Part shown: positions 1 to 64,000 of the stretch, one piece after another
Layout: every line of letters starts with the position of its first letter
How positions within the stretch are numbered: the first letter of the stretch is position 1
Assembly (NCBI RefSeq): GCF_030253575.1
Contig: NC_080562.1
Coordinates: 32,381,852 to 32,445,851 of the forward strand
DNA length: 64,000 nt
DNA from: Rhododendron vialii
Lineage: Eukaryota > Streptophyta > Magnoliopsida > Ericales > Ericaceae
Direction: 5' to 3'
Made by a program: the position numbers and the translations under genes
Notes under the pieces: generated by a model
The model's input: only the letters and a program-made list of their open reading frames with translations
Database searches by the model: none
What the model was told of the DNA's origin: nothing

Positions 1-107
1 CTGTCTATCACATTTGATAAGTGAGTCAAGGGTTGGGATAGGATTGTTAATCATGTGGTCCCTTTAACTCTTTATTTGAGTGCACAATAGTGGTTAGGAT
101 TAGTAAT

Positions 108-761
108 TGTGTGGCCCGTGGTCCCTTGATCTGGGATCCTCCTCCGATGGTTTGTGGGTTTCCTAGCCTTCTCGCTAAATCCTGCACAGTGAACGCACGA
201 TTAAGACCTAGTCGGGGTTACCCGGCAAGGCCCTCCGGCGAGAGGATGAGAATGTGCAGAGAATTAAGTAAGGGACTAGGGTTTTTAGATAGCATAGTGT
301 GTGTACCTTTTAGGGTTTTTCCTTCAGTATTTATAGAGCCTTCCTAGCTTGCTCTCCAAGCACGGGTGTGTGTTTTGCACGGGTTAGGTGATGTCGCCTT
401 GACGTCACTGAGCAGATCTGATAACCGTCTTTGTGCGTGAGCTGGCAGCCCCCATGTGCTTTCATTGTTATCCCTTGATATAAACGCTTCATCACGTGAG
501 AGAGCACGTGACTCAACGGGTGGCCGAACTCAGATCTCGCTGACCCTGGCGGACAACACGAGGGGGAAGTCCAACGAAACCGCCTCATAAAGGGTGGCCG
601 AACCTGAAGAGACTCCTCAAAGGTGGCCGAGGCTGAAAGCCTACTTCTTCAAGACGGTCGCCGAGCTTGATTAAGCCGTCGTGCCGTCATTAAGACGATA
701 GCCGAGCTTGATCTCGCCCCACTCCTCAATGGGCTCGGACCATTAGATTCGGTCTACTACA
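108..761 (-). repeat. 3' LTR of E1
   Basis: This copy matches 12105-12717 along its length and ends at the same CTACA. It is adjacent to the GTAAT duplication on its outer side. On the inner side, read on the minus strand, a purine-rich run (GATTGAGGGGCTAT) abuts the LTR and fits the polypurine tract. A TATA-like element for minus-strand transcription lies at 329-337. Confidence 0.93.
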
Positions 762-1086
762 ATAGCCCCTCAATCTTTGCTGACGCCGAGCGCGTGGTGG
801 AGATTGAAGATGAGCATGACCGGATCTAATCGTGGCCGAATGTGAATCACAGTGGTGGGTAGAAATTTGGCCGGGCCCAGATCGTCTCCCTAGCAGCCGT
901 CATGGACAAGTTCCAATAGAGGGTCACCAGGTGTCGTTCCGTGGTTCAGTACGGCTGATGGGGGGGACGGCTGGCACGCGTGAAAGCCTGTAAGGTCATC
1001 ACATCATCGCCGCGTGTCGAGTGTTGATTGGTTGTCAGTTCGGCTGTGCAGCACTGGGCGGGAGTTTTGAAACCCTAACCCTCCCC

Positions 1087-1095
1087 TATATAAAG
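1087..1095 (+). promoter_or_regulatory. TATA box, likely promoter of the E1 antisense accessory gene
   Basis: TATATAAAG stands in a GC-richer context just inside the 3' LTR. It is followed about 30-50 bases on by a CT-rich leader typical of a plant transcription start. A good splice donor (CAG|GTATGC) follows near 1230. It points toward the plus-strand accessory gene, opposite to gag-pol. The promoter role is inferred. Confidence 0.5.
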
Positions 1096-1700
1096 AAGGG
1101 TGAGAGGAGAGAGAAAACGTCACAAACGTTTCTCTCTCTAAACCTCCATTGTAGAGCTTCAACCTCCACCCGTTCATCTTCCAGTCTTGATTTTTCCTCG
1201 AACCACCATCAAATCATCTAGAAAACTTCAGGTATGCTTCGTTTCTTGTTGCTCTTTTAGTTTCTGCAGTTTTTATGCACTTTCTTCTTCATTTTTTGGG
1301 ATTTTTTAGGGCTTTTTGTTCTATATGAACAGTACGTTGCTGGGGATGAACAGTCTGTTCATCTTCATCTTCAACCTGTTCTTCCGAGCCCCAGCCAAGG
1401 TGTAAGTTGGCTTTTGTCCAACGCTGAGTCTGCTAGCTGAGCCTCAAAACCAAGACATCAGTACTTGCCGAGCTTGAGTCTATAGGGTACAATTTGGGTG
1501 GGCCAGTAGGGTAGCCGAGCATAGGAGGATCCTCGTCCTTTGCTGACGATAAGATTTCTCACCTCTTCTTTTCTTTCTTTTTTTTGTTTGTGCTAATAGG
1601 TCTGGCTCACACGGTTATTGTTATATCTTTCGACTTTGAAAGCTCAGGAGACAACTCTGGAGATTTGATAATCCAAGAGTACTTGGAAAGGCATCAAAGA

Positions 1701-2687
1701 TAGGGTTGTTACGAACCCGACCAGACCGAAAAAGATCGAAAAAACCAACCGATCGATTCGGTCTTCGGTCGGTCTAAGGGAGTTTTTTTTCGATTCGGGG
1801 TGGACCGAACCGAACCGAACCTAGGTCGGTTCGGTCTCGGTTTTCTGGAAATCTATACCGACCGAACTGAACCGAACCGAATGCGGACCGAACCGACCGA
1901 ACCGAACCGAACCGAACCGAACCCGGACCGAACCGACCGAGGACCGAACCGACCGAACCAAGCACGAATATTATATATTTATATAATATATAAATATATT
2001 ATATATATATTTGTATAAATTGTTTTAATCTTCTGGCTCTTATTGTTTTGAATGGTTAACTTTTGGCTCTTACTTTTTTTTTTTTTGGAATTTCATTGCT
2101 TGATTTATTTACGTTTTTGCAAAATTTTCCAATCGATTACTCTCTCTGTTCTAAATTACTTTAACTCCTCCAAGTTATATACACTAGTGTAGAAAATATT
2201 TCCATTCGATTGAAAAAAAAAAGAAGATGGTGGAAGAGTACTTGTAAAAGTTGTAATTGTTTGAGCATACTTGTTGTATGTTTTTTTTTTTTTCAATTGG
2301 TGTTTGAAAAAAAAAAAAAAAGGTACAAATTACGATGGCCCATATGTGAAAAAATGGCCCAAACATGGGTGATTGACTTAAGGTTGAAAATTGCCCAAAT
2401 ATGGATGAGAAACATGTGAAAATGGCCCAAATATGGGTGAAAAAATAGTCCAAAGATAGCCCGTAGTCTATTGTTAATTTTTAAAAACGGCCCAAATGGC
2501 CCAACTAAGGCCCATTTTTGGCGGACCGAACGCCCCGAAATCCCCGACCGAACCGAACTCACCCCGAACCGAACCGAACCGAAATTAATACCGGTCGGGA
2601 TCGATCTCCGGAATATATACCCCGAACCCGATCGGGGTGCGGCAAATCCACCCCGAACCGAACCGAACCGACCGAATAACACCCTTA
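1701..2687. mobile_element. Non-autonomous hAT-type element nested in E1
   Basis: Ends are TAGGGTTGTTA and, inverted, TAAGGGTGTTA. The element is flanked by a perfect 8-bp target duplication ATCAAAGA at 1693-1700 and 2688-2695, the size made by hAT transposases. The body (987 bp) has GACCGAACC-rich arms near both ends, an AT-rich centre and no transposase. The arms create open frames that look like Arg/Gly/Ser-rich proteins on both strands, but these are low-complexity artefacts. It lies in the leader/intron region of the E1 accessory gene and is therefore younger than E1. A related piece is at 56780-57080. Confidence 0.93.
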
Positions 2688-2715
2688 ATCAAAGATCTCT
2701 TCGATCGCTTCAAAT

Positions 2716-5132
2716 ATGTTGGTAGATACTGGTGACTCAAACGCCGAACGTGATTACAAGTATGGCAGGGAATAGTTCAATACTGATCCTGAAATCTCAT
2801 TCACATCGTTAACCTATTCTGAAACCGAGCCTCAGCTCGGACCGGAGGCCGAGTCTAGACTCAATTCTCAAGCCGAAGCCACCTCTTCTACGCGATCTTG
2901 TCATAGCGAATCACAATCTAAGAATCGAGAGATCGCCGACCTCTATGAGAGGGGTCAGGTTTGCCCCTACGCCCATTTCTTTAATGGGGAGCCTGGCAAG
3001 TACCAATATTTTTGCCGAGAGTACAATATCCCCGACGACGTTGTTGTTAGCCAAGTTGCTAGCAATAGGATAAGAGACAAGAGAGAGCATCGTCCCGAAC
3101 ATATCACCGTGCCTTTGATGGCTATATGTGAGGCTGGGCTGCGGTTCCCTCTTCATCCATTTTTGAGGGAACTCCTGGCTCGGTTCAGCCTCGTCCCCTA
3201 TTATTTTGCCATCAACAGCTTTAGAATAGTGATGTCTGTAATCAAACTAAAGGAGCTCCACGATCTAGAATTTACGGTTGCCAATCTCTTTCACACGTAC
3301 ATCATGTCGAGACATGGTCAGACCGAGCGTCGATATTTGTCGACGCGTAGGGATAAGGAGCCCTTGATAGATGGGTTGCCTGACACCGACAAGTGGGCTA
3401 ATTTCTATGTTGAAGTTAACGGGAATTTTAAGTTCGGCGACCAATCCCTTCGTAGGTACGCTGTGTTGAAGATAAAAGATTTTTGAGGTAGTTCGTCATT
3501 CTCTTTTACTTGGTAGAGGCCATCTTTTCTAACATCTGGTTTTACTGGAACTGATTGCCGGTTTTACTCGTAGATCACCGGTCAATCACCAAGACACAGC
3601 AATCTTTGGCGGTTGAAAAGCATGTAGACATTCTAAAGGCACAAGTTTGCCGAGACGCGTCGACCCTGTTGGGATATATTCCCTCATATAAGGGAAAGTT
3701 GAGGAAGAAAGGGAAGGAGGGAATGCCGAGCCAAAAAAGTCGAAAGTAAAAAGAAGGGCGAACACGTGGCAGGGAAGAGCCGACAGGGGGGAATCAAGAA
3801 GGGAAAAAAGCCAAGGGTGAAGTTTTTGACTTTTAGGAAGACAGCCGAATTCTGGTTCCAAGAGAGTCAGCAGGCCGAGTTTCCCGGCATAGACATCCCT
3901 CTTCAAACCCTCATACCTGATCTTACGGGAGAAATGGGATGGCGCTGCTGTTCGGCAAAAAGGGACCGATGTGACCGAGCCTGCTGAAAAGAGGCAAAAA
4001 GTTACCCACGACTTTTTCCCAACCAAGCCGCCGACTCCACTTCCAAGTGAGAAGGACAAGACTGAGACATCTTGTGCAAGTGGCTCGAAGGGGCTGCAAA
4101 AGTCCGGAGGTTCGGCTGGCCCAAACGTTCAGGAGTTTGCTCCATCCTTCGTTCTGGCCGAAGGTAGGGTCGTTACAGTGGAAGATTTTGTCAAGATGGA
4201 GCCGAGGCTGGCTGTTACAATGCTTCATGGTCTGGCTCTGCCATGTCACATGCAAAAAGTTCCAGAGGACCTGCAGCCGAGCCTGGTGCACGCCAGTGCT
4301 TATCTTGTCCAGGTTCATCCGACCCTGACTTATTTGAAACGTTCTCCTTGTGTTAGTTCCCGAATCTGTATTTGTATCTTGGCATCTGTGCTTATCTTCT
4401 TTTACTTAGCAGGCTGGGCAGGCTCTGCTCCAGGCTTCAACTAAGGCCGAGCTAGTCACCGCCGAGAGGTCTCGTTACCGTGATGATCTCAAGGTCGAAT
4501 GCGAAAAAGTGAAGTTATTAAAGACTAGTTTGAAGGCGGCGAAAGCACGGGTGGCCGAGCTGGAGAGAAAAAACGATGAGGCCGAGACGAAATCGAAGAA
4601 ATCCGAACGCAAGCTTGGGAAGGTTTTGAGGAGGGAAAAGAGGAAGATGAAAGAAGTTGACGAGAAGGCCTATCAGGCTGGATTTGACCAAGCCGGGGCC
4701 AAGTATATGTGGGATGCCCGAAAGATGGTTAATGACGAGGGTGAGGCGAGGGTGCCTGTGGCGTATCGGAGAGGTTATAGGGATGGCGTGGCGGCCGCTG
4801 CCAACGCTCTTCAGTTGGAACCTGATTCAAATTTGTACAAGTCAATTCCAGCAGCTGTTGTTCCCGGACTTGTCCTGCCATACACAGACAAGGAGTGTGC
4901 ACCGCTTCCACCCGAGGAGTTTCCCGAGAGTGAAGAAGATATTGAAGATGTTTCTGGGAATGATGCCGAGGGTGGAGATGTGGCCACCATGCAGGGTGTT
5001 GGCGAGGTCGGGAATGAGAGGGTTGACGAAGGTGCTGAGAAGGTGACTGGGGAGGCTGATCAGGAACCAGTAAGTGTTGATAAAAATGCTAAGGTTGGAG
5101 CTGACACTGCTGAGGATGCTGCTCGAGTTTGA
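2716..5132 (+). pseudogene. E1 antisense accessory gene (gypsy-type plant domain plus coiled coil)
   Basis: This plus-strand coding region runs opposite to gag-pol. Its first part (about 2890-3485) holds a globular domain with the motif AGLRFPLHPFLRELL, which I recognise as the plant 'putative gypsy type transposon' domain family (Pfam Transposase_28-like). A middle part (about 3970-4320) is low in complexity and ends in a helix with a LALPCHMQK motif. The last part (4509-5132) is a heptad-rich coiled coil with the motif AYQAGFDQAG and then a long acidic tail. The parts are separated by likely introns. The same three-part plan occurs in E2, where the gene is also antisense and between pol and the 3' LTR. 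The function is unknown. It belongs to a fossil element and is treated as such. Confidence 0.75.
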
Positions 5133-6199
5133 GAGGATTCACTTTTTCCCTTTTTGTTTGTTGATTTCTTTGTTTCGAATTCTGAATTTTTGTTGGACTG
5201 GACGGATCTGAGCTTGGATTTTGCCATGCCAGATGTAATAGTTTAAGGGGGGTCGGCACGAATGATTTACCATGCCATACCTCTCAGCTTAGGGGGTTTT
5301 GCAACGCTTGTTTTTCTTCAAATGAATGGCTTTGCTTTACATTTGCAATGTTTCAGTTTTGTCGAACTTGGTTGATTGTTCTCATGCCTTATTCAAATTT
5401 GTCATCATGCTTTTTTTGTTTGAATGGTAGCTATCCGTAGCCCCCACTTTGGTCTGGGTTCGGCTAAGAAGTTGGTCATGGGCCGAAGTGGAAGTTGCTT
5501 AATTTGCTGTCGTATGGTTGCCGAGCCTTGACCAAAGTACAGTGGATAAGTCTTGTTGATACGTTGCCGAGCTTGGCTTTTTTCGCGTCCATTTTTCAAG
5601 TTTTGTGGACTATACCAATGTTGGCAACAAAAAAGTCGCTTGGTGCCCCTTTGTATGGTTGGGGTTCGGCCAATCTCCCAACTCCAAGTTTGAGATTGAA
5701 TGTTTGTGGGTGGTTTGCTCACCAAAGCGTGAGTATAACCAGGCGCTGGCCGACCTTACTGTCTTGCCAAGCCGAACCGAAGCCTAAATTCCATCCGTAA
5801 TGTGTGTCTTAGGCTTGGTGGACCATATGTCCGGTTTTTGCTTTTTTGGGCAGTTATAGTGGCCGAAGCAGGGGCGTAAAAGCCGTTTGTGGGTGTGACC
5901 GAAGTCAACGTTTGGGGTTGGCGGAGTATTCCGAGTGTAGTTTTATAGTAAGGAAGACAAGTAAAAATTTGTAGAAGACATCGATTGCCAAACAAGATAC
6001 TTCTTTTACTTGGAAAACGTGAAATACAAGTTGAATGTAAAGATTTTGGCCGAAGCCAATCATAAAGAGATTGACATTGTAGTGGCCGAAGCCAATTTTG
6101 CCGTAAAAAAGCTTAAGAAGATAATAAAACAGGATAGATAGTGGCCGAACATGAGGCGCACTGTTGGTATTTTATTTACATGTATGCCCTCTTTAGATT
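5133..6199. other. Spacer between convergent accessory gene and pol of E1
   Basis: I see no gene here. The stretch is rich in the words GCCGAA and TTCGGC, which recur in coding and LTR parts of both Tat elements. It corresponds in position to the AAGT/ACTT array of E2 but has no comparable repeat that I can see. Confidence 0.5.
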
Positions 6200-9100
6200 C
6201 TATGCATTCCACGGGTTGGTAAGGACTTTCCTAGTCATGTCCTCGAGTACGTAAGCACCTTCGCCTGCAATTTTGACAATACGAAAGGGACCCTCCCAGT
6301 TGGGCTTGAATTTCTGCTTCTTATTGGCTTGTACCACTTTTTGCCAAACCAAGTCATCTAGCTTGAAGGTTTTGGTTCGAACGCTTCGATTGTATCCTCT
6401 TGCTACTTGCTGTTGGTATTTGGCGAGCTTAAGTCGAGTGTCGTCGCGCTTCTCGTCTGCTAAAATTAGTTCTTGTTCCACGGCTTCGTCATTAGTCTTT
6501 GGATCGAAGTTCTCCGTTCTTAGAGTGGGGAACCTGGACTCTAGTGGGATTACGGCCTCCATGCCGAACGCCATAGAGAATGGCGTTCGGCCTGTTGAGC
6601 GCCTCGAGGTAGAACGGTAAGCCCAAAGGACACGTGGCAATTCCTCAGCCCATTTTCCTCTTTTGGAGTTTAGCCGATGTTTGATTCCAGCACAGACGGT
6701 CTTGTTTGTTGCCTCAGCTTGGCCATTTCCTTGGGGGTAAGCTGGAGTAGAGTTGAAGAAGCGTATCCCAAATTCAGCGCAGAGGCTGGAGAGGTCCTTG
6801 CCCACGAATTGGCTTCCGTTGTCTAACACGATGGCGTAAGGGACGCCGAACCAGGTCGTAATGTTCCTCCAGACGAATCTTTGAACGTCGGCTTCGGTGA
6901 TTGTGACAAGAGGTTCGGCCTCAACCCATTTGGAGAAGTAGTCCGTTGCGGTGATCAAGAATTTGAAGCCACCTGGTGCTGTTGGGAGCTTGCCTACGAT
7001 GTCAAGCCCCCATTGGGCGAAAGGCCAAGGACTTGTGATGGGAAATAGATTCTGGGCTAGCTGTTTTGGGATAGGTGAAAAAAGTTGGCACGGTCGGCAC
7101 TTGCGGACAACTTCTTCTCAGTCTTTCTTCATTTTTTCCAAAAATATCCTTAACTTAGTGCTCGTTGGCAGAGCGAGCGGCCGCCAGAGTGGCAACCACA
7201 GCTACCTGAGTGAAGCTCGATGAGAATATTCGGTACCTGGGTTAGGTGGACAACGAGGAGATAAGGGCCTGAGAAAAATTTCCTGTAGAGTTGGCCACTT
7301 TCGGAGAGCCAGTAGTAAGCGGCTTTGTTCCTGATGCGGTAAGCTTCCTTCTTGTCTGCTAGTAAAGTGTCATGCTTGAGAAGCGCAATGATCTCGTCCA
7401 TCCAGCTTGGACCGAGTTCAACGTTGAGTATTTCAGGAGTTGTGTCAAAGCTTGGATGGTCAATGCTGCCGAAGCTAATTGTCCTGAATTCGGAGGCTTT
7501 AGAAGCTGAGGCAAGGCCAGCGAGTGCGTCCGCATGAGCATTGTGTTCGCGGTTGATCTGTTCAATTTTGAAATTGTGGAAGTGGGTGATGAGTTTGGCT
7601 ACGATTGCCTGGTATTTTAACATCCGTGGATCCCGAGCCTCATAGTCCCCAAGTACTTAGTTAACTATGAGTTGGAAGTCACAGTAAATGACAAGATCGA
7701 AGATTTCCATCACAACTACGGAGCGTAAGCCAGCGAGGAGGACTTCATATTCGGCTTCATTATTGGTGGCAGGGAATTCGATGCTGATAGCACTTTCATG
7801 TAGTGTTCCACAAGGGGAGACTAGGACGACCCCAGCCCCTGCTCCGTTGCTGTTAGATGCTCCGTCAACATGTAGGCGCCAGGTGTCCCCTTGGAAAAGG
7901 TGCCAAGGTTTCGGCGACACTTGATGCTCAGCGACCGTTTGTGTTGGGGTGGGTGTGTTGAGAAGTTCTGTATCTTCTGAAGTAAGCTCAGCAATGAAGT
8001 CAGCAAGAACCTGCCCTTTGATTGCCGTTCGTGGCTCAAAACGAATGTCAAAGTTTGCTAGCTCTACTGCCCACTTGAAGACCCTGCTGGATAGATTAGC
8101 CTTCTGAAAAAGGCTCTTGAGGGGGTGCTCTGTTAAGACAACGATGGGGTGTGATTGGAAGTAAGGCAGGAGTTTCCTAGCCGCTGAAACGAGAGCAAGG
8201 GCTAACTTTTCAAGGGGTAGGTAACGTGTTTGAGCTGGAAGGAGTGTCTTGCTTGTGAAGTAGATTGGCATGTCATCTGTGCCATCCCGCCGCACATGTG
8301 AACTGGTTGAGTGGGAGAAAACGGCGAGATAGAGATACAAAGTTTCGAACTCCTTGGGTTTTACTAATAGCGGGGCCGAGTTTAATTATTCTTTGAGTTC
8401 GGCCAAGGCGAAGGTACAATCTGGGGTCCACTCAAAGCTGCGTCGACTTTTTTCTTTCAAGGCATGGAAGAATGCGTGGCACTTGTCTGAGGACTTGCTG
8501 ATGAATCGGTTTAGAGCTGCGGCCATCCCAGTTAGTCTTTGTACTTCCTTGATTGTCCTTGGTGGGCGCTGGTCTTTGACGGTCTTTATCTGGTTTGGGT
8601 CGGCTTCAATACCACGTCGGGTGACCAGGTGTCCAAGGAATTTCCCAGCGTTTACGCCGAACGCGCACTTTTCAGGGTTTAGTCTTAGCTTGTGTAGTTT
8701 AAGGACTTCGAAGACTTCCGCCAAGTCTTGCAGGTGGTTGGATTTTTTTTGCTTTTGACAACAAGGTCATCAATGTAAGCTTCTATGGTGTGGCGGATTT
8801 GTTCTTGCAATATCTTGAATATTGCTCTGTTGAATGTTGCACCTAAATTCTTGAGCCCGAAGGGCATGACGCGGTAGCTAAAGATGCCATATGGTGTGAT
8901 AAAAGCAGTTTTCTCCATGTCATCGGGGTCCATGGCAATTTGGTGGTAGCCACGGTAGGCATCAAGGAAGCTTAACCGAGCATGGCCTGCCGCTGCGTCC
9001 ACAAGTTGATCAATCTTCGGGAGTGGGAACCAGTCCTTTGGACAAGCGTCGTTGAGATTGGCATAATCTACGCAAACTCGCCATTTGCCGTTTTTCTTCT

Positions 9101-10431
9101 TAACGACCACTGTGTTGGACAACCATGTTGGGTATTGTACTTCTTGGATGGCGTTGGCCTCCAGCAAACATTTGACTTCTTCAACGATGACGTCAGCATG
9201 TTCGGCTACAGAACGCCGTGTTTTCTGGATGACAAGCTTAGCATCTTTCTTAATGTTGAGAGAGTGACTGATGAAATCGGGATCGACACTCGGCATCTCG
9301 TTGGGGGTCTAAGCAAAAACTTCTATGTTTTTCTTGAGGTATTGAAACATTTCTTCGCGATCGGCCTCGCTGATGGAAGAGCTGATTAAAAAGAATCGCG
9401 AGCCATCCTCGTTGATGGGCATCAAGACGAGGTCTTCTTCCGCTTTGTCTTCAGCTTGCTGGCCAACATCATCAATCACGACAATGTTGGAATTTCGACC
9501 CATTGCACTTGCTTGGCTTTGGTGGAATTGTGGACGGTTAAGAAGTAGCACTTTTTGGAGGCTATTTGGCCACTTCGTAGATCTTTCAGTCTCCCATTGA
9601 TGCTGATGAAGCGAACGACCTAGTGGTAGGTTGAGGCGATTGCTTGCATGCCGTGTAGCCAGGTTCGGCCAAGAATTGCGTTGTATGGGCTAGGTACGTT
9701 GACGACGATGAATTCGACGCTCAATATTTTCGAGCCAACGACGACTGGCAGAAAGATTCGAAACGGGTGCTCCGTTAAATCCGATGAGGGGGTACTTCGG
9801 CGGGTTGCAAAGCTGACTCTGAGAGATCAAGCTTTTTGAACAAGTCATAGTACATGACCTCCGCCGAGCTTCCCTGATCGATTAGAACCCGCTTGACGTC
9901 ATGTACTCCAATTTGGACAGTTAGGACGAGGGCGTCGGAGTGTGGTGTTTGCACATGTTCGAGATCGCACTCAGTAAAAGTTATTGTCCATTTGGGTAAC
10001 TCTTCTGGTCGTAGACGTTTGGATCCAGGTACTACTGCGATTACCTGCTTGGAAGTGGATGCACGATTGAGGTCGACCCAAAGATTGGATTCAGATTCCT
10101 TTGTCACGGGGCCGTGAATAACGTGTATCGACGATCGCAGTTCATTTGGGTTGGGATTGCCAGCAGGTGGATGGGGGGGTGTTTTGGTTTGATCAATGTA
10201 CTGATCGAGATGGCTTTGTGCTGCCAAACGCTCCAATAGTGCTTTGTATGGTGCGCATGCGGTTGTGTAATGACCGAGCTCGTCGTGGTATGAGCACTTC
10301 TTTCGTGGGTTCTGATCTGCTTGGCCAGTGTCTGTGCCCAGCTTTCCTATTGGCCATTCGAACCACAGTTGTCTCATGATTTCCTTCAAAAAAGACCAGA
10401 TGGGTTCTTTGAAGTATGTGGTCTCGGCCAC
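6200..10431 (-). pseudogene. E1 pol remnant (protease, RT, RNase H, archaeal-type RNase H, integrase)
   Basis: Reading on the minus strand from high to low coordinates: a CCHC-like knuckle and aspartic protease core (about 9775-10430, motif VLIDQGSSAEV), reverse transcriptase (about 8390-9300, with GKWRVCVDYANLN and YIDDLVV), gypsy RNase H (about 7970-8340), archaeal-type RNase H (about 7660-7900, motif HVDGASNSNGAG), then integrase with zinc-binding region and catalytic core (about 6200-7300, motifs LDNGSQF and STPAYPQGNGQAEA). All are cut up by multiple breaks. The enzymes would copy the element RNA into DNA and insert it in the nucleus. Confidence 0.92.
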
Positions 10432-10493
10432 ATAGTCATGTACCTTCAGTTGCGCTTCTTTCCTTCCTTGATGTTGTGGACAAGTTTCTTTGG

Positions 10494-12004
10494 CTAAGGC
10501 TGCTGCGTTGTGACTGGTGCTGGCAGCTGAGGTGTGACCATTGGGAAGCTTGTAGTTGAGTTCGTTAGCCCTTGATCTGCACGGTCCGCGTAAAATTCTT
10601 CAAGAGCGCAGAACCGTTCCACAATGCGCATCAACTTGCCCATGCCATGGGGTGGGTGAATAGCAAGTTCATCCAGAATCTTTCTGTTAATGTCCAAGCC
10701 ATTTTTGAAGGTTCTTGCGGCCCAATACTCGTCGATTTCAGGAATTTCATTGAACAGTTGCCAATATCGTTCGGCGTACTGTCGGAGAGTTTCAGATGGG
10801 AGTTTTCGCATTTGGGACAATGACTCAGGCTCCTTGGTGGTCCTATTGCTTGTGATAAAGCTGGTGTTGAAAGCGCGTTCAAGGTTGGCTAGGTTCCGTA
10901 TAGATCCAACGGGCAATTTGTTGAACCACTGGAGTCCAAGGGAGCCAAGGCTGGATGGGAATGCTTTGCATTTGATTTCGTCCTTTGTAGTGCATAGCTC
11001 AATGGTTTGATGGAAGTGAATCAGGTGAGTATAAGCTTCGCAAGTGGTAGGATCGAACTTTGTAAACTTCGGTAAGTGGAAGTTGAGTTCGGCTGTCATG
11101 TTGATTATGTGGGGCATGAAGGGAGAAAAGCCGAGGTCCTTCAGCTGCCGCTCAAAGCCAGGGCGCGGTGGCTTGCTGTGCCCATCCGTCTTCATTCTCT
11201 TAGAGTCTCTGTCCGGGGACTTTTCATGGTTTCAATGCCGAAGCTTGTCTCGTAAATCTACTGTCGATCAGTGAGGTCGTCAACAGACTTTCCTCCGCCC
11301 CTACGGGATTTGGTTTTGTTGTTCGGCTCTTCAATATGCACGCCTTTTCCGTTCCGTCGAGCCTGGTTGTTATTGTCAAAATTTTCTGCCGGGATTTCCC
11401 CGAGACAGTCAGATACGTGGCGTCTGGTCTCCACGAAATCTTGGCTACGGTGGGAAATCGTTGTACGAGAGAACTCCGCGCAACCAGTCAAGTATGTGCT
11501 TGTAAACGACTCAGTGTCCCTAGTATTGGTTCAATCGTGGTAGCTCTTTGAGCGGTGTGTTCCGGATGTTGCAGGTCGCTTGTAAAGTATGATTTCCCTT
11601 GCATTACCTGGGTCTGGTGGGATGACAAAGCGGTCTTTGACAGAGCCGCGATGGCCGGTTTCATGAGGACGTTATTGTGGTGGTGGTGGGGGTGGTGTTT
11701 GCTTTCGTTGCCTCCCGCTTCTGCCTCCCGCGGATCTAGATGTAGCAAGAGTGGTGTCTCGCTGTATTCGTTGTTTCATTTGGGCAACTTCCGCCCTCAG
11801 AGCTGCCAGCTCGTTGTCCCTATCTTCGTCGCGACGTTGTAACAAGCGAATGTAAGCCGTTGTTACGTCGTCCGCCGCTGGGGAGAGGCCGGAACTAGGG
11901 GGGAGTGAAATAGACATGTGTCTCTCCGAAAATGGTGGAGGGATTGTGTTTCCATTGGTGTCTTTGGCCCCTGAGACGGTGACGTCCGTCAGATCTCCGC
12001 CCAT
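10494..12004 (-). pseudogene. E1 gag remnant
   Basis: The core (about 10500-11195) is a Retrotrans_gag domain with the pattern FPSSLGSLGLQWFNKLP and RQYAERYWQLFNEI, the capsid-like region of Ty3/gypsy elements. The upstream part (11672-12004) holds a helical segment with DEDRDNELAALRAEVAQMK followed by a Gly/Arg and Pro run, matching the usual N-terminal region of Tat gag. The gene is broken. Confidence 0.85.
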
Positions 12005-12104
12005 GGTGATTAAAGCTGTGGTGGTTGTTGAGAGGAGGAGGGTGGATTAAAGGATGTTCGAGCCGTCTGGATCAGAAGTTTAAGTTCACGTCAGGTTCAC
12101 CAAT

Positions 12105-12717
12105 TGTGTGGCCCGTGGTCCCTTGATCTGGGATCCTCCTCCGATGGTTTGTGGGTTTCCTAGCCTTTTCGCTAAATCCTGCACAGTGAACGCACGACTA
12201 AGACCTAGCCGGGGTTGCTCGGCAAGGCCCTCCGGCGAGAGGATGAGAATGTGCAGAGAATTAAGTAAGGGACTAGGGTTTTTAGATAGCGTAGTGTGTG
12301 TACCTTTTAGGGTTTTTCCTTCAGTATTTATAGAGCCTTCCTAGCTTGCTCTCCAAGCACGGGCGTGTGTTTTGCACGGGTTAGGTGACGTCGCCTTGAC
12401 GTCACTGAGCAGATCTGATAACCGTCTTTGTGCGTGAGCTGGCAGCCCCCATGTGTTTTCATCGTTATCCCTTAATATAACCGCTTCGTCACGTGAGAGA
12501 GCACGTGACTCAGCGGGTGGCCGAACTCAGATCTCGCCGACCCTGGCGGACAACACGAGGGGGAAGTCCAACGGAACCGCCTCGTAAAGGGTGGCCGAAC
12601 CTGAAGAGATTCCTCAAAGGTGGCCGAGGCTGAAAGCCTACTTCTTCAAGACGGTCGCCGAGCTTGATCTCGCCCCGCTCCCCAATGGGCTCGGACCATT
12701 AGATTCGGTCTACTACA
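12105..12717 (-). repeat. 5' LTR of E1
   Basis: This direct repeat of 108-761 is slightly shorter than its partner. Outside it lies GTAAT (12718-12722). A minus-strand TATA-like element is at 12325-12333 (TATTTATAG on plus). Inside, read on the minus strand, the LTR end is followed by ATTGGTGAACC, the position expected for the tRNA primer site; I do not assign the tRNA. Confidence 0.93.
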
Positions 12718-12722
12718 GTAAT

Positions 12723-13678
12723 AGTTTGGACAATCAAAATGCAAATTATATTGCAATAAACACCGATACAAATTACACGGCCCCATAAGCCTAACAAAGA
12801 GGAAAACCAGAACATCTAAAAAAACAAATCTACCAATTAAAGGAACTTCGCTGCACCTGATCCCTTGAACTTCACCGGATCTTAGTCTGAAGCTTGTCAA
12901 GGACCACTAGTCGGCCGGATGTGGAATCATCCACAATAGTACAGTGAAGGAAACTATCGTGGGGGTAGAAAACCCAAAAATGTATGAAGGATACAAGAGG
13001 GAAATAATATTTTCCTTCAAAGTGAGAGAAAAGCTCTCAAACCCAGTCCATATGCATAGAACAGCCCGATCTATACCCTGAGTGTTTTATGAGCGCACCG
13101 GAAAAGTCACCGAAGAATGCCGGAGGAGTGCTAGAAATCTCTAGAGAGAAGCTCTGGAGCTCTCTCCCTCAGGTTGCACAAACTTCTTCCCCTCTAAGTG
13201 GTCAATTAGTAATAATTATACAATTGCATTAATGGGCCCTATTTTGGTCTAAAAATTGGTGGCCTGGTGGGCCTATGCCAAGGGCCGACCTATTGATAAG
13301 TGAATTTACGCAAGATTTCTTCACACTTTAGGCATGTCATGCTTGAACAATGTATTACACGTGCTTCTTGATCATAGCCATGAATAAAATTTTAGCACTG
13401 TACAAAAGCAACTCAAAAATCAAGTAGCCCAACAACTTTTGCTATTCTTATTCTTGCTAATTACTTAAAAAAGCAAAAGTATAATAAGGAAATAAACACA
13501 TAAAGACATCTTACAATGTAGCCAAACAAGGACTAATAAACCTTCTTCACTGTTGAGGCCTCCGATCTCATACTCTCCGGTAAACAAGAGAGGTTTTAAC
13601 GTTAGAAGATGCCCGTGGAAACTTCATCATCCGATAACGAATGCTTGGTCTCTGGACGGGACGTTCATAAAGCAAGCT
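12723..13678. other. Intergenic, nothing recognised
   Basis: The right flank of E1 shows no convincing coding frame, terminal repeats or splice pattern. The first part (to about 13200) reads like unclassified repeat-derived DNA; 13310-13560 is AT-rich. Confidence 0.4.
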
Positions 13679-14471
13679 CTATAAGGTTAGGGTCATTTCT
13701 TGCAAAACTCTTCCGTGTCTAAGACAAAATTGCACTAAATTGATAGTGCTCTTATGTACCCTAGTGAGCGCTTTAGTATTTTGAATATGAATCCTTACGA
13801 CCTTTAGGTGATGCTCAAGTGACTTGAAAGTTTGGTTTTGAGATTCCCAGTATTGTTCGTCGTCCCAAAGCTGAAAATTAACAAAAAAAAAAAAAAAAAG
13901 GGAAAGAAGATAAGATGATAATTAGGATCCAAAGAAATTTTCCTCATCCCAACGAGTGGAAAATGCTTTCAAGAGTGTCATTTCGGATATGCAACAGTCA
14001 AGGAAATTTCCAAACGATAATGTTAATAAGATCACAATGAAACAAAGAGCATAATTACCACATCTTCGGGTTCGCAACGACTGGGTGAATCTATGGTGAT
14101 GGTTTGAAGTATTGGAGAGGTTCTAAGCAAGTATAATATCCCTTCGATTTCAGCTCTGCGCAAGTCTGTCTGCAGGTCTAAGGTCCTGACGGGCTGTTTG
14201 GATGGGGCATTAGCCCCCGGATATACCAAGCAGCCGGATTACAAATCCCTCCCTTCCTTTTCTCCGGTCTTCGGCTGGCAAAAACGGAAGTCGGATTAGA
14301 GGGACTCTGGATTACATATCCACCTGCGGAATGGATGTGGGTGGATTACCAACGACAGGGGTACCCCCATCGTTGGCTATGCGGCATTGTTGAAAGACGA
14401 GGTTGTCCTTTTCCATTCCTATTCCTCGCGCCTTTCGCTCACTTTTCTTCATCCCACAAACTAGATTGAGA

Positions 14472-14473
<2 letters not shown>

Positions 14474-14515
<42 letters not shown>
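14474..14515. repeat. (GA)n microsatellite
   Basis: An uninterrupted run of about 21 GA units within the Tourist-like element. Confidence 0.95.
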
Positions 14516-14519
<4 letters not shown>

Positions 14520-14659
14520 CTGCGGGAGAGAGGGTGATGAGGAGCATACCAGTGGTTTGGCCCTGTTGCCTGCACTGGTTTCTGGGTCGTTGTTTTGATC
14601 GATGAGAGAGAGAGACGACTGTATCAGAAGAGAGAGAGAAGAAGAAAGTCCCCTGTATC

Positions 14660-14661
<2 letters not shown>

Positions 14662-14694
<33 letters not shown>
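14662..14694. repeat. (GA)n microsatellite
   Basis: A second GA run of about 16 units, 150 bases from the first and inside the same element. Confidence 0.95.
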
Positions 14695-14697
<3 letters not shown>

Positions 14698-16264
14698 GTG
14701 TGGGTGGATGGGTGGGACAAATTGGTTTTTAGAGTATTTTTCCAAAAAACCATTTTTTTCTAATAAAAATTAAAGTTTAAACATTTATAAGACAAAATGA
14801 ATTTATTTATTTTTCACAATTTATAATAAATATGTATTTACTGGAATTATAATAAATTAACTTAATTTGTCCATTAAAATATAAACTGGGGGCAATTGAG
14901 TCATTTGATAACTTATCTCTTCATATCCACCTTTTATATCTTCCTCTCAAAAAACTATCCAAACACTGAATTACAAATTCACCCTCCTTATGAAGTGGGC
15001 CCACCATTCTTACATATCACCCCCCATTTTATATCCACCCTCAAATACACCATCCTTCTATATCCATCCAAAATCAAATCCTCCATCCAAACGGGCCGTG
15101 AGGTTATTGAAAGAACATGGAAGACCACCAGCAAAACCTATGTATCCCAAAAACTGAAAGGGAAAGCAAAAGGCTAGTGATGATGTAAAATTCAAATGAT
15201 AGTACTATGAATAATTAAAATTGCCAAAGAAATTGGACTGAATAAATTGGCAAGGTTTGAACGTGGTTTCTTTGGCTATCCCGGGGGAGGCTCGAGGCGC
15301 TCTGTAATTGGGCTTCTGTTACGGGCTTCTTTGGTGGGCCTTGTGATGCTTGGGGTGGATTCACGCCGTTTCCTGCCGATCCGAACCGAATGAGTGGAAG
15401 AGGCAGTAGATAGGGATCACATGAAAAGATCATGTTTTATCACAAAAAAACAACAGTACCCATGTAATCCAATGCGGGACGACCGGAGACAGACCTAATC
15501 TTTGCCAATATATTTATAATGACTGCTCTCAAAAAAAATTACCACCAAAATAGCAGCCCCATTATAACTGATGCACACAATCCACCTGCTCTGTAAGATA
15601 ACAAACGAGGAATGGGTTTTTTTGTTGTTGTTGTATAGCCTAGCCTTGATTGCGGCCCTCAACATAGCCTTTGAAAACATTTGAAACAAACAATACAAGT
15701 TTGGGCATTATTTTGATTTTTACAGTTTTATCCATCTTCTACGCCATAACCATTTTGGAGCTACTGTGTCATGTGATCATCAAAGAAGCTCAGCAAGTCC
15801 TTTAGAATCAAACACTAATCATGAAAGCAGAATGAACTAAATCGGGAAGAGATCTTAAGCCTTTATAAATCATTACAACCTAGCCTTCAAATTGAGAGTA
15901 GCATCACAAACTAGATGAGCAAGAGAAAATATAGGAATTACTTTATCTAACCAAAAACAGGGTAACTAACAGAAACAGAACCACTCAATTTTTCTGGTTG
16001 CAATATATAGATTATTCTAGAGAAAATCTTTTTAACGGAGGTTCCATGAACAATTATTTACGTAGGTGAATCGCGACCGTCCAAGAGTGTTTCGGACCGT
16101 CTAGATGTAAATGAAACTTTTTCGGAAACTCTTCTCTCTTCTCCAGAAAAGTTTCATTTGAATCTAGACAGTCTAAAGCCGAAATGGACTGCTGAGAACG
16201 CACGACTCCTCCGTGAATAAGCAAACCTCATATTACTATATCATCCCTTGTAAAGTGCGAAAAA

Positions 16265-16282
16265 GGGGGGGGGGGGGGGGGG
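16265..16282. repeat. Poly-G run
   Basis: Eighteen G in a row on the plus strand, in intron 1 of gene A (C on the gene's sense strand). It could fold as a G-quadruplex. Confidence 0.95.
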
Positions 16283-16352
16283 TTTGGCGGGGAACACCAT
16301 TGTTAAATTTTAGCAGGAAAAGAAAAAAAACTACCAGCAGACTTGTAAATTG

Positions 16353-16583
16353 TGTTAGGAGTCTGATCCGCCTGAGGTCTTCCGTGTGTGCGCAGGCCCA
16401 ATCCGTTGGGGAATATCCACAAAGTCCGTACCACATCGCCTGAATTCAATATACATTAAATGACCCATATCCACTTAAAAGACTAAGCCTTGTAAGTGGT
16501 GGGCGATTCAATTGTATATTAAGGTCCAACTCTTTTTCTATTTATCCGATGTGGGACTCAATCTTTCACACATGTTCCCAACA
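16353..16583 (-). repeat. TRIM 3' LTR
   Basis: Direct repeat partner of 16893-17123. It lies beside the purine tract, so it is the 3' copy in minus orientation. Confidence 0.85.
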
Positions 16584-16892
16584 ATCTCCCCCTCATGTGT
16601 GAACCATCCATTGGGCCTAGCTCCCCCTCGATTTGATCCTCTTGACTCCCCCTTGATCCATGATCTTTATTCTCCAACACCGATTTAACCCCGGACTTCA
16701 CCGCACCTACTCCATCGATCGAGAGCCAACCCCTTAACTCCATCGAGAGCCTCCATGCAGCGCTCCGCCTGCAGCCTTGCTCCATCGAGAGCCACCTTTG
16801 ATTTTTCTCACTCCATCGAGAGTCCCCGTGCAAGTCCACCAAATCGATTTGAGTCCGCCCAAAGATCGTCAGCCATCGGCTTTGATACCACT

Positions 16893-17123
16893 TGTTAGGA
16901 GTCTAGTCCGCCTGAGGTCTTCCGTGTGTGCGCAGGCCCAATCCGTTGGGGAGTGTCCACAAAGTCCGCACCACATCGCCTGAACCCAATATATATTGAA
17001 TGACCCATATCCACTTAAAAGGCTAAGTCTTGTAAGTGGTGAGCCATCTAATTGTATATTAAGGTCCAACTCTTTTTCTATTTATCCGATGTAGGACTCA
17101 ATCTTTCACACATGTTCCTAACA
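16893..17123 (-). repeat. TRIM 5' LTR
   Basis: Direct repeat partner of 16353-16583. It abuts the Met-tRNA-like primer site at about 16877-16890 and ends only about 40 bases from the exon 1 donor of gene A. Confidence 0.85.
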
Positions 17124-18222
17124 ATCACATGTTATGTAGTAGTATTATACTGTAAACTGACCTCAATAACTAGGCTTCCGAGACAAATAGATCGGGTAAA
17201 AGAGAAAGCAGATAGAAAGTTGGATGTACTCTGCAATGTCGCTGCGTTTTGTGATGTGCCAAGAAAATAGACGGAGCCTTTATCGAGGCATCCGAAGCTC
17301 CCCGTCGCAAATTCCACAGCGACACAGATATCTTCCCAATAGAAACTCCGGAGACTCGGGGCGAAAATCTTCGCCGAACTATTGATGTCTTTGAAACACC
17401 TTCTGAGTCCAAATTCCAGTAACCTCCGACCAGAAACATCCAATCCTTTCAGCTCCAAACCATCAAGTTTCAAATACTCTAGGCACGGGCAATTGATACT
17501 GAGATCAGACATTGAGGAGAGGGAAATTACAACCCGAAAACAAGTCCGAACAACCCCTGAGAACTACAGTGGTTAGAGACAAGGTGTGGACCGTGGGGAA
17601 CAAAACCGGAGGAGAAGACCCAAAATCTGTATAGCTGAATATTTGATCACAGCCTCTCGGCTTATAATAACTATCCCGATATCGTAGGTGGTTCAACGTG
17701 AGAACCCTAAGCTTGTTGCTAATGAACAAACTTTGAGGGAGAACAAACCAGCCTTTATCTACGGTAAGTTTGAGCTGTTCGATCCCGTGATTCATTAGTC
17801 GATCGATGCAATCGCGCAGCTGAGAGGGACTTACATAGCCGGAGACAGTGGAGAGGCGAAAGGTGGTAATATTGGAGTTGGGTTGACGGCGAGATAACAC
17901 AGTGCTTATCAGTTTCATGGACTTGGGAGTGAGACTGGAGAAGTCGAGAAGAGGTTGGGAACGCCACAGGCATAGTTGGTTCCAGTGTTTGGAAAGAAGG
18001 GTGGTTTGTGTGAGGGATTGGATTGGTAGGAAAGAGAATATGTGGTGGAGTAACTCGACCGGTAAATCACTGATTCTGTCGCTGGTGTTTCTCTCCTTCA
18101 TCTTGTTAATCTCTGCCTCAGCCGTTAAGCTCTTGCCATGGTGTTTCTCTCCTTCATCGGCTGTTTCCATTGTTGTTTCTTTTACGTAGGGTTTCTCGAT
18201 TTCATTCTGTTAACAATATATA

Positions 18223-18415
18223 CCCCCTTCGTCCCTAAATAAAAATCTAAGTTTTTAAATAAATGCATTTTTTTTTTCAAAAAATTTGAAAAAAATAAAA
18301 ATAAAAATACCTTCGCCACCAAAGTATTTTTTTTTCAAAATTTTTGAACCCAAAATATACATGTTTTTAAAGGTCTAGGTTTGCGGGCTGTTCATTTATT
18401 TAGGGACGGAAGGAG
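18223..18415. mobile_element. Stowaway-like (Tc1/mariner) MITE
   Basis: Inverted ends CCCCCTTCGTCCCTAAATAA and TTATTTAGGGACGGAAGGAG with TA on both sides (18221-18222 and 18416-18417). It is 193 bp, AT-rich and lies about 50 bases upstream of gene A. Confidence 0.85.
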
Positions 18416-18671
18416 TACATAACAGTGCAAAAGCGGGTTTAACTGAACTAGACCTTGGTGGATGGATTATGTATTTCGGATCACATACTAGAACAACAAC
18501 CATCTATTGTGATGGAGTGATATTACGAGAATTGAGTATCACCTCCAGTTCCAAAGTGCAAAAACTCGGATCGCTCTTTAATACAGTAGAGAGGGAGAAC
18601 AATAGAGAGTTTCCTAGAACTCTTTTTTATCTTATCTCCAAGATAAGATAGGACTCTCTAATATAAATGTA

Positions 18672-18699
18672 CTAGCGAATGCTCGTGCCTGAAGGCACG
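18672..18699 (-). terminator. Helitron 3' terminus and hairpin
   Basis: On the minus strand CGTGCC-TTCA-GGCACG forms a perfect six-pair stem with a four-base loop (a further A-T pair is possible). CGAATGCT-like spacer (8 nt) and CTAG follow, then host T. This is the canonical end signal at which rolling-circle transfer stops. Confidence 0.92.
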
Positions 18700-19092
18700 A
18701 CTCGAACATTCAACACACGCAAATTAAAACTGGAAAACAAATTTAACCAACTAAGACGCATAGAACAAACTCAAACGCATAAATCTTGATCGGATCAAAA
18801 AACACCATCCAAAACACAGATGAAAATAAAAAATAATATACTTTAATGAAGATGCGTTCCTCAAGGAGACATCTAAAAGGAGAACATGAAACATATCAAG
18901 ACTAAAAATCTTCAAGCATATTGTTCCTTTTGAGCTTCGAGGCTTCTCGATCACAATCCTAAAAAAGAATGATATGTCAACAGACAACCAGTTAGTACGC
19001 CAAATTATTTGTTTAAGGGATGATATATGATAACAGAGGAAAATTAAATTATAATACTTTACAACTCGTTGTACCTGGTATGATAAAGCAAA

Positions 19093-19770
19093 CTAGAGTA
19101 GAACTTCAGGGTAAACAATATTGGTAGTGGAATCTGTTTTTTCTTCGGGGAGAAGGACAGTTATACAGTCAAAAGACGTGCACCTTGATAATGCCACATA
19201 TAGTTGCCCATGACTAAATACATGTGTGCGCAAATCGACTCCAACGAATTTGACAGATTGTCCTTGTGATTTGTTAATAGTCATAGCATATGTCAAGCGA
19301 ACTGAAAATTGATGCCTTGTCATAAGAAAAGGAAAATCTGAAGATGACGGTGATAAAGATATTCTTGGTATGAAGGCCAATTTGCCAAATTGTTCGCCTG
19401 TTAAAATCTTGACTTCAATAATACGGGAGCCGCACCTGACGACCATCATTCTTGTACCATTACAAAATCCATCTTTTGGGGCAATATTTCTTAACAATAT
19501 TATAGGGCAACCCACTTTCAACTTGAGCTTAAAAGGCGGTAGCCCAGTAGGATCTAACGAGTTAAGATACTCGTTGGGATACCGGTTAGTGATACTTCTA
19601 TCCATTCCGTCATCCTCAGACATTTTATCTGCAGCTAGATAAGTGTATCAATTTCCTGGAAAAATATTTAGTGCAATACCATTTATAGCATTCACGTCAT
19701 CATTCCGAGCAGAGAGAATTGTGCGTTCAATTAAAAATATTGGGCTTGATGCATTTGTCACATCCAGTTG
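19093..19770 (-). pseudogene. Helitron helicase, C-terminal part
   Basis: Residues such as [13 protein letters not shown], then [18 protein letters not shown] and VALSRCTS are the conserved late motifs of PIF1/Helitron helicases (superfamily 1B). The frame runs from about 19623 to its stop at 19093. It is cut off from the N-terminal part (31458-32530) by the 11.7-kb element E2. Confidence 0.92.
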
Positions 19771-20045
19771 AGGATGTAGGGAGGTATTCCCGAGAAGATA
19801 CATTTAGTTGCCGAACACGTGATATTCGGGAGCACGTGGTAAGTATGACAGGACTTACCGCCGGACAGTTCGATGAACAGCGATATGGACCAGTGATATG
19901 GGAAGTCATTAATCCATGCAATCTATTCGGCAAAATTAAGGGCCAATGATATGAGAAGTTATGGCTATAAACTGACTGTTCGGCAATTAGAGACATTCCG
20001 ATTACATTGGCCCAAGTTACATGTGAAGTAATTGGTCCAAGCAGG

Positions 20046-20072
20046 CTGTTCGGTTATGATACAGCCGAACAG
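20046..20072 (+). repeat. LTR hairpin 1 (CTGTTCGG...CCGAACAG)
   Basis: Inverted arms around an 8-11 base loop, in the U3 part of the 5' LTR about 530 bases upstream of the TATA box. The same hairpin is present in the 3' LTR. Confidence 0.7.
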
Positions 20073-20299
20073 ATGATGTAAAGAACCTAGCACGTGATAC
20101 GAGTGATCACAGGTTTAAAGCAGTGCAATCGATATCCGAATAAATGGTACGTGGGACCATAGTTTGAATATAGACAGGACGGTCATCGTGCTAAACAAGT
20201 GTTCGGCAATATGGACCAATGACATGAGAAGTCAACGGTCCAGGAAGGTTGTATGGGCTCAAGGACCAGTTACATGTGAAGTAACTGGTCCAAGCCGTC

Positions 20300-20324
20300 T
20301 GTTCGGCCATGAGACGGCCGAACA
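20300..20324 (+). repeat. LTR hairpin 2 (TGTTCGGCC...GGCCGAACA)
   Basis: Perfect nine-base inverted arms with a seven-base loop, about 280 bases upstream of the TATA box; repeated at 30883-30907 in the 3' LTR. It may be a paired protein-binding site; role inferred. Confidence 0.8.
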
Positions 20325-20599
20325 AAGATGGAGCTCCAATCGAGAGTAGGAGCAGAGGGAATACTCTGGAAGATTCCAGAATAGTCATGTTCCGTAAAGG
20401 AATAAGATTCCAAGAATATAGGATCTGAGAAAGATACCCAACAAGTATGGGATGATCGGCTCTTAATGGAAAAGAATCCTAAAAGGACTCTTTTCCATAA
20501 ACTGATAAAGGAAACGAGACTCCTTGATATCCTGGGTCTCCTATACGAGTTAGGAATCCTATGGCAACAAGGATGCTTGGACAGCAAGCATCCATAAAT

Positions 20600-20609
20600 C
20601 TATAAATAT
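20600..20609 (+). promoter_or_regulatory. TATA box of E2 5' LTR
   Basis: CTATAAATAT, well placed for transcription of the element. The equivalent site in the 3' LTR is at about 31183-31192. Confidence 0.75.
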
Positions 20610-20870
20610 GAGGTAAACCTAGAGGTGAAAGGTACGCAATACGTTGCATTATTATTGCTTTCCTACTGATAATTAGGGTTGAGTTTCCTAGTACGTGATA
20701 CTAACAAAGGCATCGGAGGGCCTTTACCACGAGAGGCAAAGGTTGACTACCCCCTGTCTATTTTGCAAATTAGGGTTCAGACGTCGAGCTAGAGTTCCGG
20801 TGAAGAGGCACGAATAAGCCGTTGCGATCCAGTTGATTCATAGTACCAATTGTTTTCATCCCCCTACAAT

Positions 20871-20888
20871 TGGCGCCGTCTGTGGGAA
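20871..20888 (+). promoter_or_regulatory. Primer-binding site of E2
   Basis: TGGCGCCGTCTGTGGGAA starts two bases after the 5' LTR, as expected for a tRNA primer site. This sequence form is common in Tat-type elements. I do not assign the tRNA. Confidence 0.75.
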
Positions 20889-21054
20889 ACGAAAGAATTC
20901 CCTTTTGAAATACGACCATGGTGGAAGTAACTCCAGCAACACTGCATGAACCAAAAGATGTGTTAGATGGAGGAAGGAACAAATCACCACCTGGGGCTCC
21001 GAGAAAGCCCCAGGGTGGGCACAGGAGGAACACGAGTAAGGACCGCCCCTTACC

Positions 21055-24000
21055 GTGCATCATAACTCCAAAAATAGAGAAGATGGAGAGACGGCTTCGA
21101 GATCCACGAGAAGGAGTAAATCCCATCAAAGGGATGAATCGATTGCACACTCCAGGAGTGTGCACCATAGCGACGACGTTCTTGACAGAAAGAGGCAAGA
21201 AGTCGAGGAGTATGCTCGTCTGATTAAAAAACGAGAGCATGAGATCAGCGAATTGGAAAGAATTAGGGAGCATCCGGAGGATTCTGGACTGTCTCGAAGA
21301 AATTCTAGAGGCAGTAGGTATGCTGTGGTACAATACAGAAAAACTCCTTCACAAGGAAGAAGGGGCAGAAGCAGGAGCAGAAGTCCTGTTATAGGGCGTC
21401 ATGAGGCTTCTCCACGAAAAAGGAGAAGAAAAAGTAGAAGCCGAACACCAGAGAGAAGGACTTCTTCACGAAAAAGGAGGAGCAGAGACCGAGGTTCTAC
21501 CCCCGAGGAAGAGGACACGAGAAAGCATCATCGAAACAGGTACGAGAGACCTGATGCTGATTGGGTCAAGGCTTCGGCCCACAAGTCAAAGGAGCAAGAG
21601 GATGGGACAGTAACTGCACGAGAAGCAGCGCGCAAGGCCCTGAGTAATATTGCAGCCTCCCCCTTTACAAAAAGGCTACAAGAAGCAAGATTGCCGAGCA
21701 GAGTGAAGCACGGAGCGTTCGTACTTTATGAGACAAATACGGATCCCGTGGCTCACATACAGCATTATCAACAGGCCATGTTTATGCATGAAGGGGATGA
21801 TTCCATCTTGTGTAAAATGTTTCCCTCCAGTCTTGGCAAGGTGGCTTTATCCTGGTTTCATAAATTGGCCCCACGATCCATACAAGGATGGAGACAGTTG
21901 GCCGAGGAATTCACTGCTCGGTTCTTGACAAGCAGAAAGGCCCCAAAGACATTTGAGAGTCTTTCCACCATGAAACAGGAGGAGAACGAGCAAATTAGAG
22001 ATTATGCAAAGAAATACTGGGAAACTTTCAACGAGATTGAAAGTTGCAGTGAAGAGTATGCAATTGCTACGTTCAAAACTGGTTTGCCTGTTCGGGGAGA
22101 GCTGCGCCGTTCATTGAATAAACATCCAGTAGCCACCTTGGCTAAATTGATGGAACGGATAGAGCAACACGCCAGAATGGAGGATGACATACTCCGTGAG
22201 GATGGCAGGGTGGTTGTCGAACATCCGAAGGCACCTGCCAAAAAAGTGGATAAGCCAGAACCCAAGTCTTACAAAGACAGAAGAGAGTACGGGCAGGCTA
22301 AGAAAGAGCCATACAAGGACAAGCAAGCTCCTGACCGCAAGTCCTTCTTTTCTATCACTGCGGTTTGGAAGGAGCCAATATACAGGATTCTTTATCGAAT
22401 AAAGAATCAGCCATATTTTAAATGGCCCCCAAGTCTAGGCGGAGACAAAGATGCAAAACGTGCTACGAATCAGCACTGCAGTTATCACAAAGATTGGGGC
22501 CATATGACCGAGGATTGTGAGGTATACAAGAGGCACCTTGATGATTTGGTCTCTCGGGGCTATCTCAAGGAGTTTATCCAGGAGGACCCTAAAGAGAAAG
22601 GGAAGGCTATGGAGCTGGGTTACGAGCAACACCCTAAAGGCGTGATCCATATGATACATGGGTTGGCTGCACCTTATACGAGGAGTGAGGTGAGGCTGTT
22701 GCAAAGACAGGTCAAACACGATCAGCACGTGATGCGATTGGGAAACAAGAGAGGGCGAGAGACTAATGTATGCAATGAGAGCATGGCATTCAGTGATGAT
22801 GATTTGGCGGAGGTCCAAATACCCCACAATGATGCATTGGTCGTAACCCTACGAGTTGGGGAATACGACATCAAAAGAATTCTAGTGGACTCGGGGAGTT
22901 GTACAGAGGTATTGTACTATGATGCATTCAAAAAGCTGGGCCTGGCCCAATCAAACTTAGAACAATCAACAACACCTCTAATTGGGTTCAGTGCAGGAGC
23001 AGTTTGGCCCCTTGGAAAGGTAACGTTACCTGTTCGGGCCGGATCAGTGGTGTTGAGAACAGACTTTTTGGTGGTCGATGTCCCATCTTCCTATAACGCG
23101 ATTATAGGGAGGACGTGGTTGCACAAAATGAGAGCAGTCTCCTCGACTTATCACCAGATGGTGAAATTCCCAGGGTCAAATGGGATTGAAGTCCTTAAAG
23201 GAAACCAGAAGGTGGCACAGCAATGCTTGATTTCCATCATCAAAACAGCCCCGAAGGTCCACCATGTTCACACATTAGAAGTACCAGATCAACCAACCAT
23301 CGAGGATGTTGGAAGAAGCCCGGCTGAAAAAGTGGTTGAGGGCTTGGAAAAGATTCAGATCAACGAGATTGATCCTGAAAGATATTTTTTAATTGGAGAA
23401 TCACTGCCAGCAGATGAAAAGGCCGAATCGGTAAAGTTCCTAAAAGACTATATGGATGTTTTTGCATGGGTGCCTGAGGAAATGCCTGGGGTGGATGCAG
23501 ATGTGATCTGTCACCATTTAAACATTGATCCTCTGCATAAGCCGATCATTCAGAAGAAACGAAGGGCAGCCGTACAGCATGTAGATGCTGTGATTGAAGA
23601 GGTCGATCGTTTATTGGAGGCCAAGGCAATACGTGAAGTCTATTACCCAAAGTGGTTATCCAACACTGTTGTGGTAAAGAAGAAGAATGGAAAGTGGCGT
23701 GTCTGCGTGGACTTCACAGACCTGAACAAAGCATGTCCTAAGGACAGTTTTCCTTTGCCTAGGATTGACCAATTGGTTGATGCAACCTATGGTTACGAGC
23801 GAATGAGTTTTCTCGATGCATATCGAGGATATCATCAGATTGCTATGTTTGAACCTGATCAAGAGAAGACTTCGTTCATCACACCACAAGGGTTATACTG
23901 TTACAGTGTCATGCCCTTTGGACTAAGGAATGCTGGGGCTACATACCAAAGACTTGCAACCATTATGTTCAAGAAGCTCATCGGGAAGACTTTGGAAGTT

Positions 24001-26628
24001 TACATAAATGATATGGTGGTAAAGAGCCGAGAAAAGGGAGGGCATATTTCTGATCTAAAGGAAGTGTTCGAAATCTTGAGGAAGTATAAACTAAAACTCA
24101 ACGCCTCGAAGTGTGCGTTTGGAGTTGGTTCAGAAATATTCCTGGGCCATTTGGTAACTTTGAGAGGGATAGAGGCAAATCCCGATCAGATTGATGCCTT
24201 ACAGAGACTACAGAGTCCCAAAACTACCAAGGAAGTCCAGAGGCTGACTGGAATGGCAGCAGCACTTAACAGATTCATCAGCAGGTCAAGTGACAAATGC
24301 AGACCCTTTTTTCAGCTACTGAAAAAGAGGGAGGGATTTGAATGGGGAGCAGAATGTGAGCAAGCTTTCCAGGATCTGAAGAAATACCTGGCCGAACCCC
24401 CACTGTTGTCAACTCCACAGCCAGGTGAGTCTTTAATTCTGTACTTAGCTGTTTCCGAGCACGCAGTAAGTGCAGTCTTGTTGAGGGATTTGGGGATCGA
24501 GCAAATCCCCATTTATTATGTTAGCAAGACATTGTTGGATGCAGAGACGAGATATCTGCCTCTAGAAAAACTCGTCCTGGCACTTAGGACAGCAACCAGG
24601 AAATTGCCACACTACTTCCAAAGCCATAAGGTTGTGGTTTATACTGAGTATCCATTAAAATCACTGCTTCGAAAGGCAGATTTCTCAGGAAGGATCTCGA
24701 CATGGTCCGTAGAGTTAAGTCAGTATGATCTCGAGTATCAGCCACGCACAGCAATTAAAGGCCAAGTGTTGGCTGATTTTGTGACAGAGTTTTCCCCCAC
24801 TGTTGCTCCCTTGCCTCCTACGAGAAAGGAACATGCAGCTAAGACATCATCCTTGAAGGATCAACCCGTAGCCGAACAGGATCCCAAAGAATGGAAGTTA
24901 TTCGTTGATGGATCAGCGTGTAATACTGGTTCTGGAATTGGAGTTGTCCTCTTTCCTCCTCAAGGAGTTCTGATTGAACTCTCTGTTCGGCTTGGATTCA
25001 GTGCATCGAATAATGTGGCTGAATATGAAGCACTCTTGGCAGGATTGAGAAGTGCAAAGACCCTTAAGGCAGAACGGGTCAGGGTGTATTGTGATTCCCA
25101 GCTCGTTGTGAATCAACTGTCCGGCGAGTACGAGACTCGGAATGAAAAGATGGCAGCCTACGTGCAGGCAGCAAAAGACTTGCTTGATACCTTCGAGAGG
25201 GTATATATTGAGCAAATAAGTTCTGGACAGAATGCTCATGCAGATTCTTTAGCTTGGTTGGCTGCAGCAGTACCAACAGAGTTCAAAAGAAGGGTGGCAG
25301 TAGAATATCTAAATGAGCCGAGCATTGGGAGGAGTGTAGACCTAGTCTTGGACGTGAACCAAGGACCAAGTTGGATGGACCCAATAATGGAGTTCTTACG
25401 AGACGAGATACTCCCTTCTGATAAAAAGGAGGCCCACAAAATAAGAGTCAAATCTGCTAGGTTTTGGCTGTCCCCAGAGGGTAAGTTGTATAAGAAATCC
25501 TTTACAGGTCCCTATTTGCTATGCGTACATCCTGAGATGGTACAGAAGTTCCTTCATGAGATCCACGAGGGAACATGTGGGAGCCATGCTGGAGGAAGAT
25601 CCATTGCCCACCGAGCAATTACTCAAGGCTACTGGTGGCCACACATGCAAGAAGATGCAAAAGTTTATGTAAAGATTTGTGAGAAGTGCCAGAAATTCTC
25701 ACCAATGATTCGAACACCTGCCGAGGATCTGGTGCCTTTGACGAGTCCCTGGCCTTTTGCCCAATGGGGAATGGATATCGTGGGCCCATTGCATAAAGCA
25801 ACTGGGAATCGAAAATTCCTGCTTGTAGCAACTGATTATTTTACGAAGTGGATTGAGGCAGAACCATTGGCCAAAATCACTGAACCTATGATAGAAAGGT
25901 TCGTGTGGAAAAGCATCATCACTCGCTTTGGGGTCCCTTATTCATTGATTACAGACAATGGATCCCAATTTCAGAAGAAATTCAAGGCTTTTTGTGCCCA
26001 GTATGGAATACGAAATTATTACTCCACTCCGGCCTACCCTCAGAGTAATGGGCAAGCAGAGGCATCCAACAAAACTATCCTAGATGGGATAAAGAAGAGG
26101 CTGGACAAAGCAAAGGGAAAATGGCCTGATGAGTTACCGTTAGTTTTGTGGGCTCACCGAACAACACCTAGGAGGTCTACGGGAGAGACCCTCTATTCGT
26201 TGGCATATGGAACAGAGGCTGTCATACCTCTAGAAGTGGGTCTGCCGACCAACAGGACAGCTTTGGTTGAAAGTGGAGGCAATGACAGGGCCCTTGAAAT
26301 CGAGCTTGATCTTGCCGAGGAGAAGAGAGAAAAGGCCTTGGTACATTTTGCTTCTTACCAAGAACAGCTGATGAAAAGCTACAACAAACATGTTCATCCT
26401 AGAGAATTTGGTGTTGGGGACCTTGTGCTACGAAAAGTGCTCGGCAACACCAAGGTGGCAAATGAAGGCAAGCTTGGGGCCAACTGGGAAGGCCCGTATA
26501 GAGTAACTGAGATTGTGGGCATAGGAGCATATAGATTGGCAGATCTGGATGGTGATCCAATTCCGAGGCCTTGGAATGTTCATAATTTACGAAAGTTCTT
26601 TGTTTTGAAGTATCAAAATCTGTTTTGA
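21055..26628 (+). CDS. E2 gag-pol polyprotein
   Basis: One open frame of 1857 residues. A basic Arg/Ser-rich N-terminus (to about 190) precedes the Retrotrans_gag domain (about 220-360, FPSSLGKVALSWFHKL). A CCHC-like knuckle (CSYHKDWGHMTEDC) is near 474. The aspartic protease core (ILVDSGS) is at about 610. Reverse transcriptase follows at about 825-1020 (GKWRVCVDFTDLN). Gypsy RNase H is at about 1120-1245 and archaeal-type RNase H at about 1280-1410 (LFVDGSACNTGSG). Integrase has an HHCC zinc region near 1500-1550 and a catalytic core at about 1570-1700 (TDNGSQF, STPAYPQSNGQAEA). It makes the particle and the enzymes for reverse transcription and integration. gag and pol share one frame. The exact start is uncertain because other ATGs lie upstream, from 20918. 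Confidence 0.95.
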   Translation: MHHNSKNREDGETASRSTRRSKSHQRDESIAHSRSVHHSDDVLDRKRQEVEEYARLIKKREHEISELERIREHPEDSGLSRRNSRGSRYAVVQYRKTPSQGRRGRSRSRSPVIGRHEASPRKRRRKSRSRTPERRTSSRKRRSRDRGSTPEEEDTRKHHRNRYERPDADWVKASAHKSKEQEDGTVTAREAARKALSNIAASPFTKRLQEARLPSRVKHGAFVLYETNTDPVAHIQHYQQAMFMHEGDDSILCKMFPSSLGKVALSWFHKLAPRSIQGWRQLAEEFTARFLTSRKAPKTFESLSTMKQEENEQIRDYAKKYWETFNEIESCSEEYAIATFKTGLPVRGELRRSLNKHPVATLAKLMERIEQHARMEDDILREDGRVVVEHPKAPAKKVDKPEPKSYKDRREYGQAKKEPYKDKQAPDRKSFFSITAVWKEPIYRILYRIKNQPYFKWPPSLGGDKDAKRATNQHCSYHKDWGHMTEDCEVYKRHLDDLVSRGYLKEFIQEDPKEKGKAMELGYEQHPKGVIHMIHGLAAPYTRSEVRLLQRQVKHDQHVMRLGNKRGRETNVCNESMAFSDDDLAEVQIPHNDALVVTLRVGEYDIKRILVDSGSCTEVLYYDAFKKLGLAQSNLEQSTTPLIGFSAGAVWPLGKVTLPVRAGSVVLRTDFLVVDVPSSYNAIIGRTWLHKMRAVSSTYHQMVKFPGSNGIEVLKGNQKVAQQCLISIIKTAPKVHHVHTLEVPDQPTIEDVGRSPAEKVVEGLEKIQINEIDPERYFLIGESLPADEKAESVKFLKDYMDVFAWVPEEMPGVDADVICHHLNIDPLHKPIIQKKRRAAVQHVDAVIEEVDRLLEAKAIREVYYPKWLSNTVVVKKKNGKWRVCVDFTDLNKACPKDSFPLPRIDQLVDATYGYERMSFLDAYRGYHQIAMFEPDQEKTSFITPQGLYCYSVMPFGLRNAGATYQRLATIMFKKLIGKTLEVYINDMVVKSREKGGHISDLKEVFEILRKYKLKLNASKCAFGVGSEIFLGHLVTLRGIEANPDQIDALQRLQSPKTTKEVQRLTGMAAALNRFISRSSDKCRPFFQLLKKREGFEWGAECEQAFQDLKKYLAEPPLLSTPQPGESLILYLAVSEHAVSAVLLRDLGIEQIPIYYVSKTLLDAETRYLPLEKLVLALRTATRKLPHYFQSHKVVVYTEYPLKSLLRKADFSGRISTWSVELSQYDLEYQPRTAIKGQVLADFVTEFSPTVAPLPPTRKEHAAKTSSLKDQPVAEQDPKEWKLFVDGSACNTGSGIGVVLFPPQGVLIELSVRLGFSASNNVAEYEALLAGLRSAKTLKAERVRVYCDSQLVVNQLSGEYETRNEKMAAYVQAAKDLLDTFERVYIEQISSGQNAHADSLAWLAAAVPTEFKRRVAVEYLNEPSIGRSVDLVLDVNQGPSWMDPIMEFLRDEILPSDKKEAHKIRVKSARFWLSPEGKLYKKSFTGPYLLCVHPEMVQKFLHEIHEGTCGSHAGGRSIAHRAITQGYWWPHMQEDAKVYVKICEKCQKFSPMIRTPAEDLVPLTSPWPFAQWGMDIVGPLHKATGNRKFLLVATDYFTKWIEAEPLAKITEPMIERFVWKSIITRFGVPYSLITDNGSQFQKKFKAFCAQYGIRNYYSTPAYPQSNGQAEASNKTILDGIKKRLDKAKGKWPDELPLVLWAHRTTPRRSTGETLYSLAYGTEAVIPLEVGLPTNRTALVESGGNDRALEIELDLAEEKREKALVHFASYQEQLMKSYNKHVHPREFGVGDLVLRKVLGNTKVANEGKLGANWEGPYRVTEIVGIGAYRLADLDGDPIPRPWNVHNLRKFFVLKYQNLF

Positions 26629-26832
26629 ATTTACACTACGTGATTGTGTGGGAATTACGAATATAATTCCTTTGTTCTAGTTTTGATTATTTTTGCAAAG
26701 GGTACGAGTAACGCCCTCTTGCGTTTTACAGATTATGAATAAAATCACTTCTTTCGAATAACTGTTGTGGTATTTAAATACGAACTACGAGTTTGGTTCT
26801 CCTTATTCGTATTGGGGAGCAGGGTATACCTT

Positions 26833-27372
26833 TTGAGTATGTGAAACTTAAAAGAAGCCTTTTGAGTATGTGAAACTTAAAAGCCTTTTGAGTATGTGAA
26901 ACTTAAAAGTTTTATACATTTTTAAGTACGTGACACTTAACGAACACAAGTACGAAACACTTGTATAGAATTTCAAGTATGTGAAACTTGGGTATACATT
27001 TTGAACGCAAGTATGAAAACACTTGTATGTATTTTCTTAAATACGTGATACTTAGCAAGTACAAGATACTTATATGGTATTTTAGGTACGTGATACTTGA
27101 GAAACTATATTGGCTTGACTTAAATGTAAGCCACATTTAGTTTAAATACGTGAAACTTAGTTCCTAAGTATGAAAAACTTAACAACATTAAGTATGAGCA
27201 CACTTATATACCTTGTTTAAAGTACATGAACACTTAAGAACATTCAAGGTGGAACACTTTTAAGTACGTGAAACTTAAAAGTCAGAACAGGAAATCATGT
27301 GTGAACGATTTGCTAAAAGTACGAAATACTTATGCAAACAAATGATGCGTAAACAGTACGAAATACTTAGGT
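26833..27372. repeat. Array of AAGT-N-ACTT half-palindromes
   Basis: About 16 copies of a 17-20 base motif of the form AAGTACGTGAAACTTAA, spaced unevenly. Each is a small inverted repeat (AAGT...ACTT) around ACGTGA or a variant. Three copies near 26835-26910 are almost identical tandem units of about 27 bases; the rest are diverged. It fills the gap between the end of gag-pol and the end of the convergent accessory gene of E2. The role is unknown. Confidence 0.85.
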
Positions 27373-27558
27373 TGAACTTGCATACGAACAGATGCTGCAA
27401 ACATGAGAAGCCGAACATAAAAGTTATGCCACGAAGGGCCGAATACCTGTGTTGTCAAAATAGAGAAAGTACTGGTACCACGCAGGGTAAAGAAGCCAAG
27501 GTCATGCAAGACCAGCCCAACGATTGAAATCAAACAACAAACTACCTGCTTGTTTTTT

Positions 27559-29799
27559 TTAATCCAGGTTCTGAATCTCTGGAGGGACATCAGCCTCAGC
27601 AATGGCAGCAGCGGCAGCAGTTTGTACTTCTAGGATAACAATCTCAGTGGTCACATCCGGAACAGACGAATGATCAACATCATCTTGTGATTCTACCTGT
27701 ATTTCTTCATCAACATCTGCAAAGTCGTCGATTTGTTGATCAACATCGTCAGGAGGAGCTGTAACTTGACGACTTGGTAGGTCATTCTCAACCCAAATGG
27801 GAGAATCTTCAGCAACTCCCACCTTTGTAAGGCACGATTCCCAGCAGGCAATCCAGATCTGATCTTGAATGGCAGGCATCTGCTCGACGTAGTTAGCAGT
27901 TGTGGAGTCAAAACCTTTCTGGTACCCATTTTCGTATGCAGCTTTCTTGGCACTGTCAATCTCTGACAAAGCATGATTGAGGCCTTCTTCGGCAATTTCG
28001 AGTTTGCCTTTAGCTTGATTGAAGTCGGATTTGTCTTTATCTCTTTCTCTTTCCAACCTGGCGATTGTTCGAAGCATTCGGGTGTTGTCATTCATCAGCC
28101 TGACTCTTTCAGCATCAGCTTCTTGGTATTTTTTGCCTAGAGTAGCCATCTTTTGAATAAACTGCGGAAATACCATATGTAGGTTATAATTTTTAACCAA
28201 CACAAAGGTAGGGCTTGAAAAACAAAGAAGAAGTTTTTTACCTTAATTCCATTGACAAGACCAGTAGACACCAGCCGATCAAGCGAAGACAAGGATTCTT
28301 TTTGCACATCAACAGGGAGCATTAACCCTTGAGCCAAGGCTAGAGCAGTCTCAGATGAACTGGCACTATCTCCGACATGTACAGGACGATCTCCTCTAAT
28401 AAGAGGAGGAGTCCATATCTGAGGAAGGATTTGAGCAGTTGGTGAATTGGGTTGATGAGTTTCAGTATCTGCTTGAGAAGCAGTACCATCTTGATCATCT
28501 ACCCTTGGGCGTTTGTCTCTATGAAGGTCAGCAGCCTCTGTGGTGGCGTCCACTTCTCGAGGAGAAGATGATGACCGTGCGGATCCCCCCCTATTATGAC
28601 GAGATCGTGGGGGAGGGGCTCCAGTTGAGGCCACCCGCCCAGTCCCACGTCCCCGAGAAGAGACGGTGACGAGGGAGCTGAGATTTAAGGGCTGGCGTGT
28701 CATAGTGCTCGAGATAGGAGGAGATGGAGAATAACCTGAGGATGAGGATTGGCTAGTTACACAGATCGGAGCTGGCTGTTCGGGTAATGGTAGAGAGGAG
28801 GCCTGACTCCGTGAGGATCTTCGAACTCTTACTCGTGGTAACGGAATTCCTTCGGAAATTGGGACTTCACCCAGTTGGCCGGCTACTGTCACTCCAATGT
28901 TAGCTCTGGTACTCCTAAGCTGGGAAGCAGTGGAGGTGGAAGCAGTACTGGTGCTGGGGTGAGCGAGCCTTCTGTCTATAACCCCTCTATATGAAGGGTC
29001 GTATCCCAGAAGTACTTCTGCGTTACGACCCTGACCAGCTGTAGAAGTGCCAGGTTCGCTTGTATATTTTAGACCCTTGTTGATGTCCTCTGTTCGGATG
29101 TTGCTCGGAACGCGTCTGGGACGATAGTTAGCGTTTTCAGCTGTCAGATCAAAATTGTAACAGCAAGATTAGACACATGTAAAGGCTATGAGAAAGCGGT
29201 AAACGAAAATATTACAAACTTATTGAAAGAGGAGTATTACGTGGGTATCCGCATATGTGGGGGCAGTGGAGTCCCACCACTTGACCATCCTCTCCTAATG
29301 GCTCGAAAGCTCCAGTAACGTATAAGAAGTCAATCTCATGATCCCGAGCAGAATCCGGCAGGTTGAGCACGAGACGCTTTTCTGCCCTTCTTACTTTGAA
29401 ATAGAAGGTGTTATATTCAGGGTTTAGTACAATACTGTACCACCACTGAATGTCCCAGATCCCTAGCTGGGTCCCTAGAATCCTATTTAAAGCAATTACT
29501 CCATTTATCAGCCTAAAAACATTTGTTGATACTTGCATAGGAGTAAGGCGGTACCAATTTAGGATCTGACGAAGGAGTGGATGAAGGGGAAAACGGACTC
29601 CTCCTTCAACAATTGCTACGATAGGGATACACATTCTGTCCCATGAGCCACTATCCCTATCTGCTCCTAGAGGGGCAAGTTCGAGACCTACGTTATCAGG
29701 AACATTGTAATCCGTCCTAAACGTCGCCATTGCGGCGGGGGTATCACAGAATTTCCTAAACTTACTGGGTCTAGGAGGGGTGTCATGTTCATCCGCCAT
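27559..29799 (-). CDS. E2 antisense accessory gene (gypsy-type plant domain plus coiled coil)
   Basis: Read on the minus strand it forms three blocks with good splice signals: about 29241-29799, 28242-29140 and 27559-28161, with compatible phases and about 686 residues in all (splicing inferred). Block 1 is the globular domain with GGVRFPLHPLLRQIL, FRLINGVIALNRILG and WWYSIVL, the plant 'gypsy type transposon' domain. Block 2 is a Ser/Pro/Arg-rich linker ending in a helix with LALAQGLMLPVDVQK. Block 3 is a coiled coil (about 28160-27960) with AYENGYQKGFDS, then an Asp/Glu-rich tail. The start codon precedes ADEHDTPPRPSK. The order matches the E1 accessory gene. It converges on gag-pol. It has no enzyme motif that I can recognise; a structural or nucleic-acid-binding role is speculation. 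Confidence 0.8.
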
Positions 29800-30339
29800 G
29801 GATATACTCGAAGAAAACGTAAATGTAAGAATGGGCGTGATTGAAACCCTAGAAATAACCACAATCTGAGAATGAAATCTCAGATGAAAACCTAAGCAGA
29901 AGAAATGGAGTTAGAACGAGAGTCTTACAACGATACCGTGACGATTTCTTGGAATACAATCGAATTTGCAGATGGCGGCGATGGCGGAAAGCTTAGGACT
30001 GAAAGTTCGAATGTTTTGGATAAAAAACCAAAAAGAGCCCTTTCAGCGGTTTAAAGGTGAGAGACGGAGACGAAATGTCTCCTCTCACGCCGTTACAGGT
30101 AAAAGTAACGGAAAGCAGAAACCGTTCTGACGCCGTTTCATAGAACGTCAGTTCGAAGTTAATGCTAGGCATATGAAACGTGCCACGTGGAGTCATTACC
30201 TCGAAATGGTATAATGACAGAGGCGCCAAAAGGCATCAATGAGATATTGAAATTATGATTGCATAGGATCAAAAGAGTTTGGTCTAGATGGAATTCTGTT
30301 TCTAAGCATCATATATTGCCCCCGAACAGTGGTAAATAC

Positions 30340-30357
30340 ATGAAGCTGGGGAGCAAT
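30340..30357 (+). promoter_or_regulatory. Polypurine tract of E2
   Basis: Purine-rich AAGCTGGGGAGCAA ends at the 3' LTR start, the position where plus-strand DNA synthesis is primed. Confidence 0.6.
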
Positions 30358-31452
30358 TGTAGGGAGGTATTCCCGAGAAGATACATTTAGTTGCCGAACA
30401 CGTGATATTCGGGAGCACGTGGTAAGTATGACAGGACTTACCGCCGAACAGTTCGATGAACAGCGATATGGACCAGTGATATGGGAAGTCATTAATCCAT
30501 GCAATCTATTCGGCAAAATTAAGGGCCAATGATATGAGAAGTTATGGCTATAAACTGACTGTTCGGCAGTTAGAGACATTCCGATTACATTGGCCCAAGT
30601 TACATGTGAAGTAATTGGTCCAAGCAGGCTGTTCGGTTATGATACAGCCGAACAGATGATGTAAAGAACCTAGCACGTGATACGAGTGATCATAGGTTTA
30701 AAGCAGTGCAATCGATATCCGAATAAATGGTACGTGGGACCATAGTTTGAATATAGACAGGACGGTCATCGTGCTAAACAAGTGTTCGGCAATATGGACC
30801 AATGACATGAGAAGTCAACGGTCCAGGAAGGTTGTATGGGCTCAAGGACCAGTTATATGTGAAGTAACTGGTCCAAGCCGTCTGTTCGGCCATGAGACGG
30901 CCGAACAAAGATGGAGCTCCAATCGAGAGTAGGAGCAGAGGGAATACTCTGGAAGATTCCAGAATAGTCATGTTCCGTAAAGGAATAAGATTCCAAGAAT
31001 ATAGGATCTGAGAAAGATACCCAACAAGTATGGGATGATCGGCTCTTAATGGAAAAGAATCCTAAAAGGACTCTTTTCCATAAACTGATAAAGGAAACGA
31101 GACTCCTTGATATCCTGGGTCTCCTATACGAGTTAGGAATCCTATGGCAACAAGGATGCTTGGACAGCAAGCATCCATAAATCTATAAATATGAGGTAAA
31201 CCTAGAGGTGAAAGGTACGCAATACGTTGCATTATTATTGCTTTCCTACTGATAATTAGGGTTGAGTTTCCTAGTACGTGATACTAACAAAGGCATCGGA
31301 GGGCCTTTGCCACGAGAGGCAAAGGTGCACTCACCCCCTGTCTATTTTGCAGATTAGGGTTCAAACGTCGAGCTAGGGTTCCGGTGAAGAGGCACGAATA
31401 AGCCGTTGCGATCCAGTTGATTCATAGTACCAATTGTTTTCATCCCCCTACA
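30358..31452 (+). repeat. 3' LTR of E2
   Basis: Matches the 5' LTR at about 99% by eye and is followed directly by the GAGGA target duplication and by Helitron helicase sequence. Confidence 0.96.
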
Positions 31453-31457
31453 GAGGA

Positions 31458-32530
31458 TAAACTCTCGACAATAATTCATTTAGATTTTGACATCTACCTA
31501 TTGTCAATGGAAGGTGTACCACTTATTGAGGGTTTGTTCCAACCTAAAAAAATATTGAAGCACAAATCAATAATCAAACAAAAGTGCGAAGAATTACTGA
31601 TTCATTAAAAAAATAATCAACGTCAAGAATGATCAAAATTATTATGCAATATTACCTCCATTAAGAAATTTGCGAAAGTAGCATTTTCAGGATCTGTCGT
31701 ATTCAATCGCATGTTCAAATTCAATGTCAAGATACATATATCAGCCCACAAAACAGAGCGCCTAAGTGATGCGTTAACAATTTCCTCACGAACTCCTTTA
31801 GGTACAACTGGTAAAATTTGACGAAAATCCCCCCCAAGCACTACGGTGATACCCCCAAATGGTTTAGGATTGTCACGGATATCACGTAATGTGCGGTCAA
31901 CTGCTTCAATGCAATATTTATGTTGCATAGGAACTTCATCCCATATTATCAATTTTGTTTCTCTAAATAACTCTGCTTGTAGAGATTGCTTGGTAAAACC
32001 GCAGACAGAATTTTCTAGCACATCTAATGGGATGGCAAACGTTGAGTGTGCAATGCGACCTCCTTCCAATAACAGAGAAGCAATTCCGGATGAAACAACA
32101 ATAACCACTATATGCCCGAGACTATGACATTTTTGTGCAATGGTGTTATACAAAAACGTCTTTCCTGTGCCGGCACCCCATTCAAAAAGAAAGTAGTTCC
32201 TTTATTTCCAAAGGCAGAGCAAATAATGGCCTCATAAGCATTGCGTTGATCAATGTTAAGGCGGCCGATATTAGTCTCTGTATTTGCCTGTTGGGTTTGG
32301 ATCTAAAGTTGTCGATGTTCCAAAATCAATCTGTTACCAACAATTGTGCTCCAATTTTCGATAGGTTGCAGCATAGGTGGGAAGTCATGTAAATTCTTAC
32401 ATGTTTCTTCAAGCATCTGATTGAGAAGATACAAACCATAATCTTCAATATGAGTCTCTGTTGGATTAGGAATGGCAAATAACGTGCGAATTTTGTGCTC
32501 GAGGTCATCGCATATATTTATAAAAAATTG
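31458..32530 (-). pseudogene. Helitron helicase, N-terminal part
   Basis: The minus-strand frame carries the P-loop [14 protein letters not shown] (at about 32130-32175), the Walker B box LIIWDEVPM and the motif [12 protein letters not shown], all typical of PIF1-like Helitron helicases. Upstream of the P-loop are motifs such as EDYGLYLLNQML. The end near 31458 is the E2 insertion point; the rest of the helicase is at 19093-19770. The frame is shifted at least once near the P-loop relative to the downstream part. Confidence 0.9.
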
Positions 32531-32877
32531 CTTCTATAATTCCAACGGTTGCAGTGGCGAGCATTGTGTAAAAATAACACAAAACAATCTCTTCAACTGA
32601 CACCCAGTCTTCATTATTGCAGCCTCTTAAAGACATTGAACACATTCATCATCATCTTCCAAAAGCCCTCTAGCAACACATGCCAACTTAAAAGTATCAT
32701 AAACAACATTGTTTACTGTGCGCAAGTCTTTATAAGATTTTGGTCCTTTGACAATAGTCAATAGCAAACGTAGATAAAATTCTCACCACAATTAAGGCTG
32801 GCAAAGTACATTCTCCTGATTGCGAATCCAAACTTTCTTGGTGTCCACACATTGTTTATCCGATCCCAAACAAAATA

Positions 32878-34975
32878 CTATGGAAATTCTTGATAAGTAT
32901 AGGGTGTAGAATTAGGGTTGGCAGCATACCATGCAAAAAACCCAGTTAGAGTTGACTTTTCTACTGCAGCTCTAGCAATAATGTCTTCCAATGATTCTTT
33001 GGGATTGAAATTAACGCGATGCATTCCAGGTAAATAGAGAGCGAGTCGGGTAACCATTGGAACCTCTTCGTGCATATGATGACCGAATATATGCCAAGCA
33101 GCTTCTGGTGGTCCAATATACCTTCCATCAAGGTATTGCTTAATTTCATTAGCTGATCCCAACACATTGTTGTCTGATCATAACCCTTGTAAATGTACTT
33201 GTGAATGTATTTTACACATCTCATCCCAGCACAAACTTCTACATTAATATGACAATTGAACATTTTGGATAGATGAGGATTATATGGCACGACATCCCTG
33301 TTGTTGACTTCGTGCCCCCTGACAATATACACTTGCCCATCATTACGACGGCGATAGATGGGATATCCATTTTCGTCCATGGTGGTGGTTTCTACAAAGT
33401 CACGAGGTACCTTTTAGTGCATTTTTCATTTTCCATGCAAGATGCATGTGGATTTCGAGCACTGCATGGCCCATGTACCATACAACTCTTGACCGTTTCG
33501 AACAGTTCAAGATCATCTTCTGGATTTGGAAATTCGGCACAAACTAACTAGTCAACTTGAGCGCAAGTACGGATTTTATCCCCACCTTTAAGAAAGAATA
33601 GTACATGCATATGTGGGAGACCACGATTTGAAATTCAATAGTGTATACGTGGGCAATTTTTTGACCAAACACTTTATCTTTCTCAACCTCCTTCATCAAA
33701 GCCTTTCTCTTTAACTCGAAAACACGGGCAACCAAATCTGGACAGTCAACAGCGGGTTTGATGAGGCAATAGAGCTGAAGTAATTTCCGGCCATTTGGGA
33801 TTTGCAGTCTTGGTGAGGAAAATATCAGGGTGATGGTTATATCTCGTGATAGCCATTGAATCTTGAAATATCTCAAACATATGTCTTGGGCTACTAGTGA
33901 ATGAAGATGGCAAAATAAACATTTTACCAATTTGATCAGGGTTCAAACCATCAGGACCAATATCAGTCAAATCCTGGTATAGAGAAGAACGAAGTCTCAC
34001 TTGATTAAGCTTATAGTATGTCAATCGATTCTGCTCAGTTGCTGCCCAAGCATCTACCAAGAACTCCTGAAATAATTTTTCTCCTCTCAAAATGGTTGAA
34101 TACTCTGTTGTACGCTCAAATAAATAGTAACTATAAAAATCCATTTGAGTTAGTCGCACTGTCGCAGGTCGATTATTTTTCACATCCCACTATTTCATCT
34201 CAGGTTCCCATCCAAGTTCTCCATGTGGGAATAGCAAGACGTAGTGTAATGGAAAATACGCTGGGTGACATTCGTTAATTTGCATCAATTGATTATCTCC
34301 TCTCAAATGCAAGATGATATCTCTCTTGCCGCTAGCTTTAGAACCATCTCCTGGTATAACTACCGCAATCTCATCTGTCGTTGGTAGATTATACATTCGT
34401 CGATCTTTTGACGAACTATAGTGAAGATGGGCTGGTAGAGTTTGTCCCGCCACGTCCAGTTGATCCAGAATTGCATATGCTTGACGAAATTTATCCACAA
34501 ATGGATTAACTTGCAATAGAGTTTCTTGGATAGTTTCTAGTGCATCCCTTCTCAACTGCTCATTGTTACGATTCCGAACTTCCAAAGCTGAAGTAGGATA
34601 AAAAATATACAGTTGTGCATACTTTGCATCTTTTCCATGTTGTGGTAGTCGTGAACCTGCTCCATGCCGCAATTCCCCATGGATAGTGAAAGATGTAGGA
34701 TCACTTCCAGCCGACACTCGTGGATCCAATGTAGCACCAAGACTAGTGAAAGCATTGGTTGCATTGTACCCTCGAGCATGCTTTCGAAATGATTTTAATC
34801 GGTCATCATCCCCATCATACAATGCTCGAATTGGCGTTGGGGGTGTAAGAAGTGTATGTTGCCTGACCTTTCCTTGCAAACAGCAAGTGCCGAATAAGGG
34901 ACGACTTCTAGAAGATTTTGTCAATCTCTCATCCATCCAATGTAGGGCTTTACAATTTGTACATTTAATATCCAT
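32878..34975 (-). pseudogene. Helitron Rep nuclease region (Helitron_like_N and HUH Rep)
   Basis: The frame opens with a zinc-type motif (CTNCKALHW) and continues through FPHGELGW, LRGEKLFQEFLVDAW, ILPSSFTSSPRHM and NPKWPEI, the conserved N-terminal domain of plant Helitron proteins. The HUH motif appears as GLPHMHVLFFL, with the two histidines encoded at 33605-33613. The catalytic tyrosine region reads KYIHKYIYKGYD (about 33180-33215). Rep nicks one strand and passes it to the target during rolling-circle transposition. An in-frame stop lies near 34190. One lost base just before the HUH box and another shift after the tyrosine motif break the frame, so the protein cannot be made whole. Confidence 0.92.
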
Positions 34976-35265
34976 CTTGCCAAGATAATGCCTAACTAAA
35001 TTGTTGTGAGCTCAGCTAGGTCCCTTTAAATTCATAGGCATTTCTGATTCATCATCCAATCCGTCTTCACAACAAAGTTCCACTTGGTCGGTAAGAGTAA
35101 GCCTTCAAAAATTAAGAAATATTCGTTGGGAAAAATACGGGTATTTTGAAGATGTTAAAATCTAGGAGATGCAATCGTCCAAAAAAAAGGCTTACCGATT
35201 CGTGTGCGGGGGGAAGATGTGTTTAGCATGAAGGATGGAGACATGGAAGTTTGTGCAACCCTTTG

Positions 35266-35466
35266 TCACTTTTTTGCAGATTTAGTGACATTTGATCCCT
35301 GTCCGAAGCAGTTGAGAGGACGACGATTGGGTGTTATAGATGGAGAGTTCACATGTGGGATTGGTCCTGAACATTCCCTGGTTTGATCTATTTGCGACCG
35401 TTGTCCCGATTGAATTCTCTCTCGGTCTCGACGTGCACGTTGGGCCAATGTTGCTTTTGATATCAT
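35266..35466 (-). pseudogene. Upstream basic exon of the Helitron protein
   Basis: It encodes SKATLAQRARRDRERIQ, a basic RARR-type stretch that plant Helitron proteins often carry before the zinc motif. The segment is separated from the main Rep frame by about 300 bases, probably an intron. A second, degraded copy lies at 36507-36552. Confidence 0.6.
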
Positions 35467-35598
35467 ATTACCGCTGGTTACCTAGAATATCATTTTTCCA
35501 TCAATTTTATCTTCATTGGAATGGGGTAGTGATGTTTGGGTATTACTTTCAACCCTCCTTACTTTTATAGAAGAGTATTGATAAGTTTAAAACCAGTT

Positions 35599-36790
35599 CT
35601 CCTTATAAAAGTAGAAGTACCACTACCACATTAGCAAGTTCATTGGAAAGGGGTATCGATATTTTTTTTTTCGAATGAAAAATCTATATAATGTGGGTCA
35701 ACACGTGATACCTGTGAGTTTTCCTTTCCACTGCATACGTACGTTGCCTTCCCTTTTCTAGCCATTGCTTCTAGTCTTTGTATTTCCTATTAAAAGATAC
35801 GTATAATGTATTAGGGTTACTACATAGGATTTGCAAGAAAATTCGTATTTCAATGGCGACTTACCTCGTGAACATGGACGGCAATGTTGCTATCTCGGAG
35901 AGGTTGAACCTTTACGTATCAAGTCAATTGAGAAATAGCACAAATTAAAAAGCATTGTTAGAAGATGTAGATAGTCGACAATGTTTTTGATTCATAAGAG
36001 TCTCAAAAAGTAGCAGTACCACACTATTTATCAAACTATACTCCTTAAAAAAGTAGCAGTACCACATTAGCAAGTTGATTGGAAAGGGGTATCGATGTTT
36101 TTTTTTGTCTAATGAAAAAGCTATATAATGTGGGTCAACGTGTGATACCTGTGAGTTTTCATTTCCATTGCATATGTACGTTGCCTTCTCTTTTCTAGCC
36201 ATTGCTTCTACTCTTTGTATTTCCTGTTAAAAGATACGTATAATGTATAAGGGTTACTAAATAGGATTTGCAGAAAAATCCGTATTTGTATGGCCACTTA
36301 CCTCGTGAACATGGATGGCAATGTTGCTGTCCTGGAGAGGTTGAACCTTTACGTATCAAGCCAATTGAGAAATAACAATTATTAAAAAGCATGGTTAGAA
36401 GATATTGATAATTGACCCCTTTTTTTTTCCGTGATTCATAGGAGTCTTACATTTGGATATGGCAAGTGTTGTTCTGATCTCTGAGCAATGCTTTGCTTTA
36501 AAATTCATTCTCGGTCTCGTCGTGCACGTTGTGCGAGTGATGCTTTTGATAGCTCTTTACCATTTTGTGCCTAAAGTATGTGTAGAAGCAAATCTTATGA
36601 GAATTATTTTTGTAATCCCAATACTCCAAACAAAATTAAAACACTATCAAATTGTAGTTTAGTTAGTTGACTCCCGATGTTATTTTCAAAAGAAAATAGA
36701 AGATATGCCTAAAGGTGATACCTGTGAATCTTCCTCTCCATTGCCCACATGTGTTGCCTTCCCTTTCCTAGCCATTGCCTTTAAGTTCCT
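35599..36790. repeat. Triplicated segment in the Helitron 5' region
   Basis: Direct copies at 35599-35990 and 36041-36420 share nearly all their sequence, for example GGAAAGGGGTATCGAT, GTGATACCTGTGAG and CTTACCTCGTGAACATGGA. A shorter third copy is at about 36660-36790. The third copy is joined to a degraded repeat of the basic exon (36507-36552 matches 35421-35463), so the upstream exon and its flank were duplicated together. Confidence 0.85.
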
Positions 36791-37373
36791 CTAATCCCAA
36801 GATTGAAAGATGCCTAACGCGAGGGAAAGAACCCAAAAAATTGGGATAAGCTAATTTGATATAAACAGTAAAAGGGTTACGGATAATGAAAAATGATACC
36901 CAAAAATCTCATTCCAACATTTCAATATTAATTTTAATTGGACGGAAGCCTTATTAAACTTAAAGGCACGACGGGGGTGGTATTATTCCCTCAGAATCAG
37001 TCAAGAACTAATACTACACTTGCAAGAATAGAACGCAAATAGCAAAGCACCCAGTTTCACTAAACTTACTAACAAAAGACAACCAAGTAATTGATTGAGC
37101 TAGCGACAATTCAGCAGCCATGGTGAAACGTTTCAACTTCACATAGCCGATTAGCGTTCTAACTGTCCCTAAATCTCAAGTTTAGCAATTCACTAAATTC
37201 TAAGATGCTTCTGGTCCTCTTTTTCAAACACGTTAAAGTAACAACTAAGAATATAACTTATCAAAAAAAAAAAAACAACTAAGAATATAGTTGCAAGCTT
37301 CCAAGTGAAATAGCAACAAACTTGGGCTCAAGAAGTTAATTTTTGGTTGGTTGAGACATTTAAAAGTTGATTA
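36791..37373. other. Helitron interior, nothing recognised
   Basis: AT-rich Helitron DNA without coding frames, terminal repeats or similarity to other parts of the window that I can see. Confidence 0.4.
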
Positions 37374-37550
37374 TAATACGGATTTTAGACAAACCCATAA
37401 TCTTCAATATGAGCCTCAGTAGGATTAGGAATGGCAAATAACGCGCGAATTTTGTGCGCAAGATCATCACATATATTTATAAAAAATCGTTTTCACAATT
37501 CCAACGGTTGCAGTGGTGAGCATTGTGTAAGAATAATACAAAATAATATG
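37374..37550 (-). pseudogene. Second copy of a Helitron helicase fragment
   Basis: This stretch repeats 32430-32590 in the same orientation (shared words include CATAATCTTCAATATGAG and CCAACGGTTGCAGTGG). It is an isolated piece of the helicase region ahead of the P-loop. It shows that a related Helitron copy contributed to, or was recombined into, this element. Confidence 0.85.
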
Positions 37551-38618
37551 TTCGGCGCACATTAAGCTCCTAGTGGAACGGATAGAAGGATATGCCCCAT
37601 ATCAAATCCTTCGATGTTTGAACCCCTTGCATGAGAATAGAGAAAAAAATTCAGCTGAAAATAATCGTGATTTGAACTTACCTCACTACCCAAGAGACTA
37701 AATTGTTAACATCATGGATTTTACAGGAAAAGGTGAAAACATTGCACTACTATGCGCCAAACATTGCCCATCATGCATCAAATATTGCAAAAGTATATCT
37801 ATATAAATTAGCACAATATACTTTATCAGGAAATGGTGGACTTGATAAATTGACGTGGTACTGAAACATGAGTTAATACCAACCAAGCTCATCTCATAAA
37901 TATAAGGAAGAGAAAATTAGAAAAAACACAGAAAATCTAAAGGCACGGCTCAAACATATTTGATTAGAAACAAAACCATCCAATCCAAAAAAAAAAAATT
38001 GTTAATAATACCTCAAATTTAAGCTCGACAAATTTCTCTAAATATATTTTTGCTATTCTTTCTTGCAGTAAAATATTAGAAAGTAAGAAGAAGGTAGAAG
38101 AAAACAACAAAGTTAGGATTAACGTAAAAGATCCAAGGTTGTCAAAAAAACTAAAACTATTCTCTCTCACACTCATTTTTTCTCCCAATTTTCGGTAAAA
38201 CTAACCCAATTGTTCAAAGAAAAGATCGAACTTGCATGAGAACTGAAAAAAATCCTTCGATGTTGAATCCCTTGCCATTGCTGAACCCAATTTTCGACAA
38301 AAGACACGCAATATGAGTAAAAATCATTCCAGAAAAAAATCAATCTTGCATGAGAACTGGAAAAAATCCTTCGACGTTTGAATCTCTTGCATGAGAATTG
38401 AGAAAAAATTCAAGAAATCGAACTTACCTCACTATCGGGAATGGTCATTCAGAAGTTGGAAAACGTGACAAAACGTATGCCTGTGAAAAAAAATCGTTTG
38501 TTGGTTTCCATATATGCTTGTGTAAAATCGTTTGTTGGAAAATCATTCAAACAGCAGGTTGTCTACTAATCGTTCGCTCAGAAAGTTGTTTGTGAAAAAA
38601 ATTAAATTGATCTTGAAC
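37551..38618. other. Helitron interior, nothing coding
   Basis: AT-rich. A motif at about 37931-37950 (AAGGCACGGCTCAAACAT) resembles the DNA just inside the Helitron 3' hairpin (18693-18710), perhaps a remnant of another Helitron end, but no hairpin partner or CTAG is present. Three short repeats of ATGAGAACTG...AAAAATCC lie at 38230-38410. Confidence 0.4.
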
Positions 38619-39331
38619 TAGGGGTGAGCATGGATCGGATTGGTCTAGTTTTATAGTAATCCAATAACCAAACCACTACTTACGGATTAAGAATTTAGAA
38701 AACCAAACCAATCCATAAAATTCATAAAACCAAACCAATCCAAACCATTCAAAGGCGGTCTGGTTTCGGTTTTAAACCACGGTTTGTTTAAAATTGAGAT
38801 ATCATTACTATAAACTATTTTAAGTACTTAAAATTGCATAGATAACTTAAACTAAAAGTTATATTGAAATTAATATATTAAAATCATCAAAACTCACTAA
38901 CATCAATCAACTAAATAAGAATAGAATACATTAGAAAGTAAGTTACCGAGATAAAAGAGTAGGAAATCACTTTACTAAGCCCAAACCGTGTATGTTTAGC
39001 GTAATGAAATTGTAGGAATAGGAAGGTTAGGAAATTAATATTGAAAGTGAAAGAAAAGAATAGGGTGGTGGAATAGAGTATTAGATAAGGAAATAAAGTT
39101 TATTAAGTATATCTAAACAAATTATATACTATGTGTGTGTGTATATCACACGGTTCGGATTAGTTTGGAACTAGAACCATTAACATAAATCCATAAACCA
39201 AACTATTTAACACGGTTTCTATTTTTTTTAAACCGAGACCTAACCACATCATTAAAAAATCAAATCAAACTATTCGGTTTGGATTGGTTTGGACTGGATT
39301 CACGGTTTCATGGTTATTTTGCTCACCCCTA
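38619..39331. mobile_element. hAT-like MITE with long inverted arms
   Basis: Ends TAGGGGTGAGCA (38619-38630) and TGCTCACCCCTA (39320-39331) are perfectly inverted. Inside them the arms carry ACCAAACCAATCC and its inverted form GGATTGGTTTGG. The tip matches hAT-type elements, but I could not find a clean 8-bp target duplication. No transposase. Confidence 0.7.
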
Positions 39332-39628
39332 TTAAATGCATGAGTAGTGAAGGTTTATTCGGCTAGGTAAATTGTAGGTTTCCTTTCCTTTAGTTTGGTA
39401 ATTGTGGTAGCATTATTTCCCGAAATCACTGGGAACGAATCACCCAAAATCTCACATTCGTTATAGGTTTCCATGAATGATTCCATTTTTTCGGCTAGGT
39501 TAATAGAAGTTTAAATCAAATCTTAAATCTAATGTGATAATCCCACCCTCCCAAAATCTCGGCATCTAGCAATACGTGATTGAGATTATAAAGGAATCAT
39601 TGCATGCATGGTTCTGATTATAAAAGAA

Positions 39629-39972
39629 TCTTAAATCTTTTGTGATAAAGGAATGTCGAGATTTGCAAACAATTTGTCAGCTAGGTTAATAGTATATTGC
39701 TAGGTTTTCTATCTTGTAATTTCAGCCGTTTAAAAAATGTGTACAAATCTAATGGTCGAAAATATACGAATTCAATTACCACTCTGTTATATTATATAGA
39801 TCTTAAATCTTTTGTGATAAAGGAATGTCGAGATTTGCAAACAATTTGTTGGCTAGGTTAATAGTATATTGCTAGGTTTTCTATCTTGTAATCTCAGCCG
39901 TTTAAAAAATGTGTACCAATCTAATGGTCGAAAATATACGGATTCAAATACCACTCTGTTATATTATATAGA
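39629..39972. repeat. Tandem duplication of the Helitron 5' terminus
   Basis: Two head-to-tail 172-bp copies (39629-39800 and 39801-39972). Each ends, in plus orientation, in TTATATTATATAGA followed by T, so each carries a complete TC-start 5' terminus. They differ at only a handful of positions. Confidence 0.92.
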
Positions 39973-40837
39973 TCACCGGATCATGCCCACATGGGCGACC
40001 CGATTTGGTTCCGGACCCGACCCCAAATTCCAACACCCTCAAGTGCAAGCAGGTCCCATCTTCTTCCTTGGTTATATAGGCGCAGTTATGGACAAATTAT
40101 TTTTCAAAGTAATGGCTGTTGTGGATTTTAATAAATTTGGAATATAATTTTCGCATTTCACTTTTATATAAGTGCACTCCTTTAAGTGCTCTTATTGTGT
40201 ATAACTTTGAGCACGGAATCACAAATTTTAGAGTGCATTAGTAGAAAAGTGGGGTGCAAAAATCATTACCAAGATAAATCTTTACTAATTTTGTTAAAAT
40301 TCAAGTAGTATTACTCCTATTTACTTATCATTTATTAGGATAGGAGGAATTGAGAAAACGTGAATTTTAACTTAAATAGTTTCCAGAAAAGACTAACCAA
40401 AAATAATAATCTCATTTGGATGTTTTCCGTCTTTCGTTAATTTTTTGAACATTTGGTTATGAAATTTTACTATTTAAATTTTGTTCGTTAAATTTTCTCC
40501 TCAACCACCATTGATTTCTTGATCCCAATCGGTTATAAGGATAAAAAGTATAGACAATATCTTTTTTTCTACGATAATAACTTCTTTTTCTACTTTTGTG
40601 GTAACAAAGAGAATTTTCCCATCATGAAATAGGATTCAAAGAAACTTACAACTACTTATGGGGCCTTTTCAATTCGGAAGAGAAAACAAACAAATGTCTG
40701 CTTTAATTGAAAACAAAGCAACAAAGTAAAAGGAGCATCTATCTTATGAGAATATGCCAAACAAGTTCTACTAAAGCTCCTCTGCTATGGGGCTCTGGTC
40801 TTGTGGAAGAAAAGAGATTATAACATTAGAATATAGC
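39973..40837. other. Intergenic between Helitron and gene B
   Basis: Host flank, AT-rich. I see no gene or repeat boundary here. Confidence 0.4.
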
Positions 40838-41608
40838 TGTGCAAACTTCGTTATCTAGGAACAAAATGTTTGTCGAACAAGAGGAGGATCCGCAGGGTCG
40901 CTCTTTAAAGACAGGGTCATTTCTTGCAATGTTGTTTCATGCCTAAGCAAAAACATCTTAGTTCCTCGGATATCAATCCTTGCAACCTTCAGGTTATATG
41001 CTCGATTGACTTGAGATTTCGACTCTGAGATCTCCAATACCGCTCGTCATTGCAACTCTGCAATTAAGAGTAATGGAATAGAATTTATTATAATGACAAC
41101 TAGTTTTCTTATGTTAAATACGAGTTTGAAACACATTGTCGCAGACAGAAATATCTACACATCAATTACTTATAAAAGAAACCGGTCATGATTCCACAGA
41201 TTAAAGCACATATATTAAACCAAACAAAGAGAGGATTGTCTAGACGAGACGAGCTCAGTATTAAACCACATATACTAAACCACACATGTATTACCTCTGG
41301 TGCATTCTTGGAACAATTTACACCTATGGTGATGGTGTGGAGTATTGGAGAGCTTCTAAGAAAGCATATTATCCCTGTGACTTGATCTTTGGTTAACTCA
41401 GTATGGAGCTCCAAGGTCACGAGATTATTGAAAGAACATGGAAGACCACTTTCAGAATCTATGTTTGACAAAATCTGCGAGGGAGAAAAAAAAAGGGGGG
41501 CAGCGATTAATCAACAATTCATATGTCAAAGATGGAAAAACAATGATGTGGATAAAAAAAATTCCACTACATGGACAGTGAGCCCCACCATGGTTAAGTG
41601 AACTCTTT

Positions 41609-41769
41609 TTTTTTTTCGCCAACAAATTATTGGCGTTAGTGGTGTGTCAGATTACAAGCAAGCGTTCAATGCTCTTCAATGAGCTCGAGCCTCAACCCTC
41701 CCATTGGAACCTCAAACCTTCCAATTGAAACCAAGGGACTTATAACCTCAAGGGTAATAGGATTTGAAC
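41609..41769 (-). mobile_element. Possible SINE remnant
   Basis: On the minus strand there is a B-box-like GTTCAAATCC at 41760-41769 and an A-rich 3' end (T run on plus at about 41609-41621). An A box is not evident and no target duplication was found, so the call is weak. Confidence 0.3.
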
Positions 41770-44245
41770 TGATACACGAGAGTCACATCTTCTCAAATCA
41801 TCCCATTTGTTCTTTGCCAACGATATCATTTTGTTTGGTAAGGCTTCTATTGAGAAGGCTAGGGACTGTGTCCTCTGTTATGGTGGTCAGGAATCACACA
41901 GGCATTTGTTTTTTGAATGTCAATATGCTACCTTGGTTTGGACTGGAATTAGTCCAAGTGCCATAGGCATGGGGATAGCTTGAGCTTGTCGTCTGAAATC
42001 CAGTGGGGATCCCAGAATTGCTCCAAGTCGGTTTCATCTATCATTTTCCAGTGGAGTTTGGCTGCTTCTGAGTATTTCCTTTGGAGGGAGAGAAATTCAA
42101 CAATTTTAAGACAAATTGGAGAAGATTCCTCTGCCCTTGTTAAGAGAATTGAGGAAGAGATCAAAGCCTGTTTGGCTTCTTTGAAGTCTTCCCGCCATTC
42201 TGCTTCTGATGTTGCTGTGTGCCAAGAATGGGGGATTTCAGACAGAGCAGATAACTAGCCTTGATTTGTCTGTTTGTATGGTGGTTCATTTCTTTTGTTA
42301 GTTGTTTGTTTTGTTAGGTTGGTAGCCTTTGTTTTGGCTGTAGTGTTGTAATTCTCTTCCAAGGCTATCCCCTTGGTCTTTTGGGCTTGGTCCCTTCATA
42401 AAATTGCCTTTTTCCAAAAAAAGAAAAAAAAAAAAAAAGGCTTCTATTGACAGGCGAGAATATTTATGGGGCTCGAAGGAAGTGTGTAGAAAGATGCATG
42501 TGGTGGGTTGGACTAAAGTCACTAAACCTAAATCCGTAGGGGTTTGGGCATTAGCAGTTCGAACCATGCAAACGTTGTTTCCCTTGCGAAACTCAATTGG
42601 CATTTCACAATGAGACGGAGTCTTTTTATGGGCTAGGGTTTTTAAGAGTAAGTACAGTAGCACTGATAACCGCAACTATACACCCTCTCAATTATGGAGA
42701 AGCATGTACAAAGGAAAAGCATTGTTTAATAAAGGAATGCGGGTGGTGATTAAAGGGGGTCTTACCACTAGTTTTTTTGGTTTGATAATTGGTTAGGCCA
42801 GGGTACTTTACCTTCGATCGTTGAGGGTCCCCTCAGTCCTACTGAACATAACCTTAGGGCCCGGGATGTATGGGAGAAGGGCTTCTGCGCTTTGGGTAAT
42901 ACTTCCCTTACGTTTCCTCCTCATCCTCCTACGGCGATCACTAGTCAAACCATCCAATGGTACTCTAACAAACCTGACACTAGGTGTTGGAACTCCCCGA
43001 ATGGTTTGTTTAATTAATAGTTACTGATGCCTACAACTTATGTGTTGATAGAGAGAGTACCAGTCCTATTCTGGATTGGAACAGGGTCTGGAAAACCCCG
43101 GCGAATCCTAGAATCCCCCATTTCCTTTGGCTTGCTGCCCAGGAACGTCTTCCCACTTTGGACAATCTTTGCACCAGAAATATCACAAACTCACCTGTTT
43201 GCCCTCATGTCAAAACAATGTCGAAAGGACTTTGCATGTCCTTAGAGATTGTCATGTAGCTAGGGAGCTGTGGTCTTCACAACCCCTGTGACTCTCCTGA
43301 TCTTTTCAACTGTCATCTCTCTATTTGACGCAAATACAATTGCAAACTCAAAGCTGTTCGTTCTACAGGCGTCCCTTGGCAAATCATTTTTACAGTGTCT
43401 TGTTGGTGCTTGTGGCTCAATCGAAATAGATCCCACTTTAACTCCTCTCAAAGTTTTAACCCGACAACGGATAAATTGTTCAATACCCAAGATATTATTG
43501 GTTGGGCCCAAGAACGGTACTTTATTGCCTAGAAACCTAAAAGAGCACCTCACACTAGTGTTTTACTGCTGGGTTGGGAGCCCCTCAACGTTGGGAGAGT
43601 GAAAATTAATACAGATCGTGCATTTGATGCACATGGAAGAGCGGAGTTAAAGCATCCAACTCTAAACCAATTGGCTAAGAGTGGAGAGGCCGCCAAGGTT
43701 CATATACTAGTTTTGGAGGAGATAATTAACCAATGTGGGACAAATCTCAACAAGCTGAAGCAGGGGATAATATTAGGGACAGTTTGGGTAATTGCATTGA
43801 AGGATACCGACATAACAGAGGAACAAGTCCACCTCTAGCAGTTGAACTCTGGGCTTTACGGGATGGTTTACAACTAGGGAAGGACCTAAATTTACCTAGC
43901 ATTGAGGCGGAGGAGGATGCCGTTATGGCTACCCAGCTTATTCAAGACCAAGGTTCAACTGATTGACATCCTTTGAGCACACTTATTTCTGACTGCAGGT
44001 TCCTCTTGTGGTTCACCTCAGCGACGATCAGCCATGGATACAGGGATGCTAATGGGCATATTGATATTCTAGCGAAAGCAGTTTTGGACTGCATACAAGT
44101 TTTAGTTATTTTACTATTCCTATGGACGTAATTTCATTTCAATTACAAAAATAAATTGTAGGGGTTAAATACCCCAGAACTGTGAACTCTTAATGTTAGT
44201 TAGGCCCTTTTTGAAACAAAAAAGAAAAGGAAAGGAAAGAAAGCA
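41770..44245 (+). mobile_element. L1-type LINE, 5'-truncated, in intron 1 of gene B
   Basis: The left part shows the reverse transcriptase motif FANDIILFGKA near 41810-41845. After a nested LINE (41854-42436) it goes on with degraded RT, the zf-RVT region (about 43030-43300) and an RNase H domain (about 43590-44060: VKINTDRAFDAHG, ELWALRDGLQLGKDL, then HGYRDANGHIDILAKA). An A-rich tail follows near 44210-44245. Reading frames are interrupted many times. This is a typical plant L1 with a C-terminal RNase H. Confidence 0.82.
41854..42436 (+). mobile_element. Nested 5'-truncated LINE 3' end
   Basis: A 583-bp piece ending in poly(A) (42414-42436) is flanked by a 14-bp target duplication AAGGCTTCTATTGA (41840-41853 and 42437-42450). 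It encodes the end of an L1-type protein: a zinc-type region (CVLCYGGQESHRHLFFEC) and LAASEYFLWRERNSTI. It is inserted in the RT part of an older LINE. Confidence 0.92.
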
Positions 44246-46009
44246 AGCCACTGACAATGAAATCAAACACAAATTGTAAGAATCCTATGACCTACTCCCT
44301 CCGAGATTCATCTTTCTTTTTCGGGATGTCTGTCACACACTAGTGGAAAATACTTTTTCATAACTATCCTTTGCGTTAGGCTATGAACGATATATTCAAG
44401 ATTATGAATAAAGGGGCATTCATGTAAAGTACAACCTTTCTATTTGAGTTTGACTACAATTACTGCACATCTCCTCTAAAAGTAGTTCTAAATAAGGGCC
44501 AAGAACGTGAAATTGAGGGAGTAGATCGAGAAGGAGACTATCAGCCTTCAAGAACCTGCGCAACCAAGCAAACGAATTCTGAACACCATCGCAACACAGT
44601 TCAGAACCTACAAAGCTACAGTTATTTATCATCTCCATCAAGCATGGTGATTAACAGACAAAGAAAACCACCAAAATATTCAGGTTTCAACATTTAAATC
44701 ACAATTTCATGCATGTCATGTTAAATCAGATAAGGGATTCGAATTCAGTGCAAGTAGTCTAGCCTAGATCATATTCACCTCACTCGCTCACCCTTCTCTC
44801 GCAGGCATCTGTTACTTACATCAAAATAGATACAGGGACAAAACATGCAGTTTTGCCTTGAACTTTTTTCCTTTGTAATATTCCGTTGCAATAAAAATTT
44901 AAAAAAAGAAAGATAAAAATTACTCAATTATAAAAAGTCAACATAAAAGTACGTGAATTCATCTCATGCAACAGAAAGAGCTACCACCACCAAGGCACCA
45001 ACAGCTAAAGATAAAAGGTATAAATTACTAGTGAGAAACTGACCTCGAGAACTGGCCTTCCGACGGACAGAGATCGGACAAAACAGAGTGCAGATATAAA
45101 GGTCGCTGCCCTCTGCAATTCCGCTGGACTTTGTGGTTTTCAGTAGCGGAGCAAATAAAATTTTCTTGTATCGAGGTATTCAAAGCTCTCCGTCATACAT
45201 TGCACACGAAAAATGTCAGACTTATCCCAGTAGAATCTCCGCAGACTTGGGGCAAAAATCTTGGCCACGCTATTCATGTATGGGGAGTACCCTGTGACTT
45301 GTAATTCCAGTAACCCAATGCAAGAAATATCCAAAGTATTTAGGCTACCCTCGAGTTCTAAAATTTCAAGGCCCGGGCAGTTGATATTGAGAGCAGACAT
45401 TCCTACACTACCCTTCAAGCACAGTTTCCTAAGGAGAGGGAAATTACTACCCGAAAACACATCCGAACTAGCATTGAGCCATATATTAGTAAGACACAAG
45501 GTGTGGACTGACGGAAGGCTTGCCCTGGTATACAAGACCTTTACAGCCAAAATCACTGGACAACTAGCCCGAAGATTAGGGTATGGTGATTCAACGTGAG
45601 AACCCTAAGCGTGTTGCAACTAAACAAACTAGGCGGGAGATCAACGACACAGTCTAAATGAACGTCTAGTTCGAGATCTTCGATACCCTGCTCCATGACT
45701 AGTTCGACGCAATCGAGCAAGCAAGAGGAACTTACAGGACCGGAGAGGCAGAAGGTGATGATATTGGAGTCGGGTTGGCGGCGAGACAACACCGAGGGTA
45801 TGAAATCCATAGCTGTGGAATCGAGAGAGGGATGGGAGAAATCGAGATGAGGGTGGGAGCGCCATAAGGATAGGTGGTTCCAGTGTTTGGATAGGACGCT
45901 GGTTTGGACGATGGATTTGAATGGGAGGAGAGAGAATATGTGGCGGAGTAATTCGTCTGGCACATCACTGACTCTGCGTCGGCTGTTTCTCTCCTTCAAC
46001 TCGCTCTTC

Positions 46010-46539
46010 TGTGCAGTGCCAAATCAGAGTCAAACCAAGCAAACACAAACACACACAACACAGAGAAACACAAGGATTTACGTGGTTTTCAATAATCGGG
46101 TACGTCCACGGAGGGGCAGCGGATTCACTATATTTACTGGAGGAATATTACAACAATCTCAAACTCACACAGTATTGCCTCACAATCCACTCATGTATCA
46201 CTCTCTTCTCTTTGATTTCTGATACAACACTCTGAACCAAAGGTCTTCATTTATAGCCAGATGAGACCCTGTTCATTTGCCACGGTAGTCTCCCTTCATT
46301 TACTCCAAAGGAGGCTGAAGTATACTGGAGGATATCAGATGAAGATTTGGGAGGCTCCTTGTCTGCTAAGTAAATGCAGGCGTGAGTTGGAGCTACAAAA
46401 GTCAACATTCTGCTTCATCTTCTGGGAGGCTCGTGTTTCCATGGATTTTTTTGTGCTGTTGTTTATCTCTCTGGTCTCAGATTTTTGGGTACCTCTGTTC
46501 TTACAGGGTCTCAACCAGGATGGGTCTGGATTTAATACA
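46010..46539 (-). mobile_element. Probable solo LTR upstream of gene B
   Basis: On the minus strand it starts TGTATTAAATCC and ends GGCACTGCACA. It has a TATA-like GGCTATAAATG and the words ACGTACCCG and AAACCACGTAAATCC, which are widespread in the 3' parts of plant LTRs. No internal region or second LTR was found nearby. I could not find a perfect target duplication, so the bounds are approximate. It begins about 11 bases upstream of the gene B start. Confidence 0.6.
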
Positions 46540-46559
46540 CTATCGTTCAATTTAATCGA

Positions 46560-46755
46560 AAAAAAATGAGTTATATATCTTTAAATTGATAATAAATAAA
46601 TTTTATATTTAATAAGGATCTTGTTTGATAAATCTCAATTAGTTCTGTTTGACAATATTTTTAAAATTACATAAAATATTATAAATGACAAGATATAATC
46701 GTTTGAAAAATGGCACAAACTCAAAAAAAAACTATTAAATCCGGAAGAGGGAGTA
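46560..46755. mobile_element. Degraded Stowaway-like MITE
   Basis: It ends CCGGAAGAGGGAGTA, the mariner-type tip, and shares words such as AAATGGCAC and ATCTTGTTTGATAAATCTCAA (inverted) with the better copy at 63194-63427. The left tip is not clear. Confidence 0.5.
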
Positions 46756-46789
46756 CAAAGGTTGCAAAATTATGACCTTTATATACTAA

Positions 46790-47028
46790 GGCCCCGTTCC
46801 AGAACACCTTCTTAAAAAATAAAAACTTATTTCACATTTTCAAACTCAAAAATAACGTAAATGAAAAATAATTTTTTAATTTTTTTTGCACCGTATTAAA
46901 GATCTCAATGAGATCTATCAAACAAGATCCATAGTGATAGAAAAATTATTTGCGTAAGCACATGATTTTTAAGCTTGAAATTGCCTTCTTAAAAAATAAA
47001 TACTTATTTATCGTTCCGGAACGGGGCC
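46790..47028. mobile_element. Tourist-like MITE
   Basis: Inverted ends GGCCCCGTTCCAGAAC and GTTCCGGAACGGGGCC with TAA duplicated at 46787-46789 and 47029-47031, as in PIF/Harbinger insertions. Length is 239 bp, with no coding capacity. Confidence 0.92.
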
Positions 47029-47370
47029 TAAATTTATTTCATTCCCCTGTGTTTGCTTCTCTTTTTAAAAAAATATTTTTCAAAAGATTCTTCTTAGATT
47101 TCATTTACTTTCAATCATTTTTATGATTATGGCACTCTCATTTAAGAGTGCGATTATTAATTTGGGAAGTGCCCCGGACAAAAAAAAAAAGATAAAGGTT
47201 GCAAAATTACAGCCGAATCCTCTGTTTCAGACTTATTTGGATACACTACCGATAAAGCTAAAGGGGCCGCCGAGTGGAAACCGATGGGGTACCGACGGGC
47301 ACGTGAGGTCCACTTCGAGTCCCACACAGATGATCTGAGCCGATGAATAATTTTTAAAATTTATATTAGT

Positions 47371-47532
47371 AGCTTATTTTGTCTTTATTCAAAAAATTGG
47401 GTTTCGATCGTAATTTTTTACTTTATAGATTTTTCTCGTTTATGACAAAGTAATAATCCACAAAAAATCGACGAAAAACTAACAAAGGCCAAAAAAGAAA
47501 AAAAAAATTGAATAAGGAAAAAAAAAAAAGCC
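47371..47532. mobile_element. Small inverted-repeat element, copy 1
   Basis: Arms AGCTTATTTTGTCTTTATTC and TTGAATAAGG...AAGCC are inverted. The central part matches the second copy at 54791-54945. Superfamily not assigned; bounds come from the two-copy comparison. Confidence 0.65.
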
Positions 47533-47688
47533 ATTTGGCTTAATAGGTGTGCTCGAAAGTACTCCAACGATTTAAGGGGATTATATATGTATATGTAGAT
47601 ATTTATTTCGGCTAACAAACAGACATGCTAACATTAATCTTAAGTTAAGCATGCCAAACTGAAAACACAGCCACCAGTATACCAAAAA

Positions 47689-47859
47689 GAGAATAAATTC
47701 TTTACATCGCCGGTGTAAACATTTGTTTTCTCCAAATCAATTGCATCACAACACATGTTAAAACAGTGATCCCAATTAATAAAATATAACGACGTGTCAC
47801 AATGCAATTAATTTGAAGGAAACAAATGTTTACACCGGCGGTGTAAAGAATTTATTCTC
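47689..47859. mobile_element. Mutator-type (MULE) MITE
   Basis: Near-perfect inverted arms of about 60 bases (GAGAATAAATTCTTTACA... and its complement) make the whole 171-bp unit a foldback. A perfect 9-bp target duplication TACCAAAAA (47680-47688 and 47860-47868) is the Mutator signature. Confidence 0.93.
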
Positions 47860-48373
47860 TACCAAAAATAGTTACAGAGGATTTGAAGGGCTCAATGCAT
47901 GCGAAACTCCAATCAAGAAGGAGAATACAAGAGCAAGTTATGGTAGTAGGCGTCACCCACCACAGCCACCAGCAGACCAAATCAATTGCTAGCTAGCTGG
48001 TGATCATCTGCTTAAAGTCCAAGGCTTGAAGCACTTCCAGATGCTCAGAGGACTGGAATACGGCATTCATGGATGTTCCACCAATGGAGAACATTCCAAT
48101 GAATGAAGGTAAAGTTCAATTGCATACCAATTCCGGATGTCATACTAGTCGAAAGAGTCAGATTTTTCTGCACATTACACTTGAACAATATATGTTCCAA
48201 CAGAGGGTCTACTGGAAAAAAAAACTTTTCAAACACAAATGTTAATGAATATAAAAGTTTCTAAGATAAAATGTGACTATCTAAGGTAAATGTGGCTAAG
48301 TGAAAAAGCAGAAAGAAAAAAAAAATGCCATAAGTTGTGGCCAAAGAACTTATAATAAAAGCGCCTTTCTTGT

Positions 48374-51300
48374 TTATGTGTGCGGCGGAAGTAAAGTGAC
48401 TATAACATTAGAAGATGCATGTGCAAACGTCATAATCTCAGACTGAACTCTTTGTTGCTCGAAAGAAGGAACCACGGGGTAGCTCCTTAAATTTAGAGTC
48501 ATTTCCTGCAATGCTCTTCCGTGACAAAGTAACAATTTCCCTAAATAGACTGCCCTCTCATGCATCTGAACATCTTGTACATCAATTCTTACAACCTTCA
48601 GGTGAACCTCAATCGACTTGAGATTTTGAATTTGGGATTTCCAATATTGTTTTTCATCGAGATCCTGCAAAAACACCAAAGATAAGTAATACAATTGTAA
48701 CGTCACAAGTTTTCTACATTCAATTAGAGTTTGAGGCACATTGAGTATCACACACATAGATTTCCAAAATATACAGGTCATGTCACGCCTTCCACAATTT
48801 GACAATTTACATCGTTATGAACCCTTCATACTGTAACGTGACCATGAATTCGCTTTACTGGGGGCACTTTTAAAAACAGAATAAGCATGCTAGAATAGAA
48901 TTAAATATATTTGAGCATGTAAACTACGTTCCGAAACATGCATAACATTATACCATGAAGAACTTCATCTCATACGAAGGATACTCACACAATATTTGTG
49001 CAGTACTGTTAACGAAGTGTCAGATACCATAAATTTTGGGACGGGTTAGAAATGTGTCGGCTTTAGAGTTTCTGACAAGTTTTGGTGTCAAATTCATCTC
49101 TATAGAAGTGTCCCACGTATTTCAAATGGCCACTTCCGAGCAAATTCCATAACAAGTTGCCAATCGAGTATACAGAATTAATCAAGATCACAATTACCAT
49201 ATTCCTGGTGCCGGAACAACTATTTGAAATTATGGTCATTGTGCGGAGTATTGGAGAGCTTCTAAGCAAGCATGTTATCCCTATTATTTCATCTTTGGTC
49301 AAGTAAGTATGGAGCTCCAAGGTCACGAGGTTAGTGAAAGAGCATGGAAGACCACCTTCAGAATCTATCTTTGACAGAGTCTGCAAGGGAGAACAAAAGG
49401 CTACAGATTAATCAACAATTAACATGACAAAGATGGAAAAACTATACGATAGATAATGGAATTCCACTACATTGACAGCGAATTCTAAGCCTCGGACTCA
49501 TGGTTAATAGTACTTTCTTGGTACCTCAAAACAATTGATGTTAGGGATCACATGAAAACTGCATATGCACAAGAGTCGAACTTCACGGCTAAAATAACAG
49601 TTAAAGACCAAAACCAAGTGGTTAAATTGATTCCTCATCTTGTGTTCATCTTCTCTGTCTTAGCCATTGTAGAGGTAATGTGGCATAGACTCACCAAAAT
49701 GATTCAGCCAACCACTAATATTGAAATCAAACACAAATCATGAGAATGAATAAATAGCTGACCCATCTTTTCATTTTGAGATGTCCCATACTAGCAGTAA
49801 GAGTTTAATTTTTCGTATCTGTGCTTTGCACTACTCTACGAACATATTCAAAACCAAGAATAAATGGGCAATCTTGAAAAATGGCTTTGTTTGGTTTACT
49901 TTTTAGAAAGTTATTTTTGATAGTTGAGTGGTAATAAGTGGAGAGAGATAGAGAGAAAAATTTATTGAAAATTGTGCTAAGATTTAAAAGTTACACTCAA
50001 AAAGTTAAACCAAGCGAAGTTTGACCTTTCAATACAAGTATATCTACAATTATCGCACATCTCCTTTGTGCAACCCAGCAATCAAATTGTGAATACCATC
50101 CTAGCCCAGATCAGAACCTGAAAACATCTATTGTCTGGTTTCTACATTTGAATCATGATTCATAAAATTCAGAAGAGATAAAAAATAAGCACAAAAACTG
50201 TGTATGTTTGAACTTATTTGTTGTTTTAAGTGATTTTCTTTAAACTTTTATCAATATTTGTTAAGCTTTTTTACTCAAAAAGTAAGAAAAACAAAATCGA
50301 CCCAAATCCACGACAAGGAGCTACCACCAACAATTGATCTCAAATTTGTTAAACTACTAAACTTTATTGTACAACTGACCTCAAGAACTCGGTTCCCGCT
50401 TCCAACAAACATAGATCTAGCAAAACAAGTTGCCGATAGTAAGGTGGATGCACTCTGCAATGTGGCTCTATCTGGTATTTTGTAGTGAAAACGGAGGGAG
50501 CATGTTTTGAGGTCTCTGAAGCTCTTTACACTACATTTCACAGAGATTCTGCTTTCCCAATACAAACTCTGGAGACTTGGGGCCCAAATCTTTGCCCAAC
50601 TACCGACATATCGAAAGCACTTTATGATTCGTAATGCCAGTAACCCAGTGCCAGAAATATTCAAACCTTTTAGATGCAAACCGTCGAGTTTTAAAATCTC
50701 TAGGCCCGGGCAGTTGATATTAAGATGAGACAATCCTCTACAATTTTTCAACCACAGTTTCCTAAGGAGAGGGAAGTTATCCCCAGAAAACAAGTCCGAA
50801 CCACCCCTAAAGTATACATTAGTTAGAGACAAGGCGTGGACCGACGGAAGGCCTCTGGAATCAGGATAATTGAAATGCCTATACGAGGGTAAAGGTGTTC
50901 CTTCTTCCCATAATGAAAAATACCTTCTATCATCAACAGGTTCTTCATATTGGTGATTCAATGTGAGAACCCTAAGCGTGTTGCAATCGAACAAACTCGA
51001 AGGGAGATCAAAGCTACAGTCTAAATAAACGTCGAGTTCCAGTCGTTCTATTCCGTGATTCATTACCACCCGGTCGATGCAATCGCGCAAGCAAAAGGGA
51101 CTTAGGTAACTGCAGAGGCGAAAGGTGGTAATATTGGAGTCAGGTTGACGGCGAGATAACACCGCGCGTAGCAATTTGGTGAGTTTGTGACTGAGTAGCG
51201 GGTCTCTGACTGAGTCGAGAATGATGAGATGAGGGTGGGAGCGCCAAAGGCAGAGGCGGTTCCAGTGTTTGGAAAGAACGTCGGTTCGTGCGAGGGATTT

Positions 51301-51393
51301 GGTTGGGAGGTAAGCGAATATGTGCTCGAGCATTTCGTCCGGTAGATTAATGCTTGTTGTGTCTGCTTCTTCTTGGAGGATCGTTTTTCCCAT
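48374..51393 (-). CDS. F-box/LRR/FBD-like protein, gene C (intact)
   Basis: Exons are 50380-51393, 49198-49380 and 48374-48664, with donors GAG|GTCAGT and ATG|GTAATT and acceptors TTGCAG and TTTGCAG, all in phase 0: 338+61+96 = 495 residues. The F-box is at residues 15-57 (INLPDEMLEHIFAYLP, LSKHWNRLCLWRS) and would bind SKP1. Leucine-rich repeats run to about 390 (FPLLRKLWLKNCRGL, NINCPGLEILKLDG, PCSFTNLVTLELHT, LLRSSPILRTMTI). The C-terminus (VHLKVVRIDVQDV, HGRALQEMTLNLR) resembles an FBD. It probably acts as a substrate receptor of an SCF ubiquitin ligase; the substrate is unknown. The start is the first ATG before the F-box. It is the only family member here with an unbroken frame. A small MITE lies in intron 1. 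Confidence 0.9.
49883..50021. mobile_element. Small MITE in intron 1 of gene C
   Basis: Inverted ends GGCTTTGTTTGGTTTACTTTTT and, at the other side, CAAAAAGTTAAACCAAGCGAAGT. It is absent from the matching intron parts of B and D. No clear target duplication. Confidence 0.55.
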
Positions 51394-52037
51394 TGGGATG
51401 CTCTGGTTGGTTTTTCTGTCTGCTGCTTCTTTTTTTCGGTCAAGCGGAAATTCGCCGCCTAGGGCTTCTACTTCCGTCTAGGGCTTCTACTTCTACTGGG
51501 CAGAGGGTTCAACTGTTCAACGACGAAGGGTTTTGTCTCCTAAGAGCGAGAAATTTTTTGGTAAGGGGTGGGTACCACGCGACCGTGCCGATGTAATGTG
51601 TGTTGAACGACACAGATTGAAATCCTCCCTCTCCTCTCACTTCACCACTTTCTCTCCTCTTTCTCTCACTTTTTTCTCTCTCTAAATTCGAGCAGTCCAA
51701 AATCAAAATGAACGGCTCAGATGCACTGAACGAAATACCACCTGACACCCATCCGACACAGAAAAATTTCTCATAATGAGCAGAGAGAGATGAGAGATGG
51801 AGAAAAATTTCTCGTTAGTGCTATACATGATAGTGTGGTCAAAAAGCATAAGCTCAATCGATAGGAATTGTCTACCAAGGCAAAATAAGAAAATTAAATA
51901 CATACATTTCCTTCCGTCAAAAAAATTCAAAATTTTTTTAGTTCTCATTTTGCACAGTCGACAATATTCTTTGAATGGAGGGAATGTAATTTTATAATTT
52001 CTTAGATAATGTTTCATATCTCAAGTCAATGATAAAC
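51394..52037. other. Upstream region of gene C
   Basis: Contains the likely promoter and leader of gene C. A CT-rich tract lies at 51610-51690. I see no unambiguous TATA box and no other gene. Confidence 0.45.
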
Positions 52038-53150
52038 GGACGCTGAGGCTCTGCTGTCCACCATAGCACAGCAGCTCCTACCCACACCTCATACGGCACC
52101 ATTTGGGGAAGGGAAAAAAAACCAAACTCTCCTTTGTAATTCTATGGAGTAGAAACGTAATTATGAGAGTACTAGAGTTAAAATTTAATTATGTATCTTT
52201 AGAATAATATAATCAAAATAATAAGATCTTCGCGCCAATTCAAACGGATTGAAAATTGGAACACTTAATTTTTTAATCATATGTTTTAATATATAAACGG
52301 TCTAAAAAATTAAGTACGCCAATTTTTAATTCGTTTGAACAAGTACGAAGAACTTATTATTCTAATCATATTATTCTAAAAAGATATAATTAGCTTTTGT
52401 TTATATGGCTTTCATAATCACGTTTCTGCACTACAGGATCCTAAATAAAGAGCAAATATGTAATTATGAGAACCCTAGAAACAAAAATTAATTATGATAC
52501 TTTAAAATAATATGATTAGAATAATAAGATCTTTGCATCAGTTCAAACAGATTAAAAACTTGAGCACTTCATTTTTTTAGATGGTTTGTATATTAAAAAA
52601 TATGGTTAAAACATTAAGTGCTCCAATTTTTAATTCGTTTGAACCGATACAAAGATCTTATTATTCTAATCATATTATTCTAAAGTATCATAATTAATTT
52701 TTGTCTCTAGGACTCTCATAATTAAGTATCTGCTCTTTATTTAGGATTCTGTAGATCAGAAACGTGATTATGAGAGCCCTATAGGCAAAAGTTAATTATA
52801 TCTCTTTAGAATAATATGATCAGAATAATAAAATATTCGTACTTGTTCAAACGAATTAAAAATTGGCGTACTTAATTTTTTTAGACAGTTTATATATTAA
52901 AAAATATGATTAATAAATTAAGTGCTCCAATTTTTAATCCGTTTGAATTAGCGCGAAGATCTTATTATTCTGATCATATTATTCTAAAGAGACATAATTA
53001 AATTTTTAACTCTAGGACTCTCATAATCACGTTTCTGCTCCATAGGATTGTAAATGAAGAGTTTGGTTTTTTTTCCCTACCCAAAACGGTGCCGTGTGAG
53101 GTGTGGGTAGGGGCTGATGTGCCATGGTGGGCAGTAGAGCCCCCGCGTCC
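52038..53150. mobile_element. Foldback element made of nested palindromes
   Basis: Outer inverted arms of about 110-120 bases (GGACGCTGAGGCTCTGCTG at the left, the complement of GGACGCGGGGGCTCTACTG at the right) are flanked by TAAAC on both sides (52033-52037 and 53151-53155). Between them are three successive AT-rich modules of about 300 bases (about 52135-52440, 52440-52750 and 52750-53045), each itself palindromic and similar to the others, with recurring words such as AGAATAATATGATTAGAAT and AATTCGTTTGAAC. No protein is encoded. A 5-bp duplication is unusual for known foldback or Mutator types. Confidence 0.85.
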
Positions 53151-53155
53151 TAAAC

Positions 53156-53504
53156 ATGTTAAACAGGCTTATTAATTTAGTAAATACCCATTTGAAAGAA
53201 ATTGTGGTGAATAGGTAGACTAACCTTTTCGAAGATAGACTCTTCTTTAAGACGATATGACGAAATTTTCTATCGTACGTAGTCCTGAATTCGAAAGAAG
53301 ATTTTACTAGTTAACAAAATTGTTCATTAAATTGGGTGCTCATTGATATATGGACCGGTTGTTTATTCAGAGAGTTAAACCTAAAACAATTACATGTGTT
53401 CTAAGAAATTTTTATTTTGGGCGTTCATGTCTGTAGAGCCGCCAGTGGCTTCTGCTACTTGTGAATTGCAAACTGAAAGGCATGACTAAGCACAAGGCAC
53501 TCTG
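53156..53504. other. Intergenic, nothing recognised
   Basis: The right flank of the foldback element. No gene or repeat seen up to the start of the gene C-like duplication. Confidence 0.4.
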
Positions 53505-54790
53505 AAAACGCGAGGTCAACAAAATCTTTTCAGACACAAATGTTAATGATTATAAAAGTTTCTAAGATAAAATGTGACTATCTAAGGTAAATGTGGCTAA
53601 GTGAAAAAACAAAAAAAATATGCCATAAGTTGGGGCAAAAGAACTTATAATAAAAGGTCCTTTCTTGTTTGCGTGTGCAGTGGAAGAAAAGAGACTATAA
53701 CATTAGAAGATACACGTGCAAACGTCATAATCTCAGACTGAACTCTGTCGCTCGAAAGAAGGAACCACACGGTAGCTCCTTAAATTTAGAGTCAATTTCC
53801 TGCAATGCTCTTGCCAAATTAACAATTTTCCTAAATAGACTGCCCTCTCATGCGTCTTAGCAGCTTGTACATCAATTCTTACAACCTTCAGGTGAACCTC
53901 GATCGCATTGACATTTCAAATTTGGGATTTTCAATATTGTTTTTCATTGAGATCTTGCAAAAACGCCAAAAATAATAAGTTTCTACATTCAATTAGAGTT
54001 TCAGGCACATTGACTATCACACACATAGATTTCCAACATATGTAGGTCATGTCACGCCTTCCACAATTTGACAATTTACATCGTTATGATTTATGAACCC
54101 TTCATACAGTGACACAACCATGAATTCGCTTTACAGAGGCACTTTTAAAAACTAAATAAGCATGCTAGAATAAAATTATAAAAAAAATTCTGTAAATGTA
54201 ATATAAAAAAAAAAAAGAGCTACATAGTTACACAAACTATATATGAAAACAACGCAATTGCTTAAATTATCTCAGTGGATCAAGTCTAAGAGAAATTCAA
54301 TACATAACAGCTACAAGAAATTTGGGATCTCCCAACGGTTTTTTTAGTAACGGTTGAAAAAACCGTCGGTATAGATGGTGTTTAGCAACGGTTTGCAAAA
54401 CGTTACTAGAAACAGGACTATAACAACGGTTTTCATGCAACCGTTACTAGATTACAAGACTATAGCAACGGTTTTCCATAACCGTTACTAAACACCGGAC
54501 TATAGTGACGGTTTCCAATAACCGTTACTATAAACCGGACTATAGCAACGGTTTTCATTAACCGTTAGTAGATTTTCACACCGCCAAAACCAATTTTCTT
54601 TCATGCGATCGGTTTTCCAAATTCGAACTAACGATCGAGACGGTTGATTTTTTTTCATGTTGATTAAATCATTCTCGTAAAAATTTGACTCAATCGGATT
54701 TGTAATTATATTTAAAATATATACGTTTAAAGTAAAAAATTTCGATCGAAATCTAATTTTTTTTAATAAAGACGAAAAAATTGGCTTATT

Positions 54791-54945
54791 GGCTTATTTT
54801 TTGTCTTTATTCAAAAAAATGAAGTTTTGATCGAAATTTTTTACTTTTTAGATTCCTCTCGTCATGACGAAGCAATAATCCCAAAAAAATTGACGAGAAA
54901 CTAAAAAATACAAAAAAAAATTGAATAAGGACAACAAATAAGCCA
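54791..54945. mobile_element. Small inverted-repeat element, copy 2
   Basis: Arms GGCTTATTTTTTGTCTTTAT and ATAAGGACAACAAATAAGCC are inverted; the centre matches copy 1 at 47371-47532 (for example CGAAATTTTTTACTTT). It lies within the CACTA-like element. Confidence 0.65.
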
Positions 54946-55149
54946 CTTCGGCTTATTTGTCCGAACAAGCGTAGCTATCTTTACTATGTAAAAAATAGAC
55001 GGTTCCAATCGGAAAAAAAAAAGTAGGTGTTTGTATAGTATAAACCGAATTTAAAAATTTGGATTAAGAATAAATCGATAAAACTCTAATGACATAAGTT
55101 AGCCCAACCGGTTTGCATAGTATAAATACTAGAAGGCCCTTAATCTTAC

Positions 55150-55300
55150 ACAAGTGTTGGGCTAGCCCAGCTGGTTTGCACACGCGCGCGCATACACGAA
55201 GTCCTGGGTTCGAATCCCAGGAGGAGCAAAATTGTTGTGTTGCCTTCCATGAGCCACGTGGCTGCCATGTCATATATTACCCTAGATTTTAAAAAAAAAA
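55150..55300 (+). mobile_element. tRNA-derived SINE
   Basis: A tRNA-like head has an A box (TAGCCCAGCTGG, about 55157-55168) and a B box (GGTTCGAATCC, about 55206-55216) in correct spacing. An unrelated body and an A-rich end (about 55288-55300) follow. The acceptor stem of a true tRNA does not close. It lies inside the CACTA-like element. A target duplication was not found. Confidence 0.6.
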
Positions 55301-56149
55301 TTGCCTTTAGCAACGGTAACCGTTCCTAAAAAAACAATCTGTACCAACGCTCGTCAAAACCGTTGCTATACCTCTACACCAACGGATATCTCGCAACGGT
55401 TTGGCCAACAGTTCACCAACCGTTGGTATTGCTTTTAACACAAAAAGCGTTGCTAAAAAACACAAAAAGCGTTGCTAAAAGTGTTAACGAAGTGTTTGTG
55501 CAGTACTGTTAACCAAATGTTTGTGCAGTACTGTTAACGAAGTGTCTGATACCATAAATTTTACTTCATCGGGACGGGTGGGAGAAAAGTGTCGAGCATG
55601 CTTTAGAGTTTCTGACGAGTTTTGGTGTCAAATTCATCTCTATATAAGTGTCCCACGTATTTCAAACAGGCCACTTCCGAGTAAATTCCATAACAAATTG
55701 CCAATCGAGTATACAGAATTAATCAAGATCACAATTACCACAAAACTGGTGCTGGAACCACTATTTGAAATTATAGTCAGTGTGTGGAGTATTGGAGAGC
55801 TTCTAATTAGCAAGCATGTTGTCCCTGTTATTTCACTTTTGGTCAAGTCAGTATGGAGCTCCAAGGTCAAGAGGTCATGAGCTCCATGTATCAATTCGAT
55901 GTATGTAGGCATTTTTTCTAGTGTTGGTTTTAGCTGTTTTGCTTTGTGCTAGTTGCTAGCTAGACTTCAAAATCGTTGAGTCTATCTATATATATGTTGC
56001 TGGATGCAATCTTTGTCGTTGTTGCTCCAAATCGAAATAAATTGGTCAAATCAAACCAAACTGAATCAATATAAAATCAGAAAGATGTACTAGCATTTTC
56101 GAATATACAATACATACACTGAACAGAAAGACTAAAAAGAGAAGAGAGA

Positions 56150-56560
56150 ATCAAATTGGTATGGTGCGGTGCGGTGCGGTGCAGTGGTTAAAAACCAAAT
56201 TTGACGTGGTCTCAGATCCCCATAGCTTCTCCTCAACCACCATTGATTTCCTGTTCCCGATCAATTTATAAGTATCAAAAGAGATTATAACATTAGAATA
56301 GAGACGTGCAAACTTCATTAACTCAGAACTAATTGTTTGTCGCACGAGAGGAGGATCCGCAGGGTTGCTCTTTAAAGTCAGGGTCATTTCTTGCAATGTT
56401 GTTTCATGCCTAAGCAAAAATTTCGCTGGATAGACTGCGCTCTTAGACATCTTTGTTCCTTCACATCAATCCTTGCAATCTTCAAGTGATGCTTGATTGA
56501 TTTGAGATTTTGACTCTGAGATCTCTAGTACCATTCGTCATTGCAACTTTGCAAAGTTAT
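56150..56560 (-). pseudogene. F-box family exon 3 fragment (gene B type)
   Basis: It encodes LLRHETTLQEMTLTLKS and NPADPPLVRQTISSELMKF, closest to exon 3 of gene B (40838-41057) rather than to gene C. There are no other exons next to it. The matching DNA continues for a short way on both sides, including the intron edge. Confidence 0.85.
56163..56182. repeat. (GGTGC)4 short tandem repeat
   Basis: Four perfect units just past the F-box fragment. Confidence 0.9.
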
Positions 56561-56779
56561 TATGGCAATCTAGCAAGTTTTAACAAGGGTCTGCTTATAT
56601 CAAAATGCTATGGGCGGAATATAGGGATTTCATTGGGTCCTAAGGTGGTTTTTTTTTTTCGGTAATTAAGTCCTAAGATGTTACAGCTGCGTCTGTAGTT
56701 TCTGTTCCTTAAAATGTTATGGAACTCCTTTAAATTCCTTGGAATGTGATTAGATACTGGTGGAATGTGATTGAAAAAC

Positions 56780-57080
56780 AGGGGGAAAAATGGGTGAAAA
56801 AACTAGTGAAAGTGGTAAAACAAAATTGGTGAAAAAACAGGTTCACAACTTCACCTCATGGGTTTGGGCCATTTGGCCCCCTTGCCATTGGCCCCATTTC
56901 GCCCACTTGCCATTGGCCCCATTTCGGGCGGATCGAAGTCCCTGACTGGACCAATCTCAGCCCGAACCAAACCAAACTTAACTCCAGTCAGGATCGGTCC
57001 TGAAAATAATTACCCCGAACCGAATCCGTCCTCAAAATTTTCATCTCTACCCGATCGAACCCGAACTGGTATCACCCCTA
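56780..57080. mobile_element. hAT-type element fragment related to 1701-2687
   Basis: The right end reads GGTATCACCCCTA, and the interior shares the GGCCCA-rich stretch and the CCCGAACC-rich arm with the complete element inside E1. The left end is not visible; an 8-base flank GACAGTGA follows the right tip, but its partner was not found. Confidence 0.65.
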
Positions 57081-57088
57081 GACAGTGA

Positions 57089-58827
57089 GAGTAGGGAACA
57101 ATCGTTATCAGCCATTTTCGATAGTGTCCCTCTCTAACCCTCAAGTGAAAAATTAGATAGTCGACTCAAATATCACCCAAAACGTGAAATGCCACCGTAC
57201 CTATTTTGAGACCAAAGGTAAGATGACATTGAATCGACATGATTGGTCAGTAATTAGCCTTGATTGATCTTGGAGTGGATGTTGGAACAACTAAAGAGAA
57301 AAGAAAAATTATTTATCCAAGTTACTTTTTTTCAGGAAAAAATATGGAGTAGGCCTCTTCCTCTGCTTTTACTTTTTAGTGTTTGTTTTCCACCACAAGG
57401 GACGTAATTTTCACCTCAAAAAAATAGTAACACGAACATACTTCGTCGTATTTGCGGGAGTCGAAAGTGAAACTTACCTCTTCCAATGGTCGTCGAAAAA
57501 GTAGAGCTGAAAAAAACTGTAGGACATAATCAAGTCTAGATCATATCAATGGATTAAAGATCGTCTCCCGAAAAGGGAGTACAAACCATATGTTTATGCG
57601 ATAACACTATTCGACTGGTTTTCAGCCTAATTGTTGCAATTCTCTTATAGTACTGACCTTCTTTCTTCCGACAATTTCCGGAACTTGCTTCCATCATCCC
57701 TGCAAATCCTCCAGGGCCATGACGCATGCTATTGCAAAATGTGACGGGAAAGAGGCCCCTGTCTAAACGCATGCCACACACAAAATCAACAGCATAATAG
57801 GCAATATGAAAGGGATTAAGGCTTCGTTTTGTAATTCAAGCTAGCTTTCTAAGGAATCTTGAGCAACAAAACACAACATGTAGGATTATGTAACGCCTAG
57901 CCATAAAGCTTCCAGTATTTTTACTATGGATTCTAGTACAACTAAATCATGAAAGAAAGCTAGACCGTACCCAACCTGACACTGCGATCAGAATCACCTA
58001 AACCAATAGCTTGCAAGACTCCAATTCAGGAGAGGGAGAATAGTGCAGGTCTTTGCGACTTTCATTGCACCAAATACACGTATTTCAATAGACTGAGGTC
58101 CAGAAACGTAGGACATGCCAATGCATAAGGCCTAACTGAAGGGCATCATAATTCGACTTACTGTACTAGTGAAAGACTCACACCCATGCTTTTTCCAAAT
58201 TTTTAAAAAAGTTTGGCTCGATCAGACATTGATAGTTATGTCAACGATCCGGAACTATTGAATAGAAAACGCAGGGTAGGAGTTTAAATTTCGTATTTGC
58301 CGTTCATTTTGTCTTTAAAAAATGTGAATGGTTGAAATAATTACCAATATTCAATCGACTTAATTTTTTAAAGGACGTACGTACTTTCAAGTTATAGGTA
58401 AAATATTAATGATGTTGATCACCGTTGTGAAAAGTCTCACAACGGCCCGATATTGAACTGATTGAGAGATAGAAAATTAAACCGAAACTCGATCCTCTAG
58501 TTCTCCCTCCAATTTTGTTAGCACCATACACATACACTTACACTAAACCTACATTGTGGCTGGGCTCCCTACACACTACACTTACACACACTTGTCACTC
58601 ACGTTGTGGGTGGGCCCCACGCGGGTGGGCCCCACGCAACCGAGGAGACGGAGATTGAAAAGGGTGTAGTAACGGAAGTTGTAGAGGCCTTCACAGGGTA
58701 AAAAAAAAACTAGACTGACTAGGTTAGAGTGGACGGCAGTGAGAGTACAAGGTTTATGTATCAAGAATGAATAATTAACACTAGCATAACCCTCTCTTTA
58801 GGGTAAGGTTATAGGACTCACCTATTA
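57089..58827. other. Intergenic, little recognised
   Basis: Mostly AT-rich. An exon-like frame lies at 57650-57790 (separate entry). Two tandem copies of a GGTGGGCCCCACGC word lie near 58605-58637. No other gene or element boundary is seen. Confidence 0.4.
57658..57795 (-). other. Exon-like fragment of unknown gene
   Basis: The minus strand encodes CGMRLDRGLFPVTFCNSMRH and then GPGGFAGMMEASSGNCRKK, followed by a good donor (AAAG|GTCAGT). The composition looks protein-like and higher in GC than its surroundings. I do not recognise the family and see no neighbouring exons. Confidence 0.25.
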
Positions 58828-59114
58828 GAGCATCTCTAATCCAACACCCTCCAAATCTCTATTTGAAAGGATCAAATTAATCTATTTTATTTGAAAACTA
58901 GATTTAGAGAATTGTACTATTTATCTCAACTCCAACCCAACACTCTATTTCTCAACTCCAACACATATTTGGAGGAGATTCTCTATTTTTTCCTTCATCC
59001 TCTATATTTAGAGGATCAAAGTTCATCCTCCCAAATGGAGGAGAGTTTTAGAGGATGGGTTGGAGAATGTTTTTCCTCCAAAATGAAGAAATGTAGTATG
59101 GATTGGAGATGCTC
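58828..59114. mobile_element. Tourist-like MITE
   Basis: Inverted ends GAGCATCTCTAATCCAAC and ATGGATTGGAGATGCTC with TTA duplicated at 58825-58827 and 59115-59117, a classic plant Tourist structure. Length is 287 bp. Confidence 0.92.
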
Positions 59115-59117
59115 TTA

Positions 59118-59451
59118 CAGATTTGATATGTTTCATTTCAGAATATATAGATTCCGAGATTTTCTATAGCTTATCCTGAATTTGTCGAAGATTAGTGTCC
59201 CACTCTTATCTTGCTAGGTAGAGCCCGAAAATATCGCGACATGAACTACATTGCGTGTCTCACACCGACCTATCCTTGAGACCCAACAAGAAGCCCTTGT
59301 TTTTAGCCACCAAACCACATGTGACATGTCTCTCAACATCCCGGGTATAGGTCCTCGTGGCATTCCAAGGCCATTTTGGATTTAGTAGCTCATTTGGAGC
59401 GACTTGGGCCCTCCAGGGACACAGTCAACCCGTCCCTCGAGTTTAGGAAAC
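59118..59451. other. Intergenic, nothing recognised
   Basis: A moderately GC-rich flank of the solo LTR; it may belong to an older repeat, but I cannot define one. Confidence 0.35.
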
Positions 59452-59456
59452 AACAC

Positions 59457-60152
59457 TGTGGGGTTCAATTAATCGGGATCTAAACCGTGATCGGGCTCCG
59501 CTCTCTTCCTTAGCTGCTCCGCGCTCCTTCCGCCTTACCTGCAGCGAGTCACTAGGGCTGAAGACAGTCCAGTGATCATCTGACGATCAAGTTAGATCTT
59601 AGAAGTGGTGTAAGTAGGGTTTGAGTAGGGATCGAGAGGAACGGCGCACCTCTTTGGGGTTGATCTTCCTTCCCTTATATAGGCCGCACCTTACTTGGTC
59701 CCCAAGTAAGTGCGTGCAAGGCACGTTCGGGTAACCGCTTCAGTTGACGTCAGAAATGACGTACCGAGCAAAGCAGTTACGGAGCACTTGTAAGATACGC
59801 CGGGTAACTGCCTCGAGTAATGTCAAAGGTGACATACCGAGCGAGGCAGTTACAAAGCACGTGGCCAAGTTAGCATCATTAATGAGGGTCCTGCTGGCAT
59901 AACCGTCTGACCGCGTCACGATGGCGCTGGTGGAGCAACTTTTTCGGGTACCAGAGGACGAGTCTCAGTACCCGAAGCATCGTAGATGATCGTACTATTT
60001 TGTAACGAACGACACTGATACTGAGCCTCGGCACGCTGGTGGTTCGGGCATTGTTCAGAGAGAGACCCTGATGGATGCTGGAACCAATTTGGTCGTTGCC
60101 CGGGGGTTCGTGTCTCAGACCCGGTCCAGGCCCGTTATTCCGTGCCACTACA
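59457..60152 (-). mobile_element. Solo LTR, probably Ty3/gypsy
   Basis: A 696-bp unit from TGTGGGGTTC to GCCACTACA is flanked by the perfect 5-bp duplication AACAC (59452-59456 and 60153-60157). On the minus strand a TATA box (CCTATATAAGGG) lies near 59677-59688. There is no internal region: the expected product of recombination between two LTRs. Orientation comes from the TATA box. Confidence 0.88.
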
Positions 60153-60157
60153 AACAC

Positions 60158-60879
60158 TGTAAACGGTGATCAACGACGCCATTCCTGATTTTACCCCTTC
60201 TACAGTGCGAAAAGTGTAGAAGTGTGTTTCTGGTGCTAGAATTTTTGGTGTGCCTTTTACCCTTTTAAACATCTGCTTTGAGTTGGTCCCATTCAATACA
60301 GTCCAGTTAGAATTTAGTCTCAAAACTTCAATCCCATGGGATGGGATTCGTAGTAACACACCCCCATTCTTCGGTTCATATTTTATAGTTTTACAATTCC
60401 TCTCGTCGAGAAGAATGATTACTCTCCCAAATTTTGAAGAAGGTCTAAAGAAAAGATGATTAACAGTTAATAGTGCCGACTTTCTTTAAGAAAAATTAAC
60501 TTAGGTTAAACTCACTCCTATTTCAGTTGCCGTACCAGTGAAAGAGTCACAACAATGCTTTTTATGAACATTAAACTTAAACCATATTCCAACAGAACTA
60601 TTGCTGAAAACTTCAGAGGAATTTTATCGCCTCTCTTATTATATCATAAGATTCTCACTTCTGGTAAATGTAATTGGAACTGAAGGCATGATCCAAGCAC
60701 CATGGCTAAGCACAAAGCACTTTGAAGAGGCAAGGACAACAAAATCTTTTAGGACAAAAATGTCGATGAATAGTAAGTTTCAAACATAAATGTTCCAAAG
60801 TAAACAAAAAAAAGCCATCCTATTAGTTGTTGCCAAAGAACTTACAATAAAGCATCTTAATCAATTAGGGTGTCCTATG
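60158..60879. other. 3' flank of gene D, nothing recognised
   Basis: No coding frames or element ends. The last 200 bases resemble the 3' flank of genes C and C-like (for example CAACAAAATCTTTT). Confidence 0.4.
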
Positions 60880-63800
60880 GAAGAATTAGAAGATGGCCGT
60901 GCAAATTTCATTATCTCATCGTTGGAGAGGACGAACAACCAGTTTGCACTTTAAAGTTGGGTCATTTCCTGCAATGCTCATCCATTCCCAAGCAATAATT
61001 TCACTAACTAGACTACACTCTTATGGAGGTTACTACCTTGCAAACTTCAAGTGAAACTCGATTGACTTGAGTTTTTGAATTTGAGATATCCAATATTGTT
61101 TTTCCTGCCACGTACACTTCTGAAAGTAATGCAAAACATAACAAATATCATTATAATGCGGAAAAGTTTTCTACTTTCAATTAGAGCTGAACGCACATCG
61201 AGAACCACACACAAAATATTCAACGCATAGATTGCAAAAAATACATGTCATGACACCTTCCACAAGGTTGACAATTTGCACCGTTATAAATGTGACACAT
61301 GCGAAATTATTCAAAGGTATTGGAAAATATGTGACATGAAATATTAAAAGCCACAAATATCATAACTCAACTACTAGTAACATATCAACCACATTTAAAT
61401 TTTATTTAAACAATTTCAATATGATTGCGAAACAGTGCATACACAAGATCTTATCACCAGTTAAATGTTTCGAAATATATTTGGGTGCGTAAATTGTGTT
61501 CTGTATTATGCATAACATCATCACTACGAACAGATTTATCATGTACATGTACAGGGAACGATTCAACGTATTGAAGCAAGGCACATATATGTAGTGTGAG
61601 TGTAACATCCACTATCATAACTTTTATAATCAAAAAGGTTTAGAAAAATGTCAATCATGCTTTTGAGTTTCAGAAGAGTATCATTGTCCCACGTTCTCAA
61701 AAGGCGGGCATTTCAAATAGGCTACATTCATTGTCCCTTGTTCTTAGAAGGCAGGCATTTCAAATAGGCCACATTTCAAAACAAATTTTCAAAAGAGTAT
61801 ACCAAATAATTAGGTTCATAATTACCCACATTTCCAGTGCCGTAACAACTCTTTGCAGTTATGGTGATGGTCCGGAGTATTGGAGAGCTTCTAATCAAGC
61901 ATATTATCCCTGTGATTTCGTCTTTGGGATTCTTAGTATGGAGCTCCAAGGTCATGAGGTTATTGAAAGAACATGGAAGACCACCTTCAGAATCTATTTT
62001 TGACAAAGTCTGCAAGGGAGAACAAAAGACTTTGGATTAAAAAACAATGCGACAATGATGGAAAAACTAAAATTCCAACACATGGACAGTGATTTCTAAA
62101 ACCTCTGACTCATGGTTCATATTACTTTCTTGGTACATGAAAACAGCTCAAGTTTTAGGGATCGCGATTCACATCAATAAAATAGGATACAAAACAATAG
62201 CACAGGTGTCCATCTTATAGGCTAGACCGCTAGAGTACCAAATGACAAATACCAAGATGGTTAAATTGATTCCTTAATTAAGTTGTATTAAGCCATTGTA
62301 GAGGTAATCTGTTGTAGGATCACCAAAAACGTAGAGCAAGCCTCCAGTATTGAAATCAAACACACATTGTAAGAATGAACTTCAACTTTCATCCCAAATT
62401 GCTTACCCATCTTTTCATTTTGAGATGTCACAAACTAGTAGAAATTGTAATTTTTCACATCTATCATTTGCACTTGGCTACGAATATATTCAAAACCAAG
62501 AATTAATGTGCAATTTTTGAAACATAAAGCCTCCCAATCCAAGTTTGACTACAATAATTGCATATGTCCTTTAATATCATGTGTTCTAAACACGGACCAA
62601 GAAATAGAATGTGAGATGGGGGAGTAAATTGGACGGAGATTATCAGTTGTATAAACATGTTCTACACCGCGATCAAACTGTGAATACCATCCTGGCACAA
62701 ATCAAAACCTAAAAACAGTATATTCTAAAAATTATCACCATCAAGCAAGGTATTCGTTGACAAACAAAATTACCAAAATTTTCTGGTTTAAACACTTAAA
62801 TTATAATTCATGCGTGTCATATAAAAAGGATGACAAAGAAGTGCCATTTGATGAAAACCAAAAGAATTCAGTGCAAATAGTCTATCCTAGAATATACTCA
62901 CCTCAAAACATCCATTACCGCCACGCATCTAAAATGGAGTAGACGGGCGAAAACATGCAGTTAGTGATAGTTTTTTTTAGCTTTTATACTAAACATTTGT
63001 ATTTTTAGGTTCGTCTCAATGAGAAAAATTAGAAAAAGTAAAAAAGGACTATATTTAAAACAATTCAGAACAAATAAAATTAATGAATCAAAAAACTGCT
63101 TGTTTTGACATATTTTGTGTTTCGATGAATTTTTGTAACTCTGGTCAGGAGATAGTAAGGTGGATGTACTCCGCAATGTCGCTCTATTTGGTACTCCCTC
63201 TGTCCAAATTTAAGTGTCCATTACGGTTCTGTGTGCCATTTTCAATGGCTTATATCTCTTAATATATATTATGTTTTATGTTTTTAAAATCATTGTCTTA
63301 TAGAAATAATTGAGATCTATCAAACAAGATTCATATTGCATATTTTTAGCAATATACATTGAGAGATATAAGCAATTGAAAATGGCACGCAAAACCGTGG
63401 TGGACACTTAAATTGGGACCGAGGGAGTACAACTTTGGAGTAGTTTGTAGTAAAACCAAAGGGAGAATGTTTTGAGGTCTTTGAAGCTTTCTACTGTAAA
63501 TTTCGCAGAAACTTTGCCTTCCCAATACAAACTCTGTGGAGACTTGGGGCCAAAATCTTTGCCCAACTATTGACATGTTGGAAGCACTTTGAGATTTGTA
63601 ATTCCAGTAACCCAAGGCCAGAAATATCCAAACCATTTAGCCACAAATGGTCAAGTTCTAAAATTTCTAGGCTCGGGCATTTGATATAAAGACTAGTCAT
63701 TCCTCCGCAATTTTTCAACCACAGTTTCCTAAGGAGAGGGAAGTTTTTCCCAGAAAAGAAATCCCAACCACGGCTTAAGCATACATCAATTAGAGACAAG

Positions 63801-64000
63801 GTGTGGACCAACGGACAAGCTGTGAACTGATGGAAGGCCTGCTGGACCCGGCCTGCACCGTTTTCAGTTTGTCCCTTATTTTGGTGATTCAATGTGAGAA
63901 CCCTAAGTGTGTCACAATTGAACAAACTCGAAGGGAGATCAAAGCTATGTTCTAAAGGAATGTCGAGCTCGAGCTGTTCGATTCCGTGCTTCATTACTCA
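60880..64000 (-). pseudogene. F-box/LRR/FBD-like gene D (pseudogene, 5' end outside the window)
   Basis: Exon 1 is seen from the LRR region onward (63994 downward: GIEQLELDIPLEHSFDLPSSL, NFPLLRKLWLKNCGGM, CPSLEILELDHLWL); the F-box itself lies beyond the window edge. Relative to gene C a 2-base insertion near 63535 shifts the frame after LAPSLH. A Stowaway MITE (63194-63427) is inserted near the end of exon 1, and the end of that exon is lost. Exon 2 is 61826-62009 (GGLPCSFNNLMTLELHT, LIRSSPILRTITI). Exon 3 is about 60880-61125, but its frame hits a stop after KSIEFHLKFAR. The layout is that of the other members. Confidence 0.85.
63194..63427. mobile_element. Stowaway-like MITE in exon 1 of gene D
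   Basis: Inverted ends CTCCCTCTGTCCAAATTTAA and TTAAATTGGGACCGAGGGAG with TA duplicated at 63192-63193 and 63428-63429. The flanks rejoin into exon 1 sequence seen in gene C. Length is 234 bp. Confidence 0.93.

Follow-up and report, generated by a model that had tools for sequence, protein, structure and literature searches.

The closest described relatives of the gene studied here are the antisense TRP28 (Transposase_28, PF04195) open reading frames (ORFs) of Retand retrotransposons. Such an ORF occurs in 97% of recent Retand clusters and has been called a Retand characteristic (Vicient 2025, PMC11963269), and Transposase_28 was reported in 23% of Retand elements (Neumann 2019, PMC6317226). 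TRP28 is predicted to bind DNA, and in the accessible part of the survey PF04195 is reported from flowering plants only, with none outside transposable elements; the Retand lineage is abundant in some plants, and the function of TRP28 is given as not known (PMC11963269). In maize Grande, gene23 is reported to be transcribed from a promoter of its own and to give a nuclear protein, and the authors who review it call for examination of antisense and spliced transcripts (Vicient and Casacuberta 2020, PMC7264820). Plant LTR elements are generally described as lacking introns, with Ogre and EVADE named as exceptions (PMC12786077).

We analysed two Tat-type elements, E1 and E2, in the window (the whole 64,000-nt stretch of DNA). 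Judged from its sequence, the accessory gene of E2 is of this known kind, a divergent antisense TRP28 ORF. Like the Retand ORFs of Vicient 2025, it is antisense, lies in the interval between pol and the 3' LTR and encodes a PF04195-like domain, and Retand clusters likewise have a further antisense frame of coiled-coil type and a repeat array in this region (PMC11963269). That survey relied on an ORF finder, and its accessible text nowhere speaks of an intron, whereas the frames of E2 join into one predicted three-exon gene. The PF04195 score of E2 is under the cut-off, and its LTRs are not identical, which sets it apart from the recently active elements of the survey (PMC11963269). Grande gene23, compared here by description only, shares the antisense position between pol and the 3' LTR; its nuclear location and own promoter are reported, whereas a nuclear location is only inferred for the E2 product (PMC7264820). 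A non-exhaustive literature search found no intron-bearing or spliced TRP28 antisense gene, which we do not take as a claim that none is in print. The earlier note had mentioned antisense extra genes in some Tat elements; this is right, but they are better known than it implied, being a characteristic of Retand (PMC11963269).

Layout and class of E2

The features of E2 are as follows.

19775-20868, plus strand: 5' LTR, 98.995% identical to the 3' LTR, TG..CA ends, target site duplication (TSD) GAGGA
21040-26628, plus strand: gag-pol, a single unbroken frame of 1862 codons from stop to stop
26924-27371, no strand: imperfect short inverted repeats of AAGTAy..ACTT type (AAGTAyGTGAaACTT-like), from pattern counts
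27559-28161, minus strand: antisense gene exon 3, 200 codons plus stop, coiled coil and acidic tail
28162-28241, minus strand: predicted intron 2, 80 nt, phase 0, GT..AG, 40% T
28242-29140, minus strand: antisense gene exon 2, Ser/Pro/Arg-rich linker, KRPR at residue 403
29141-29219, minus strand: predicted intron 1, phase 1, 46% T, 79 nt (100 nt with donor 29240)
29220-29799, minus strand: antisense gene exon 1, PF04195-like (TRP28) domain, from the PF04195 match and E1 homology
29800-30357, minus strand: presumed leader/promoter region of the antisense gene, promoter activity inferred
30358-31452, plus strand: 3' LTR, from comparison of the LTR pair
30470-30907, no strand: U3 palindromes, about five GGACCA..ATATGTGAAGT..TGGTCC-like and two TGTTCGG..CCGAACA units

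E2 is a complete LTR element on the plus strand, flanked by a 5-bp TSD (GAGGA). Its LTRs, put at about 99% alike in the earlier note, differ by 10 substitutions and 1 indel (K2P 0.0092). The gag-pol frame encodes, in this order by Pfam, gag, RT, RNase H (RH, 1102-1200), a second RNase H (RVT_3, 1290-1405) and integrase (1497-1667). We infer that RVT_3 is the aRH of the Tat clade, whose position between RH and integrase is the mark of Ogre/Retand-type Tat elements (PMC6317226); E2 has a second RNase H in this very place, which bears out its assignment to Tat. Its LTRs (1094 and 1095 bp), internal region (9489 bp) and interval from pol to 3' LTR (3729 bp) fall inside the sizes published for Retand (315-1194, 7380-12869 and 2933-6566 bp, respectively; PMC11963269). 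The antisense PF04195 ORF fits this lineage in place and orientation, with a domain score under the cut-off. On the other hand, the 10 substitutions and 1 indel between its LTRs keep E2 out of the PRARE class, for which identical LTRs are the criterion in the same survey (PMC11963269). From its sequence, E2 is most likely a young, Retand-like Tat retrotransposon.

The interval from pol to the 3' LTR holds the antisense gene on the minus strand, its ATG at 29799 and its stop ending at 27559, exactly where the earlier note had placed it. The three predicted exons join into an open reading of 693 aa, and donor 29240 with the same acceptor is also open and gives the 686 aa of that note. These two donors of intron 1 score nearly equally on a simple donor scale (4.7 for 29240, 4.3 for 29219), both being weak, so that the choice is ambiguous; the donor of intron 2 scores 9.4 on this scale. 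The stop-to-stop ORFs on the strand of the gene are 343, 232 and 227 aa long, while the opposite strand has none beyond 88 aa over the same stretch. When the dinucleotides were shuffled 500 times, the longest ORF on the strand of the gene was 102 aa on average and 207 aa at most; neither an ORF of 343 aa nor a third-longest one of 227 aa arose in any of the shuffles. Chance ORFs, whose lengths in all 500 shuffles stay below those seen, were therefore rejected as an explanation.

The T content of all four candidate introns of E1 and E2 is 40-46%, above that of the flanking exons (one-sided Fisher p, intron versus flanking exons: 8e-5, 1e-3, 4e-4 and 7e-7). If intron 2 were retained, the exon-2 frame would run to a stop at 28137 and, with the frame shifted, the coiled coil would not be made. 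The gene of E2 is predicted to be spliced twice. Upstream of its start, the nearest ATG on the minus strand is at 30141, leaving about 340 nt of the presumed leader free of ATG. A search of the minus strand from 30357 to 29797 with two patterns, TATAAA and TATA(A/T)A, gave no match.

With regard to the encoded protein, the earlier note had described a plant gypsy-type domain, a Ser/Pro/Arg linker and a coiled coil with an acidic tail. Exon 1 resembles PF04195 significantly (E 5.1e-5), but its 23.9 bits are 2.3 below the curated cut-off of 26.2, so that the domain stands as a likeness and not as a family member at the cut-off. Residues 194-440 contain 64 Ser/Pro and 27 Arg in 247, in agreement with the linker. 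The model of exon 3 is a single helix over its residues 2-82, the rest being of low confidence; pLDDT means of ten-residue blocks are 71-79 up to residue 70 and then 57 and 40. Together with the acidic end of the protein, whose last 82 residues include 23 Asp/Glu against 1 Lys/Arg, this bears out the coiled coil and the tail. The structure model of exon 1 (pLDDT 34.7) is too low for use. Profile searches of the three blocks, which the earlier note had proposed, gave the exon 1 match above and no Pfam or NCBIfam family at its cut-off for any exon, hence no recognised enzyme, as it had stated. Taxilin, CENP-H, CCDC93 and Yae1_N were considered for exon 3 and set aside as generic coiled coil, all being under the Pfam cut-off. 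PDB sequence searches gave no match up to E 1 for exon 1 and two weak coiled-coil matches for exon 3 (E 0.017 and 0.077). Exon 2 has basic motifs, KRPR in E2 and a similar KRQK in the exon-2 piece of E1. By its sequence, the product of E2 is probably nuclear.

A diverged homologue in E1 and probable selection on the frame

E1 is an older Tat-type element on the minus strand, with LTR copies at 105-671 and 12102-12668 that are 96.8% identical. No convincing TSD was found for it. All six E2 pol pieces tested match E1, with best stretches of 44-66% identity. E1 has a broken counterpart of the antisense gene.

2776-5132, plus strand (E1 pol on minus): broken homologous antisense gene of E1, from PF04195 and tblastn

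This homologue occupies the same place as the gene of E2, antisense between pol and the 3' LTR, with its blocks in like order, and it also matches PF04195 below the cut-off of 26.2 (E 0.0034, 18.0 bits). Exon 1 of E2 finds E1 by tblastn at E 2e-15; identity over the aligned length is 30% for exon 1 and 27% for exon 3. Between E1 and E2, similarity reaches z 7.8 in an LLGYxPSY block of exon 2 and z 6.7 in exon 3, and 0 of 1000 shuffles scored as high. The long exon-2 piece of E1 (3920-4312) is not significantly similar to E2, being equalled by 99 of 1000 shuffles, and the likeness in this exon is confined to short blocks. A simple repeat of CCGAACCGAACC type is found at 2550-2680, between the 3' LTR of E1 and its antisense gene.

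The candidate introns of E1 (3488-3573 and 4313-4409) are of phases 1 and 0, matching those of E2. A shared block, GLxLPxxxQK, ends 19 residues ahead of intron 2 in E2 and 18 in E1, and the similarity of the last 50 exon-2 residues was reached by 15 of 2000 shuffles, though this piece was picked post hoc. On the other side of the intron, the first 40 exon-3 residues are not significantly similar between E1 and E2 (302 of 2000 shuffles as high); in a global alignment they are paired from the first residue on, yet registers offset by 7 or 14 residues score higher. Judged from the exon-2 side only, intron 2 appears to have a common place in E1 and E2 within one residue. The agreement at intron 1 is weaker still; the phase-1 donor of E1 is directly preceded by an in-frame stop. 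Intron 2 of E1 ends in two adjacent in-frame acceptors (TTAGCAG, 4406-4413).

To assess selection, codon positions 1, 2 and 3 were compared between E1 and E2. In exon 1 (163 codons), identities were.44,.60 and.23, while composition alone predicts.26,.26 and.25, and 6 of 20 fourfold sites within identical residues agree. The values were.47,.48 and.30 for exon 3 (186 codons) and.74,.86 and.36 for RT as a control (148 codons). Since the amino acids are conserved although third positions are nearly saturated, the comparison supports long-term purifying selection on the antisense frame, weaker than that on RT. With third positions at chance level, dN/dS is not estimable from this pair. The earlier note had read selection from the conserved coding; the diverged homologue of E1 lends support to selection, but the unbroken frame of a young copy says little, because the coding sequence should have gained only about 10 substitutions (0.0046 x 2082), few of them nonsense, in the time since E2 inserted (LTR K 0.009).

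Relatives were also sought in collections of non-plant contigs, a scope that says nothing on plants. In viral contigs, exon 1 gave 4 pattern matches, a stretch of RT gave 10 and the exon-1 alignment of E1 and E2 gave 25; in genome contigs this alignment gave 61. None of these matches was confirmed.

Proposed function and its alternatives

On balance, we lean towards the antisense TRP28-type gene encoding, after splicing, an oligomeric nuclear trans-acting regulator of the element itself, which would act on E2 DNA or chromatin. The gene would be transcribed from its own promoter, located either in the stretch that separates the ATG from the 3' LTR or inside that LTR, and the transcript would be spliced twice and translated to a protein of about 690 residues. 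This protein would enter the nucleus by the basic motif of the linker and oligomerise by the coiled coil, and its N-terminal domain and acidic tail would act on the DNA or chromatin of the element. Such a regulator would favour expression of the element or its escape from silencing. An intron-bearing gene could persist in a retroelement because its introns lie opposite the genomic RNA strand; being antisense to the genomic RNA, they would be invisible to its splicing and so be kept through each round of retrotransposition.

Two known systems resemble this proposal in the way they work. HBZ of HTLV-1, a nuclear factor that dimerises through a helical region, is likewise encoded in antisense at the 3' end of an LTR element, by a spliced gene; it differs in being a bZIP factor whose transcripts start inside the 3' LTR (PMC3185765), whereas a Pfam search found no bZIP family match in the E2 protein. 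VANC, the anti-silencing proteins of VANDAL, are likewise accessory proteins encoded by the element, whose own non-coding DNA has arrays of short motifs. VANDAL is, however, a DNA transposon; the comparison concerns the way of working and claims no homology, and motif binding and lower DNA methylation, the marks of a VANC-like factor, would be putative for the E2 protein (PMC5735166).

The protein may instead serve the replication cycle, for example in nuclear import of the pre-integration complex or in integration-site choice, with its coiled coil binding Gag or integrase. Nuclear entry of this complex has been discussed for such ORFs (PMC7264820), and the E2 protein does have a basic motif and a coiled coil; yet antisense expression apart from gag-pol would be odd for a particle component, and Pfam and NCBIfam found no Gag- or integrase-like match in the protein. 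We regard such a role as rather unlikely. Antisense transcripts that form dsRNA have also been discussed as regulators of LTR elements (PMC7264820; PMC12786077), and the antisense RNA itself might, by pairing with genomic RNA, be the functional product or trigger silencing, so that the protein would count for little. An RNA-only role requires no reading frame, however, whereas exon 1 and, less strongly, exon 3 keep their amino acids with third positions saturated, and we consider this explanation unlikely.

The frames might also be three genes of their own, or ORFs that are not spliced together, as an ORF finder would list them. This would agree with published surveys, in which TRP28 and Smc-like antisense ORFs are listed apart (PMC11963269); splicing is here a prediction, and an ATG follows soon after the start of exon 3. 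Against this, the frames stop just past the GT..AG borders of T-rich gaps of 79-97 nt in both E1 and E2, and exon 2 has no Met before residue 339 of the joined reading, which makes separate frames quite improbable. LTR elements do capture host genes (PMC7264820), and the gene of E2 has predicted introns, as a host gene carried as a passenger might. E1, however, has this gene at 27-30% identity, placed and oriented alike, and PF04195 is described only from transposable elements of flowering plants (PMC11963269). A recent capture is thus very improbable, and we rejected it on account of the diverged homologue in E1.

To return to the self-encoded regulator, the spliced model changes the protein to be studied, from the TRP28 frame alone to the full length with coiled coil and acidic tail. 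If it is indeed a regulator or anti-silencing factor, it would help to explain the persistence of Retand elements. A bolder proposal, which we offer as a long shot, is that the TRP28 and Smc-like ORFs of Retand are one spliced gene, whose dimeric product would bind the inverted-repeat arrays of U3 and of the gap between the convergent genes and so block silencing. Its targets would be the AAGTAyGTGAaACTT-like and GGACCA..ATATGTGAAGT..TGGTCC-like units with their TATGTGAA-like core, besides the GCCGAA excess in parts of E1 and E2. If this were true, VANC would have a counterpart among retrotransposons, one whose introns persist through their antisense position.

Motif arrays and neighbouring features

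The motif arrays name candidate DNA targets for the antisense protein. The array at 26924-27371 sits where pol and the antisense gene converge, in the gap that separates their 3' ends. The first AAGTAy..ACTT pattern gave 13 sites in it, and a second pattern gave 13 counts corresponding to 11 distinct sites, two of which are read on both strands. Beyond the array, the second pattern was counted twice elsewhere in E2 and twice in the rest of the window; in mononucleotide shuffles its mean was 0.08 and its maximum 2. A TATGTGAA-like core is common to this array and the U3 palindromes, a likeness spotted post hoc and without a significance test. The array may be a candidate target or merely a tandem array. 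We treat the motif arrays of E2 as leads only, found post hoc in a region where tandem arrays are already known. A tandem repeat of 2.9 copies of about 26 nt lies beside the inverted-repeat array, at 26829-26909.

GCCGAA is among the most over-represented hexamers in E1 (672-12668) and E2 (19775-31452). Observed and expected counts in E2 are 8 vs 0.4 in the 3' LTR and 6 vs 1.8 in gag-pol; in E1 they are 8 vs 0.43 in the gap between the antisense gene and pol, 13 vs 2.3 in pol and 6 vs 1.3 in the antisense gene. The hexamer is not over-represented in the antisense gene of E2 (1 vs 0.71), between this gene and the 3' LTR (0 vs 0.28) or at 31460-64000 (8 vs 7.5). Codon usage may explain part of the excess in coding stretches.

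The window as a whole is plant-like and holds F-box genes besides LTR elements. Shortly past the 3' LTR of E2 there is a PIF1-like helicase ORF (31623-32201, Pfam E 3.6e-65), possibly a Helitron remnant. F-box ORFs are found at 17505-18209 and 50275-51477, the latter also with an LRR match, and DNA similar to the F-box ORF regions is present at about 45220-46000 and 63440-64000.
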